NCBI RefSeq assembly: GCF_003172875.1
Contig: NZ_QGKM01000045.1
Span: 1 to 53,734 of the forward strand
Source of the DNA: Leucothrix pacifica
GTDB lineage: Bacteria > Pseudomonadota > Gammaproteobacteria > Thiotrichales > Thiotrichaceae
Direction of reading: 5' to 3'
DNA: 53,734 bases
A program made the position numbers and the translations under genes. Positions 1 to 53,734 of the stretch are shown piece after piece (the stretch's first letter is position 1; every line of letters starts with the position of its first letter). Below the pieces are notes generated by a model. The model did not search any database and was not told the DNA's origin. It saw nothing but the letters and a program-made list of their open reading frames with translations.

Positions 1-93
1 GTAGTTTGTCTGACGCTTACGAACCTTCCAGGATTGACGAGGATCGTTAAGTGACTCGAGACACTCCAGAAGCTTGTTCAGGGACTTGGACAT
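1..93 (-). CDS. Transposase N-terminus, ISAs1/H-repeat type (partial, runs off the window)
   Basis: The minus strand opens with ATG at 93 and stays open to base 1, giving 31 codons beginning MSKSLNKLLECLESLNDPRQ. A short leucine-rich helix followed by DPRQSWKVR closely resembles the N-terminal associated domain of ISAs1-family and H-repeat DDE transposases, where an acidic-x-R-Q-x-W-K-V stretch precedes the first hydrophobic helix. The rest, including the DDE catalytic core, lies outside the window. No terminal inverted repeat could be identified between 94 and 131. It abuts a TPR gene that appears to lack its 5' end, so insertion or IS-mediated deletion could have truncated that gene. The family assignment rests on only 31 residues. 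Confidence 0.6.
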   Translation of the reverse strand, partial: MSKSLNKLLECLESLNDPRQSWKVRKRQTNY

Positions 94-131
94 AGCGGGG
101 CTCCGAAAAGCTTCCTTTATGCCTAATTTCC

Positions 132-743
132 TTGGGTGGTTTCAAGCGATTGCCCTGGGAGATCGGCGATAAGTCCGGCGAAGGCACTACGCTCAATAAT
201 ATCTCTCAGATATTCAAGGCTCGCGGCGACTATGAATCTGCACTGACTTACCTTCATCAGGCTCTCAACATAAGATTGGAGATTGGTGATAAGTCCGGCG
301 AAGGTAATACTCTCAACAATATCTCTAAAATATTCGCTGCTCGCGGCGACTATAAAAGTGCATTGACATACCTACATCAATCTCTCGACATAAGACAGAA
401 GATCGGTGATAAATCAGGTGAAGGTACGACACTTAACGATATAGCAACTATTGCTCATACTCACGGCGATTTTGGAACTGCACTGAGATACCTAAAACAG
501 GCTCTCGACATAGCGCTGGAGATCGGCGATGCTGCTGGAACGTGTTTGACGACTATTAATATCGGTCATAGTCAGTGGCAAAGTAATCAAAACGATGAGG
601 CGCATAAAAGTTGGGCTCATGCTTATCAAATCGCCAAGAAGATAGGGCACGCGCAAGCCCTAAAGACGCTGACCAGTATAGCTGAACAACTGAAATTACC
701 TAATGGTGTAGAGAGCTGGAAAACAATTGGGAAAAGTAAATAG
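132..743 (+). CDS. TPR-repeat protein, probably 5'-truncated
   Basis: The 203-residue product consists of tetratricopeptide repeats of 40 residues (core IGDKSGEGTTLNNIS then ARGDYESALTYLHQAL), the long TPR class used for protein-protein contacts. There are three clean repeats, a fourth degenerate one and a C-terminal cap (residues about 165-203). The only start in frame is TTG at 132, with no convincing ribosome site, and it falls inside a repeat. An ATG at 119 in another frame reads into QAIAL just before the first EIGD, so one extra base near 158-160 would explain the break: the original gene probably began further upstream. No enzymatic domain is present. The partner is unknown; such proteins are often larger, with the missing part carrying the effector. 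Confidence 0.6.
   Translation: MGGFKRLPWEIGDKSGEGTTLNNISQIFKARGDYESALTYLHQALNIRLEIGDKSGEGNTLNNISKIFAARGDYKSALTYLHQSLDIRQKIGDKSGEGTTLNDIATIAHTHGDFGTALRYLKQALDIALEIGDAAGTCLTTINIGHSQWQSNQNDEAHKSWAHAYQIAKKIGHAQALKTLTSIAEQLKLPNGVESWKTIGKSK
159..518 (+). repeat. Three tandem 120-bp coding repeats (TPR units)
   Basis: Units start at 159, 279 and 399, each beginning GA(G/A)AT(C/T)GG(C/T)GATAA, and a fourth, more diverged unit starts at 519. The first two units are very similar at DNA level, implying recent duplication or homogenisation. Such arrays are prone to unequal recombination, so copy number may vary between strains. Confidence 0.8.
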
Positions 744-782
744 CTCCGGGAGGATAATTACCTCAAGGAGCAAACCTAATGC

Positions 783-1274
783 CTACTCCTTTGCTAGACT
801 CAACACTTTACTAACAAGACCAGTAGACAAACGATAATTAGCTTTCTGCAACTGATAAATTAGTGGCTTTACACTTTCAATCAACCCCAATTGTTTTGCT
901 TGAAGCAACACTCCAAGCATACCCACCACTGAAATTTCATAGTAGTCCGCAATCTTCCGACCACGCGCTTCATCCATTAGCACACCGCACTCCAAGCTCT
1001 GGGCGAGCGCTAAAGCTTGCACTTCACCATCGTCCAAAGACTGACTCAGTTCTTCAACAAAACTATTCTCTAAAACAGGATGCAGTTCCGCTGACGCTTT
1101 GATAAACGATGTTAGCAGTTGAGCATCATCTCTTGCTTGATGATGAGTGACTTCAAGGTAAACCGTTTCAGGCACATGCACTTCAGAAAATATCTCATGC
1201 AGTAGTTCAAGTTGCTCTAGTTTGGCAAGAGCAATCAACGGCCCTGCATCAGCGACAATAATCGAACGTTTCAT
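783..1274 (-). CDS. DUF3368 PIN-like toxin of a type II toxin-antitoxin pair
   Basis: The 163-residue protein has the DUF3368 form of the PIN ribonuclease fold: VADAGPLIALAKL at the N-terminus with acidic D9, a central DDGEVQALALA containing E84, and D101 in LMDEARGRKIA. These match the metal-binding acidic positions of PIN RNases, which cleave RNA in a Mg/Mn-dependent way. The start codon overlaps the stop of the upstream UPF0175-type gene by 4 bases, so the two are translationally coupled in the usual antitoxin-first order. Toxicity and RNA target are inferred from the family. The pair lies between two TPR remnants on the opposite strand, suggesting acquisition as a small cassette. Confidence 0.8.
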   Translation of the reverse strand: MKRSIIVADAGPLIALAKLEQLELLHEIFSEVHVPETVYLEVTHHQARDDAQLLTSFIKASAELHPVLENSFVEELSQSLDDGEVQALALAQSLECGVLMDEARGRKIADYYEISVVGMLGVLLQAKQLGLIESVKPLIYQLQKANYRLSTGLVSKVLSLAKE

Positions 1275-1597
1275 GTATTGAAGTAGTCCAGCTCTGCATC
1301 TAGCTCTTCTGGGTCATAGTTTACAACCGAGATACCTAAGCGGCTTAAGTGCTCTGTAAAAGCAACAAGTGACATACCAGCAAGCTTAGCTGCTTTACCT
1401 ATACTCATACCGCCCGACTGGAATAAATGCTCGGCTAACGCAATATAGACACCATGTTGAACGATCTTATCGTTAAAAGGAACACCCACAAATAACGGGT
1501 GGCCGTGCCGTGTCACTAGTGACAATTCGCCCTTCTCAGCCGCTTGGCTTAACTCACCGGTTCGTTCTCGTAAGTCTCGTATTGTGAAAGATTGCAT
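1271..1597 (-). CDS. Antitoxin: Phd-like N-terminus joined to a UPF0175 C-terminus
   Basis: Start chosen at ATG 1597, which has AAAGGTG 7-8 bases upstream; a GTG at 1606 in frame has no better site. The product is 108 residues. Residues 1-45 (SFTIRDLRERTGELSQAAEK then a basic strand and VGVPF) look like a Phd/YefM antitoxin DNA-binding domain. Residues about 55-105 (ALAEHLFQSGGMSIGKAAKLA then FTEHLSRLGI) match UPF0175, a small helix-turn-helix-like domain commonly paired with DUF3368 PIN toxins. The likely roles are neutralising the downstream toxin and repressing the operon. The two-part architecture is seen directly; the binding assignments come from family knowledge. Confidence 0.75.
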   Translation of the reverse strand: MQSFTIRDLRERTGELSQAAEKGELSLVTRHGHPLFVGVPFNDKIVQHGVYIALAEHLFQSGGMSIGKAAKLAGMSLVAFTEHLSRLGISVVNYDPEELDAELDYFNT

Positions 1598-1607
1598 AAG
1601 TAGCACC

Positions 1608-1626
1608 TTTAAAGTGTGTACTTAAA
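1608..1626. promoter_or_regulatory. Imperfect inverted repeat upstream of the toxin-antitoxin operon
   Basis: TTTAAAGTGTGTACTTAAA pairs TTTAA(A)GT with ACTTAAA around GTGT, 10 bases before the antitoxin ATG. It is flanked by direct GTAGCAC repeats at 1600-1606 and 1629-1635. The placement fits an autoregulatory antitoxin operator; binding is inferred. Confidence 0.4.
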
Positions 1627-1640
1627 TGGTAGCACAATAA

Positions 1641-1739
1641 TGTCTATCAGATCTATCATGCTCACACTATGAAACAACGCTGACGAACCTAGCAGAACTA
1701 CTTGAATTACCAAGTGATGCAGAGAATCAGGACAGGTAA
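1641..1739 (+). pseudogene. C-terminal remnant of a second TPR gene
   Basis: This frame opens after a stop at 1638 and ends at TAA 1737-1739. Its residues TLTNLAELLELPSDAENQDR closely parallel the C-terminal cap of the upstream TPR protein (TLTSIAEQLKLPNGVESW), and the DNA around ACGCTGACN...GAATTACC is also alike. It has no start codon or ribosome site and is only 32 codons long, so it is a scrap of a paralogous gene. The toxin-antitoxin pair sits exactly between the two TPR copies, which suggests a former tandem TPR array broken by insertion or deletion. Confidence 0.6.
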
Positions 1740-1771
1740 ATAGTTCAGGTGGCTCACATTCAATACCACCA

Positions 1772-2869
1772 TCACCTCTGATCAAAATCCACCACCACCT
1801 CGTCCGACACCGGATGCGCCTGACAAGCTAATATATACCCCGCTTCCACCTCATGCGGTTCCAGCCCATGATTAATATCCATATCCACCTGCCCACTCAC
1901 TAGCTTGGCTTTACAGGTAGAACACACTCCTGCCTTACAAGAATAAGGTAGCTCCATACCATGATGCATACCCGCATCCAGAATATTTTCACCCACCGTC
2001 GCCAGATCAAACATCAACGAGCGCCCATCCGCTACCACGGTTACCTTACTGGTTTTAGCCTCGCCATAGGTATCAATTCGCTGCTGTGCTTTTTCCAATA
2101 TTTTCTCGCTATCTTCAGCCGAGTTAGCAAACAGCTCGTAATGAATCCGGTCATCACTAAAACCCACTCCACGAAAACCACGCGACACTTCCGACATCAT
2201 ACTCTCGGGCCCGCAGATAAACACCTCATCCGTGGTGAGCAGATTAGTCAGCTTGGCTTTGTGCAGCTGTGTGCCCTTTTCATTATCAATCCGGCCATTC
2301 AACACATCAGCCCCCTGATCTTCCTGATTCATAATATTGATCCAGTTAAATCGGGGGAGATACTGATTTTTAATAAAGCCCAGCTCCTCTTTAAACATCA
2401 CAGAATTAGTTCTGCGGTTGCCATAAATCAAGGTCACACGACTCCCCGGCTCATCATGCAAGACGGTTTTGATAATCGACAGAATCGGCGTAATGCCGCT
2501 ACCCACCGCAATACACATATAATTCTTCGCTTGCTGTGGATCTGTTTCGGTGTAAAAACTCCCTTGCGGTGGCATCACCTCAATGGTATTACCCACCTTG
2601 AAATGGTCGTTAGCATAATTAGAGAACGCCCCGCCTTTAACCCGTTTAATTCCCACCCGCATATGACCGTCTGACACTCCGGAACAAATCGAATAAGAAC
2701 GACGTATATCCTTACCCTCAATCTCAGCCTTAAGCGTCAGGAATTGCCCCTGCTTAAAGCGAAACGTTTGTTTTAGCGCATCCGGCACCTCGAAGGTGAC
2801 ACGGATCGCGGTGTCAGTTTCAGGTTGCACATCTGAAATCGTTAAGGGATAAAAACGGGTATCCGACAT
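1772..2869 (-). CDS. paaE: Phenylacetyl-CoA epoxidase reductase subunit PaaE
   Basis: This 365-residue flavin/iron-sulfur reductase passes electrons from NADPH to the di-iron oxygenase PaaAC. Residues 1-100 form an FAD-binding barrel with RRSYSICS. A nucleotide-binding domain follows (CIAVGSGITPILSII, then CGPESMMSEV). The C-terminus is a plant-type 2Fe-2S ferredoxin with C311, C316, C319 and C349 (CKAGVCSTC...ACQAHP). Length and domain order match PaaE (PaaK in Pseudomonas naming). ATG at 2869 has AGGA upstream. It is the last gene of the paaZABCDE run, 16 bases after paaD. Confidence 0.95.
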   Translation of the reverse strand: MSDTRFYPLTISDVQPETDTAIRVTFEVPDALKQTFRFKQGQFLTLKAEIEGKDIRRSYSICSGVSDGHMRVGIKRVKGGAFSNYANDHFKVGNTIEVMPPQGSFYTETDPQQAKNYMCIAVGSGITPILSIIKTVLHDEPGSRVTLIYGNRRTNSVMFKEELGFIKNQYLPRFNWINIMNQEDQGADVLNGRIDNEKGTQLHKAKLTNLLTTDEVFICGPESMMSEVSRGFRGVGFSDDRIHYELFANSAEDSEKILEKAQQRIDTYGEAKTSKVTVVADGRSLMFDLATVGENILDAGMHHGMELPYSCKAGVCSTCKAKLVSGQVDMDINHGLEPHEVEAGYILACQAHPVSDEVVVDFDQR

Positions 2870-2885
2870 GCTGTCGTCCTATAGG

Positions 2886-3443
2886 TTAAATTTGTTTAAA
2901 GTAATCAAACGCTTCGTGGCAATCATTGCACTGAAACAATGCTTTACAAGCGGTAGAGCCGAATTCGCTGAGCCGTTTGGTATCTGACGAACTACAGTGC
3001 GGACATTCGACCCCGAACTCTGGCGTTAAGCCTGATGCATTGCCACAAGCAGACTGCGTAGGCGGCGCAATACCATACTCGCGTAATTTGCGGCGACCCT
3101 CGGGAGACAACCAATCCGTCGTCCAGGCCGGCGCCAATTTTGTCTTCACTTCATAATCGTTAAAGCCCGCTCTGGCCAGCTCGGATTCAATATCATCCTG
3201 CATGGTGCTAATGGCTGGACAACCAGAATAAGTGGGAGTAATCCATACGGTGACTTTGCCATATTCATCTTTGTGTAAATCACATAGCACACCAAGATCC
3301 CAGAGACTCAGCGCCGGTACTTCAGGATCATTCACCACATCCAGCATGTCCCATAACTCGGGCACTTGCGATTGCTGGCGGTGCTGTAAACGCTCCGCCC
3401 ATGCATTCGAAACAACTGGAATATCGCTAATCGATGACGTCAC
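2886..3443 (-). CDS. paaD: Phenylacetyl-CoA epoxidase maturation subunit PaaD
   Basis: The 185-residue protein has an N-terminal MIP18/DUF59-like domain (DVVNDPEVPALSLWDLGVL, then TPTYSGCPAISTMQ) and a C-terminal zinc-finger-like region with CPHC and CNDC pairs. PaaD is thought to assist assembly of the metal centres of the epoxidase (PaaE Fe-S cluster and/or the PaaA di-iron site). It starts with GTG at 3443, 6 bases after the paaC stop, so it depends on translation of paaC. The size is usual for PaaD/PaaJ. Confidence 0.92.
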   Translation of the reverse strand: MTSSISDIPVVSNAWAERLQHRQQSQVPELWDMLDVVNDPEVPALSLWDLGVLCDLHKDEYGKVTVWITPTYSGCPAISTMQDDIESELARAGFNDYEVKTKLAPAWTTDWLSPEGRRKLREYGIAPPTQSACGNASGLTPEFGVECPHCSSSDTKRLSEFGSTACKALFQCNDCHEAFDYFKQI

Positions 3444-3449
3444 GCCGAC

Positions 3450-4217
3450 CTACCAAGTCACGCCGGGGTGAGCGCGGTGTAAAAACTGCATTTCAGTTAA
3501 TAAATGACCGAGGTTTTCCGTGTGATAACCGGTTCGGCCACCGCGTACCACCCAACTGTCTTCAGGCACAGTCAGTGTCGCTTCAGTTAAAATAGCAGTG
3601 ACTTTTTCCAACCATTGTGGACGCAAGGCTGCACTGTCCACCGCAATACCGGCTTCAATTAGTTGCTGTTCCAAGGCATCGACATCGAACATTTCATGGG
3701 TGTAGCCCCATAAATTATCAACCGCATTTTGCATACGCTGGTGGCTTTCTGCGGTGCCATCCCCCAAACGCAGCGTCCATTCATGACTGCGACGCAAGTG
3801 ATAACGGGTTTCCTTCACCGCTTTGGCGGCAACCGCGGCTAAGGTTTCATCCTTCGACTGCAGCTGCTGTTGCAAAAATAGCGTATTAAACACATCCACA
3901 AACAACTGGCGCGCCATGGTGTGAGCAAAATCCACACGCGGCAACTCGTTAATCAGCAGATTGGTGTATTGACGCTCATCACGAAGATAAGCAAAGTCAT
4001 CTTCCGTACGGCCCTCACCTTCCAGCTCTGCCGCATACGTAAAATACATTCGCGCACGACCTAAAAAATCCAGCGCTACATTTTGCAAAGCCAGATCTTC
4101 TTCAAGAAATGGGCCGTTACTACACCACTCTGATATCCGGTGACTCAATATGATCGAGTCATCTCCCAGACGCGTCACGTACTGCATGGTTGCTTGTTTT
4201 AAATCTGTCTCAGTCAT
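3450..4217 (-). CDS. paaC: Phenylacetyl-CoA epoxidase structural subunit PaaC
   Basis: PaaC is the non-catalytic ferritin-like partner of PaaA; the PaaAC core binds PaaB and the reductase. The sequence has the characteristic blocks LGDDSIILSHRISEW, LDFLGRARMYFTYAAE, DERQYTNLLINELP, KAVKETRYHLRRSHEW and HTENLGHLLTEMQFLHR, matching enterobacterial PaaC along its length. I chose ATG at 4217, with TGAGG 7 bases upstream; an in-frame GTG at 4229, overlapping the paaB stop, is the alternative and adds four residues. Product about 255 residues. Confidence 0.93.
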   Translation of the reverse strand: MTETDLKQATMQYVTRLGDDSIILSHRISEWCSNGPFLEEDLALQNVALDFLGRARMYFTYAAELEGEGRTEDDFAYLRDERQYTNLLINELPRVDFAHTMARQLFVDVFNTLFLQQQLQSKDETLAAVAAKAVKETRYHLRRSHEWTLRLGDGTAESHQRMQNAVDNLWGYTHEMFDVDALEQQLIEAGIAVDSAALRPQWLEKVTAILTEATLTVPEDSWVVRGGRTGYHTENLGHLLTEMQFLHRAHPGVTW

Positions 4218-4225
4218 CTCACGCC

Positions 4226-4513
4226 TCACATATTGTCCACTGCTTTTGGCAGCTCGTAATACATAGCATGGCGATACGGCTTGTCATCTGACGGATCAAA
4301 AAAGCTATCGCTGTCATCTTCCTGAGAGGCGCAAATATCACTGGAGCGCACCACCCAAATACTCACCCCTTCACTCCTGCGCGTATAAACATCACGGGCA
4401 TATTCCAGTGCTTGCTCATGGTCTTCGGCGTGCAAACTGCCAACATGCTTGTGGTCAAGGCCGCGACGTGAGCGGAGAAATACTTCATATAAATCTAATT
4501 CTTGTGTCGCCAT
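4226..4513 (-). CDS. paaB: Phenylacetyl-CoA epoxidase subunit PaaB
   Basis: PaaB is a small bridging/regulatory subunit of the epoxidase. The 95-residue protein has the family start LDLYEVFLRSRRGLDHKHVGS, with HAEDHEQALEYARDVYTRRSEG and SIWVVRSSDI following. ATG 4513 is preceded by GGAG. It lies 9 bases after the paaA stop and its 3' end touches paaC, so paaA-B-C are one transcript. No unusual residues are seen. Confidence 0.94.
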   Translation of the reverse strand: MATQELDLYEVFLRSRRGLDHKHVGSLHAEDHEQALEYARDVYTRRSEGVSIWVVRSSDICASQEDDSDSFFDPSDDKPYRHAMYYELPKAVDNM

Positions 4514-4522
4514 GGTTGTCTC

Positions 4523-5458
4523 CTATGCGGCCTGTTGCTTGGCGGATCTTTTCTTATCACGATAGGCATGCATGGCTTCGCGCACCCACTCGCCTTCTTC
4601 ATGTGCCCGAACATGGTGCTCAATGCGCTGGCGATTGGCATGACCATTACCATTAATCACGTTATAGAATTCATCCCAGTCGATTTCGCCAAAGTCATAA
4701 TGACCGCGTTCCTCGTTCCATTTCAGGTCTTTATCCGGGTGTTCCAGCCCCAGCACTTCAATCTGTTTCACCGTTTGATCCACAAATTTCTGACGTAAGT
4801 CATCATTGGTTTCACGTTTAATTTTCCATTTCATAGAACGCGCCGAGTGTGCTGACTCCGAATCATGCGGGCCAAACATCATGAGTGCAGGCCAGTAAAA
4901 ACGATTCAGAGAGTCCTGTGCCATTGCCTTTTGCGCTGCAGAACCTCGCGATAAGGTAACCATAATTTCGTAACCCTGACGCTGATGGAAACTCTCTTCC
5001 TTACAGATCCGAATCATGGCACGAGCATAAGGCCCATAAGATGTGCGCTGTAGTGACACCTGATTCACAATTGCCGCGCCATCAACCAGCCAGCCAATCG
5101 CGCCCATATCGCCCCAGGTCTGCGCGGGGTAATTAAAGATCGAGGCATACTTCGCTGTACCGGTTTGCAGTGCTTCGATTAACTCATTGCGACTAATGCC
5201 CAGCGTTTCCACCGCGCTGTACAAATACAATCCGTGCCCACCTTCATCCTGTACTTTTGATAGCAAAATCCCTTTGCGCCTCAAAGACGGTGCACGGGTA
5301 ATCCAGTTACCCTCTGGTTGCATACCGATAATCTCAGAATGACCGTGTTGGGAGATCTGACGGATCAGATTTTTGCGATAGTCATCCGGCATCCAATCTT
5401 TCGGCTCGATTTTTTCCCCGGCCTCTATCTTGCGCATAAAATTTTCTTCAGGCGTCAT
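4523..5458 (-). CDS. paaA: Phenylacetyl-CoA epoxidase catalytic subunit PaaA
   Basis: PaaA is the di-iron oxygenase that converts phenylacetyl-CoA to ring-1,2-epoxyphenylacetyl-CoA. The 311-residue length matches the family. The iron-ligand helices are visible as [19 protein letters not shown] and [13 protein letters not shown] (E-x-x-H patterns), with [20 protein letters not shown] further on. ATG 5458 follows GAGGA by 6 bases. A 71-base gap separates it from paaZ upstream in the same direction; no terminator is obvious there, so paaZ is probably co-transcribed. Confidence 0.95.
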
Positions 5459-5529
5459 ATCTCTATCCTCATTTCACTGCATTGCCTTACGACTAAACAC
5501 ATTTATCTGCTAGCTGCACCTATCCGAAG

Positions 5530-7551
5530 CTAATCCGCTACCAACGTCAACACATCATAATTAGCCACCACATCACCATGCTGATTCACGATGGTGGTAT
5601 CCCAGCGCACTTCGCCATATTCTTCTGTCTCACGATTCACTTTTTGTTTGCAGGTAAACTGTACCTGCAACTCATCACCGGCATACACGGGCGACGCAAA
5701 CCGCAGATTATCCATGCCATAGTTGGCTAGTACCGGCCCTTCATCCGGCCAGACAAACAAACCTGCCGCCATCGATACCAAGAAATAACCATGTGCTACC
5801 CGATCTTCAAAAAACGGATTACGCCGGGCTGCATCTTTATCCATGTGGGCATAAAATTTATCGCCGGAAAGCTCGGCAAAGGCTTCAATATCGTCCAATG
5901 TGATGGTGCGTTTTTCGGTGATAATCGCATCACCAATTGCCAATTCATTAAAGGTTTTTCTGAACGGGTGAATGCCATCAGTATTGCGCTCAGCACCCTG
6001 CATCCATGCACTGGTAATCGCGGTCAACATGTCAGGAGAACCCTGAATCGCCGTGCGTTGCATATAGTGTTTCACTCCCCGGATACCGCCCATTTCCTCA
6101 GAGCCACCGGCACGACCGGGGCCACCGTGAATCAGGTGTGCCAAGGGTGAACCGTGACCGGTTGATTCTTTGGCGCACTTTTCATCCAGCACCACCATGC
6201 GACCATGATGTGGCGCAGCGCCCAATACTAAGATTCTGGCAATATCAGGGTCAGCGGTTATTACCGAACCCACCAAGCTCCCTTTGCCCATTGCCGCCAG
6301 CTCAATCGCCTCCTGATCATCCTCGTAAGGGACCAAGGTGCTAACCGGGCCAAAGGCTTCAATATCATGCACACAAGAACCGATTGGTTCGTGGCAGGCC
6401 ATCAAAATCGGCGACATAAATGCACCGGTCTCGGCAGAAGCGCCAACTACATCAACCTCATCCATACTGCCGTAGACAATCTCGTTATCTGCGGCCAGTT
6501 TGCGTACCTGATCCAACACATCACTACGCTGATCCATGCCGGCAAGTGCGCCCATGCGTACCCCTTCCTGATCCGGGTCGCCCACCATGGTTTTCGCCAA
6601 GCGCGACGACAAGGCTTCAGCAACGGCTTCCATGCGGTCTTTTGGTACGATAGCGCGGCGAATCGCAGTACATTTCTGACCGGCTTTCACCGTCATTTCG
6701 CGCGCAACTTCTTTGATATATAAATCGAATTCCGCAGAGCCGGGCTGCACATCACGCCCCAGAATCGAGCAATTCAGTGAGTCAGCTTCCATGAAAAAGC
6801 GCGTGTTGTTTTGCACAATCGCTTCGGACTGTTTCAGCTTCAGCCCCGTCCACGCAGAACCAGTAAAACTCACTGCATCCTGATAAGTCATATGATCCAA
6901 GAGATCACCGGTAGCACCGCAAATTAACTGCAGCGCACCCTCTGGTAAAATACCGGACTCGATAATATGGCGAACCATCAATTCAGTGAGATAAGCGGTT
7001 TGGCTGGCGGGTTTTACAATCGTGGGAACACCGGCTAAGAAAGTCGGCGCTAATTTTTCTAGCATGCCCCAGCAAGGGAAATTAAAGGCATTGATCTGCA
7101 CCGCAACACCTTCAATCGGCGTGTAAATGTGCTGTGCGGTAAAACTACCATTTCGTGAAATCTGTTCCTGCGCACCATCCAGCATTACATTGCTGTTCGG
7201 CATCTCGCGGCGGCCTTTGCCGGAGAAAATAAATAAGGTGCTGATCCCACCTTCGATATCTACCCATGAATCGGTTCGGGTTGCGCCAGTGGCTTTTGAT
7301 AACTCGTAGAAAAGCTCTTTGCGCTCCATCAAATACTTGGCGAGCTCTTTAAGCATGAGCGCGCGCTGGTGGAAAGTGTATTTACGCATTGCGGGGCCAC
7401 CAACTTTACGGGCGTAGTCCAGCATGCTTTTGAAATCCAAACCATCGCTGGTGATTTCGGCAACGTCAGCACCCGTGATTGCATGGCGCAGCATCAATCC
7501 TGATTGGGATGACTGATACCACTCGCCTTCAGCGTAGTTTTGTAATTTCAA
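5530..7551 (-). CDS. paaZ: Bifunctional oxepin-CoA hydrolase / 3-oxo-5,6-dehydrosuberyl-CoA semialdehyde dehydrogenase PaaZ
   Basis: PaaZ hydrolyses the seven-membered oxepin-CoA ring and oxidises the resulting aldehyde with NADP. Residues 1-530 are an aldehyde dehydrogenase with INAFNFPCWG, SFTGSAWTG, E255 in FFMEADSLN and nucleophile C294 in AGQKCTAIRR. Residues about 540-673 are a MaoC-type (R)-hydratase domain (FAELSGDKFYAHMD then RVAHGYFLVS) supplying the hydrolase. Both active sites look intact, unlike ALDH-only homologues that leak a toxic aldehyde. The start is TTG at 7551 with GAGGAACG upstream. It is the first gene of the operon; regulators PaaX or PaaR are not in the window. Confidence 0.95.
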   Translation of the reverse strand: MKLQNYAEGEWYQSSQSGLMLRHAITGADVAEITSDGLDFKSMLDYARKVGGPAMRKYTFHQRALMLKELAKYLMERKELFYELSKATGATRTDSWVDIEGGISTLFIFSGKGRREMPNSNVMLDGAQEQISRNGSFTAQHIYTPIEGVAVQINAFNFPCWGMLEKLAPTFLAGVPTIVKPASQTAYLTELMVRHIIESGILPEGALQLICGATGDLLDHMTYQDAVSFTGSAWTGLKLKQSEAIVQNNTRFFMEADSLNCSILGRDVQPGSAEFDLYIKEVAREMTVKAGQKCTAIRRAIVPKDRMEAVAEALSSRLAKTMVGDPDQEGVRMGALAGMDQRSDVLDQVRKLAADNEIVYGSMDEVDVVGASAETGAFMSPILMACHEPIGSCVHDIEAFGPVSTLVPYEDDQEAIELAAMGKGSLVGSVITADPDIARILVLGAAPHHGRMVVLDEKCAKESTGHGSPLAHLIHGGPGRAGGSEEMGGIRGVKHYMQRTAIQGSPDMLTAITSAWMQGAERNTDGIHPFRKTFNELAIGDAIITEKRTITLDDIEAFAELSGDKFYAHMDKDAARRNPFFEDRVAHGYFLVSMAAGLFVWPDEGPVLANYGMDNLRFASPVYAGDELQVQFTCKQKVNRETEEYGEVRWDTTIVNQHGDVVANYDVLTLVAD

Positions 7552-7587
7552 TGTTCGTTCCTCACAACAACATTATTATGATACACA

Positions 7588-7665
7588 TTCTATAGAAAAA
7601 ACTAAAAATCTGTATCTTATTAAAATAACACGCAGCAAGGCAGTCTGCTAGTCTTTGTGACTAGC
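7588..7665. promoter_or_regulatory. Upstream region of the paa operon with two palindromes
   Basis: The gap 7552-7777 precedes paaZ. It contains a perfect 10-bp palindrome TTCTATAGAA (7588-7597) and a 7-bp inverted repeat GCTAGTC-TTTGT-GACTAGC (7647-7665). The latter could be an operator, or a weak terminator of the helicase gene upstream, although no T-run follows it. The sequence between is AT-rich, as expected of a promoter. No factor can be named. Confidence 0.4.
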
Positions 7666-7777
7666 CATACGTTAATTAATGTGTAGTGGGTCTGAGAATA
7701 TAGGATTTGATCTACTACAAAACGATCAGCGAATACAAATAAGGAAAATTTAGAAGTGGGCTTATCCCAAATTGAGA

Positions 7778-10700
7778 TCAATGATGTTTAACGTCATTGA
7801 GAGGTGATAAATCAATCATTAGTTTGGAAAAAATTAATGCTATCTCTTCCTTTGAAAAATCCCTCTCTAATAAGTTTTTCAACAAATCTTCCTGCCTTGG
7901 TTGCCCAAAGGAAAGTCTGTACAACGCAAGTAACTTAAGAGCATATTGTAGCCTCTCAACATCCTGGCTCAGAGGCATAAGAGGCACAAAACGTTCTATC
8001 TTTGCTTTTCCCTCAGGGTAATGCCAGTAAGGAATCAAATCGCTTTCACGTGAACTAGACGTTTGCTTGTCTGCCCAACGAAACAACTTATTCCACCGGT
8101 ACCGTCTTCGTAATTTTCTTGTTGTCGTTTCTGGATGACTCGCTATGTATTGCTCCGCAATACGCCTTCGAACTAATAATGATTTGTAGCGGTTAACCCG
8201 CCCCTCGCGCTGTTCAATATCAATTGGGTTGCTAGGCAGATTCCAATGCACAATACGCAAGCAATACCAGTGGAAATCAAGACCCTCTTGACCTATCGAA
8301 GTAGAATTCAACACAAAAGGATAAAATGGAGAGTTAAAAGCATCGCGAACATTACTAATACGCTTTGTACCTTTTTCATCGGATAATTTTTGGTTCCCCA
8401 ATGGTAGTGCATAGTGGCAACGCAGCTTAGAGCGCCGACCACTTGCTTCAACCTGCGAGCGTACCTCGCGGAACTGACAATCTATGGTTGTATCAGAAAG
8501 ACTTAATACTTCACTTAACTGCCGTATTGCATCATCCATGCTCTGGCCAGAACCTTTTAATAAGTGTGCATATTCCTCAATAACCGCTTGAAAATCTCCG
8601 TCTGCGGCATAGCGAATAACCGACTTGAAATATTTTTTATTGTTATGCCGTTTAGTAATGACTAACTCAGTCATACGGTTATTAAACAAGGTAATTGCTG
8701 CTTCTCCTACCTCTCCAGCCGCTACTCTAATTTCTTCAATATCATTCTGATAAAGGCTCTTCAATGCTCTCACTGTGACAACAGACGGACTAGATATTGA
8801 AAGATAAGCAAGATAGCGGGCTAAATCTTTGGGCATTTTCCCTAAGCGAAGGAGATTATCGTTCCAGTTCCTCAAAAATTGCTCGTAGCTAGCCTGCTTG
8901 CCTTTACGCCCATCTTGTTTTCTTCGTTGTATCACTCGTCGGTAGTCATCGAGCCACTGACAGACTTCATTCTTATAGCCACATTCGTAGTCTAGGAGAA
9001 ATGGAGCATAAGCATACCAACGCTCACTTTTCACATCAGAAGTTTCATACGCACTGAGGTGCTTGAGCTTATCTCTAAAAAAAGACTCCCTTTCATTTAC
9101 CAGCTCATCCAAACTCGCCCACCTACCAGCCGAAGACAACTCACACATGACCCTGGATGGATAGATAAATGACCAACCGACCAGGCTTGAGTCGGCCGAA
9201 AAATTGAAACCAGGTGTATGTGATTTCTTGCTTTTATAATAGTCTTGCGATTGTTTGCTGTGCGCTACCAAACGCCTTTCAGCTTCATATGAAATTAAGC
9301 CGCTCAATGCCCTGGGTACAATAGCCCATGATGAAAATAACAGGGTTTTACTGAAATCTTCCTGCCCTTCAAAACTACCCTGTAATGGGTAATGCGGGAG
9401 GGATGGTGGCACCCAAAGCAACTCCTCGCTAGCCGTTTTAAATTTATTCTGGGGAAACAGTTTTTTGACTAACGAACGTGTTTTAGCATGAGGTGCTTCA
9501 TCAAGTTTTAAACGATAACTACTGATAGCTTTTCTGGGCAGCCATCCTTGATGTGAACGCCGTATATCACCTCTTAGCTTACTGCGATGAACATCAAGTT
9601 GTCTTCTTAACTGATAACCCGTCAGGAATGATAAAGCCCAAGGTGCTGCTTTATGAAACTCCATCACTTGATGAGTGGAGCGAGAGCTACTTTCTTCAGC
9701 AAGTGACTTAGCTAGTTGCGCTAAGGCTTTAAACAGTGTGATTTCACCACTTGAAAACTCATCAATGCACTGATCTACTTGAGTGCTAAATACCTCCTCA
9801 TAAGACCCACTAATCTGGCTGCGTTCTGTACGACTAATATATTGCCTTAGTACGCCCTCTACCTGTGCTTTTGACAGGTCACATAGGTCATCAAGCACCA
9901 TATTGTTCTGTCGTAGTTTCAGTAACTGTTGCTGAAGTACTTTTCTATGCTGCTCATATTCTTGCAGGCTTTCTGCATTATCATGACTAAGAAACCTGAG
10001 TAACAAGTTCAATTCAGCCGCATGGGCTTCACCATTCTCATCATCTTGATTGTGTGAAAAAGCCTTAAAAGGTGTTGCTGAAAGTAATAACACCTTTGAT
10101 GCCTGCTTATTCTTAAACACTTGCTGAGCAATCAGCGCTTCCTCAGCGCCACTTTGTGTAGCAAGCAAGGATTTAAAGCGTTGAAATTCATCCAGAATAA
10201 ATAAGTCTGCCGATAAATGCTTTGCACATGCTCTGGCCATGAGTAAGCGTAAGTAGGTTTTGAAATGAGTAGAATTACTGATAGCAGACGAGCTCTGTGA
10301 GTAAGCTAACAGTGCTTCTAAAGCTGTTTTATAGCCATCGCCAATGCCGTATTTAGCTCTCTCAATGACATCCAGAGTTTTAGATAAGCGCTCATGAAAT
10401 GCCGTTGCAACTTCAGGTAAAATTATTTTTGAATCAGGAAATGCAATGCGTTGCTCCTCCCAGTTTTTCACTCCATCGCTTAAAAAATCACTTAATGTTT
10501 CTGAGTACTCTGACAGCTTTGAATGATCAATTAGCGCAAAATAAATAATTAACCGTTCTCGCCAGTTTCCATAGCCTTGTGTTAAGTTGAACGATGTCGA
10601 AGGTGTTAATGAACATAGTTCTAAATATTTTCCATTCTTATCTGGCTGAACTTCGGCTACAGCAATCTCAAGTAAACGACTATAACGCGGCTCCAGAACA

Positions 10701-11041
10701 TACTTCTCCTGCGCTTCATCTTTAAAAACAGCTAGTTTCTTGCGATTTTCATTGGCTAGCGTCAAGTTAGAGCAAATATAGGTGACTCTCAAAGGGCTGA
10801 ATGGCGTATTCCCTGACTGACAAGAGTAACGCTCAATTCTCTCTTTCAATAGCTCGGCAATCACTCCTTTGGCGACAATCGTTTTTCCGAGCCCCACCTC
10901 ATCTGCAACTAACATACGTTCATTATTTTCGCCAGACTGAAACCGAGTAAGCACACTTGCAACAGTAGCCCTCTGGAAATCTTTCAGACCCGCCAACACC
11001 TCATCTAAATGCTCAATAACCTCAGTTATTTCGTCTGTCAT
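7778..11041 (-). CDS. Large SF2 DEAD/DEAH-like helicase of a putative defence cassette
   Basis: The 1087-residue protein has SF2/SNF2-like helicase motifs: Walker A ADEVGLGKTIV (46-56), motif II DEFQ (284-287), motif III LLLSATPFKA (318-327), and motifs V/VI NSTSIGQEGLDFHWY and QREGRVNR (944-951). About 600 residues separate the two RecA halves, far more than in a minimal helicase, so a specific insertion domain is likely. No nuclease domain was recognised in it. Its ATG overlaps the stop of the PLD-like gene by four bases (ATGA), and GAGG precedes it. Likely role: ATP-driven DNA translocation or unwinding that feeds or licenses the PLD-fold partner. The motifs are directly visible; the defence function is inferred from gene composition. 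Confidence 0.8.
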   Translation of the reverse strand: MTDEITEVIEHLDEVLAGLKDFQRATVASVLTRFQSGENNERMLVADEVGLGKTIVAKGVIAELLKERIERYSCQSGNTPFSPLRVTYICSNLTLANENRKKLAVFKDEAQEKYVLEPRYSRLLEIAVAEVQPDKNGKYLELCSLTPSTSFNLTQGYGNWRERLIIYFALIDHSKLSEYSETLSDFLSDGVKNWEEQRIAFPDSKIILPEVATAFHERLSKTLDVIERAKYGIGDGYKTALEALLAYSQSSSAISNSTHFKTYLRLLMARACAKHLSADLFILDEFQRFKSLLATQSGAEEALIAQQVFKNKQASKVLLLSATPFKAFSHNQDDENGEAHAAELNLLLRFLSHDNAESLQEYEQHRKVLQQQLLKLRQNNMVLDDLCDLSKAQVEGVLRQYISRTERSQISGSYEEVFSTQVDQCIDEFSSGEITLFKALAQLAKSLAEESSSRSTHQVMEFHKAAPWALSFLTGYQLRRQLDVHRSKLRGDIRRSHQGWLPRKAISSYRLKLDEAPHAKTRSLVKKLFPQNKFKTASEELLWVPPSLPHYPLQGSFEGQEDFSKTLLFSSWAIVPRALSGLISYEAERRLVAHSKQSQDYYKSKKSHTPGFNFSADSSLVGWSFIYPSRVMCELSSAGRWASLDELVNERESFFRDKLKHLSAYETSDVKSERWYAYAPFLLDYECGYKNEVCQWLDDYRRVIQRRKQDGRKGKQASYEQFLRNWNDNLLRLGKMPKDLARYLAYLSISSPSVVTVRALKSLYQNDIEEIRVAAGEVGEAAITLFNNRMTELVITKRHNNKKYFKSVIRYAADGDFQAVIEEYAHLLKGSGQSMDDAIRQLSEVLSLSDTTIDCQFREVRSQVEASGRRSKLRCHYALPLGNQKLSDEKGTKRISNVRDAFNSPFYPFVLNSTSIGQEGLDFHWYCLRIVHWNLPSNPIDIEQREGRVNRYKSLLVRRRIAEQYIASHPETTTRKLRRRYRWNKLFRWADKQTSSSRESDLIPYWHYPEGKAKIERFVPLMPLSQDVERLQYALKLLALYRLSFGQPRQEDLLKNLLERDFSKEEIALIFSKLMIDLSPLNDVKHH

Positions 11042-12867
11042 TTACTCGGCACCTCTTTCTCAAAATGAGACCAAAGTGTTGCAAAATCATCTGGGAGAGA
11101 AATGCCAGCTCGCCTGAACTCAGTCACCATTACCTGAATACGCTTTAACAAATATGGATGCTCGGCAGCGGCCCACAAAAGTTGCTCATAAACCGGACTA
11201 TTACTAAAAAAGCTCCCATCAGTATTATTGTTTGAGAAATTCATCTTTTCGAAAGCAAGCCATTGAGATTTGTCAGGCTGACTTTGTAATAACAAACTAA
11301 TATAGTTGAGAATTTTATCTTCACCATCGACTATCTTTTTTAGTACCTCTTGCTGACGGTTATCACCACCTTCTATATCGAGATCAGTTTCGATCATAAC
11401 CATCTCAACCAGATCTTCCTCACCAGTAACTTGAACAGTCACCTTAACCGGTACAAAAGCAGATACTTCGGACACGGCAACGTCTGACCAGAACATTTTG
11501 TCGATTAGTGGCAGTGGTTTTCCAAAGGCTAGTTGTGAGACTTGAATCTCAACATTATGATGATCATGCAAAACAAAACCATCAACACTTAAGTGAAGAT
11601 CATACTTGTCGTCTTCCGACCTTAGGATCGCCTCTTGTTGCCAATCAGAATTGATTAAGTCAAATACGATTTCACGCATTTGATTAGTGGCTGGGTGCCT
11701 TACATCAACAGCTTCAGACTGAGGTTTATATCTGACAAAAAGCCCGTTTTCATCCTCTTCAACACCCACCCATTGTTCCATTAGAACATCAGGGCCAACT
11801 TTGCGATTATCACCAGAAAGTCTCAGCATGGCCTCTGTGTTGAGCGGCATTTGATTATCGCACCCCAGTGCAGCATTTGTGGCATTTGCCGAACCAATGT
11901 GCCAACACACCCGTGATGCCTTGCGAGAAACAATCAACTTTGCATGTAAATTATAAGGCTTTCCCGCTACTGCTGAATCATCTGGTTCTAATTCACCAGC
12001 ATCCGCATTAACCATGTTTTCATTAATCGCATAACACTTCCATCCTGAAAGCTCTTTATCACTAAGCGCATTCAGTTCTTCAGCACGACTAAATAAATAT
12101 CGCTCTCCCTTAGGTGCATAACTTTGAAGATCATCCAATGCCGCTTTAGACAAGAAAGGTGAGGTAACCAGTAGCTGATCATTTGTATAGGAAGGAAACT
12201 TCAGAGGTGAATGTTCACTATCACCTATAAATATCTCAGGAGTACTATCAAATCCCGAGGGAGTTTCCCAGTGAATACGAGGTAACTCGCGAAGAAACTC
12301 ACGTCGAGGTTCAAAGTCCGTACTCGACTCAAGTAAATTTTCAATCCAAGTTAACCAATATGTATTAGCGGCTTCCTGATTAGGCTTCTTTTTAAGCTCA
12401 CCGGCCAAACTCACCGCAACATCCCAACTACGATCCATCGTCAGGTTTCTTGACAGAATAATAAAGCGGTACTTAACAGCAGGTTTAATATTTTTTTCCA
12501 GAGCTGTATATCTAATCAACCAAAGTTTGGGGTGGAATGAAGAGAATGCTTTGTCAGGAACAATTGGATATAAGCACGGCTCTAGTAAGGTGAATAACTG
12601 ATTAAATGCAATGGGCTGAGCAATGTTACCTTTTTGATAAAACACCTTTAGCCGTTTATTTAATCTACTGATCGCCTCTAACAGTGCTAGCTTTTCACCT
12701 CTTAAATCTCCCTCCAATGTATTCCCGAAACACAAGGCAATTGGCACTGCCAACAGAGTATCTAAGTCCACGCTATAACTGGTTGCAATGGCTGCATCTA
12801 ACTCGTACCCTTCAGGAGCTTGCAATTGTTCACCATAATCTAAGCGGTTCTTGTCAGGTGATAACAT
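11038..12867 (-). CDS. Phospholipase-D-fold protein (putative nuclease) of the defence cassette
   Basis: The 609-residue protein carries two PLD half-sites: FHPKLWLIRY (H112, K114) with SRNLT (139-143), and LHAKLIVS (H308, K310) with GSANAT (325-330). TSPFLS near 235 is also typical of this fold. The canonical D of HxKxxxxD is not obvious in either copy, as in many PLD-like nucleases of defence systems. The C-terminal 250 residues have no recognised domain. No signal peptide or membrane segment, so it is cytoplasmic. It starts 14 bases inside the end of the DUF6361-like gene with GAGGGG as ribosome site, and its stop overlaps the helicase start. Nuclease rather than lipase activity is inferred from the helicase partner. 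Confidence 0.75.
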   Translation of the reverse strand: MLSPDKNRLDYGEQLQAPEGYELDAAIATSYSVDLDTLLAVPIALCFGNTLEGDLRGEKLALLEAISRLNKRLKVFYQKGNIAQPIAFNQLFTLLEPCLYPIVPDKAFSSFHPKLWLIRYTALEKNIKPAVKYRFIILSRNLTMDRSWDVAVSLAGELKKKPNQEAANTYWLTWIENLLESSTDFEPRREFLRELPRIHWETPSGFDSTPEIFIGDSEHSPLKFPSYTNDQLLVTSPFLSKAALDDLQSYAPKGERYLFSRAEELNALSDKELSGWKCYAINENMVNADAGELEPDDSAVAGKPYNLHAKLIVSRKASRVCWHIGSANATNAALGCDNQMPLNTEAMLRLSGDNRKVGPDVLMEQWVGVEEDENGLFVRYKPQSEAVDVRHPATNQMREIVFDLINSDWQQEAILRSEDDKYDLHLSVDGFVLHDHHNVEIQVSQLAFGKPLPLIDKMFWSDVAVSEVSAFVPVKVTVQVTGEEDLVEMVMIETDLDIEGGDNRQQEVLKKIVDGEDKILNYISLLLQSQPDKSQWLAFEKMNFSNNNTDGSFFSNSPVYEQLLWAAAEHPYLLKRIQVMVTEFRRAGISLPDDFATLWSHFEKEVPSK

Positions 12868-14095
12868 TAGCTAACCCCTCAGATAAATCTTTTAGGATTA
12901 CTTTTGCAGTACTCCATCGAAAATCTAATCGCTCAACACCAATCCAATTCTCATAAGGTGCATTATTTTTCAATTTACTGAGCTTACCTTTGTTTTTATG
13001 AGATTGTTGGCTAACAATTTTTTGGATGTCTTCCGCTGCATGATGATTTGAAGAAGCCAGAAATGTAGCTGCAAATTCGCGGATAAATAACTGTGTATGT
13101 GGCTTTATATTACGAGGCTTTCCATCGACTCTTACCGTCAGCCAACCATTCACCGAATTAGTGTTAAAAACATCTCTGGCACGCGCTTTTTTTGCCCATC
13201 CCTTATATCCCTCTGATAAATCCATCACTTGTAATTCATCACCATTAGCCTGAGCAAGCAGGAGGTTAAGCACAATATGAGGACCTTCCATAGCTAAACT
13301 AAAGTCACTAGCCAGCTTGAGGTTATGTTTGCAGGCTTCAGAAACGGTCTGTTCATGAAGCATTTTTTCAACTAGTTCATCAAACTCCATTTCATACGGA
13401 GCTACATCACCATGTATGAGTTCACTAGCGAATATTTGTGCAAATATACTATCTTCTAAACCTATCGTTTCAGTCATTTTTGCGGTTAAGAATTTCGCCT
13501 CAACTGCACTTAATTGCATTTGTAATTTCGACTCATTCCGCCAAACAGGGTCGTTATCAGGCAGTTCAATCAAGGCACTTTCAGTGTGATCAGTAGCATC
13601 GTCCTGATGATCATAAGACAACCTTTCTTCATTACTTTGTAATGCACGCGCCACCTCAGCCAAGCTAGCGGTGGTATTAGCAATATGAAATTTTCTTAAG
13701 CCTCCCCAATAGATAGTTGAGGGTAATTGTTTAACACCACCTGATGCGATCGATGTTCGTCCGATGATGCCCAGTTCATCGATAGAACAACATTCAACAA
13801 GTTGGCGTGTTAGCTCATTCTCCTGCGTTTTAAGATACTGTTGTAATGGTTGCTTCTTGCGTTTGGCTGATGGGAGTTGTTGGTACTCTCTTAGTAAGCG
13901 CGGAACAAATATGAAATACTTTGCCCGTGTTTGGATTGTGGATATACCGGGGAAAAGCAAATCAGCAAATGCATCACGGATCTGACCAATGCCTAATTCA
14001 TCAAGCGTGCCTTTGTCTGCCATCATCGCCAGAGCTTGTTTAACTTTACCTCTGTCTTCTGACGAAAAATCAATCCATCCGAGTTGACTAACCAT
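12854..14095 (-). CDS. DUF6361-like protein, first gene of the PLD/helicase cassette
   Basis: The 413-residue protein starts VSQLGWIDFSSEDRGKVKQA, with GIGQIRDAFADLLFPGISTIQTRAKY and FIFVPRLLREY following. This matches my recollection of DUF6361, a family of unknown function that tends to sit beside PLD-like and helicase genes. No catalytic motif, membrane segment or signal is visible. It is the promoter-proximal gene (ATG 14095 with GGAAG upstream) and overlaps the PLD gene by 14 bases, so the three products are made together. It may be the sensor or DNA-specificity subunit, but that is a guess. GC content looks slightly lower than the paa genes, consistent with transfer. Confidence 0.65.
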   Translation of the reverse strand: MVSQLGWIDFSSEDRGKVKQALAMMADKGTLDELGIGQIRDAFADLLFPGISTIQTRAKYFIFVPRLLREYQQLPSAKRKKQPLQQYLKTQENELTRQLVECCSIDELGIIGRTSIASGGVKQLPSTIYWGGLRKFHIANTTASLAEVARALQSNEERLSYDHQDDATDHTESALIELPDNDPVWRNESKLQMQLSAVEAKFLTAKMTETIGLEDSIFAQIFASELIHGDVAPYEMEFDELVEKMLHEQTVSEACKHNLKLASDFSLAMEGPHIVLNLLLAQANGDELQVMDLSEGYKGWAKKARARDVFNTNSVNGWLTVRVDGKPRNIKPHTQLFIREFAATFLASSNHHAAEDIQKIVSQQSHKNKGKLSKLKNNAPYENWIGVERLDFRWSTAKVILKDLSEGLANVIT

Positions 14096-14274
14096 TTACT
14101 TCCTTTTAAATGCAGTGGTCAAACTCTGGACATCATATCATTTCTTTCCCGTGATTCGACACGGAAATACTCTCTCTGTGATGTAGCCAAATAATGTGAA
14201 ACATGTCACTAATATGGCGATACCGCCTAAGCAGTAAACGTGATTATGAAGTGAGTGAGCAGTAACTGAATCAT

Positions 14275-14865
14275 CTACAATGGCGGTATATCTAATCCAA
14301 CTTCGCGTCGGACTCGCCTGTAGATATCTGTCACGGGCAACTCTAAGTCGATAGACTCCAACAGAATATTATCCTCAGCACCAAAGATTTCAATCTGCCA
14401 ATTGGTTCTTCGACGATACACTCGAACGAATGGAGTGTCTTGAGATACTACGACGTATTCTAAGAGAGATTTAATCTGGGTGTAGCTTGATAGCTTTTCA
14501 TTCAAATCAATGCGATGCGTCGACTTTGAAAGCACTTCGGCAATCAGCAATGGGTTAGTGCGGTAATAAGCATTCTCATCATCGTCAGCATCACAGGCAG
14601 CCATAATATCGGGATAATAACTGAAAGGCTGCAAATCAAGCGTACTTCCAACAACCTTCATATCTGATTGCCAGACTCGGCAATGTGCCGGTAGGTGTAT
14701 GTTGATACGGGCATAAAAATCACCCGCAATCGTGTTATGTGTCTCACTTGCACCTGCCATGGCGTAAATCTCACCACCTACATATTCACTGCGAAACTCT
14801 ACATCCTGCTCTCCTTCAAGGTACTCTGTAAAAGAAGCGTTCAAATGTTGTAATACTGATACCAT
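14275..14865 (-). CDS. Uma2-family (DUF820) PD-(D/E)XK nuclease-fold protein
   Basis: The 196-residue protein has the Uma2 outline: SFTEYLEGEQ, RSEYVGGEIYAMAGAS, then YPDIMAACD and LIAEVLSKSTHRIDLNEKL, ending with a strand-rich tail. YPDIM (with D) and AEVLS (with E), followed by the KL region, correspond to the PD-(D/E)XK core. These genes are abundant in cyanobacteria and some gammaproteobacteria; their function is unclear, with transposon or defence roles suggested. ATG 14865 has AGGA 9 bases upstream. It lies 179 bases upstream of the cassette in the same orientation and could be a passenger or a fourth member. Confidence 0.8.
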   Translation of the reverse strand: MVSVLQHLNASFTEYLEGEQDVEFRSEYVGGEIYAMAGASETHNTIAGDFYARINIHLPAHCRVWQSDMKVVGSTLDLQPFSYYPDIMAACDADDDENAYYRTNPLLIAEVLSKSTHRIDLNEKLSSYTQIKSLLEYVVVSQDTPFVRVYRRRTNWQIEIFGAEDNILLESIDLELPVTDIYRRVRREVGLDIPPL

Positions 14866-14945
14866 AACGTTCAGTCCTAGTTTGCTCTATTCACCCATCA
14901 TAACCAAATAGGACATAAACACCAACAGCGGTAGGTGTGGGCAAA

Positions 14946-16826
14946 TTAAGGAGTGTTCACCGTCAGGTTTTGCAAGAAAAACGCCGCCAACTCATCGGTT
15001 GCGGAAAATGGTAAAACCTGCGCCACATACTGATCCGGACGCACAATTACTACGGCTCCTCCAGTATCAATCTCACGCAGCGAAAAGATGTCGCTATCGG
15101 CCTGAGTCGCGTAAATTTTCTCGTAATCAACCAGACCAAATTTCCCCACTTTTGGCAGGAATACCTTGGGAATATCAGGGACTTCCACATCGTGATGGCC
15201 TTGCTGATAAATCACTTTCACATCAAACCGACTCGTAAAATGACTTCCTTTAGGAGTGTGCACATTTAGCGGTGAGGCAGGATCATTCGACAACCAATCC
15301 GCCCATGCATTGAGTGCCGTCCTATCTGTATCAGCAAAGGCATAGATACGCCAGCAACCATCGGCTTTCGCATGATGACCAAGGTGTGCTGGTACGGCAT
15401 CAGCAATTCGCATCACCGGTGCTGATTTGAAGCGTTTACCGACAGTGAATCCCTTAGCTAAAGTTTGGTGAGCGTCATTGCCCGTAATCATGGACTCGGT
15501 ATATTGCGTCATAAAACCTGCGGGGAACTCGGCAGTGCGCACATAAAAATCGCCTAAGTCCTCAGGGCTGTCGAACTCTTCCGGCTTCTTCGCCATCAGA
15601 GTCGACCACTCCTTGTCAAAATCAATCAGGTTCTGCGCAATCACCTGACGCTCGGCAGAGTAAGTGGCAAGTAATGATTCCGGACTACGACCTGTTAAGA
15701 CCGAACCCAACTTCCAACCCAGATTAAAGCCATCCTGCATCGACACATTCATACCCTGACCGGCTTTGGCACTGTGTGTATGACAAGCGTCACCACAAAT
15801 AAACACATGCGGCAGACGTTTATCCTCCTCGCCAATCGCCACATCATCAAACTTATCCGTTACCCGATGCCCAACTTCATAGACCGACCACCACGCCACA
15901 TCTTTCACATCCAGAGTGTAGGGGTGAATAATGGCATTTGCCTGCGCGATGATGTCTTCTAAGGGTGTTTTGCGTACTTCGCCGTTGTCATCGGCTGCCA
16001 CATCACCCAAATCAACATACATGCGGAAAAGGTAACCACCCTCTCGTGGAATCAGCAATATACTGCCGTGATCTTTTGACTGGATAGCACATTTGGTACG
16101 AATATCGGGGAAATCGGTGACTGCCAACGCATCCATCACGCCCCATGCATGCAGCGCCGGATCACCAATATGCTGACGCCCGATTGCTTTACGCACTCCA
16201 CTGCGCGCACCGTCACAACCCACGGCGTACTTGGTACGGATGACACGTTCCTCACCTCTTCGCTCACCTGCGGTATAACGCACTGTGACTGAGACCGGAT
16301 ACTCGCCCTCACCAACTTCAAGATCAACAAAGGCAATGCCGTAGTCCGGAGTGATGCGCCCCGGTGAAATCGCTGCAACTTCGGCAAAATAATCAAGCAC
16401 CCGCGCCTGGTTCACGATCAGGTGTGGAAACTCACTAATACCATGTGCATCATCCAAAGTACGCTGTGTGCGAACGATATTTTCCGGTTTATCTTTGGAC
16501 GGTGTCCAAAAATTCATTTCACAGATTTGATACGCCTCAGCAGTAATGCGGTCAGCAAAACCAAACGCCTGAAATGTCTCGACACTGCGAGCCTGAATAC
16601 CATCAGCCTGTCCGACTTCTAATCGCTTATCCCGACTCTCAATCAGGCGAGCATTCACACTTGGGTACTGTGACAACTGCGCTGCCAGCAACATGCCAGC
16701 AGGTCCGGAGCCCACGATCAGCACATCCATTTCATCCGGTAGTTCTTCCGCGCGATTTATCCCATACCCTTCTGCCGGAACGATACGGGGGTCAGTTGAC
16801 ACATATCCATTATGGTGAAATTGCAC
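14946..16826 (-). CDS. FAD-dependent aromatic hydroxylase (phenol 2-monooxygenase / 3-hydroxybenzoate 4-monooxygenase type)
   Basis: The 626-residue flavoprotein has the Rossmann motif IVGSGPAGML (37-46), the NAD(P)H/FAD motif GCDGARSGVR (203-212) and the second FAD motif FICGDACHTH with AGQGMN (342-360). A C-terminal thioredoxin-like domain from about 450 completes the phenol hydroxylase/MobA class. It would insert one hydroxyl into a phenolic ring using NAD(P)H and O2. ARVLDYFAEV and QADGIQARSVE match 3-hydroxybenzoate 4-hydroxylases, but substrate cannot be fixed. The start is GTG at 16826 with GGAG 9 bases upstream. No ring-cleavage genes are adjacent, so it stands alone here. Confidence 0.85.
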   Translation of the reverse strand: MQFHHNGYVSTDPRIVPAEGYGINRAEELPDEMDVLIVGSGPAGMLLAAQLSQYPSVNARLIESRDKRLEVGQADGIQARSVETFQAFGFADRITAEAYQICEMNFWTPSKDKPENIVRTQRTLDDAHGISEFPHLIVNQARVLDYFAEVAAISPGRITPDYGIAFVDLEVGEGEYPVSVTVRYTAGERRGEERVIRTKYAVGCDGARSGVRKAIGRQHIGDPALHAWGVMDALAVTDFPDIRTKCAIQSKDHGSILLIPREGGYLFRMYVDLGDVAADDNGEVRKTPLEDIIAQANAIIHPYTLDVKDVAWWSVYEVGHRVTDKFDDVAIGEEDKRLPHVFICGDACHTHSAKAGQGMNVSMQDGFNLGWKLGSVLTGRSPESLLATYSAERQVIAQNLIDFDKEWSTLMAKKPEEFDSPEDLGDFYVRTAEFPAGFMTQYTESMITGNDAHQTLAKGFTVGKRFKSAPVMRIADAVPAHLGHHAKADGCWRIYAFADTDRTALNAWADWLSNDPASPLNVHTPKGSHFTSRFDVKVIYQQGHHDVEVPDIPKVFLPKVGKFGLVDYEKIYATQADSDIFSLREIDTGGAVVIVRPDQYVAQVLPFSATDELAAFFLQNLTVNTP

Positions 16827-17063
16827 GATGAAATTCTCCTTCTTAAAGTCAGTTGATCAAGCAGCCATCGATCAGATTCTGTTAGCTCAAGACGATATTC
16901 GCCCTGAATAATCATCACAATATAATTAACAGGTTAAACTGTAAACTCTAAAAAGGGTCTTTTATATTAAAAATATACTTAACACGTTACACTAAAATAC
17001 CAATATTTCTCTATAACTGTAGATCTGGCAGTACCCTCGCACTTTGACAACTGCCTCAAAAGA

Positions 17064-17351
17064 TTAACCTTCAGAAGCGTCTGATGTCTTAGCCGCCTGA
17101 GCCATCGTTGAGCTCTGTGCAACGGTATCCAGAATTTGCGCGAACAACGCGGAGCGACGGGGCTGAGCACGCTCACTATGCGCTACCTGATAGCCCTGAG
17201 CGGTCTCCAGGATGTCCGCTTTCGTCATTTCCTGAGTGATTAGCTGCTGTTCTGTGTGGGGTGCTGTCGCCGCTTGACTATTCGCTAGTGCGGCCTGACC
17301 GAACATTAGAGGTGCAAGAATGATGATTGATGCAAAAAATGTGTTGTTCAT
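17064..17351 (-). CDS. Small exported protein of unknown function
   Basis: The 95-residue protein begins with a signal peptide (MNNTFFASIIILAPLMFGQA, then ALANS giving an A-x-A cleavage near residue 23). The mature part of about 70 residues is polar, Gln/Ala-rich and helical, without cysteines. It is thus probably periplasmic; I do not recognise a family. ATG 17351 follows AAGAG. Its upstream region has direct repeats typical of an OmpR/PhoB-family site, suggesting control by a two-component system, as for small envelope-stress proteins. The shared coding strand with the hydroxylase is probably coincidental, as 237 bases separate them. Confidence 0.65.
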   Translation of the reverse strand: MNNTFFASIIILAPLMFGQAALANSQAATAPHTEQQLITQEMTKADILETAQGYQVAHSERAQPRRSALFAQILDTVAQSSTMAQAAKTSDASEG

Positions 17352-17376
17352 GATATGACTCTTATTATTATGATTG

Positions 17377-17404
17377 AAGGCCTGTATGCCTTGGATGACG
17401 TCAT
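17377..17404. promoter_or_regulatory. Palindrome and 5'-UTR hairpin before the small exported protein
   Basis: ATGACGTCAT (17395-17404) is a perfect 10-bp palindrome at the expected transcription start, and AAGGC-CTGTAT-GCCTT (17377-17392) can form a hairpin in the leader 25 bases before the start codon. Either could modulate expression; neither resembles a known riboswitch. Confidence 0.4.
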
Positions 17405-17457
17405 ATTAGGGATTTTTATTTGAATCGCTTCTGAATCTTTTCTGAACCAAACTGAAC
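17403..17457 (-). promoter_or_regulatory. Four direct repeats plus -10 element: OmpR/PhoB-type promoter
   Basis: On the plus strand TGAA(T/C) occurs at 17421, 17432, 17443 and 17453 (spacings 11, 11, 10); on the minus strand these read as (G)(G/A)TTCA(G) every helical turn. Ten bases beyond the last repeat is TAATAT (17408-17403), a good -10 for the small exported protein, with no separate -35. Head-to-tail half sites about 11 bases apart replacing the -35 are the known arrangement for OmpR/PhoB-family activators. The identity of the regulator is unknown. Confidence 0.6.
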
Positions 17458-17729
17458 AAGCTTTCTGACGGATAAATGGCAATTTTACCAAGCTGAATAA
17501 TGATTCAGCTATCAAAAAACGGTATGGCGTTAGCAGTCGCAAACGGTCGCTTTTTTTGCTGAAAATCATCCCACTAGTCAGGTCTGTTCAGCTTATTACC
17601 GTTCGTCAACTAGTGCTTCTGATTGCTATTTTCCTATTATTTCAAACTAATCCAGAACGCTAACGCTGACACATATACCTGCAATTCTGGTTTAGGCAGA
17701 ACTGGAACACGGGGCATCACAACATATTC

Positions 17730-18176
17730 CTAGGTCGCTTCACAAATCTCTTTCAAATATTTCAGTGCCTGCGGCCACAAGTCCATCATTTCTTTAAACG
17801 ACTCGTCTGCCACCATGACGACTTTCAGCGTCGTTTGCGAGTCAGTATCGGCGGTGAAGTAATACTCTTCAAGCGTGCCAATCCACTTTGCCATGGTCGC
17901 ATCCATCTGCTCAACTTCCACATTGTCAGGCCCCACCATGGCAATGTGTCTGGCTTTTATCAGGACATTTGGCACTAATTCATCAATAATCACTTTTGTG
18001 CCACCCTGCTTACGGTCGAAGAAGGATACATGCGCACCTTGCGCCCATTCCCCCTCACAAACCATACCTTCACCCCAGGCTTTCACCCACTCAGGGAACA
18101 CCGACTGATCGGTTAATGTGTTAAAGACGACCGCAACGGGCTGATCAATTTGGATGGTGAACGTATGTGGTTTCAT
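17730..18176 (-). CDS. SRPBCC (START-like) domain protein
   Basis: The 148-residue protein has the SRPBCC/AHSA1-like pattern: a first strand HTFTIQIDQPVAVVFNTLTD, the helix SVFPEWVKAW, strands with FFDRKQGGTKVIIDELVP, and a long C-terminal helix (FKEMMDLWPQALKYLKEICE). Such proteins form a hydrophobic cavity for lipids or aromatic compounds; activity cannot be inferred. ATG 18176 has an excellent AAGGAGG site. It is divergent from the GST gene across a 260-base region holding a 15-bp palindrome. Confidence 0.75.
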   Translation of the reverse strand: MKPHTFTIQIDQPVAVVFNTLTDQSVFPEWVKAWGEGMVCEGEWAQGAHVSFFDRKQGGTKVIIDELVPNVLIKARHIAMVGPDNVEVEQMDATMAKWIGTLEEYYFTADTDSQTTLKVVMVADESFKEMMDLWPQALKYLKEICEAT

Positions 18177-18234
18177 GATATTGCCTCCTTGTGAAAAAGC
18201 TAATCCAGCCTTTTATCTTCAGAAATCTCAGGTG

Positions 18235-18249
18235 TAGGCAGGGTGCCTA
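18235..18249. promoter_or_regulatory. Palindrome TAGGCA-GGG-TGCCTA in the SRPBCC/GST divergent region
   Basis: A perfect 6-bp inverted repeat with a 3-base centre lies 59 bases upstream of the SRPBCC gene. A second inverted repeat, CTGACA-CAACCC-TGTCAG, is at 18372-18389 near the GST side. Both are candidate operators for the divergent promoters. Confidence 0.35.
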
Positions 18250-18436
18250 TGTGCCGGAAGTATTGGCCTTTTTGTATCACACCAACCTATAAACCACCAG
18301 CGCCTGTTACTGTCGCTAACCACACCTTCGCCAGACTTCAGCAATAAGCAGAACTCCCTATGCAGAGCCTACTGACACAACCCTGTCAGCAACTATCTGT
18401 CATAATTACGCCCTTAATTTCTAACGGAGGTTCACA

Positions 18437-19048
18437 ATGTCAGCTTTAACGCTTTACACCAACCCACAATCTCGCGGCCTCATTGCCCATTGGATGCTGG
18501 AAGAACTAGGCGAACCCTATGACATCGTCACTCTGGATTATGAATCCTCCATGCAAGCGCCGGAATATCTGGCGATTAATCCAATGGGTAAGGTGCCTGC
18601 ACTCAAGCACGGTGACACCGTGATTACGGAAACCGCTGCTATTTGCACGTATCTGGCTGCCCGTTTTCCGGAGAAAGGCTTGATTCCGGCAGTGGATGAT
18701 CCGGCGCTCGGTACATTCTATCGTTGGTTATTTTTTGCAGCAGGCCCCGTGGAGCAAGCCATTACTGTCAAATCCCAAGGCTGGAATGTTAAACCAGAGC
18801 AGGAAATGACGGTCGGTTTCGGTAACTACACAATGACCATTGATGCGCTGGAAACCGCTCTGCAACCCGGCCCGTTTATTTGTGGAGAACAATTTACCGC
18901 AGCTGATGTTTATGTAGGTGCTCAGATTCGTTGGGGGCTGATGTTTGGCACGATTGACAAGCGACCACTATTTGAAGCTTATGCAGAGCGCATGTCTGCC
19001 CGTCCTGCGTTACAGCGCTCGGAGCAAATGAATCAGCCGGATCCATAA
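18437..19048 (+). CDS. Glutathione S-transferase
   Basis: The 203-residue protein has the GST two-domain layout: thioredoxin-like residues 1-80 (LTLYTNPQSRGLIAHWMLEE, INPMGKVPALKHGD, ITETAAICTYLA, with the glutathione-binding ETAAI), then a helical domain ending in FTAADVYVGAQIRWG. It conjugates or reduces with glutathione in the cytoplasm; substrate unknown. The ATG has GGAGG 8 bases upstream. It is transcribed alone and ends 22 bases before a long inverted repeat. Confidence 0.88.
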   Translation: MSALTLYTNPQSRGLIAHWMLEELGEPYDIVTLDYESSMQAPEYLAINPMGKVPALKHGDTVITETAAICTYLAARFPEKGLIPAVDDPALGTFYRWLFFAAGPVEQAITVKSQGWNVKPEQEMTVGFGNYTMTIDALETALQPGPFICGEQFTAADVYVGAQIRWGLMFGTIDKRPLFEAYAERMSARPALQRSEQMNQPDP

Positions 19049-19070
19049 AATTTTTCTTACGATGATGTGT

Positions 19071-19103
19071 GCATGGATTGCGAATTGAATGACCAATCCA
19101 TGC
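19071..19103. terminator. Inverted repeat between convergent GST and Cys-rich protein genes
   Basis: GCATGGATTG (19071-19080) and CAATCCATGC (19094-19103) pair perfectly over 10 bases around a 13-base loop. No long T-run follows on either side, so it may be a bidirectional but weak terminator, or an mRNA end-stabilising hairpin. Confidence 0.5.
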
Positions 19104-19126
19104 AGACTGCCCTGTAGTTACACGGA

Positions 19127-19504
19127 CTACAAGTTACGCACGATAAACCGCTCATAATAATCTCGGGCCGTCATACTCTCCGCACAAGGATAGCAGATAA
19201 ACTCTTCTAGCTCCTGAGGATTTCCAAAGATCCCGTCAGTACTATTCAGATCAAAGTAATCATTGCATGCCTCACACTTTCGGGCATCGCAACTGCCATC
19301 CTGAATACTGTTAATCCACTCTTTTGCCAGCTCTTTAAACGGCACATAACCATCAATCTCAATGGTGTTTTTGTCGCTGTCAAAACTGAGTTCAGGATAG
19401 TTAATCATCCTCACAATAAACGACCACATATTCGGCGTGAGCTCGACGTCCAGCGCTTGGTTTGCATCACTGATTGAGTAAGATTCTTGTTTTATATTTT
19501 GCAT
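19127..19504 (-). CDS. Small cysteine-rich, probably zinc-binding protein
   Basis: The 125-residue protein has no recognised family. The C-terminal half contains two cysteine pairs, CEAC followed by NDYFDLNS, and CYPC followed by AESMTARDYYER, that could hold one zinc. The N-terminal half is acidic with SFDSDKNTIEIDGYVPFKEL. No signal peptide. GGTAAT precedes ATG 19504. It converges on the GST gene and is divergent from the ATPase gene. Function is unknown. Confidence 0.6.
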   Translation of the reverse strand: MQNIKQESYSISDANQALDVELTPNMWSFIVRMINYPELSFDSDKNTIEIDGYVPFKELAKEWINSIQDGSCDARKCEACNDYFDLNSTDGIFGNPQELEEFICYPCAESMTARDYYERFIVRNL

Positions 19505-19631
19505 AGTGATTACCCTCAGAAAGTCATTTATTAAGTTTATAGTGCTGCCTTTATAGCGGCAACTGTTTCGATCAGTACTGTTTGCTCACCAATAGCGGCT
19601 AAAAAAGAAACTCAATAGATATTTGTATTTC

Positions 19632-19676
19632 AGGAATACATTCCTTATTATCAATAAAAATATAGGAATACATTCC
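19632..19676 (+). promoter_or_regulatory. Two identical palindromic boxes abutting the ATPase start
   Basis: AGGAATACATTCC occurs at 19632-19644 and again at 19664-19676, exactly 32 bases (three helical turns) apart. Each contains GGAAT-AC-ATTCC, an inverted repeat. The second copy contains the AGGA ribosome site and ends one base before ATG 19678. A factor bound there would block both transcription and translation, so this looks like a tight operator. The binding protein is unknown; self-regulation by the winged-helix part of the ATPase is possible. Confidence 0.65.
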
Positions 19677-19677
19677 C

Positions 19678-20889
19678 ATGTTGAATCAACTACTAGCAAC
19701 ACATAAGCGTTTACTAGCTGCGACCAAGACGCAGCATCATCGGTATTTGTTTGACACCTTCAACACCAACAACAGACTGACTGGCTTAATTGGTGCGCGT
19801 GGTACAGGCAAGACCACGCTACTTCTGCAATATATAAAAGAGAAAATAAAGCGGCAAGATGAGGTCCTTTACGTATCACTGGATCACCTGTATTTCTCTG
19901 ATCACTCGTTGCTGGATTTTGTGAATGAGATGATCGAGCTGCAAGGCATCCGTTATTTCTTTTTTGATGAAGTTCACAAGCACCCCAACTGGAATCAAAT
20001 CTTAAAAAATATCTACGACTCTTATCCTGATATCACGGTTGTTTTTTCAGGAAGTTCAAGTATCGACCTAATCCAGGGTACGCATGATTTGTCTCGTCGC
20101 GGGGTTCTATATCATCTTAGCGGCATGTCGTTTCGTGAGTATTTGAGTTTTCAAAAGGTCGCGACCGTTGAAGCAATCACACTCGAGGCCTTGTTATATG
20201 ACAGAAGTAGCATCGAGGGCCAAGTCGCTGAACTACCCAAATTGCGTGGCCATTTTCAGGATTATTTAGCCTATGGGTTTTACCCATTTTTTCTAGAAGG
20301 TACAGACACTTACCAAGAAAAGTTGCTACGAGTAGTCGATAAAACTATTTACGAAGACATTGCGAATCATTACCGCTTAAATACCGACAAGCTTCATTAC
20401 TTTAAGCGTTTACTTTCTTATATGGCAACGATACCGCCGGGCGAGTTAAGCCGAAACAGCATCGCTAAACACATTGGTTTGGACAACAAAACCGTACAGC
20501 ACTATTTACACATTTTGCAAGATACTGGCTTGGCAGAGCTGGTTAAAGATAACCGGGCAGGTAGCCAGTTGCTTAAGGCAAGTGAGAAAATATACCTCGC
20601 CAACCCCAATCTGTACCAAACCATAAGCACCGAGATTGGACAACCAAGTAAGATTGGATCAGTGCGAGAATTATTTTTTATCAAGATGCTAAAACATGCA
20701 AACCACCCACTGTATTACAGCAAAGTTGGTGATTTTGAAGTTAATGGCGTGATTTATGAAATTGGCGGAAAAAGTAAAACAACTAAGCAAATTCGCCATA
20801 CAGACAGCCCTGCATTCTTAGTCAAAGACGATATTTTGTATGGCAATAAAAAAGAGATTCCTCTGCACTTATTTGGTTTTTTGTATTAA
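19678..20889 (+). CDS. AAA ATPase with winged-helix segment (AAA_14/DUF4143-like)
   Basis: The 403-residue protein has Walker A GARGTGKTTLL (39-49), Walker B YFFFDEVHKHPNW (93-105) and a sensor-like VVFSGSSSID (121-130). A helix-turn-helix stretch near 255-295 (SRNSIAKHIGLDNKTVQHYL) is followed by a C-terminal domain resembling DUF4143, which ends with a strand-rich nuclease-like part (FFIKMLKH then YYSKVGDFEVNGVIYEIGG). This arrangement is that of many bacterial AAA_14 ATPases, whose role is unsettled. It precedes a nucleotidyltransferase by 34 bases on the same strand and follows the twin boxes. Defence or toxin-antitoxin-like function is a hypothesis. Confidence 0.75.
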   Translation: MLNQLLATHKRLLAATKTQHHRYLFDTFNTNNRLTGLIGARGTGKTTLLLQYIKEKIKRQDEVLYVSLDHLYFSDHSLLDFVNEMIELQGIRYFFFDEVHKHPNWNQILKNIYDSYPDITVVFSGSSSIDLIQGTHDLSRRGVLYHLSGMSFREYLSFQKVATVEAITLEALLYDRSSIEGQVAELPKLRGHFQDYLAYGFYPFFLEGTDTYQEKLLRVVDKTIYEDIANHYRLNTDKLHYFKRLLSYMATIPPGELSRNSIAKHIGLDNKTVQHYLHILQDTGLAELVKDNRAGSQLLKASEKIYLANPNLYQTISTEIGQPSKIGSVRELFFIKMLKHANHPLYYSKVGDFEVNGVIYEIGGKSKTTKQIRHTDSPAFLVKDDILYGNKKEIPLHLFGFLY

Positions 20890-20923
20890 GAAATACCATC
20901 ACACAAGCAAGAGATAACAGACC

Positions 20924-21832
20924 ATGAGCAGCCACTTCGCTAACCTCACCGATCGCAATATGCTTCCCGGTGCGCCCAAATTCCTCAAGTCCGCCATCCA
21001 ATACGAAGTCATTATGGGATCAATGGCTTATGGGGTCAGCAATGACAGTTCCGACATGGATGTTTACGGCTTTGCGATACCGCCCAAAGACTATGTATTC
21101 CCTCAGTTACGCGGCGAAATTCCGGGCTTCGATAGCTTCAGTCTGAAGTTCGAGCAATACCAACAACATCATATTGTTGATCCGGATGCATTAGGAGGCA
21201 AGGGTCGGGAGTATGACTTCACCATCTACTCCATTGTGAAGTACTTTCGCCTGCTGGCAGATAACAACCCCAACATTATCGACAGCTTATTTGTGCCGGA
21301 TAATTGCGTGCTGCACAGTAGTGATATTGGTGACATGGTGCGGGATAATCGTCGGCTATTTCTGCACAAAGGTTGCTGGGCGAAGTTCAAAGGCTACGCT
21401 TATGGACAGATGCATAAGATCCGCACTAAGAAGCCCAAGGGCAAGCGTAAAGCAGGCGTTGAGGAATTCGGCTATGACCTGAAGTTTGCTTACCATGTAG
21501 TGCGCTTGCTGGATGAAGTTGAGCAGTTATTGGTAAGTCATGATATGGACTTGCGACGTAATGCGGCACAGCTCAAATCCATCCGGCGTGGCGAGTGGTC
21601 ACTGTTGCAACTGGAAGATTATTTCAAGCAAAAGGAAGCTGATTTAGAAAAGGTGTATTTAGCCAGCACGTTACCGGATCACGCTGATACGGATGCAATT
21701 CGGCAGCTACTGATTGATTGTTTGGAGCAACATTTTGGTTCACTGGGTACGGTGGTTACACAGTCCAATGCGGCTGAGTTGGCGATGCGTGATATTCAGG
21801 CGATACTAACGCGTTATCAGGAAAAGCGCTGA
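20924..21832 (+). CDS. Nucleotidyltransferase (PF10127/RlaP-like family)
   Basis: The 302-residue protein has a polymerase-beta-type core: VIMGSMAYGVSNDSSDMDVYG with G32-S33 and metal ligands D44 and D46, then a third carboxylate likely in YDFTIYSIVKYF. It matches the predicted nucleotidyltransferase family (YcgL/RlaP-like) seen near RNA ligases or alone. A positively charged loop (KKPKGKRKAG) may contact nucleic acid. It is probably co-transcribed with the ATPase. The nucleotide and target are unknown. Confidence 0.8.
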   Translation: MSSHFANLTDRNMLPGAPKFLKSAIQYEVIMGSMAYGVSNDSSDMDVYGFAIPPKDYVFPQLRGEIPGFDSFSLKFEQYQQHHIVDPDALGGKGREYDFTIYSIVKYFRLLADNNPNIIDSLFVPDNCVLHSSDIGDMVRDNRRLFLHKGCWAKFKGYAYGQMHKIRTKKPKGKRKAGVEEFGYDLKFAYHVVRLLDEVEQLLVSHDMDLRRNAAQLKSIRRGEWSLLQLEDYFKQKEADLEKVYLASTLPDHADTDAIRQLLIDCLEQHFGSLGTVVTQSNAAELAMRDIQAILTRYQEKR

Positions 21833-21852
21833 AACACACGTTTAATCTCGCC

Positions 21853-21913
21853 AGTAACACCGCATTGAGTATCGCCTGACACGTGTGATCATCCACACTC
21901 AACGCGTGTTACT
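21853..21913. repeat. Long inverted repeat between convergent genes
   Basis: AGTAACACCGCATTGAGT (21853-21870) pairs, apart from a one-base bulge and one mismatch, with ACTCAACGCGTGTTACT (21897-21913) around a 26-base loop that holds the palindrome ACACGTGT. The right arm lies in the last codons of the histidine phosphatase gene. It could end transcription of both convergent genes, though there is no T-run. Confidence 0.5.
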
Positions 21914-22473
21914 GTGCCATTTTCAACCACAAAGAATGCATCCTGCGGCAGATCTAACTGCCAGACATCGTCGTAACTCATGTCCAATAAAATCCCACGC
22001 AACACGATACCAGTTAAGCCGTGACTCACCACCACCAAATCATGTGAGTCCGGCGCATCTGACAACCAGTGTAATAGTCGGGATTTCACTGCATCATAAG
22101 ACTCGGACTCCGGTGCTTTGAGTATCCAATCCCGCTCAGCCAGAAGATCAGGAAACGCTTCCTCCAGCTCCATAATGGTTTTTTCTTCCCAGTGCCCTAA
22201 GCCAAACTCTTGCAGCCTGGCATCTTCAATCAAATGCTCTTTAGCATGACCGATCTGCTCGCAAATGATATGCGCTGTTTGCACTGCACGCCCTAGCGAA
22301 CTGGCATAGACCTTATAATCACGACCAACTAAATGCTCATTGAGCTTAAGCCCGACAAGTCGTGCCTGCTCTGCGCCCTTATCTGTTAATGCAGAATTAC
22401 ATTGACCCTGTAACTTTCTTTCAAAATTGAACTGGGTCTGACCATGTCTGACCACGTATATTTTTCTTGTCAC
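21889..22473 (-). CDS. Histidine phosphatase family protein (phosphoglycerate-mutase-like)
   Basis: The 194-residue protein has the phosphohistidine motif VVRHGQTQFNFERKLQG (catalytic H10 in RHG), LTDKGAEQA, the SLGRAVQTA arginine and a second histidine in VVSHGLTGIVLRG. This is the small cytoplasmic cofactor-independent-type phosphatase group, including CobC- and GpmB-like enzymes; the substrate cannot be told. It starts with GTG at 22473, with CGGAA 9 bases upstream, divergent from the TauD-like gene. Confidence 0.85.
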   Translation of the reverse strand: MTRKIYVVRHGQTQFNFERKLQGQCNSALTDKGAEQARLVGLKLNEHLVGRDYKVYASSLGRAVQTAHIICEQIGHAKEHLIEDARLQEFGLGHWEEKTIMELEEAFPDLLAERDWILKAPESESYDAVKSRLLHWLSDAPDSHDLVVVSHGLTGIVLRGILLDMSYDDVWQLDLPQDAFFVVENGTVTRVECG

Positions 22474-22615
22474 AACTTAAGTTCCGAGTGAGGATTTATA
22501 CCAGTGAATAACATATCAACTATCCGACAGCTTAACCAGATTTCTTATATTTCACATTGCCGACAAGGCAGCGATCACTTAATGTATAGGTATAATAGAG
22601 CGAGAGGAGCATTCG

Positions 22616-23590
22616 ATGGGTATCATTCTAAAACAAAAAGTCACTGGGCCTGCGGCATGGCGTGGCTCAGACCTTCGGAACGATCAGTCATGGATCTTCC
22701 AACTATCAAAAGAAACGATCGACACACTGGACGGTGCATTGGCTGCGGTTAAAGATAAGGGATTATCCTTTCCACACTTTAGCCGTGACGACTTCCCTAT
22801 CCACTCACTTAGTGAGGAGCTTCAGCGATACGCCGAGGAAATGGAGAATGGCAAAGGCTTCCTGCTGCTGAGTGGATTACCAATCGATCGTTACAGCGAC
22901 GATGATATCAATATCATTTATTACGGCATCGGCCTGCACATGGGTACACCGGTTTGCCAAACACTTAAAGGCGATTTACTGGGTAATGTGATGAATGTTG
23001 GCGACATTACCAAGAAAGAAACCCGCGTCTATGAAACCAATGCATACCTGCCTTATCACACGGATTTGTCGGATGTATTCGGTTTGATTTGCGTGCGAAA
23101 AGCCAAGTCAGGTGGCATGACGAGTCTGGTCAGCAGTGGAGCGGTGTATAACGAGATTCTGGAACATTATCCGGAGTATCTGGGGATCTTCTACCGTCCC
23201 ATGTACTACGCCCACCTCGGCACGGACTCATCCAACAAAGCACCGGTGTTTAGCTACCATGATGGCAAGCTGAGCTGCCGTTATCTTCGTCAATATATTG
23301 AACTGGGTGCTGAGCTACAGGAACGCCCATTATCGCGCGTAGAAGTCGAGGCGCTGGATGTATTTGATGGCATTATTCACGATGAGAGTATTCGTTTGGA
23401 TATGATGCTGGAACCTGGCGATATGCTGTTTGCTAACAACTATTCGGTGATGCATTCACGAACTAGTTTTGAAGATTTTGAGGAACCGGAGAAGCGCAGA
23501 AAGCTTGTTCGGCTTTGGGTGAAAATGGCAAATGCACGGAAGCTCGCGCCAGACTTTCCGGGACAGAATGGGTTTCCGCCACCGGAGTAG
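22616..23590 (+). CDS. TauD/TfdA-family Fe(II)/2-oxoglutarate dioxygenase
   Basis: The 324-residue protein has H148-x-D150 in LPYHTDLSD, distal H280 in NYSVMHSRTSF and R299 in KLVRLWVKM, which bind Fe(II) and 2-oxoglutarate. GFLLLSGLPIDRYS near 81-94 is also typical. It would hydroxylate a small acid or aromatic-acid-type substrate; closest in feel to the TfdA-like group of unknown substrate in proteobacteria. ATG 22616 has GGAG 7 bases upstream. No transporter or partner enzyme adjoins it. Confidence 0.85.
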   Translation: MGIILKQKVTGPAAWRGSDLRNDQSWIFQLSKETIDTLDGALAAVKDKGLSFPHFSRDDFPIHSLSEELQRYAEEMENGKGFLLLSGLPIDRYSDDDINIIYYGIGLHMGTPVCQTLKGDLLGNVMNVGDITKKETRVYETNAYLPYHTDLSDVFGLICVRKAKSGGMTSLVSSGAVYNEILEHYPEYLGIFYRPMYYAHLGTDSSNKAPVFSYHDGKLSCRYLRQYIELGAELQERPLSRVEVEALDVFDGIIHDESIRLDMMLEPGDMLFANNYSVMHSRTSFEDFEEPEKRRKLVRLWVKMANARKLAPDFPGQNGFPPPE

Positions 23591-23894
23591 ATGCCACCTT
23601 ATTAGAGTTTGGCTAGTCACAACAGACCCACATTGTGTAACCATTTTCAAGTCAAGAAAACCGGTTGACACTATCAATGGTCATTCATTTTGTGGAGTGT
23701 ACATAAAGGGTTGAATGTCAATTTAACGTGAAAAAAACAAATATCACTGAAATATTAATTTTATTTAAGTTATTGATTTAAATAGATATTTTCCACTTAA
23801 AAAACTGAGTTTAATAGACTAGCGAGGATATGAGACCGTATTGTTTGTCCCACGGCAAAGATGTTTGTCGCCACTTAAAAGAGGATTTAAACAA
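23591..23894. other. 304-bp AT-rich gene-free region upstream of the fasciclin gene
   Basis: Nothing coding is supported. A TTGACA at 23665-23670 could be a -35 with TTTTGT 17 bases on as a poor -10. The stretch 23716-23820 is very AT-rich and contains TTTAA and ATTTAAG motifs, compatible with an activated promoter. A frame reaching back to 23841 exists but the ribosome site points to the ATG at 23895. Confidence 0.45.
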
Positions 23895-24458
23895 ATGAAT
23901 ACGAAGATTATGTCCGCGGTTGTTGCTAGTTTACTTTTAACTCCGGTATTGGCGACAGCAAGTGATTGTGGCTATGGAAATAAGGCAATGAAAACAGCGC
24001 ATTCGCCAAGCAATCATCAAGGCAACTACATTCAAACGATGTCTCATGCTAAACCTGCCGCACAAGATATTGTTGATACCGCAGTTGGTGCAGGATTCAA
24101 TACACTAGCCGCTGCATTGACTGCCGCTGACTTGGTAAACACCCTGAAAGGCGATGGCCCTTTTACTGTCTTTGCACCGACAGATGAGGCTTTCGCCAAA
24201 ATACCGGCAGATACACTACAGGGCTTGCTCGCAGACAAAGAGGCACTGAGAAAAATACTGCTCTACCATGTGGTAGCAGGTAAGGTTGAGGCAAAAGATG
24301 TTGTGACACTGTCCTCAGCAACAACGGCTCAGGGCAGTAATGTGATGATTGATACGTCTAACGGCGTCAAGGTTAACGGTGCGAACGTCTTGAAAACTGA
24401 CATCATGACAAGCAATGGAATCATTCATGTCATCGATACTGTGTTGATACCAAAGTAA
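23895..24458 (+). CDS. Exported fasciclin (FAS1) domain protein
   Basis: The 187-residue protein begins with a signal peptide ([20 protein letters not shown], then TAS). A single FAS1 domain occupies about 55-187, with the H1 box [29 protein letters not shown] and the H2-like [16 protein letters not shown]1 proteins mediate adhesion or cell-surface interactions; here it is secreted or periplasmic, without an anchor. The start was chosen at 23895 because GAGGA lies 10 bases upstream. A strong terminator follows, so it is a single-gene unit. Confidence 0.88.
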
Positions 24459-24491
24459 GTGAATGCAGCGCTGTTCTAAGCGATGAAACAA

Positions 24492-24521
24492 AGAAGCCCT
24501 GACGGTAATGTCAGGGTTTCT
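24492..24521. terminator. Rho-independent terminator after the fasciclin gene
   Basis: AGAAGCCCTGAC and GTCAGGGTTTCT pair over 12 bases (one G-T) around GGTAAT, followed by TTTAG. It lies 34 bases after the fasciclin stop and 29 before the convergent SDR stop, so it can serve both. Confidence 0.85.
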
Positions 24522-24549
24522 TTAGTATTTACATGGCGTCGAATAAAAA

Positions 24550-25314
24550 TTAACGTCCCATCCAACCGCCATCAACCGTCATTACCGTGCCGTGCACATA
24601 GTCAGACGCTGAGGAGGACAGAAACAATGCAGGGCCTGCAAAGTCTTCTGGCTTACCCCAACGACCTGCGGGTATACGCTCCAGAATCGACTTATAACGC
24701 ACTGGATCATCTTGCAATGCTTGCGTGTTATCGGTCTCGATATAGCCCGGCGCGATAGCATTTACGTTAACGCCTTTAGACGCCCACTCATTCGCCAATG
24801 CTTTAGTCAGCTGACCAATACCACCTTTTGACGCAGCATAGCCCGGCACGGTAATACCACCCTGGAATGTCAACAATGACGCAGTAAACACAATCTTGCC
24901 GTGGCCTCGCTCGACCATGCCCTTACCTATTTCACGACTCAGTACAAACTGCGATGACAAATTAACCTCGATCACCTCATCCCACAGCTCATCCTCATGT
25001 TCTGCCGCTGGGGCGCGCTTGATGGTGCCCGCGTTATTGATCAAGATATCCGGCTTGTGCCCATCGGCTTCCAACTGAGCAGTAAACGCTAACAATGCTG
25101 CACGATCAGAAAAGTCACAGCGGTAAGCCGTAAACTGCCTGCCAGTGGCAAGCACAGCTTTTTCAATATCACTGCCTTCAGCTTCCAGTGTGGCACTAAC
25201 GCCAATAATATCCGCACCTGCCTCGGCCAAGGCTACTGCCATCGCTTTACCAATCCCTCGTTTGCAGCCGGTTACCAATGCCGTTTGGCTGCTCAGATCA
25301 TAAGTTGTGCTCAT
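24550..25314 (-). CDS. kduD: KduD-like SDR, 2-deoxy-D-gluconate 3-dehydrogenase
   Basis: The 254-residue SDR has TGCKRGIGKAMA (15-26) for NAD binding, NNAG (93-96) and the catalytic S146, Y159 and K163 (FTASLLTFQGG, VPGYAASKGG). The blocks SFQGGI-like LTFQGGITVP, TDNTQALQDD and RIPAGRWGKPED match KduD closely. KduD converts 5-keto-4-deoxyuronate-derived 2-keto-3-deoxy sugars or 2-deoxygluconate; the exact acid used here is unknown. It is 4 bases after the zinc dehydrogenase stop, so they are one transcript with the dehydratase. Confidence 0.8.
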   Translation of the reverse strand: MSTTYDLSSQTALVTGCKRGIGKAMAVALAEAGADIIGVSATLEAEGSDIEKAVLATGRQFTAYRCDFSDRAALLAFTAQLEADGHKPDILINNAGTIKRAPAAEHEDELWDEVIEVNLSSQFVLSREIGKGMVERGHGKIVFTASLLTFQGGITVPGYAASKGGIGQLTKALANEWASKGVNVNAIAPGYIETDNTQALQDDPVRYKSILERIPAGRWGKPEDFAGPALFLSSSASDYVHGTVMTVDGGWMGR

Positions 25315-25318
25315 TCAT

Positions 25319-26356
25319 TTAGTCCGCTTGTAGTTTAATAAGACTCTTCATTGCCGTTGGATTATTTTCCAAGGCTTCAAAAGATGATTGGATAGTGTCC
25401 AGTGAGCCGATATCAGTAATCATCGTCTCGGCATCAATACCGCCGGATGACACCAGCTCAATGGCTTTTTCGTAATCTTCCGGGGCGTATACCCGCGCGC
25501 CCAGCAGCTCCAGCTCACGCCAGAAGAATCGAAACATATCGACTTCCGGTTTTGTTGCATGAATCGCAACCATCACGATACGACCACGACACGCTGCCGC
25601 TTCGGTCATGACGTTAACACCCGCCTGTGTACCGGAGACTTCAAAGACCACATCAGCGCCTTTGGTTCCGGTCATTTCCATCACGCACGCCGGTACATCA
25701 TCATTCAGGGGGTTCAGGGTTGAGAACCCCAGTTTTTCTGCAATTGCCAGCCGTGCCTCACTAACTTCTGAGATGGTGACATTACCACCAGCCTGCTTAG
25801 CGACCATGCCGACCAACATACCGATTGGGCCACCACCAATGACCAACACATCTTCGCCGGGTTGAACATTGGCACGACGCACATCGTGACAAGCCACTGA
25901 TACCGGCTCAACCAGTGCAGCGTGAGCCAGCGACAAGTCGTCTGGCAAGACGTGTACCGTGTGTGCCGGTACGCTCCATAACTGCTGGAATGCGCCATCG
26001 GTATCCAAACCTAAGAATTTTAGGTTGTGGCAAATGTGTATATGGCCTGCTTCACACGCCGGACAGTCACCACAATGGTCCAGAGGTCGCACCACCACAT
26101 GTTGGCCAGCCTTGAGGTTGCTGACACCCTCGCCCACTGCGGCAATCACCCCAGACATTTCATGCCCGATAATACGGTGATGCCCGATGCGCGCATCCAT
26201 ACTACCGTGGAAGGCGTGTAAATCGGTTCCGCAGATTCCGCAGTACGCCACTTCAATTTGCACTTCGTCAGCCTTTGGTGCCGCTGCCATGATTTTTTCA
26301 ATCGCGAATTCTTTATTACCTTTGTAATAAGCCGCTGAGATTTCTGTTGTACTCAT
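25319..26356 (-). CDS. Zinc-binding medium-chain alcohol/sugar-acid dehydrogenase
   Basis: The 345-residue MDR enzyme has the catalytic zinc site YCGICGTDLHAFHG and HEMSGVI, the structural zinc cysteines CGDCPACEAGHIHIC, and the Rossmann loop VLVIGGGPIGMLVG. It oxidises a polyol or sugar acid with NAD(P), like L-idonate, L-threonine or L-galactonate dehydrogenases. The start chosen is ATG 26356, with GGAAG 8 bases upstream; an in-frame GTG at 26384-26386 lacks a site. It lies between the SDR and the enolase-superfamily gene, implying sequential steps. Confidence 0.85.
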   Translation of the reverse strand: MSTTEISAAYYKGNKEFAIEKIMAAAPKADEVQIEVAYCGICGTDLHAFHGSMDARIGHHRIIGHEMSGVIAAVGEGVSNLKAGQHVVVRPLDHCGDCPACEAGHIHICHNLKFLGLDTDGAFQQLWSVPAHTVHVLPDDLSLAHAALVEPVSVACHDVRRANVQPGEDVLVIGGGPIGMLVGMVAKQAGGNVTISEVSEARLAIAEKLGFSTLNPLNDDVPACVMEMTGTKGADVVFEVSGTQAGVNVMTEAAACRGRIVMVAIHATKPEVDMFRFFWRELELLGARVYAPEDYEKAIELVSSGGIDAETMITDIGSLDTIQSSFEALENNPTAMKSLIKLQAD

Positions 26357-26472
26357 AAGATTTCTTCCAATTACAGGTGCTTGCACCTTGGGTTTACCTA
26401 CTTGGGTGTGCCTACTAGTTTTAGCGACAGACTATTTTTATTGCTTAATTCGATTGCGTTACCTGTTAGCTG

Positions 26473-27561
26473 TTACACCACATGATGTGAGTCGAGCTTG
26501 TTCCAATCAAAACTAACCCCTATACCCGGTGTCGATGGCGCAACCGCCAAATGATCACTCACCACTAAAGGACGCAAGGTGTATTCATCGATTGGGAAAC
26601 TGTGCACCTCAATCCAGCCAGCGTTCTCCTGTCCGGCCACCAAACTCACATGCAGCTCCTGCATGCCGTGACTGCATACCGGAATATTGTGTTGCTGTGA
26701 CAGCTTAGCGACTTCCAACCAACCCGTAATACCGCCGCAATTAGACGCATCAGGTTGGATAAAGGACAGACCAGCATCATCAAAGGCATAGCCGAATTCG
26801 TGGATGGTGTGAAGGTTTTCCCCCATCGCCAGAGGCATGCCAGTGGCATCAGCGATCTGCTTAAAACCGTGATAATCATCCGGCAAGGTGGGCTCTTCAA
26901 ACCACAGCAAGTTGTACGGTTTAAATGCATGGGCAGCCTCAATAGCTTGCGCCACACTCATGGAATAATTAGCGTCAACCATAAACGCAATATTATCGCC
27001 AATCAGTTCCCGCACTGCTTTTAACCGCTGCACATCCTCTTGCAGCGAGGGTTGACCGACTTTGATTTTTACACCATTAAAACCACGGTCTAAATAGGAC
27101 TGAACGCTCTCCAGCAGTTTGGGTAACGGAAAGTTCAGATCAATTCCACCGCAATAAGCTTTACAACGATCACTCGCGCCACCTGCCATTTGCCACAAGG
27201 CTTGTTGCTGACGTTTGCCTCGCAAATCCCATAACGCAATATCCACCGCAGAGATCGCAAACGATGCGATACCACCCCGCCCGACATAGTGAATACGCCA
27301 TTGCATTGCCTCATACAAGGCTTCGACATCATCCGCGTCTTTACCCATCAAAAATGGTGTGAGATCGTGTTCGATCATGGCTTTAATGGCATAACCACCT
27401 CGCCCACCGGTATAGCTATAGCCTGTTCCGGTCGTACCATCTTCCAAGGTAATAGTCGCGGTAATCAGCTCAAAATGCGTATGATTGCCATGCTTAGCAT
27501 CAGTCAGTACTTCGGCCAATGGCAAATTATAGCGACGTGTCACGATCTGCTGTATTCGCAC
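26473..27561 (-). CDS. Enolase-superfamily sugar-acid dehydratase (mandelate racemase type)
   Basis: The 362-residue protein has the mandelate racemase/muconate-lactonising arrangement: base pair K165/K167 in GVKIKVGQ, metal ligands D196 (with N198) in VDANYS, E222 in FEEPT and E248 in MGENL, and H298 in [10 protein letters not shown]. With both a Lys pair and His, it fits aldonic-acid dehydratases or cycloisomerases that produce 2-keto-3-deoxy acids. Natural substrate unknown. It is the promoter-proximal gene, controlled from the palindrome at 27577-27599 next to the divergent FadR-type gene. Confidence 0.85.
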
Positions 27562-27576
27562 TCACTTCCTCCTCTG

Positions 27577-27599
27577 ATTATTTGGTACGACCAAATAAT
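27577..27599. promoter_or_regulatory. Perfect 23-bp palindromic operator between dehydratase and FadR-type regulator
   Basis: ATTATTTGGT-ACG-ACCAAATAAT is a 10-bp perfect inverted repeat with a 3-base centre, 16 bases upstream of the dehydratase start. The inner TTGGT-N3-ACCAA fits the T-GGT-N-ACCA pattern of FadR-subfamily GntR repressors. It is well placed to repress the dehydratase and probably the divergent regulator gene. Confidence 0.8.
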
Positions 27600-27695
27600 A
27601 TTGAATATAAAACTATCTGTTATCCCAAGTCAATTAAAAAGCACTGTCTCTTAATAGTGATTGCCAAACACTTGTCAGTTTGATTAACTTCCCAG

Positions 27696-28445
27696 ATGAG
27701 CACTAAACAATCCGCACTATCAAACACTCCTACCCCTGATGCTGACTCCAAAAAGTCAGGCCGTGCTGCCGACTTTATGGTTAGTCAAATTGAGGGGCGC
27801 ATTCTCTCTGGCGACCTAAAAGACGGTGAAAATCTGCCTGCTGAGCGAGATATGATGGTGCAATATGGTATGAGCAGAACGGTGGTACGTGAAGCGGTAG
27901 CCATGCTTGCCAGCAAAGGTTTAGTCGAAGCCAAACCACGCTTCAGACCCGTAGTGAAAAAGCCCAATTATGAGTCGGTTGTGGGCGTATTAGACGGTAT
28001 TGTCAGCCACTTATTAAACCAGCAAGACGGCGTCAAAAATCTACACGACACACGCATTTTTCTGGAAATCGCACTGGTGCGTGAAGCAGCACTGAATGCC
28101 AGCAAAGATGATATCAGCGCGCTACGCGAAGCACTGCAGGCCAATAAAGACGCGATCAATGACTGGGAGCTGTTTTACTCCACAGACGTCGCATTTCATG
28201 CCGTGCTGTATAACATTTCCGGCAACCCCATCTTTCCGGCAGTGCACAAAGCCTTTACTACCTGGTTAGCCGAGCGCTGGCGTAAAATGCCACGCAAGCC
28301 CGAGCGGAATCAGCAAAGTTATGCTGCACATGAAGCCGTGTTTAATGCCATCCTAAACCGCGATCCGGATGAGGCTGAGGCCAAAATGCGCGAGCACCTC
28401 GAGACGTCCTGGCATAATGTGAAATTTACCTTTGAATCGCAATAA
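27696..28445 (+). CDS. FadR-subfamily GntR transcriptional regulator
   Basis: The 249-residue protein has an N-terminal winged helix (about 25-95: RILSGDLKDGENLPAERDM, MSRTVVREAVAMLASKGLVEAK) and an FCD all-helical ligand domain (about 110-245) with the metal/ligand residues in RIFLEIALVREAA, FHAVLYNISGN and HEAVFNAILNRDPDEAE. FCD domains bind carboxylates, often sugar acids. It is divergent from the dehydratase operon and most likely represses it until the sugar acid is present. Confidence 0.85.
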   Translation: MSTKQSALSNTPTPDADSKKSGRAADFMVSQIEGRILSGDLKDGENLPAERDMMVQYGMSRTVVREAVAMLASKGLVEAKPRFRPVVKKPNYESVVGVLDGIVSHLLNQQDGVKNLHDTRIFLEIALVREAALNASKDDISALREALQANKDAINDWELFYSTDVAFHAVLYNISGNPIFPAVHKAFTTWLAERWRKMPRKPERNQQSYAAHEAVFNAILNRDPDEAEAKMREHLETSWHNVKFTFESQ

Positions 28446-28616
28446 GTCAGACCAAAACAAAGCATGAACCATCTGTTGCATCATCTTTTCTGATACATAT
28501 GCAAGATTAATACTATTTTAAAAATCCAGCGGTTTTCCATAGTCTAAACAAGCGCTATAAATGAAAATTCTTTCGCTTATCTGCGGCAGCTAAATCACAA
28601 CATGGAGAACTCAAAG

Positions 28617-29864
28617 ATGGCAACTGAAACGATTGATACGTTAGTTATAGGTGGCGGCCAAGCAGGTATCGCAATGAGCGAACACCTTAGTAATCTTGAT
28701 GTACCCCACCTCGTTTTAGAACGTCATCGTATTGCCGAACAGTGGCGCACGGGCCGCTGGGACTCTCTGGTTGCTAATGGGCCGGCCTGGCATGACCGCT
28801 TTCCGGGCTTAGAGTTTGATGATATTGAGCCCGATGCCTTCCCGTCAAAAGAGCGTGTGGCTGACTACTTTGTGAGTTATGCCGACAAAATAAATGCTCC
28901 CATTCGCACCGGTGTTGAAGTCACTAATGTGGTTCGCAATGTGGGACGTACCGGTTTTACCGTCACAACGTCAGATGGCGTGATAGAGGCTAACCGAGTC
29001 GTTGCGGCTACAGGCCCATTCCATCACGCGGTTATCCCCCCGATCGCTCCGGAATCAGACAGCATTCTTCAAATACATTCCTCACAATACCGTAATCCTG
29101 AGCAACTGCCTGAAGGCGGTGTTTTAGTGGTTGGCGCGGGCTCCTCAGGCACACAAATAGCAGATGAACTTAATCGTGCAGGCAAGCAGGTTTATTTGTC
29201 TATTGGCAGCCACGACCGCCCCCCACGCACATACCGTAACCGGGACTTTGTCTGGTGGTTAGGTGTGCTCGGCCTATGGGATCTGGAGTCCTCAAAGCCG
29301 GGAACGGAGCACGTCACCATTGCAGTAAGTGGCGCTTATGGTGGACAAACCATCGACTTCAGAAAACTGGCAGCACAGGGCATTACATTAGTTGGTCTAA
29401 CCAAAGCTTTTGACAATGGCAAAGTCTCATTTCAGACAGACCTCGTTGATAATATCGCTAAAGGTGATGCGAGTTATCTGGAGTTACTGGACGCAGCAGA
29501 TGCCTATGTCGAACAAAATGGCCTAGACCTTCCTGAAGAGCCGGAAGCACGTCAAATGTTGCCAGATCCTGGGTGCCTGACCCATCCAATTCTTGAAATG
29601 GATCTTGCCGAAGCGGGTATCACTTCTATTATTTGGGCGACGGGTTTTGGTGTTGATTACAGCTGGTTAAACGTCAATGCATTCGATGAAAAAGGCATGC
29701 CAGCTCATCAACGTGGCGTTTCAACGGAGCCCGGGGTTTATTTTATTGGACTACCTTGGCTATCTCGTCGCGGCTCAACGTTTATCTGGGGTGTTTGGCA
29801 TGATGCTAAACATGTCGCAGGTCATATTGCGACACAACGTACTTACAGTGCTTATCAGAGATAG
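28617..29864 (+). CDS. Flavin-containing monooxygenase-like NAD(P)/FAD oxidoreductase
   Basis: The product of about 415 residues has two Rossmann motifs: LVIGGGQAGIAMSEHL near the N-terminus for FAD and GVLVVGAGSSGTQIADEL near 170-185 for NADPH, plus IIWATGFGVDYSWL near 345. This is the class B FMO/YUC-like layout. ATG 28617 was chosen over ATG 28602, because GGAGAA precedes it by 9 bases. It is followed 26 bases later by a RidA gene, suggesting that its product is an imine or enamine, such as from amine oxidation. The substrate is unknown. Confidence 0.8.
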   Translation: MATETIDTLVIGGGQAGIAMSEHLSNLDVPHLVLERHRIAEQWRTGRWDSLVANGPAWHDRFPGLEFDDIEPDAFPSKERVADYFVSYADKINAPIRTGVEVTNVVRNVGRTGFTVTTSDGVIEANRVVAATGPFHHAVIPPIAPESDSILQIHSSQYRNPEQLPEGGVLVVGAGSSGTQIADELNRAGKQVYLSIGSHDRPPRTYRNRDFVWWLGVLGLWDLESSKPGTEHVTIAVSGAYGGQTIDFRKLAAQGITLVGLTKAFDNGKVSFQTDLVDNIAKGDASYLELLDAADAYVEQNGLDLPEEPEARQMLPDPGCLTHPILEMDLAEAGITSIIWATGFGVDYSWLNVNAFDEKGMPAHQRGVSTEPGVYFIGLPWLSRRGSTFIWGVWHDAKHVAGHIATQRTYSAYQR

Positions 29865-29890
29865 TAGACAAGTAAAACAGGGAAACAGAT

Positions 29891-30316
29891 ATGCCAACAC
29901 ACACACGAATCCGTATGTTCAACACCAAAGACACCTACCCAAACCAGTCTTTGGATAATGATTTATGCCAAGCGGTCGTAGCGGGTAATACCGTTTACGT
30001 TCGGGGGCAAATAGGTACCGACTTCGAGGGTAACTTAGTCGGACTAGGTGACCCAGGCGCGCAAGCTCATCAGGCCATGAAAAATGTGAAGCAATTATTA
30101 GAAGAAGCAGGTTCTGAGTTAAGTCACGTGGTTAAAACCACCACTTACATCACTGACCCGCGTTATCGTGAAGCGGTTTATCAGGAAACCGGAAAATGGT
30201 TTAAGGGGGTCTTCCCCATCTCCACCGGCTTGGTGGTTGCAGGACTGGGGCAGGCCGAATGGTTAATGGAAATCGATGTGATCGCCGTCATTCCGGATGG
30301 CTACAAGAAAAAGTAG
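29891..30316 (+). CDS. RidA-family imine/enamine deaminase
   Basis: The 141-residue protein has the RidA/YjgF pattern: SLDNDLCQAVVAGNTVYVRGQIG, LLEEAGSELSHVVKTTTYITD, YRE and WLMEIDVIAVI. RidA proteins hydrolyse reactive 2-aminoacrylate-type intermediates from PLP or flavin enzymes. It is immediately downstream of the flavin monooxygenase, consistent with removal of an unstable product. Whether all RidA active-site residues (such as the invariant Arg) are present was not verified. Confidence 0.85.
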   Translation: MPTHTRIRMFNTKDTYPNQSLDNDLCQAVVAGNTVYVRGQIGTDFEGNLVGLGDPGAQAHQAMKNVKQLLEEAGSELSHVVKTTTYITDPRYREAVYQETGKWFKGVFPISTGLVVAGLGQAEWLMEIDVIAVIPDGYKKK

Positions 30317-30340
30317 CCATCTCCGCTCCCGGACCCTCCT

Positions 30341-31276
30341 CTACCGGTTTTGTGTCAGTGGAGGAAACACTGTCTTAGGTAGCTCTGCGGCATGCTGCTT
30401 TAATATTTCAATAAATGCCTGAGAAAGTGGCGTCGGTTTCATTTGAGCCACTCTAGCCACACCCATACGAAGCGGGCGAAGTTTATTGCTAAGAGGAAGC
30501 GCGACCAAATCATTACCATCGAGCGATTTTTGATTCACCAGCGGGGTATTAAATAAGGTGTAGCCAAAATTATTACTCACCAGACCTCTCACCATTCCCA
30601 ACGTTTGTACCCGATACTTAAAATCAGGATCAATATCCTGACTGAGAAATAGAGAAAAGAAATACTCCCTGGTCATCGGCCAATCCAACAACACCATGGG
30701 ATACTTTGCCAACTCTCTCAAATCAAGACTACTGCGTTGTGCAAGTGGGTGACTTTTTGATAGCACCGCATAAACCGGAAACTCCATCACCGGATCAAAG
30801 TCGATATCAGCGGGTATTTGCAGATCATAAGTCATTGCCAGTTCATATCGGCCACCCGTAAGGCTTTGGATGATATCTTTCTGGTGACTCTCGTCGCACA
30901 GGATATCGGCCTCAGGATAAGTCTCAATAAACTTCCTCATCAGCGACGGCAACAGCATTGGTGTAAAGGTTGGAAACCCGACGATGCGTAGAGTACCTGC
31001 CACCTCTTCCCCTAAGGTATTGGCGTACTGTCCTAATCCTTCGGCATCAGCCAGTAATTGTTTCGCCTTGCGGATAAACTTTCGACCCGCCGGAGACAAG
31101 GACAAACCTTGTGCGTGATGGCGCACAAAGAGCTGCAGACCAGTCACCTCTTCCAGATGCAGGATGGCCGATGATATTGATGGTTGTGATACAAACAAGG
31201 CTTCTGCCGCCCGCGTCACACTCCCCAACTCGCCTGCTTTGACAAAATAGCGTAACTGCTTGAGCGTAAAGTTCAT
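30341..31276 (-). CDS. LysR-family transcriptional regulator
   Basis: The protein of about 311 residues has the N-terminal winged helix (FTLKQLRYFVKAGELGSVTR, AAEALFVSQPSISSAILHLE) and a C-terminal periplasmic-binding-protein-like effector domain. I prefer ATG 31276, 7 bases after AGGA, over ATG 31282. It is convergent with the FMO-RidA pair and located downstream of putA on the same strand, so either may be its target. A 26-base inverted repeat at 31351-31376 lies about 75-100 bases upstream of its start. Confidence 0.85.
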   Translation of the reverse strand: MNFTLKQLRYFVKAGELGSVTRAAEALFVSQPSISSAILHLEEVTGLQLFVRHHAQGLSLSPAGRKFIRKAKQLLADAEGLGQYANTLGEEVAGTLRIVGFPTFTPMLLPSLMRKFIETYPEADILCDESHQKDIIQSLTGGRYELAMTYDLQIPADIDFDPVMEFPVYAVLSKSHPLAQRSSLDLRELAKYPMVLLDWPMTREYFFSLFLSQDIDPDFKYRVQTLGMVRGLVSNNFGYTLFNTPLVNQKSLDGNDLVALPLSNKLRPLRMGVARVAQMKPTPLSQAFIEILKQHAAELPKTVFPPLTQNR

Positions 31277-31350
31277 CGTCATTTCCTGCTGTAGAAACCG
31301 GTCTGATACGTAGAGCTTATAGACAGTACAGAGATTTTCCAGCAGTTCCG

Positions 31351-31376
31351 ATCATTGCCTGAATATCGGCAATGAT
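31351..31376. promoter_or_regulatory. 26-bp inverted repeat between putA end and the LysR gene
   Basis: ATCATTGCC-TGAATATC-GGCAATGAT has perfect 9-bp arms. It may be a LysR-type target in the regulator's promoter (ATTGC/GCAAT half sites) or the putA transcript end; no T-run follows on the minus strand, which favours the operator reading. Confidence 0.5.
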
Positions 31377-31435
31377 GGGAGTGATCGACCGTGATTCAGA
31401 TCGAACCACGGACATCAATTCAACTCAATGGGCGA

Positions 31436-34400
31436 TTAAGCTTCAGTTGCCGCCAGCAAGGAGGCATTACCACCTGCCGCCGTGGTATCAATACACACAT
31501 GGCGCTCCAGGGTACAACGGCTCGGTAGTTCCTGCTCACTCACCACCAATGGCACTAGAGCACCATCACGTGCAGCCAAGGCTTCTCTTGCTGCGCGTAA
31601 ACTGCCACTATCCGCCGACAGTGCAACCACATCAATGCCCTGCAAGCGACTAAGATCCTGAAGATTTAGCTTGCCGCTAAGCACTTTCACTTCGCCGCTC
31701 CCTAGTGCAGACTCACCACCAGCAAGCGCTGATAAATCCTGTGAAATCGCTTCATGAACCAGCAACACAGAACAACCCAGCTGACTAGCGATGTAGGCCT
31801 GAGACAAAGCGGCTTCACGACTCTCACCCAAGCACAAAACAGTGCCTCGGGCATAGGTTGACCAACGATTTGATTCACCGGTTGGGCCAGGTAAGTCCAA
31901 TGCACTGAGTACCGCTTTGCTGGCGGGTTTGAGCGCATCTAATGCCGCCTGCACAGCCTCTAAAGACAGCTCCCCTGCAGTTTCAGCGGATGCTACCTGC
32001 TCAGGCATTGACTCAATCACTGAGGACACCATCGCTTGGATATCGGCAGCCCCTGACTTGTTGCTATGCTCATCTGAACGCAAGAAACGAGCGACATACT
32101 CCGGCCCGCCTGCTTTAGGACCAGTCCCCGACAGCCCTTCGCCACCAAATGGCTGTGATCCAACTACTGCACCAATCTGATTACGGTTGATGTACATATT
32201 ACCCACCTTTAACTGCGTGGTAATATCTTCTACACGGTCATCGATACGCGTGTGTAAACCAAAGGTCAGACCGTAACCACTGCCATTGATATCAGCAACA
32301 ACCTGATCCAACTCTTCCGCTTTAAAGGTTGCGACATGCAGCACAGGGCCGAACACCTCACGCTCAAGATCATTAATGCCGCTCACTTTGATCACCGTAG
32401 GTGGAATGAAGTGGCCATTTGCCGGTACATCCAGCATTTTTAGCACACGCCCGTCAGCCTGTGCCGACGCAATATAATCACCGATCTGTTGTTTAGCATC
32501 CGCATCAATCACCGGTCCGACATCCGTGGCAAAATTCCACGGAGCACCTACTACTAATTCATCCATCGCGCCATACAGCATGTTCAGAATGATGTCTGCT
32601 GTGTCTTCCTGCACGTATAACACGCGCAACGCAGAGCAACGCTGACCAGCGGACTGGAATGAGGAATTCACAATGTCACGAACCGCTTGTTCCGGCAGTG
32701 CGGTACTGTCTACGATCATGGCATTGAGGCCACCCGTTTCTGCAATCAAGATAGCGCTTGGATCAAGGTTTTTCGCCATTGAGCGATTGATCAGCTGTGC
32801 CGTATCGGTCGAACCGGTAAAGCACACGCCGTTGATTCTTGGGTCAGCACTGAGCCTGGCTCCCACTACCGAACCTGCGCCCGGCAATAATTGCAAAGAG
32901 GCAATTGGAACCCCTGCTTCATGCAGTAATTTCACCGCGATATAAGCAGTAATTGGTGCTTGCTCAGCCGGTTTAGCCAATACCGCATTACCCGCTGCTA
33001 AGGCTGCAGACAGTTGACCAGTGAAAATTGCCAGAGGGAAATTCCAGGGTGAGATACAAGCGATAATGCCGCGTGCTTGTTTACCTGATGTATTCGCATC
33101 GCTGGCAGCTTCAACTGCGTAATAACGTAGGAAATCCACTGCTTCACGTAGCTCAGCGATCGCGTCCATAGGCGTCTTACCCGCTTCCCGTGATAACACG
33201 GCAAACAGTTCGCCAAAATTGGCCTCGTATAAATCTGCTGCCCGACGCAGAATATCACCACGCGCAGTGGCATCAATCTGCGCCCATGGCGTGGCTACGT
33301 TGAGGGCGACTTCTACTAACTCTGCGGAGGTATCCACAACGGTCCCAACCAGCTCTGTCGGATCGGCTGGGTTGGTCACTGTTTTGATCAGGGATTTATC
33401 CAGCGAAGCCATATCTGCATTCGCTGCATCTAAAACACTATCGCCCGCAATCAGATAACCCGCTTTCCAGGTCGAGTTGATATAAGGCATTCGGGCGACT
33501 TCAATTTCCTCTAAATCATCCAATGAACGCAAGTCCCAGCCTCGTGAATTCACACGACTCGGCTGATAGATATCAGCTGGCTTGGCAATCTGTCCATCGC
33601 TTGTCACACCCGTAATAGCATCTGGTTCAAGCTCTGCGTTTTTATCATCACCCGATAGGCCAGTAGAGGTCATAGCTTGCGGCTTAATCAATACTTTTGA
33701 GAAAGGATCAGCTGCCACATCGGAAGCCGCAATATCAGTATCCACGATCTGATTAACGAAGGAGCTGTTCGCACCATTCTCTAATAAACGACGAACCAGG
33801 TACGCCAATAGATCACGATGCGCGCCCACTGGTGCATAGATGCGGCAACGTGTTTTGCTCTGTTTAAGTACCGTCAGGTGTAGCGACTCGCCCATACCAT
33901 GTAAACGCTGGAACTCATAGGCGGCAGGGTCATCAGCCATTTCAAGAACGGCAGCGACGGTGTGTGCATTATGCGTCGCAAACTGTGGGTAGATACGATC
34001 TGTCAGATCTAACAGTTTTTTTGCACAGCTAATGTATGCGGCATCCGTTACGGCCTTTTGTGTATAAACTGGAAAACCTTTCAGACCTTCAGTTTGTGCT
34101 AATTTGATTTCAGTATCCCAATACGCGCCTTTTACCAAGCGCACCATGATTTTGCGATCCAGCGCTGTCGCCAGCTCATATAACCAATCAATCACCTGCG
34201 GACAACGCTTGCCATAGGCTTGAACCACGACACCAAAACCATCCCAACCGGCTAACAACGGATTCTTTAAAACGGCTTCAATCACATCCAAAGACAAGTC
34301 CAGACGATCCGCTTCTTCGGCGTCAATATTAAAGCCCATACCCGCGTTTTTCGCCTGTAGCGCCAGCATCAATGTGCTCTCAACCAGCTCAGTCATCACC

Positions 34401-35167
34401 CGCTCACGCTGACTGACTTCGTAGCGTGGGTGCAAGGCAGACAACTTGATAGAGATACCCGGATTTTCACGGATATCAGGAGAATCACAATGCTCGGCTA
34501 ACTCACTAATCGCCCGCTCATAAGCATCAAAGAATTTCTTGGCATCCTTACTGGTTAAGGCCGCCTCACCCAGCATGTCATAGGAATAAGTAAATCCAAC
34601 GGCTTGTTGTTTCTTACCACGCTCAACTGCTTCTTTGATGGTGCGCCCTAGCACAAACTCGCTACCCAGTTCCTTCATAGCCTGCTTAACCGCAGTACGA
34701 ATCACTGGCTCACCCAGGCGCTTAACCGCGCCCATCAATACACTGGCAATGCCTTCCTGCTCGTCTTCTTTAAGGATTTTTCCGGTAATCATTAATGCCC
34801 AAGTGGACGCATTGACCAGAGACGAACTGGATTTACCCAAGTGTTCTCCCCATGATGACGGCGCAATCTTATCTTCGATCAGGGCATCCATGGTTTCCGC
34901 ATCCGGTACCCGTAACAGCGCCTCTGCCAAACACATCAAGGCCACACCTTCATCGGTTGATAAGCCGTACTCTGCCAGAAATGCTTCCATCAAACCCGGC
35001 TTGTCAGAAGCACGAATGTCTTCCACCAACTGTGTCGCCCTGCTGACAATCTTATCGCGTGTGATTTGGTCGATCGGTGCAGATTGCATCAAGTCGTTTA
35101 GTACCTGTTGCTCATCGGCTAACTCATTATCACGCATTTGCTGGCGGATCGTATCTAATATGCTCAT
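31436..35167 (-). CDS. putA: Bifunctional proline dehydrogenase / L-glutamate-gamma-semialdehyde dehydrogenase PutA
   Basis: PutA oxidises proline to glutamate in two steps at the membrane periphery. The 1243-residue product has a PRODH barrel (about 130-475: GISIKLSALHPRYE, RLVKGAYWDTEIK, RIYAPVGAHRDLLAYLVRR) and a P5C dehydrogenase (about 590-1010: CISPWNFPLAI, VCFTGSTDTA, AETGGLNAM and nucleophile Cys in SAGQRCSALR). A C-terminal domain follows to 1243. No N-terminal ribbon-helix-helix DNA-binding domain is seen, so it does not autoregulate like E. coli PutA; the divergent Lrp-type gene probably controls it. Start chosen at ATG 35167 (GGAG upstream) rather than GTG 35179. Confidence 0.93.
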   Translation of the reverse strand: MSILDTIRQQMRDNELADEQQVLNDLMQSAPIDQITRDKIVSRATQLVEDIRASDKPGLMEAFLAEYGLSTDEGVALMCLAEALLRVPDAETMDALIEDKIAPSSWGEHLGKSSSSLVNASTWALMITGKILKEDEQEGIASVLMGAVKRLGEPVIRTAVKQAMKELGSEFVLGRTIKEAVERGKKQQAVGFTYSYDMLGEAALTSKDAKKFFDAYERAISELAEHCDSPDIRENPGISIKLSALHPRYEVSQRERVMTELVESTLMLALQAKNAGMGFNIDAEEADRLDLSLDVIEAVLKNPLLAGWDGFGVVVQAYGKRCPQVIDWLYELATALDRKIMVRLVKGAYWDTEIKLAQTEGLKGFPVYTQKAVTDAAYISCAKKLLDLTDRIYPQFATHNAHTVAAVLEMADDPAAYEFQRLHGMGESLHLTVLKQSKTRCRIYAPVGAHRDLLAYLVRRLLENGANSSFVNQIVDTDIAASDVAADPFSKVLIKPQAMTSTGLSGDDKNAELEPDAITGVTSDGQIAKPADIYQPSRVNSRGWDLRSLDDLEEIEVARMPYINSTWKAGYLIAGDSVLDAANADMASLDKSLIKTVTNPADPTELVGTVVDTSAELVEVALNVATPWAQIDATARGDILRRAADLYEANFGELFAVLSREAGKTPMDAIAELREAVDFLRYYAVEAASDANTSGKQARGIIACISPWNFPLAIFTGQLSAALAAGNAVLAKPAEQAPITAYIAVKLLHEAGVPIASLQLLPGAGSVVGARLSADPRINGVCFTGSTDTAQLINRSMAKNLDPSAILIAETGGLNAMIVDSTALPEQAVRDIVNSSFQSAGQRCSALRVLYVQEDTADIILNMLYGAMDELVVGAPWNFATDVGPVIDADAKQQIGDYIASAQADGRVLKMLDVPANGHFIPPTVIKVSGINDLEREVFGPVLHVATFKAEELDQVVADINGSGYGLTFGLHTRIDDRVEDITTQLKVGNMYINRNQIGAVVGSQPFGGEGLSGTGPKAGGPEYVARFLRSDEHSNKSGAADIQAMVSSVIESMPEQVASAETAGELSLEAVQAALDALKPASKAVLSALDLPGPTGESNRWSTYARGTVLCLGESREAALSQAYIASQLGCSVLLVHEAISQDLSALAGGESALGSGEVKVLSGKLNLQDLSRLQGIDVVALSADSGSLRAAREALAARDGALVPLVVSEQELPSRCTLERHVCIDTTAAGGNASLLAATEA

Positions 35168-35226
35168 AGCAGACTCCACAGTGGGTTATGTATAAATCTC
35201 ACTTTATCAGTTGATCTAAAATCAAA

Positions 35227-35255
35227 TTTCCTTTATTTTTCATAAAAACAGGAAA
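35227..35255. promoter_or_regulatory. AT-rich inverted repeat in the putA/Lrp divergent region
   Basis: TTTCCTTTATTTTT and AAAAACAGGAAA are roughly complementary around CAT, near the middle of the intergenic region between the divergent starts. AT-rich sites with short arms are typical of Lrp/AsnC binding; the regulator gene is adjacent. Confidence 0.45.
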
Positions 35256-35287
35256 AACAACCTTAAATTTAAACCCTAGATATCAAA

Positions 35288-35770
35288 ATGAGCAAAAACA
35301 GCAAGACAGACAGGCAATTAGATCAGTATGACCATAATATGCTGGCCATTTTATCGCAGTACGGTCGAATCTCTGTCACAGACTTAGCCGACAAGGTTGG
35401 GCTGAGCAAAAGCCCCTGTCAGGTGAGACTAAAACGTTTGCAGCAGGATGGCTATATCAAAGGCTTTAGAGCGGAGTTGAATGCCGAGTTACTGGGGCTG
35501 GAGCATGTTGCTTTTGCTGAAGTAAAACTAAAAAACACCTCAGAGAGTAGCCTTGAAGCGTTTAATGAGGCTGCCCGCAAAATTACAGAAATTGAGCAGT
35601 GCCATATGATTGCAGGCGCATTTGATTATCTGTTAAAGGTACGAACGCGTGATATTCAGGCTTATCGGCGAGTGCTAGGCGAGAAAATTTCCACGCTGCC
35701 AAACGTGCAGAGCACATCGACCTATGTGTGTATGCAGGCGGTGAAGGAGAATGGGGTGTTGGAAGTTTAG
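35288..35770 (+). CDS. Lrp/AsnC-family regulator, probably of putA
   Basis: The 160-residue protein has a helix-turn-helix (about 16-65: LDQYDHNMLAILSQYGRISV, TDLADKVGLSKSPCQVRLKR) and an AsnC ligand domain (FAEVKLKN, CHMIAGAFDYLLKVRTRDI). It is divergent from putA with 120 bases between starts, the classical arrangement for proline-responsive PutR/Lrp-type activators of putA. The last codons form a GGGGTGTTG/CAACTCCCC hairpin (35753-35779) without T-run, perhaps a weak terminator. Confidence 0.9.
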   Translation: MSKNSKTDRQLDQYDHNMLAILSQYGRISVTDLADKVGLSKSPCQVRLKRLQQDGYIKGFRAELNAELLGLEHVAFAEVKLKNTSESSLEAFNEAARKITEIEQCHMIAGAFDYLLKVRTRDIQAYRRVLGEKISTLPNVQSTSTYVCMQAVKENGVLEV

Positions 35771-35846
35771 CAACTCCCCAGTTCTATTGTGATGCTGGTT
35801 GCATTACTGATACCGACATGGCTATATCCAAACTGAGACCCGGCCA

Positions 35847-36041
35847 TCACATCTCATCATCTGCCCTCACTGTCACGCGCATTTCTCCCATTTCATCTTC
35901 AGTAATCATGAAGTTAATCGGACGGCAACACACCTGACAGTCCTCGATATATTCCTGACCCACGTCCTGCGGATCAATCAACACATCCAGTGGCTCACCA
36001 CAATAAGGACAACTAATCTCTTCCTCTTGCAATAAATCCAT
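35847..36041 (-). CDS. CPXCG-motif cysteine-rich protein
   Basis: The 64-residue protein has CPYCGEPLDVLIDPQ and DCQVCCRPINF, the two cysteine pairs of the CPXCG family of small proteins of unknown function common in proteobacteria. It likely binds zinc. AGAGGG lies 6-11 bases before ATG 36041. It starts 14 bases after the methyltransferase stop, so both are one operon. Confidence 0.85.
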   Translation of the reverse strand: MDLLQEEEISCPYCGEPLDVLIDPQDVGQEYIEDCQVCCRPINFMITEDEMGEMRVTVRADDEM

Positions 36042-36055
36042 CGCTTTCCCTCTGC

Positions 36056-36670
36056 CTAAACCTGAGCCGTTAGTAGCAGCACAGGGTAATCTTTGCCCGG
36101 TTTACTAATCACACTAGCTTGCGAGACGTTGGCTTTTTTAAACCCCGCGTCAGTCGCAAAACGGATTAGGTCATCTGCTGAAAAGCCGTAGTGAAACACA
36201 CCCGTGTCTTCGGTGTGAAAACTGCCATCTTCTGTTTCCAGGTCAGCCAGCGCGATAAATCCGCCCGGCTTCATCATCAGATGCATTTTTGTAAACATAT
36301 CAGGCACGTCATCAATATGATGCATGGTCATTGAGGAGATAATGCCATCAAAGGTTTGCGGAAGTTCCTGTGTGCACAGATCCATTTGCAGAATCTCCAG
36401 CTCACAGGCGATATCGTCTTGTTTACTGCGCAGTTGTTCATTCATTGAAGCAGAAATATCAACCGCAGTGATCTTTGCGACCTGTGGCGCGATGCGCTCC
36501 AATAACATGCCCGTGCCAGACCCAAAGTCCATCAGGTGCATGTCTTTAGTGAGTTTGATTTTGTCACTTATGGCGTCAGCAATTTCATGGCGGGTGGCCA
36601 CTCGGTTACTGTCGTTCTCATAATCTGCCGCTTTATTTTCGAAGTAGTCTTTGTTCGTCGCGTCGCTCAT
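36056..36670 (-). CDS. Class I SAM-dependent methyltransferase
   Basis: The protein of about 204 residues has motif I LMDFGSGTGMLLERIAP for SAM binding, ITAVDISASMNEQLR as the acidic loop, and motif IV-like DGIISSMTMHHIDDVPD, with MMKPGGFIALADLE next. It is of the UbiE/COQ5-like small methyltransferase type; substrate unknown. The GTG at 36673 is also possible. Its downstream partner is the CPXCG gene. Confidence 0.85.
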   Translation of the reverse strand: MSDATNKDYFENKAADYENDSNRVATRHEIADAISDKIKLTKDMHLMDFGSGTGMLLERIAPQVAKITAVDISASMNEQLRSKQDDIACELEILQMDLCTQELPQTFDGIISSMTMHHIDDVPDMFTKMHLMMKPGGFIALADLETEDGSFHTEDTGVFHYGFSADDLIRFATDAGFKKANVSQASVISKPGKDYPVLLLTAQV

Positions 36671-36786
36671 CACATCTGACTCTTACTAATGAATTAATGG
36701 CTAAGTAAATCAGATTAAATAGGCGTATGCACCCAAAGCTTCTTTAAATTGTTGTAATTAATTCTGCTGATTAGAATTGAACTTAC

Positions 36787-36814
36787 TTGACATAAACTTG
36801 TTATAACATATATT
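36787..36814 (+). promoter_or_regulatory. Strong sigma-70 promoter with an embedded palindrome
   Basis: TTGACA (36787-36792), a 16-base spacer and TATATT (36809-36814) match the consensus in 11 of 12 positions. The spacer contains the perfect palindrome TGTTATAACA (36799-36808), which would be a well-placed repressor site. It reads toward the Tat-exported gene starting at 36879. Confidence 0.7.
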
Positions 36815-36878
36815 GTTTAAACAAAACACTAGGAAACAACCTACCTGCATGACAGATCCATTGAGTCGGAGGACACAA

Positions 36879-37555
36879 ATGCCGAAGAAAACCAACCCTA
36901 TTACACGCCGCACCTTCTTGAAAGGGACGGCTGCCGTTTCCGCCTTATCAATCGGTGGTATTTCCAGCTTGGCACTAGCAGGTAAAGCAGCAGTTACAGA
37001 CCCACTACTTTTTGATGAGGTTGCAGGTAACCGAATTCTAGGTAATGGTGATATTAAAATCATTCAGGAAACGTTGTTTGGTCGCGAGAAAGTCACGCTT
37101 ATCAATGAAAGTGGCAAGCTGCAAATGCTGGACGTTCGCGAGCCTATCTCACTGTATCAAGTCGATGACACTCTGGTTGTTACTGTCAATCAGGATGACA
37201 AAAAAGCAGTCAATGGCATGATGGTGATGTCAGACGGTGATCGTTTAACGTTTGATGTGAAAGCGATCGGCATTGAGATGGCGGATGAGGCAAATCTGGC
37301 AGGTGTTGAGCTACCCGCTCTGACTAATATTGCTGAAAACCAACTTCAAATCAGCAGTGCACATCCTGTGTTTAACAGAACAGTAGACGTTCAGGTCGTT
37401 TGATTCAGGCCGCGCTAGCAACAAAAGGCAGTATCACGCTGTCACCATGGCAAAGTCATGAGTTTGTTGTGTCGACCAACAGCGGTGATTACCGGGGAAT
37501 CAAGCCGTTGAGCACCGAGCTTCCGGTGACGATATTTGACTCACAAGCGTCATAA
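36879..37555 (+). pseudogene. Tat-exported protein, split by a frameshift near 37376-37403
   Basis: ATG 36879 has GGAGG 6 bases upstream and starts a twin-arginine signal (ITRRTFLKGTAAVSALSIGG, then SLALAGKA). The mature part begins AAVTDPLLFDEVAGNRILG. The frame stops at 37401-37403 after 175 codons, but another frame, open from 37376, continues without a start as ATKGSITLSPWQSHEFVVST and IKPLSTELPVTIFD to TAA 37553-37555. A single indel between 37376 and 37403 would join them. I do not recognise a family; the protein would be periplasmic. If the second frame is not real, the gene simply ends at 37403. The strong promoter speaks for recent function. Confidence 0.55.
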
Positions 37556-37765
37556 TTACTCCATTCAAGCTTCCCCCCTGCGCCTGAGAGCTCTGGATAA
37601 ACTGCACTAACACTAATGTAGCTATCTTGTTGTTCTCGGGCGTATTTTATTTGTGTGTACTATTTATCTTGGTAGTCATTCTCTTCGCTGGTAGTCTCAA
37701 TAAGCAAACGAAGAGTTGTTTCACACGACTCATTTCAGCTTATGCAAACTCAACCGGAGAAACTC

Positions 37766-38926
37766 ATGATCACCAATACTCACGTCGCACAGTGTTCTGC
37801 AGCCCCCATTGCCGAAGTAAAATCGTGGGTTAAAGATCCGGACTCTCCCAAGCTAATCGACATGTGTCAGGCAGTTCCTGCGCATCTTCCGGCACAAGCG
37901 TTACTTGATTATCTAGCTGAAGTGGTGCGTAATGGTGATGGAGCTGGTTACACCTCATGGGAAGGCATCGAGCCACTTCGTAGTGCGCTTGCAGATGATA
38001 TTAACCAGCGCTATCAAGCCTCGATTACTGCCGATGATGCGGTTATAACGGCAGGCTGCAATCAGGCATTTTCCGCTGTCATCGACGCTTTGTGCGAGGA
38101 AGCTGATGAGGTGATTGTTGCCCTCCCCTGCTACTTCAACCATCAGATGTGGTTAAACATTCGTGGCATCGTTCCTCGCTACCTCACGCTCAATACCGAT
38201 ACCGCTATTCCGGACCCTGCTGAGGTGAATGATCTGATCAGTGAACGGACCAAAGCAATCGTGTTGGTGACGCCTAATAATCCTACTGGCGCAACCTATA
38301 GTCCGGAATGTATCGAGCAATTTTACCAACTAGCCAAAGCGAATAATGTGGCACTAATCGTTGATGAAACCTACCGTGATTTTATTGATTTAGACAAACC
38401 ACCACATCACCTCTTCCAGCATCAGGATTGGTCGGATACCTTTATCCATCTCTATAGCTTTTCAAAAGTCTTTGCACTAACCGGTGAGCGAGTCGGTGCC
38501 ATTGTCTGCTCACAATCTCTGCTTAAACAGCTGGAGAAAATACAGGACTGTGCCGTGATATGCGCGCCTCACAGTGGACAGCTTGCAGCGACTTATGGGA
38601 TTAAACATCTGGCGGATTGGAAGCGTGAAAAATTCGAATCCATACAGCAGCGTGGTGAGGCGCTTAAACAAGCATTTAACCACTCTGATTTGAAATACAA
38701 ACTGCTGAGCGTGGGCGCTTATTTTGCCTACGTGAAACACCCGTTTGCAGAAGACTCAATGACTGTCTCCCGACGCTTAGTGGAGGAGTTTGAGGTGCTT
38801 TCTATACCGGGAGAATCGTTTGGTGAAGATCAGGAGCAGTACATTCGTTTTGCTTTCGCCAATGTGGATGAGTCGCGTTTTCCTGACTTAGTAGAGCGCT
38901 TAATTGCGAGCCAGAAATCGCTGTAA
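37766..38926 (+). CDS. PLP-dependent aminotransferase (class I/II)
   Basis: The 386-residue protein has fold-type I motifs: DGAGYTSWEGIEPLR, NNPTGATYSPE, the aspartate VDETYRDFID and the Schiff-base lysine in YSFSKVFALTGERVG, with final RFAFANVDESR. It belongs to the aspartate/alanine-type group acting on amino acids; specificity is not assignable. ATG 37766 follows GGAG by 7 bases; ATG 37742 has no site. It stands alone, not obviously in an operon. Confidence 0.88.
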   Translation: MITNTHVAQCSAAPIAEVKSWVKDPDSPKLIDMCQAVPAHLPAQALLDYLAEVVRNGDGAGYTSWEGIEPLRSALADDINQRYQASITADDAVITAGCNQAFSAVIDALCEEADEVIVALPCYFNHQMWLNIRGIVPRYLTLNTDTAIPDPAEVNDLISERTKAIVLVTPNNPTGATYSPECIEQFYQLAKANNVALIVDETYRDFIDLDKPPHHLFQHQDWSDTFIHLYSFSKVFALTGERVGAIVCSQSLLKQLEKIQDCAVICAPHSGQLAATYGIKHLADWKREKFESIQQRGEALKQAFNHSDLKYKLLSVGAYFAYVKHPFAEDSMTVSRRLVEEFEVLSIPGESFGEDQEQYIRFAFANVDESRFPDLVERLIASQKSL

Positions 38927-38943
38927 GTTCGGGAAGAGAAGCT

Positions 38944-39039
38944 TTAACCAGAGCTAATTGCGAAGTTGCCAATGGTGCCGGCGATCATCATGGCGATGAT
39001 AATTTCTAACGTCGGCTTAGTGTTGTTGCTAGTCGTCAT
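38944..39039 (-). pseudogene. 31-residue membrane peptide, possibly a transporter N-terminal remnant
   Basis: A minus-strand frame from ATG 39039 to TAA 38944 encodes a polar head (MTTSNNTKPT) and one hydrophobic helix (LEIIIAMMIAGTIGNFAISS), with AAGAG about 9 bases upstream. It could be the first helix of a truncated EamA-like permease or a genuine small membrane protein. The helix is clear; conservation would decide. Confidence 0.35.
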
Positions 39040-39123
39040 CGCAGACTCTTAAAGTACGCCTGACTAAAGCCGATATATCCATCGGATGTTTAAACATGCA
39101 TGATAATCGTAAAATTATAACTG

Positions 39124-39453
39124 CTACTTCAAGTCTCCAGCTGTCCCTACTGCTTCAGCAATCGAGTAAAATCCAAGCTTCGACACGCAGCAATTCTCCA
39201 GCGCTGAGGCATGCTCTCTCAGCATTAAAGTGATGTCATCCAAACTGATCTTATTACCTGTATTCTTGGGTGACGCTACACCATCAGAACCCTCTTCTAA
39301 ACTGTAAATAACTCCAACTGAGTCAATCAGCTGATCAGCCTCGCTGTAACGAAATTCACTAAAATCCGGATCAGTCTCCCACTCAAGCTGAGATGCTACA
39401 TACCCCAATTCATTATCACCATCGTATTTAATGACTGCTGGCCATGTGATCAT
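39124..39453 (-). CDS. DUF4144-like small protein
   Basis: The 109-residue protein begins ITWPAVIKYDGDNELGYVAS, matching the start I associate with DUF4144, a family of small proteins in Vibrio and relatives. It is acidic, with ISLDDITLMLREHA and a cysteine pair (ENCCVSKLGFYSIAEAVG) near the C-terminus. No signal peptide. GGAG lies 10 bases before ATG 39453. Function unknown. Confidence 0.65.
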   Translation of the reverse strand: MITWPAVIKYDGDNELGYVASQLEWETDPDFSEFRYSEADQLIDSVGVIYSLEEGSDGVASPKNTGNKISLDDITLMLREHASALENCCVSKLGFYSIAEAVGTAGDLK

Positions 39454-39563
39454 TGCTCACTCCACTGATGTGAAAATAAATTAAAAAAAGTGAATCCACT
39501 TAGAATTTTGTCTGCGTAAACCCAAGCACAGATGATTATAAACAAGGACAAAAGGTGACGACC

Positions 39564-40178
39564 ATGAAAAAGACATTCGTAAAACTTCAGGGACCTATTG
39601 CAATCACGACCGCATTAGCTCTGAGCACCGTCCTGACCGCTTGTATGTATGGCAGCTCTGGCTCTAATGAGACTAACAACACTTATCAACAAAACGGCAT
39701 GATGAAAATGCAGGATAAGCAAGATGGCGATACCGCTGTCCCTGCTGATTATCGTAGCTGGCCTAAGTTTGTGAAGACGGTCGATAAAGTAAAGACCGCT
39801 CAGGTGCGTGAGTTGTATATCAATCAAGCTGGAATGAAAACACAGCGTGGTGATGATTTTCCATCAGGCACAATTTCTGTCATGGAATTATACGATGCGC
39901 AAAAGACGGCAGACGGTAAAGCAGTCATGGATAAAAACGGACGCCTGATCAAAAGTAAGTTATCGAAAATTTTCATTATGGAAAAGGGCGAAGGCTGGAA
40001 AAGTAAGCAGCCTGCCGGAACGATTGATAATGGAGACTGGATTTATTCTGCTTATCTGGCTGACGGAAAAACTCCGGCAACGTCTGACTTCGCAGCATGC
40101 AGAACCTGTCATTTACCATTAGCCGATGACGACTATGTCGCGCGTTATGATGAGCATTTCGATGTATACAAGCGTTAA
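39564..40178 (+). CDS. Cytochrome P460-family lipoprotein
   Basis: The 204-residue protein has a lipoprotein signal with lipobox LTAC (about residue 27) and Ser/Asn-rich linker. The C-terminal domain is P460-like: YRSWPKFVKTVDK, YINQAGMK, FIMEKGEGWKSKQPAG and a heme motif CRTCH in FAACRTCHLPLADDD. P460-type cytochromes oxidise hydroxylamine or detoxify NO, or act as c'-beta-type gas binders. Whether the Lys-haem crosslink is present cannot be told. Start ATG 39564 (AAGGTG upstream) preferred over GTG 39555. A long inverted repeat follows. Confidence 0.8.
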   Translation: MKKTFVKLQGPIAITTALALSTVLTACMYGSSGSNETNNTYQQNGMMKMQDKQDGDTAVPADYRSWPKFVKTVDKVKTAQVRELYINQAGMKTQRGDDFPSGTISVMELYDAQKTADGKAVMDKNGRLIKSKLSKIFIMEKGEGWKSKQPAGTIDNGDWIYSAYLADGKTPATSDFAACRTCHLPLADDDYVARYDEHFDVYKR

Positions 40179-40235
40179 TCCATCTACACAAAAGTACTCT
40201 ATATAAAAATAATAAACTCTCCCGGTGCGAACCAT

Positions 40236-40287
40236 TTGGGTCAGTAACATCTTTGACTCCCTACAGAGATGAATGTTACTGGCCCAA
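40236..40287. terminator. 15-bp near-perfect inverted repeat between convergent genes
   Basis: TTGGGTCAGTAACAT (40236-40250) pairs with ATGTTACTGGCCCAA (40273-40287), one G-T pair, around a 22-base loop; CGTTTT follows. It lies between the convergent P460 and desaturase genes and probably terminates both, but its size also resembles a small mobile or palindromic element. Confidence 0.55.
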
Positions 40288-40335
40288 CGTTTTGCAGACC
40301 TGATCAGATAGCGATTTGACTCACATCATTAGCTA

Positions 40336-41241
40336 TCAGGAATGAGGCTGTCGGGTGTTTTTCCAATAATCACGATTAAACCGCATATAACCATCAGACG
40401 TGACGGCCAAATATTGTTTGCTTAACTCATGCACCTCCGCCAGTTTATAAAATGGCACAGCTGGATAGACATGATGCTCCGCATGGTAAGGCATATTCCA
40501 CGCTAGCCAACGCACCAGCTTATTCGTGTAAGTGGTTCGGGTGTTTTCAAAAAGATTGGATGTATGCGGACAGCCGGCATGTTCTGCCAACAAATACAAA
40601 CGCAGAAACGGTTGGCCAAGTAATACCGGAACAATCCACACGCTCAACAACACGGTATTTCCTAATAAAATGGCAATAGCAGCTGCCACATATAAGGCCA
40701 GATAAATACGTGCCTCTCGCTGGATTCCTGCTGATTTACCTTCCGGGATATATACCTCATCAATAGTATTGGTGGCATTGCTCCATAATGACTTAGCGGA
40801 ACCCCACCAAACCGTTAAACCACTGATATGTAATAAATATTGACGGTGCGTTTGTGGTTTATCACTCGCCAGTTCAGGGTCTTTTTCCGGATCATTCGTA
40901 TGTCTGTGATGTTCCAGGTGAAACAATCGAAACCACTCTGGTGGCAGCAGCAAAATAAACCCACATAGATTACCCACTGCATCATTGATGTGTCGGCTTT
41001 TGAATGGTGTGCGGTGGCTGGTTTCGTGCAATAAAGTGAACTGGAAGACCAGCAAAATTCCAAGAGGTAACATGAAAACCAATTTGAGCAATAATGACTG
41101 ACTCAGCAACACGAGTGCCATCAACACGGCAATCAATAACCACTGTTGCAACAGACGCTTCAGCCCTTCTACATCTGACTTTTGCGCAAAGTAGACTCGT
41201 TGTTGCTTAGTGAGTGATGCCATAAATTGACGTTGATTCAT
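40336..41241 (-). CDS. Membrane fatty-acid desaturase/hydroxylase family protein
   Basis: The 301-residue protein has three histidine boxes, HETSH (about 91-95), HLEHHRHTND (about 127-136) and HAEHHVYP (about 255-262), which bind the di-iron centre, and several hydrophobic helices (WLLIAVLMALVLLSQSLLL). It oxidises an acyl chain or hydrocarbon at the inner membrane; the redox partner is not adjacent. ATG 41241. A related but distinct gene occurs at 49198. Confidence 0.85.
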   Translation of the reverse strand: MNQRQFMASLTKQQRVYFAQKSDVEGLKRLLQQWLLIAVLMALVLLSQSLLLKLVFMLPLGILLVFQFTLLHETSHRTPFKSRHINDAVGNLCGFILLLPPEWFRLFHLEHHRHTNDPEKDPELASDKPQTHRQYLLHISGLTVWWGSAKSLWSNATNTIDEVYIPEGKSAGIQREARIYLALYVAAAIAILLGNTVLLSVWIVPVLLGQPFLRLYLLAEHAGCPHTSNLFENTRTTYTNKLVRWLAWNMPYHAEHHVYPAVPFYKLAEVHELSKQYLAVTSDGYMRFNRDYWKNTRQPHS

Positions 41242-41333
41242 TACTATTCCATTTTAGTCAGAATTAAAAACAGGTAAAATCTAAGCACAAGCATCTCATT
41301 CGTTCGAAAACATCCAATTCAGGAGCATTCTAC

Positions 41334-43076
41334 GTGACCGAGCTTAAACCGGCAGTACAAAAACGTATCCGTGACCGACTGACTAAGCTTTACACCCCGG
41401 AGCAGTCAGATGAACTACTCGCCAGCCTTCAGGAACGCATTCAACACTATAGTGACGACTTAGCCAACACCAACTTCAAACCCATCTGGGATGAAAAAGA
41501 TGTCGTGTTAATCAGCTACGGCGATAGCATCACAAAAAAAGATGAGAAGTCTTCGCTACGCTGCTTAAAAACATTTGCTGATGAGCGTTTAACGGACTTA
41601 TTCAGTGTGATTCATTTGTTACCCATTTTCCCCTACACCTCAGATGATGGCTTCTCGGTCGCAGATTATCGCTCGATTCGCTCTGATCTCGGGGGCTGGG
41701 GTGAAGTGAATGCACTGGGTGACAAGTTCGAGCTGATGTTCGACTTTGTACTCAACCACTGCTCACGCGTTAGCCTCTACTTTGCTGACTTTCGTGGTGA
41801 CCGTGATCCTTACCGCGACTTCTTTATTTACGAAGATCCTGACGGTGACTGGTCGCAAGTAGTTCGTCCGCGTAGTACGCCTTTGCTTACCGAAATCCCA
41901 ACCCACGATGGTTTGCGCCACGTGTGGACGACCTTTAGTGCTGATCAGGTTGATCTTAATTATCGCAATCCAAAAGTGCTGCTAGAGATGCTCGACATTC
42001 TGCTGTTCTATCTCACTCAGGGATCACGGATCACGCGATTAGATGCGATTGCTTTCTTGTGGAAGGAAGAAGGCACCAATTGCTTGCACTTGCCGCAAAC
42101 TCACGAAGTTGTCAAACTGATGCGAGACCTGACTGAGGCTGTATGCCCTGGCTCGATCATCCTCACGGAAACCAATGTACCGCATGAGGAAAACATCAGT
42201 TATTTTGGGGACGGTGACGAAGCACAAATGGTCTATCAGTTCAGTTTGCCACCGCTGTTGCTTCACGCTATTCATAGCAGCAACACACTGTATTTATACG
42301 ACTGGCTCAAGCACCTCACGCCCCCACCGGAAGGCTGCACCTACTTCAACTTTACCGCATCCCATGATGGTATTGGGGTGCGTCCATTGGAAGGTTTGCT
42401 ACCGGATGAAGAGCTGAAACAACTGCTGGATGATATGCGTGCTGGTGGTGCTTACGTATCTACACGTCGCAATACTGACGGTGTGGATGTGCCTTATGAA
42501 ATCAATGTCACCTACTATGATTCTTTCCGTAATGCAGGCCATCAGTCAGCACCCTGGCAGGTTGCACGCTTCTTATTATCACAGACGGTAGCCTTGTCAT
42601 TGCGCGGTGTTCCGGGGATTTATTTACACTCCTTACTCGGCACTCCAAACGACCATAAGCGTGTTGAAGTCACCGGCATGACTCGCGCGATTAACCGTCA
42701 TCAGTGGGATATGGATGAGCTATCTGCCCTGCTGGAAGTGCCGGAAAGCAGCACCTCGATCCTGATGGAAGAGTACTCACGACGTATCAAAATTCGTCGT
42801 GAACAAGCAGCGTTTCATCCGGATGCTGAGCAGTTGGTACTGGATCTCGACAATCAGTTATTAGGTATTATGCGCGTCGCGGAAAATGGTCAGAAAATTG
42901 TTGCGCTGTACAACTTTACTAAGACGTTCAAGAGTGTGAATGATGGTTTCTTGAGAGCCTTACTTGGTAGTGACCTTAGCAAGTGGCGGGATTTATTGAG
43001 TGATCAGGCTTTGACTCATGAGAATGGGGAGTTGAAGCTAAAGCCTTATGCTTGTCATTGGTTGACGGTTGAGTAA
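41334..43076 (+). CDS. GH13_18 phosphorylase, probably glucosylglycerate phosphorylase
   Basis: The 580-residue enzyme has the GH13 sites DFVLNH (137-142), RLDAIAFLW with nucleophile D237, ILTETNVP with acid E279, and TASHDG with H344-D345. Length and order match the sucrose/glucosylglycerate phosphorylases. It would split glucosylglycerate by phosphate to glucose-1-phosphate and glycerate. The genes facing it make glucosylglycerate, which favours this substrate over sucrose. The start is GTG 41334 with GGAG 9 bases upstream. Confidence 0.8.
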   Translation: MTELKPAVQKRIRDRLTKLYTPEQSDELLASLQERIQHYSDDLANTNFKPIWDEKDVVLISYGDSITKKDEKSSLRCLKTFADERLTDLFSVIHLLPIFPYTSDDGFSVADYRSIRSDLGGWGEVNALGDKFELMFDFVLNHCSRVSLYFADFRGDRDPYRDFFIYEDPDGDWSQVVRPRSTPLLTEIPTHDGLRHVWTTFSADQVDLNYRNPKVLLEMLDILLFYLTQGSRITRLDAIAFLWKEEGTNCLHLPQTHEVVKLMRDLTEAVCPGSIILTETNVPHEENISYFGDGDEAQMVYQFSLPPLLLHAIHSSNTLYLYDWLKHLTPPPEGCTYFNFTASHDGIGVRPLEGLLPDEELKQLLDDMRAGGAYVSTRRNTDGVDVPYEINVTYYDSFRNAGHQSAPWQVARFLLSQTVALSLRGVPGIYLHSLLGTPNDHKRVEVTGMTRAINRHQWDMDELSALLEVPESSTSILMEEYSRRIKIRREQAAFHPDAEQLVLDLDNQLLGIMRVAENGQKIVALYNFTKTFKSVNDGFLRALLGSDLSKWRDLLSDQALTHENGELKLKPYACHWLTVE

Positions 43077-43098
43077 TCACTGCTAGCTATTTAAATAA

Positions 43099-43124
43099 GC
43101 CGGTTTGGGACAACTCAAACCGGC
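43099..43124. terminator. Bidirectional terminator between phosphorylase and synthase genes
   Basis: GCCGGTTTG and CAAACCGGC form a perfect 9-bp stem around GGACAACT, followed by TAGTGTTTT on the plus side; preceded by AAATAA for the minus side. It separates the convergent stops at 43076 and 43160. Confidence 0.85.
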
Positions 43125-43159
43125 TAGTGTTTTCCAGATGACACTATTACCTACACTGC

Positions 43160-44377
43160 CTAATCAGCATTATCCAACTCAACCGCCTGCAAAATTCGCT
43201 CCGATAAATCAGGCTCAGCACTCAACACCCGCATCCAGTTCGGGATAAACGGGGTCTCTCGCGGGCTTTCCATATAAGTATCGCCAGCATCCAGAATACT
43301 ATTGGCAAAGCCTTCCACCGCGCGCTCTTCCGAGTGGATATCCACCGTCAATCCATTAATATGAGCATCCGCATCGTAACGCTCCAACATATCCAATGCT
43401 TCGCGAAGATACACTGCTTTTAGTGCGCGGAAGAATGCCTGATTCATAATCGTGCCTTCTGTGCCCAGCTTGCGGAACATCGCTTTGGCAATCTCATGTG
43501 CCATGCGCGATAAACCATCAGTGTAGTCGCCCTTACCCATTTCCTGATGTTTGTGGTCATAGTTATCAGCAATATCCACCTGACATACTCGTCGTGTTGT
43601 GGTGTTGCGGTATGCCTCAGAAAGAATACCGACCTCCAATCCCCAGTCACTCGGGATACGCATCGCTGCCAGCAAGTCAGTACTCAAAGAGAATTCGCCC
43701 GATAAGGGATAACGGAAAGCATCCATAAACTCCAGATAATCCGTGTGTCCAAGTATTTTCTTTAGTGAGGTAATCAGCGGCTGAACGAATAAACGCGTGA
43801 CACGACCACTGAGCTGGCCTTTGCTGTTGACGCGGGTGTAGTAACCCTTACAAAACTCAAAATCCAATGCCGGATTAACAATGGGATAAAACAGTCGCGC
43901 CGGAATATCGCGTGTATAAGTGAGGATATCGCAGTCGTGCAGCGCCACAGCTTTACTGTTATTCGCCGCCAGAATATAGCCAATGCAATACCACACATTG
44001 CGACCTTTACCCGGTTGATCCGGTGCTAAACCGCGCGCTTCCAGTTCTCCGGCAATCTCCCGCAGTCGTGGACCATCATTCCACAAAATGCTCTTTTTCT
44101 GAGGTAGATCGCTAAAGAAGGATTTCGCAAACTCAAATTGTTCAGCATCCGCCTGATCCAGCCCAATCACAATCTCATTGATATAATCCGCCTGACTCAA
44201 TTCCTTTAATATCCCCGCCAACGCCGGCCCTTCTAACTCAGAAAACAGAGAAGGCAGAATCAACGTCATGGGGTGGCGTTTTGAAAACTTACGCAGCTGA
44301 TTTTCGATATGTTCCAGGTTGTAACCGGGCAGCTTATGGAGTGTTGTAATGGCACCGTTCTGTTTGAAATCAGACAT
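43160..44377 (-). CDS. gpgS: Glucosyl-3-phosphoglycerate synthase
   Basis: The 405-residue GT81-family enzyme transfers glucose from a nucleotide sugar to 3-phosphoglycerate, the first step of the compatible solute glucosylglycerate. The acceptor/donor blocks LILPSLFSELEGPALAGIL, IGLDQADAEQF and GKGRNVWYCIGYILA, and the DXD-like metal site HDCD (147-150), are visible. ATG 44377 follows AAGGA. It starts 26 bases after the stop of the phosphatase gene, on one transcript. Confidence 0.9.
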   Translation of the reverse strand: MSDFKQNGAITTLHKLPGYNLEHIENQLRKFSKRHPMTLILPSLFSELEGPALAGILKELSQADYINEIVIGLDQADAEQFEFAKSFFSDLPQKKSILWNDGPRLREIAGELEARGLAPDQPGKGRNVWYCIGYILAANNSKAVALHDCDILTYTRDIPARLFYPIVNPALDFEFCKGYYTRVNSKGQLSGRVTRLFVQPLITSLKKILGHTDYLEFMDAFRYPLSGEFSLSTDLLAAMRIPSDWGLEVGILSEAYRNTTTRRVCQVDIADNYDHKHQEMGKGDYTDGLSRMAHEIAKAMFRKLGTEGTIMNQAFFRALKAVYLREALDMLERYDADAHINGLTVDIHSEERAVEGFANSILDAGDTYMESPRETPFIPNWMRVLSAEPDLSERILQAVELDNAD

Positions 44378-44403
44378 ACTTGTTCCTTGTATTGAATTAA
44401 TTT

Positions 44404-45180
44404 TTATTCGTCTAGTAGTGCATTGATCGTTGCGCCCCAGCCTTGAGGTCCGGGCAGTTCTGTGCGAATAACACGTTGATCTTCTCTGTCGGGAATATCG
44501 ATGTTAACGCCATCCGGATTGTAAACAATGATCGCAATATCAGCCGCAGCCAGCATGTCACGGTCATTTGGTCCATCCCCTAAGGCAATCACAACAGGCG
44601 TGTCGTCGCCTTTGCTATATTCCTGTTTGAGGTAATTCATGGCATGCACTTTGTCGGCATTACCCATCACATGCCAGAAGCGACCACCACGCTTTAAGCT
44701 TAAACCGGCACTCGCAAGTTGTTCACGGAACGGTTTGAGTAATGCTTCGTCATCTTGCCAAAGTAACGGCTCGCTAGCTAGCCTCGAGCCCGCGCGTTCG
44801 GCAGCCTCTACAGATAAGCCGGTAATCTCGGCTATCTGTTGAGCGCTCCAATCACTAAAACCTTTGAAGCAATAATCATGCCGCTCACGTAAATCAACGA
44901 GTTGCTGGCATATCTGCGAATAGTCCGCACCAAAAACGTGCATTTTTCCGGTATCCGGATAAGCAACTAAACTGCCATTTTCAGCAATTCGGGGAGAGTT
45001 GAGATTAAGATCTCTTGCAATGAATTCCAACTCACTGAGGGTTTTACTAGAGTTGAGAATAACAGGGATATCGAGCAATGAAAGCCTGTCTAAGGCGGTT
45101 TGAGCGGCAGCATGACTGTAATCGTGATGATCTAATAGTGTGCCGTCTAAATCGGTAAAAACTATATAGTTTTTACGCAT
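44404..45180 (-). CDS. Mannosyl/glucosyl-3-phosphoglycerate phosphatase (HAD superfamily)
   Basis: The 258-residue protein has the HAD nucleophile motif VFTDLDGTLLD (D at 10 and 12), NSSKTLSELEFIA and the C-terminal metal loop ALGDGPNDRDML, and FSDWSAQQIAEITGLSVEAA typical of MpgP-type phosphatases. It removes phosphate to give glucosylglycerate. Start chosen at ATG 45180 with GGAG 7 bases upstream; a longer frame to 45225 has no site and no conserved content. Paired with gpgS downstream. Confidence 0.87.
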   Translation of the reverse strand: MRKNYIVFTDLDGTLLDHHDYSHAAAQTALDRLSLLDIPVILNSSKTLSELEFIARDLNLNSPRIAENGSLVAYPDTGKMHVFGADYSQICQQLVDLRERHDYCFKGFSDWSAQQIAEITGLSVEAAERAGSRLASEPLLWQDDEALLKPFREQLASAGLSLKRGGRFWHVMGNADKVHAMNYLKQEYSKGDDTPVVIALGDGPNDRDMLAAADIAIIVYNPDGVNIDIPDREDQRVIRTELPGPQGWGATINALLDE

Positions 45181-45256
45181 GCGCTTACTCCTTTGTCGGT
45201 GAGATGAACCGAGTATAACAAGCATTTGAACGGCAAAAATTTAGATTTAGTTAGAA

Positions 45257-46150
45257 TTATTCCTCTTTCACTGAAGATTTAATCAACTGCCAAACCGCGG
45301 CAGTTACAGGTGTTAATTCCAGATGCTTATTTCTGACCAGTACAATATCCTGAGTAGGCAATGACTCAACCAAGGGCCGGAACACCAAGTCTTTACCATC
45401 ATAGCTTTTGGTACACAAAGGCTGTGTATACACCAACGACACACCTAGTCGGTTCGCCACCATGCCCCTTTGCAATTCGAAGTTTTGAGCGTTGTGTGCA
45501 ATCTTCGGAATCCAGCCCAAACCACTCAGCGCCATCATCAGATAATCACTGGCATAAGGTGCATCAGACAGTACAAAAGGATGCTCTAATAATTTAACTA
45601 ACGGCACTTGCTCCAGTGATGCTAATGGATGCTCTGCAGCCAACATCGCATGGGGCGACACGGTTTTCAGGCGCTCATAAACAAGCCCATCTTCCGGTAA
45701 AACTCCGTAGGTAATGGCAAGGTCAAGACCCCCACGCTTGAGTGCCGTTGGAATTTCATTGAGTCCCGCGTTCACGATACGTGCCTCGATGTCAGGATAA
45801 GCCTGTTGCATTTCGCGCAAAATTTCCGGAATATAATAGGGACTGATGTCCGTAAAACTTCCCAATGATACCGAACCAGCCATTTCCGTCGTGCAGTCGG
45901 AATACAGATTGCTGGCCATATTCAACAACTGTTTTGAGCGAATCATTAACTGCTGACCGTATGGCGTAGGCGTTACACCCTGCCCTTTAAGCCGGATGAC
46001 CAACGTCTGCCCGAAGCTTTCTTCCAGCTGCTTAATCGCACCGGAAATAGAGGGCTGAGAAACGTGTAAAACGCGTGCTGCAGCGCTGGTGGAACGCAGC
46101 TCGGCAGCAGCGACGAAGTAACTAAGTTGTTTTAGGGAGTAACGTATCAT
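45257..46150 (-). CDS. LysR-family transcriptional regulator
   Basis: The protein of about 297 residues has the LysR winged helix (YSLKQLSYFVAAAELRSTSA, ARVLHVSQPSISGAIKQLE) and the effector-binding domain. ATG 46150 is the second of overlapping GTG-ATG starts at 46153/46150. It is divergent from the PhnD-like gene with only about 30 bases between, so it probably controls that gene. Confidence 0.85.
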   Translation of the reverse strand: MIRYSLKQLSYFVAAAELRSTSAAARVLHVSQPSISGAIKQLEESFGQTLVIRLKGQGVTPTPYGQQLMIRSKQLLNMASNLYSDCTTEMAGSVSLGSFTDISPYYIPEILREMQQAYPDIEARIVNAGLNEIPTALKRGGLDLAITYGVLPEDGLVYERLKTVSPHAMLAAEHPLASLEQVPLVKLLEHPFVLSDAPYASDYLMMALSGLGWIPKIAHNAQNFELQRGMVANRLGVSLVYTQPLCTKSYDGKDLVFRPLVESLPTQDIVLVRNKHLELTPVTAAVWQLIKSSVKEE

Positions 46151-46180
46151 CACCGCAATATATCACGAGGATTTTAGAGA

Positions 46181-46993
46181 GTGAGCAAGCAAGCCAGTTT
46201 ACCGATGTATGACTTTCCGGAAGTGCGTGCAGCCACCGATGCATGGTGGGCTGGTGTACACAAACATATGCAGCGGGCCGGGGTTAGCGATGCACCGGCA
46301 GACTTGCTGCACGATCTACCGGTTAAATCACTGTGGCAGCACAAGGAGCTATTTCTCAGCCAATGCTGCGGCTTTGATGTGGTCTATGGGTTTAAACACT
46401 CACTGGACGTGTTATTGATTACCGACTGGGCAGTGGAAGGTTGTCACGATGGCTATTACAGCAGTTGGATTGTGGTGCACGAAGACAGTCCATACCAACA
46501 CATTTCTGAGCTCTATAATAGCGAGGCTGTGATTAATGGCAGGGAGTCGCATTCTGGTATGCAAGGGTTGCTGGCAATGATTCAGCCATTCAGTAAGGAT
46601 GGATTTTTCTTCCGGAAAATCACTGAAAGTGGCACGCATGCTGATAGCTTAGTAGCCATTCAAGGCAAAGCAGCGGATATTGCAGCCATTGACTGTGTGA
46701 CTTATCAGTTACTGAAAACGCATCGCCCTTCGGCTATCCATGGCACAAAGATTATTGGTCAAACGGATGCAGCTCCAGCGCATCCTTACGTCACTAGTTG
46801 CAATACACCAAAAGACACCCAACATCGTATGCGAGATGCACTGGACGCTGCATTTAATGATGCATCACTCGATAGTGCACGTGAGACAATGCTGTTAAAG
46901 CAAGGCATCTTTGATCGTCAGAATGATTATCAAAAGATCGCCGATGAGTTTAGTTATGATCCGCGGCTCTTGGATGTGATATCGACTCAATAA
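46181..46993 (+). CDS. PhnD-like substrate-binding-fold protein without signal peptide
   Basis: The 270-residue protein has the type-2 periplasmic-binding fold of the phosphonate-binding PhnD group: YYSSWIVVHEDSPYQHISEL, VINGRESHSGMQGLL, GFFFRKITESGTHADSLVAIQ and AADIAAIDCVTYQLL. It starts GTG 46181 without a signal sequence, so it stays in the cytoplasm or is a binding domain alone. No ABC transporter genes adjoin. It may act as a ligand sensor with the divergent LysR regulator. The ligand is unknown. Confidence 0.75.
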   Translation: MSKQASLPMYDFPEVRAATDAWWAGVHKHMQRAGVSDAPADLLHDLPVKSLWQHKELFLSQCCGFDVVYGFKHSLDVLLITDWAVEGCHDGYYSSWIVVHEDSPYQHISELYNSEAVINGRESHSGMQGLLAMIQPFSKDGFFFRKITESGTHADSLVAIQGKAADIAAIDCVTYQLLKTHRPSAIHGTKIIGQTDAAPAHPYVTSCNTPKDTQHRMRDALDAAFNDASLDSARETMLLKQGIFDRQNDYQKIADEFSYDPRLLDVISTQ

Positions 46994-47031
46994 GGCTCCT
47001 TGGCTTCAATTCGCCGAATATGGCTGTGCGG

Positions 47032-48954
47032 CTAGGCTGCCACCTCCATCATAGTCTGAGCATTCGCCAGAGACATTGGCTTGCCAAAATAGTAGCCCTG
47101 TAACTGATCACAACCCATGCCCGTTAAAATATCGACATGTTTATTACTTTCGACACCCTCCATCGTTACATACATATCAATACCATGACCTAAATCAACT
47201 ACGGAACCAATCACCTTACCCAGCTTTTTTGGGTTCTGATCGTAGCCCACCAAGAACGAGCGATCGATCTTGAGCTTATCAAACTCATATTTCCAAAGAT
47301 AAGCCAGGCTGGAGTAGCCAGTACCAAAGTCATCCATGGCCATTGACACACCTAGACTCTTGATGGCTGCAAGCTGTTTGTGGGTAGAGCCATCGTCGCC
47401 AATAAGCAGACTTTCAGTGACCTCCACTTCCAACCTATGGGGTGGAAAATCATGCTCATGAAGCAAATCTTTAATAAACACAGGCAAATCACCTTGCTCA
47501 AATTGAACCGCGGACAGATTGACTGATATAAATATATCCTTCGGCCAATCCTTAGCCACCTTCACCGACTCGCTCAATACCCACTTCCCGATGTCTCTAA
47601 TCAAGCCTAAACGTTCAGCTGTTGGAATAAATTCATCCGGAGGAATGATCGCTCCTTGTTCATCCCTGAGTCGTAGCAACGCCTCGAAGCCGAGAATCTT
47701 TTTTGTCTCTGGCTGATTAATGGATTGGAAAAATAACTCAAGCCCAGTCTCGTCCACAGCTTTATTGAGTAATTTCTCCAGTTTTTGCTGATGTTTAAAC
47801 TCGTCATTCAAATCATCAGAGAAGAACGTAATCGTATTCTTACCTCCATTTTTAGATTTATATAATGCGATATCAGCGGCATGTAACATATCTGACAGAG
47901 ACTGGTCCTTGCTGGCAACATTCAATCCAATGCTGACATGACCGCGGATGGCCTGCCCCCGGTGAGACATGCCCTTGGCAACACTCGCCAAAACGTCCTG
48001 AGCAATCGATTGCAATTCTTCTTGCGACACGTCACCAATACAAGCCACAAATTCATCACCACCAAACCGGGCGAAAATCGCGTTTTCACCTAGCCTACTT
48101 TTTAAGGTATGCGCAACACTACGTAAAAAAGCATCGCCAGCATCATGACCGTACTCATCATTGATCTTCTTAAAATCATCAATATCAATGAAGAATGTTC
48201 CAATCGAATTGAAATCTTCAAAGTAAGTCTTGGCTGTTTCAGTAAATGAGCGGCGATTATACAAACCCGTCAGCGCATCAAAATTAGCGAGCTTTTCAGC
48301 TTCAGCTTTAGCCTTTTTAGCAGTGGCGCTTTCTTTGAGCAATCCAAGCGCCGGTAGCAAGAAGATGAATGCGCTAAATATTGGTAAAAACAGCGCGATC
48401 CAACTAAAACCATCCTTGAGTGACGCTGTCATCTCAGTTTGATCAATGTACACTTCCGCTACACCTACGTGCTTTCCCTGCTTATCTATGATTGGTACAT
48501 AAGCCTCCACATAGACATCTGGTCTACCGGGCGTTTGTCGACCATCAAGCGTTGCCACATTATTGATGCCAGTCTCAAAAACTACGCGCGCTTTTTCATT
48601 ATGACTATCACGGATGAGAGGTGCAGTGACTTGTGCGGTTTTATATTCATCTGAGCTAAATGCTGTAGAACCATCAGGGCGGAAAATTTTAAACAGAAAT
48701 ATCTCACTGTCTTCAACCGCAATATCGATAGTTTCCGACTGCTTTTGATCCGGCACCCCGCTTGAAACCAGCGTTTCGATACTGTCAAGATGAGCCACAA
48801 AGTGCTCTATCCAATGTACCGCTTCAGACTCGGCTTCTTTTTCAATGACATTCTCTATGGTTTTGGTGAGCATAAACCATATACCAAGCATTAACACACA
48901 GGTTGTTACGACCACTATGAGTAATGATGTGAGTGAATTTCTGTTTCTAATCAT
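47032..48954 (-). CDS. Membrane GGDEF-EAL dual cyclic-di-GMP protein
   Basis: The 640-residue protein has TM helices at about 11-30 and 185-206 that enclose a periplasmic sensor domain (about 31-184). A GGDEF domain (225-380) has RFGGDEF (296-302) intact for diguanylate cyclase activity; the RxxD inhibitory site is not present ahead of it. The EAL domain (about 395-635) has EALLR (424-428) and DDFGTG (541-546) intact, so it can degrade c-di-GMP. Both activities look possible, so the net direction is unknown. ATG 48954 follows GGTTTA weakly. It is monocistronic. Confidence 0.9.
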   Translation of the reverse strand: MIRNRNSLTSLLIVVVTTCVLMLGIWFMLTKTIENVIEKEAESEAVHWIEHFVAHLDSIETLVSSGVPDQKQSETIDIAVEDSEIFLFKIFRPDGSTAFSSDEYKTAQVTAPLIRDSHNEKARVVFETGINNVATLDGRQTPGRPDVYVEAYVPIIDKQGKHVGVAEVYIDQTEMTASLKDGFSWIALFLPIFSAFIFLLPALGLLKESATAKKAKAEAEKLANFDALTGLYNRRSFTETAKTYFEDFNSIGTFFIDIDDFKKINDEYGHDAGDAFLRSVAHTLKSRLGENAIFARFGGDEFVACIGDVSQEELQSIAQDVLASVAKGMSHRGQAIRGHVSIGLNVASKDQSLSDMLHAADIALYKSKNGGKNTITFFSDDLNDEFKHQQKLEKLLNKAVDETGLELFFQSINQPETKKILGFEALLRLRDEQGAIIPPDEFIPTAERLGLIRDIGKWVLSESVKVAKDWPKDIFISVNLSAVQFEQGDLPVFIKDLLHEHDFPPHRLEVEVTESLLIGDDGSTHKQLAAIKSLGVSMAMDDFGTGYSSLAYLWKYEFDKLKIDRSFLVGYDQNPKKLGKVIGSVVDLGHGIDMYVTMEGVESNKHVDILTGMGCDQLQGYYFGKPMSLANAQTMMEVAA

Positions 48955-49197
48955 GGGGTAAACCTTTTCTGGTGACAGCTCATAACTGCAAATACATCAT
49001 GAGACTCATGAGGAATCATTACACAGTTTTTGCTGTTTAAGGTGCTTACCCGATAAGGTGGCATATTAATGATGGATTTCACTTTCGATCTGCAGAAGTA
49101 ATCAGCTTTTCTGATTTACAAGATCATTATTTGATAGTTCCTTTGCAATCAGAGTGACTGCTAGAGTGACCTGCACGATCATTGCGAGGTCACTGGA

Positions 49198-50166
49198 TTG
49201 AAAACACAACACAATAGAGCGGAGAATAAGACGAGCCCTCAGTCGAGCTCGGTAAACCAATCCAAACACTTTCTTCCTGCCTCAACAGAGTGGCCAACGG
49301 TATGGGTAATTGTCGCACACTGGCTCAGTTTTACACTCCTCACCTATTGCTACCAACAACTACCACTCTGGCTAATCATCACGCTGGCTGCCTACACACT
49401 GGCATTGTTTAGTTCCTTGCAGCATGAGGTTTTACATGGCCACCCAACGCGCTGGGAATGGTTAAATCAGGCCTTGGTGTTTCCGGCGATTACCTTGTGG
49501 ATTCCCTTTTCGTTATATAAAGAAACCCACCTGATTCACCACAATAATGATGACCTGACTGATCCTAAGCGTGACCCGGAAAGTTATTATGTCAGCCCTG
49601 AACGATGGAAGAACTTCCCTTACTGGGTAAAGCAATATTTTCGCTTTTACAACACCTTAAGCGGGCGCTTTTTCTGGGGACCTGTGCACATTGCTGTCGT
49701 GCTGTTTTACAGTGAATTACGCTTGATAATCAGTGGTAACCTGATCGCTCTTAAGCGTTGGTTAGTGCATGGCACCGCCTGTTTAATGGCGCTGTATTGG
49801 GTCATGGTCATCTGTGATATCCCATTCTGGGATTATCTATTGTTTTTTGTATATCCGGGACTCGCCTTATCACTGGTTCGTTCATTCTTAGAACATCGCA
49901 TCGCGCATGACCCGAAACATCGCACGGTGATCGTGGAAGCCTGCCCGATTCTTAGTCTGGCATTCTTAAATAATAATTTACATGCAGTGCATCATGATCA
50001 TCCGGGCTTGGCATGGTACAAATTACCTAAGGTCTGGAAAGCAGAACGAATGCAAATACTTGAAGCAAATGACCAGTACTACTTTTCGGGGTATTTGGAA
50101 GTAATTAGACGGTACTGGGGGCGTCCTAAAGAAGAACCCGTTTATTCCTCTACTGGCCGATTATAG
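49198..50166 (+). CDS. Fatty-acid desaturase-like membrane protein
   Basis: The 322-residue protein has histidine boxes HEVLHGH (about 77-83), HLIHHNN (about 105-111) and HAVHHDHPG (about 262-270), and several hydrophobic helices. It resembles small membrane desaturases/beta-carotene ketolase-like hydroxylases, about as distant from the gene at 40336 as families usually are. The start is TTG 49198, preceded by GAGG at 9 bases; a stop at 49162-49164 and no ATG upstream support it. The N-terminal 25 residues are polar and Ser-rich, perhaps extra. Confidence 0.8.
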   Translation: MKTQHNRAENKTSPQSSSVNQSKHFLPASTEWPTVWVIVAHWLSFTLLTYCYQQLPLWLIITLAAYTLALFSSLQHEVLHGHPTRWEWLNQALVFPAITLWIPFSLYKETHLIHHNNDDLTDPKRDPESYYVSPERWKNFPYWVKQYFRFYNTLSGRFFWGPVHIAVVLFYSELRLIISGNLIALKRWLVHGTACLMALYWVMVICDIPFWDYLLFFVYPGLALSLVRSFLEHRIAHDPKHRTVIVEACPILSLAFLNNNLHAVHHDHPGLAWYKLPKVWKAERMQILEANDQYYFSGYLEVIRRYWGRPKEEPVYSSTGRL

Positions 50167-50208
50167 TTGACAAAATAAATGATTCCCTCATAGTTAGTAA
50201 CAACACGG

Positions 50209-50255
50209 CCCCTTTCAGTGATGTCATTATTGAATGATCTGCTTAGGGGTTTTTA
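50209..50255 (+). terminator. Possible terminator after the desaturase gene
   Basis: CCCCT (50209-50213) and AGGGG (50245-50249) close a long stem-loop in which ATGTCATT and AATGATCT also pair; TTTTTATT follows. A plausible but imperfect terminator, 43 bases after the stop. Confidence 0.5.
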
Positions 50256-50283
50256 TTGCCCGCTATTCTGTGGTCAATGCCAA

Positions 50284-53200
50284 CTAACTATCATCATCAC
50301 CCTGCTCTTTATCCTGCAACGCTTTATAAACCTTATTCAGCAAATGCTCTGATGCCAGACTTCTAAACTCCGCATCCCCCATCAGCTTCTTAAAAATATC
50401 CTCATTGCCTTCCATTCTGTCAATCACAAGCCCTTCAAACGCCTTGTTAAACACATAACGAAAATCATCTTTCGAATTAGCGGACGCTGCTTCTTTTAAA
50501 TCGCTATTAGTCACCGCTTCTTCTTGAATCTGGTCAAAGAATAGTTGATCAGCTTGCGTAAAGTCCGTGCCGAACCGCTCATTGAGAATATCAATCAGCT
50601 CGGAAAGTCGAATGTCTTCATCTCCAGCCTGACCAGTACCTACATCAGACGGCCCCTTCAAAGGATCAGCCTGACCGCCTTTTAAATCAATCTGCCCCTC
50701 ACTGATTTTCTGCAGCCGGTAATACTCCAACTCAACATCATCCTCCAAATGGTAAGCGGGCCCTGATGCTCTTCGCGGCAATTTGGTTAGCAGAAAACGT
50801 AAATACGTATACAACTGCTCCAGATCAGAGTCCTGATAAGGAATCACCTGAGATAAGAATCCATACATATTACGGAAACTGACACACAACCCTTTAAGAC
50901 TCTCCTGCTCGTCCTCCGGTAACGCCTTAAAACGCTCAACCGCTTTATCCAGCACACCATTCATTTTGCCATGATCAAGCACCGTCTCCTTTCGCCGAGG
51001 TTTAAAATAAACCCCGCAAAACTCCACAACCTCCTCCTCAAAGATCACACCCGCCTCATCGATCTGATGCTGAAGTCGATAAAGGTGCTGAGCATCCGTC
51101 AACTCCTCAGCAGGCGTTTGCACATAGAAAGGCTTGAACGCTTCAAAAATTTCATCCTGCTTGTTTCTGAAATCGAGTACAAACGTATCTTCTTTACCAG
51201 CGCAAGTACGGTTCAACCGTGACAGTGTTTGCACAGCCTGAATGCCTGCTAATTTTTTATCAACATACATGGTGTGTAACAAAGGCTGATCAAAACCCGT
51301 CTGATACTTCTCTGCAACCAACAAGACCTGATACTCATCAGAATCAAACTTCTCAGGAAGCTCGCTCTCCTTAATCCCGCCATTCATAGCCACTTCAGTC
51401 CAGCTTTTATCTGGCATATCCGGGTCAGGTAACACACCAGAGAAAGCCACTAAAGACTTAACATCCTTATAACCATTGGACTTGATATAAGCATCAAATG
51501 CCTGCTTGTAACGTACTGCATGCAAGCGGGACTCCGTCACCACCATCGCCTTAGCCCGGCCGCCAATTTTGTGACGGACATGCGTACGGAAATGCTCCAC
51601 CATCACCTCCGTTTTTTGCGCCAGATTATGCGGGTGCAGCGTCAGAAAACGCGCTAAGGCACGCGCAGCCTTTTTACGCTCAACGTGCGGGTCTTCTTCA
51701 GCCGATTGAGTAACGCGAAAATAAGCCTCATAAGTCGTATAGTTTTTCAGTACATCAAGAATAAATTTCTCTTCAATGGCCTGCTTCATCGTGTAACCGT
51801 GAAAAGGAGATGTACCACTCGGGCCGGGCTCATCAAACACCTTCAACGTTTTATATTTCGGCGTTGCGGTAAAGGCAAAAAAGCTAATATTCGGCTGCTT
51901 ACCACGCTTCAGCATCTCCCTCACAACCTGATCCATTTGATCCTGCTCGTCTTCACTCAGGTTTTCAAGATCCAGCCCATTGTCTTTCACATAAGTCGCC
52001 GAGGCATCTGCTATACCATCCTTATTCAATACCCCCTTCAACTCCATTGCACTTTCGCCGGACTGTGAGCTATGTGCCTCATCCACAATCACCGCAAAGC
52101 GCTTACCTTCCGTGCTTAATGCAATCGCTTCATCACCCGCACGATCTTTATTCAGCTTCTCCAACGTTTCAGCAATAAACGGAAACTTCTGTAAGGTACT
52201 AATGATAATCGGCGTGCCGCCCGTCAACGCCTGCACTAACTGGCGAGTGTCCTCATCAATCTTCTGAACAACACCCTGTTTATGATCAAACTGATAAATA
52301 GTTTTTTGCAATTGCTGATCCAGTACTCTGCGATCCGTAATCACCACCACTGAATCAAAGATCTTCTCATCCTGAGCATCATGCAAACTACTTAAACGGT
52401 GTGCCAACCACGCAATAGAATTTGACTTACCTGAACCCGCGGAATGTTGAATTAAATAATTATGCCCAGAGCCTTTAGCCCTGGTGTGTGAAATCAACTT
52501 TCTTACCGCGTCCATCTGATGATAGCGCGGGAAGATCATCGTCTCCTTAGTGATTTTCTTAATGCCCTTGTCCGTGAGAATCCGTTTATCCTCCACTTGC
52601 AAATGCATAAAACGCCCGAGAATATCCAACAGACTGTCACGCGCAAAAACCTCTCGCCACAAATACGCCGTTTTATAACCACCATCCGCCGCTAAAGGGT
52701 TTCCCGCTCCATCATCACAGCCCAGATTAAACGGCAGGAAAAAGGTTTTAGCACCACTTAAACGCGTACTCATAAACACCAGATTTTCATCCACTGCAAA
52801 ATGAACTAGCGCCCTCTTTTTGAACTGAAACAACAGCTCGTTGTGATCTCTGTCTTTTTTATACTGTTTCTTTGCCGCCTCAACATTCTGATTACCAGGC
52901 AACTCGCTTTTTAGCTCGATAGTGATAATGGGCAAGCCATTCAGAAACAGCACCATATCCAAGGATTTACCGTGCTTCTCACCATAGTAAAGCTGGCGCG
53001 TTACACTCAGCACATTCTCAGCATAAAGCGCCCAGCTCTCAGGATTTTTATTATTATTCGGCGCGAAGCTGGCTACTTTAAATCGCTTGCCATACACCTT
53101 AAAGCCGTTACGCAAGATATTCAGCATTCCCTTGGTACTTAGCTCTTTAATCAACCCATCCAGTAAAATACCCTCAGAAGCAGCACCATGTACCGCGACT

Positions 53201-53373
53201 AAACCCGACCACACCTTTTGCTGAGTAGCTTTGATAAAGTCAATAACTCGCTGTGGCTCCATCGCCTTCTCAGCATCATAATCACCGGACTGACCTTTTT
53301 CATACCCATGGACATTTAGCAAACAGTCTTCGATCGCTGTTTCGAGCTTTTCCTCGGTGTGCCGTTTACTCAT
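50284..53373 (-). CDS. hsdR: Type I restriction endonuclease subunit R (HsdR)
   Basis: The 1029-residue motor-nuclease subunit has the N-terminal PD-(D/E)XK site (D139, then E153 and K155 in TIELKSE), Walker A HSAGSGKSNS (310-319), DEAH (431-434), motif III FFAFTATP, and GFDQPLLHTMYVDK with LSRLNRTC near 715-740. With HsdM and HsdS it translocates and cuts unmodified DNA. ATG 53373 has AAGGAAGG upstream and overlaps the rhuM stop by 8 bases, so it is translated from the rhuM message. The modification and specificity genes are expected just outside the window. Confidence 0.93.
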   Translation of the reverse strand: MSKRHTEEKLETAIEDCLLNVHGYEKGQSGDYDAEKAMEPQRVIDFIKATQQKVWSGLVAVHGAASEGILLDGLIKELSTKGMLNILRNGFKVYGKRFKVASFAPNNNKNPESWALYAENVLSVTRQLYYGEKHGKSLDMVLFLNGLPIITIELKSELPGNQNVEAAKKQYKKDRDHNELLFQFKKRALVHFAVDENLVFMSTRLSGAKTFFLPFNLGCDDGAGNPLAADGGYKTAYLWREVFARDSLLDILGRFMHLQVEDKRILTDKGIKKITKETMIFPRYHQMDAVRKLISHTRAKGSGHNYLIQHSAGSGKSNSIAWLAHRLSSLHDAQDEKIFDSVVVITDRRVLDQQLQKTIYQFDHKQGVVQKIDEDTRQLVQALTGGTPIIISTLQKFPFIAETLEKLNKDRAGDEAIALSTEGKRFAVIVDEAHSSQSGESAMELKGVLNKDGIADASATYVKDNGLDLENLSEDEQDQMDQVVREMLKRGKQPNISFFAFTATPKYKTLKVFDEPGPSGTSPFHGYTMKQAIEEKFILDVLKNYTTYEAYFRVTQSAEEDPHVERKKAARALARFLTLHPHNLAQKTEVMVEHFRTHVRHKIGGRAKAMVVTESRLHAVRYKQAFDAYIKSNGYKDVKSLVAFSGVLPDPDMPDKSWTEVAMNGGIKESELPEKFDSDEYQVLLVAEKYQTGFDQPLLHTMYVDKKLAGIQAVQTLSRLNRTCAGKEDTFVLDFRNKQDEIFEAFKPFYVQTPAEELTDAQHLYRLQHQIDEAGVIFEEEVVEFCGVYFKPRRKETVLDHGKMNGVLDKAVERFKALPEDEQESLKGLCVSFRNMYGFLSQVIPYQDSDLEQLYTYLRFLLTKLPRRASGPAYHLEDDVELEYYRLQKISEGQIDLKGGQADPLKGPSDVGTGQAGDEDIRLSELIDILNERFGTDFTQADQLFFDQIQEEAVTNSDLKEAASANSKDDFRYVFNKAFEGLVIDRMEGNEDIFKKLMGDAEFRSLASEHLLNKVYKALQDKEQGDDDS

Positions 53374-53734
53374 CGCTTTCCTTCCTTGTTAGCAACGCTT
53401 TAACTTCCCGGTCAAAATCTGATTCAATCTTTTGTTGCTTATTGAATTTGTCATATTCCGCAAAGGCTTTCTCTTTTGCCTGAGCGCGCGACACCTTGCC
53501 GTAACCTTCCAAAATCTCGTACTCATTAAACGCCAGAAACTTATTCACACTCTCAGCAAAGCCTTCCATCGTAAACGAACTACGCCGCTCAATAATGCCT
53601 TCGATGTAATCGAAAAAACCCGACACTGTGCGCTCTAGTTGTTTTATTTCAGGCTCAGACAGATAGTTTTTGCCAATAGTGGTATCCGATTTTAAAACAC
53701 GCCCATCCGGTGCATTTGAGTTATGATTGAAAGT
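53366..53734 (-). CDS. rhuM: RhuM-family protein, 3' part (runs off the window)
   Basis: The frame stays open from the window edge to TGA/TAA at 53366, 123 codons. The visible part reads GKNYLSEPEIKQLERTVSGF, then TMEGFAESVNKFLAFNEY, EILEGYGKVSRAQAKEKAFA and DFDREVKAL, the C-terminal half of the RhuM family often found inside type I restriction operons. Its role is unknown; it may be a Fic- or KilA-N-like accessory. The internal ATG at 53626 is not the true start. The 5' part lies beyond 53734. Confidence 0.8.
   Translation of the reverse strand, partial: TFNHNSNAPDGRVLKSDTTIGKNYLSEPEIKQLERTVSGFFDYIEGIIERRSSFTMEGFAESVNKFLAFNEYEILEGYGKVSRAQAKEKAFAEYDKFNKQQKIESDFDREVKALLTRKESDE

Follow-up and report, generated by a model that had tools for sequence, protein, structure and literature searches.

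Three adjacent genes in a 53,734-nucleotide stretch of DNA from Leucothrix pacifica (hereafter the window, meaning the whole stretch that was analysed) are, as judged from their sequences, a complete Azaca system, ZacA-ZacB-ZacC, which is already catalogued in PADLOC. The locus is an ordinary, intact and fairly diverged copy of that family. The best explanation as a whole, to which we assign a probability of roughly 0.65, is that the window holds complete Azaca and that its three proteins would work as one DNA-targeting machine.

A sequence-only reading of this DNA had described three overlapping minus-strand genes, and we found its coordinates, lengths and overlaps (14 bases for ZacA/ZacB and 4 bases for ZacB/ZacC) to be right, with a purine-rich stretch upstream of every ATG (3/3 genes). 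All three products match the PADLOC Azaca models nearly end to end: ZacA matches PDLC03828 at E 1.2e-95 (residues 1-408 on model positions 1-394 of 396), ZacB matches PDLC03829 at E 1.8e-140 (residues 1-606 on 1-581 of 586), and ZacC matches PDLC03830 at E 1.8e-273 and 908.8 bits (residues 12-1081 on 6-1017 of 1019). A full-length ZacA, a ZacB with the PLD residues and a ZacC with helicase motifs are thus present together, adjacent on one strand in the reading order A-B-C seen in other Azaca loci. From these near full-length matches of all three proteins we conclude that the window holds the complete system; the same matches, with motifs kept across the family alignments, exclude chance open reading frames. 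Relative to catalogued Azaca (PDLC03828-03830), the families, their order, the kind of overlap and the motifs are the same and only ordinary divergence separates them: in the closest of 79 loci compared (L010), identity is 42% for ZacA, 46% for ZacB and 54% for ZacC. The earlier proposal of a self-contained three-gene defence cassette therefore stands, with genes that are found together rather than scattered, but as a named system and not as a new candidate.

Table 1. Azaca genes and protein features in the window. Conservation was counted in family alignments that include the window (85 rows for ZacA, 89 for ZacB and 89 for ZacC).
Feature	Coordinates	Strand	Conservation or basis
ZacA gene (DUF6361 protein, 413 aa, first in operon)	12854..14095	minus	
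ZacB gene (PLD-superfamily nuclease-like protein, 609 aa)	11038..12867	minus	
ZacC gene (SF2 helicase-type motor, SNF2-like core, 1087 aa)	7778..11041	minus	
ZacB first PLD half-site, H112-P-K114 ... S139-R140-N141	12445..12534	minus	
ZacB second PLD half-site, H308-A-K310 ... G325-S326-A-N328	11884..11946	minus	
ZacC Walker A, G50-L-G-K53-T54	10880..10894	minus	G50, G52, K53, T54 89/89
ZacC Walker B, D284-E-F-Q-R288	10178..10192	minus	D284, E285, F286, Q287 89/89; R288 88/89
ZacC motif III, S321-A-T-P324	10070..10081	minus	89/89
ZacC motif IV (our own assignment), K565-T-L-L-F-S570	9332..9349	minus	K565, F569, S570 89/89; model strand 565-569
ZacC second-RecA-lobe insert, ~residues 593-888, mainly helical	8378..9265	minus	predicted model
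ZacC motif V, T914-S-I-G-Q-E-G-L-D-F-H924	8270..8302	minus	G917 to H924 89/89
ZacC motif VI, E943-QREGRVN-R951	8189..8215	minus	E943, Q944, R945, G947, R948, R951 89/89
ZacC C-terminal conserved segment, F1045-GQPRQ1050	7892..7909	minus	Q1050 88/89; G1046, Q1047 87/89

Aligning ZacC against 84,980 species genomes returned at least 537 related stretches, and the best 80 of these, with seven plasmid loci and one locus from a phage collection, gave 88 Azaca loci. In this set, whose genome part is the best 80 of at least 537, ZacB accompanied ZacC in 88/88 loci and ZacA in 84/88, in the order A-B-C on one strand without exception; the four loci without ZacA (L031, L065, L080 and L089) all lie at a contig start. 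Some genes are split into two frames (ZacA in L002 and L063, ZacB in L023), and neighbouring genes overlap in 65/84 A/B pairs and 66/88 B/C pairs, with starts picked by script. The distance matrices of the three proteins correlate at r 0.90-0.93 across 80 rows, window included, against a permutation maximum of 0.094 (n=500).

Because the 80 genome loci are the best ZacC matches, the 88-locus count alone cannot exclude lone copies of ZacA or ZacB. The independent test of co-occurrence is a survey of 397 genomes from one phylum, drawn evenly from a larger group and including the window's own. ZacC at E 1e-40 or better was present in five of these, which were also the genomes with a near full-length ZacB; DUF6361 was found in the same five and one more, and in all five the three families were direct neighbours. 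The sixth DUF6361 genome (G415, L098 1176-1818) carries the start of ZacA adjoining a ZacC tail with the FGQPRQEDLL segment, and we rejected this orphan as counter-evidence since the tail alongside marks it as a remnant of a deleted Azaca. The gene beside the remnant looks, by our reading, like a helicase-nuclease of the UvrD/AddA type, and a UvrD gene also flanks the plasmid-borne Azaca of L007. A further 55 genomes matched the ZacB model partially, at E 3.7e-15 or weaker and mostly over the second half-site; we took these to be other PLD proteins, and the model also matched 5/14 control genomes. The DUF6361 match in G219 is limited to model positions 4-248, with a second ZacC piece (model positions 815-1016) about 44 kb off, and ZacC in G242 has one internal stop. 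Scattered homologues were not seen in this neighbourhood search, which the sequence-only reading had suggested.

The cassette was likely acquired horizontally, since full ZacC was found only in the window's own genome among 57 searched (its own and 56 relatives, some of them incomplete), three of the relatives giving only short ZacC motif matches with E between 3e-4 and 9e-4. Its G+C content is 41.6%, compared with 49.6% for positions 1772-7551 (paaZ and the genes beyond) and 50.3% for a monooxygenase gene at 14946-16826; as proof of foreign origin this is weakened by other stretches of the window (19001-20500) that are as low. In an empty-site comparison with one relative (G001), whose paaZ is 78% identical, another gene, channel-like by our reading, lies upstream of paaZ, so the comparison did not define the insertion point. 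Scans for promoters and terminators returned fewer sites than in shuffled sequence.

Among 72,556 plasmid records, 54 matched ZacC, 45 ZacA and 42 ZacB, which also fits a horizontal origin. Annotation of the seven plasmid loci places a methylase next door in two of them: in L003 (1-13025, a Haliscomenobacter plasmid) Azaca splits a type I restriction-modification system, with the M/S genes on one side and the R gene on the other, and in L007 it is beside a DNA methyltransferase. Two records of the phage collection matched ZacC, one over 6% only and the other (L008, a record marked unverified, from human fecal samples) with the full set, and neither of two alignment scans of viral contigs returned a relative of ZacC or ZacA.

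Several other genes in the window were also noted. Just upstream of the operon is a gene for a Uma2 putative endonuclease (14275-14865, with a fairly low G+C of 43.7%; PADLOC candidate PDC-S03). It is one of 20 Uma2 matches in the genome, and we did not count it as part of Azaca. At 783-1606, a PIN-domain-like (DUF3368) gene and its UPF0175 antitoxin-like partner both match candidate PDC-S70, and at 19678-21832 an AAA_14/DUF4143 ATPase gene (candidate PDC-S01) is followed on the same strand by an RlaP-type nucleotidyltransferase gene. An HsdR-like type I restriction subunit is encoded near the contig end (50284-53373); the neighbouring genes that were tested include neither a methylase nor a specificity gene.

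To place the ZacC insert, we mapped the conserved motifs onto a predicted model (pLDDT 87.6, pTM 0.90). The very large helicase insertion described earlier is divided by the model into two pieces: residues ~325-564 (about 240) separate motif III from motif IV, and ~593-888 (about 300) lie between motifs IV and V, with helices to about residue 846 and then a few strands. SNF2-type motors (ISWI, SRCAP, INO80 and RapA) make up most of the 50 fold matches listed for ZacC, the top one at Z 14.7 over 455 residues with rmsd 5.1. Rows for SNF2-type motors and for ZorD of Zorya (listed at Z 13.1) cover 405-466 residues of the core at Z 13.1-14.7, with rmsd mostly 4-6 and identity of 12-18%, and the best Foldseek match is SWR1 (E 3.9e-7). 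Dicer-2 (Z 14.3) and MDA5 (Z 13.7) are tied with the SNF2 rows within Z 1-2, which makes the SNF2 label a likeness and not proof. By sequence, ZacC scores 22.1 bits against Pfam SNF2-rel_dom, under the cut-off of 24.9, and matches among solved structures only a motif stretch of RapA. The predicted ZacC core appears most like SNF2 motors in fold, which is likeness rather than membership.

ZacB was previously said to carry two HxK/GSxN half-sites. This holds for the second (H308/K310 with G325-S326-N328), whereas the first reads HPK...SRN and has no G before the S. Both are well kept in the family: H112 is found in 84/89 rows, K114 in 85/89 and N141 in 84/89, the remainder being gaps except for one R at K114, and each of H308, K310, G325, S326 and N328 in 86/89, the other three rows being gaps. 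Pfam PLDc_2 matches 5/8 members of alignment A2; the window ZacB is not among its matches and did not itself match any Pfam family at E 0.1. Searches against solved structures returned short or weak sequence matches only; in these the second half-site shows a weak likeness to 7clg, a putative helicase chain (E 0.0007), and to R.NgoVII, a restriction enzyme (4rct, E 0.21). The two half-sites, lying in one chain, could form one active site.

ZacA matches Pfam PF19888 (DUF6361) at E 1.3e-29 and 103.8 bits, against a cut-off of 25, and the ZacA model was matched by 69/69 ZacA proteins of alignment A4, which matched no other model at E 0.001. A conserved block comprises residues 32-65, and its predicted structure is almost all-helical (pLDDT 89.5, pTM 0.87). 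The sequence had no match among solved structures at E up to 1, and fold comparison with solved structures gave nothing convincing: the best Foldseek match has E 0.7, and the best VIA-align match has Z 4.4 over 100 aligned residues at rmsd 3.4. The fold is not thereby shown to be new, because the VIA-align rows mostly span residues 217-372 only. The suggested role of the DUF6361 protein in recognition finds no footing here, as the predicted fold, with no convincing solved match, points to no function; a literature search largely outside subscription papers returned no mention of DUF6361.

In the model that we favour, the ATP-driven SF2 motor ZacC, with its SNF2-like core, would load on invading DNA and travel along it, and ZacB would cut the phage DNA. 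We infer that the motor brings the nuclease to foreign DNA and that ZacA is a coupling or control part, which may regulate both partners, possibly on the ZacC insert. Recognition may depend on some property of phage DNA, such as ends, replication forks or topology, and not on the lack of a methyl mark, since the three-gene unit has no methylase. The place of ZacA in the machine is guesswork. In INO80-type remodellers the insert serves as an assembly platform, and by analogy ZacA might be a new helical fold, a sensor or adaptor that docks on the ZacC insert and licenses ZacB only when the motor stalls or meets a phage DNA structure, an idea that we hold only tentatively. The position of an insert does not in itself make it a place of docking.

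A different working of the same proteins is possible, although we think it clearly less probable: Azaca would be abortive and damage-sensing in the manner of Hachiman, with ZacC restraining ZacB until phage-disturbed DNA frees the nuclease and host and phage DNA are destroyed alike. Hachiman (HamA-HamB) resembles Azaca in its working, in that a nuclease is coupled to an SF2 motor, and excerpts of the literature describe its helicase as a sensor; the three Azaca genes include no methylase to mark self. Hachiman consists of two proteins rather than three, and at E 0.01 none of the three Azaca proteins matched a Hachiman model in PADLOC. Whether Azaca restricts phage DNA alone or kills the cell cannot be told from sequence.

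Two further alternatives were weighed. The pairing of a PLD protein with a helicase would suit a DISARM or Dpd system in degenerate or minimal form: excerpts on DISARM describe an SF2 helicase together with DrmC, a PLD nuclease, and passages of PMC12458937 describe helicases in Dpd and also PLD endonucleases in Dpd-like systems. ZacC does weakly match the DrmD, DrmA, DpdE and BrxH models, and a candidate family, PDC-M27C, at E 3e-20. The best stretches of these matches are, however, short: most cover 35-90 residues in the region of motifs V-VI (the DrmA match is confined to residues 910-953), and they lie far under the NCBI cut-offs (58.8 against 500 bits for DpdE, 51.3 against 610 for DrmD), whereas the ZacC model spans nearly the whole protein. 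As the sequence-only reading had noted, DrmA, DrmB and a DNA methyltransferase are absent from the three genes, on PADLOC, Pfam and NCBI model searches (DrmB at E 0.01 in PADLOC), as are the 7-deazaguanine genes of Dpd. DrmC moreover appears from those excerpts to be non-essential in DISARM, whereas ZacB is a constant partner in the loci counted above. Models and scores thus lead us to reject membership of DISARM or Dpd, which we regard as hardly credible. Slightly less remote, yet still improbable, is a complex with which mobile elements repair or maintain DNA and which has no part in defence. The families do occur on plasmids, and it is general knowledge that SNF2 motors and PLD enzymes also act in repair; against this stand the patchy distribution among the surveyed genomes and relatives, the restriction-type genes that adjoin some loci (L003 and L007), and the cataloguing of the family as defence. 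Complete Azaca acting on DNA remains the reading that we prefer.

Azaca was reportedly shown to protect against phage by Millman et al. in 2022. Passages of later papers attribute the system to that study and give it a PLD-like domain (PMC10952713), and group ZacC with other proteins that carry an SF1/SF2 helicase domain (PMC12278908). Partial views of surveys record it in E. coli (PMC10121019), Pseudomonas islands (PMC12629846) and Halococcus (PMC13321033), one table lists it with systems whose degradation of nucleic acids is 'validated or predicted' (PMC10855318), and a passage of a 2026 review gives its mechanism as unknown (PMC12926258). Our search, from which most subscription papers fell away, returned no title about how Azaca works. 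What was read as a candidate for a new system thus has a name, Azaca, and the present locus supplies pieces for testing its mechanism: PLD half-sites that could pair into one active site, a motor of SNF2-like fold whose insert is delimited, and a DUF6361 fold predicted with confidence.
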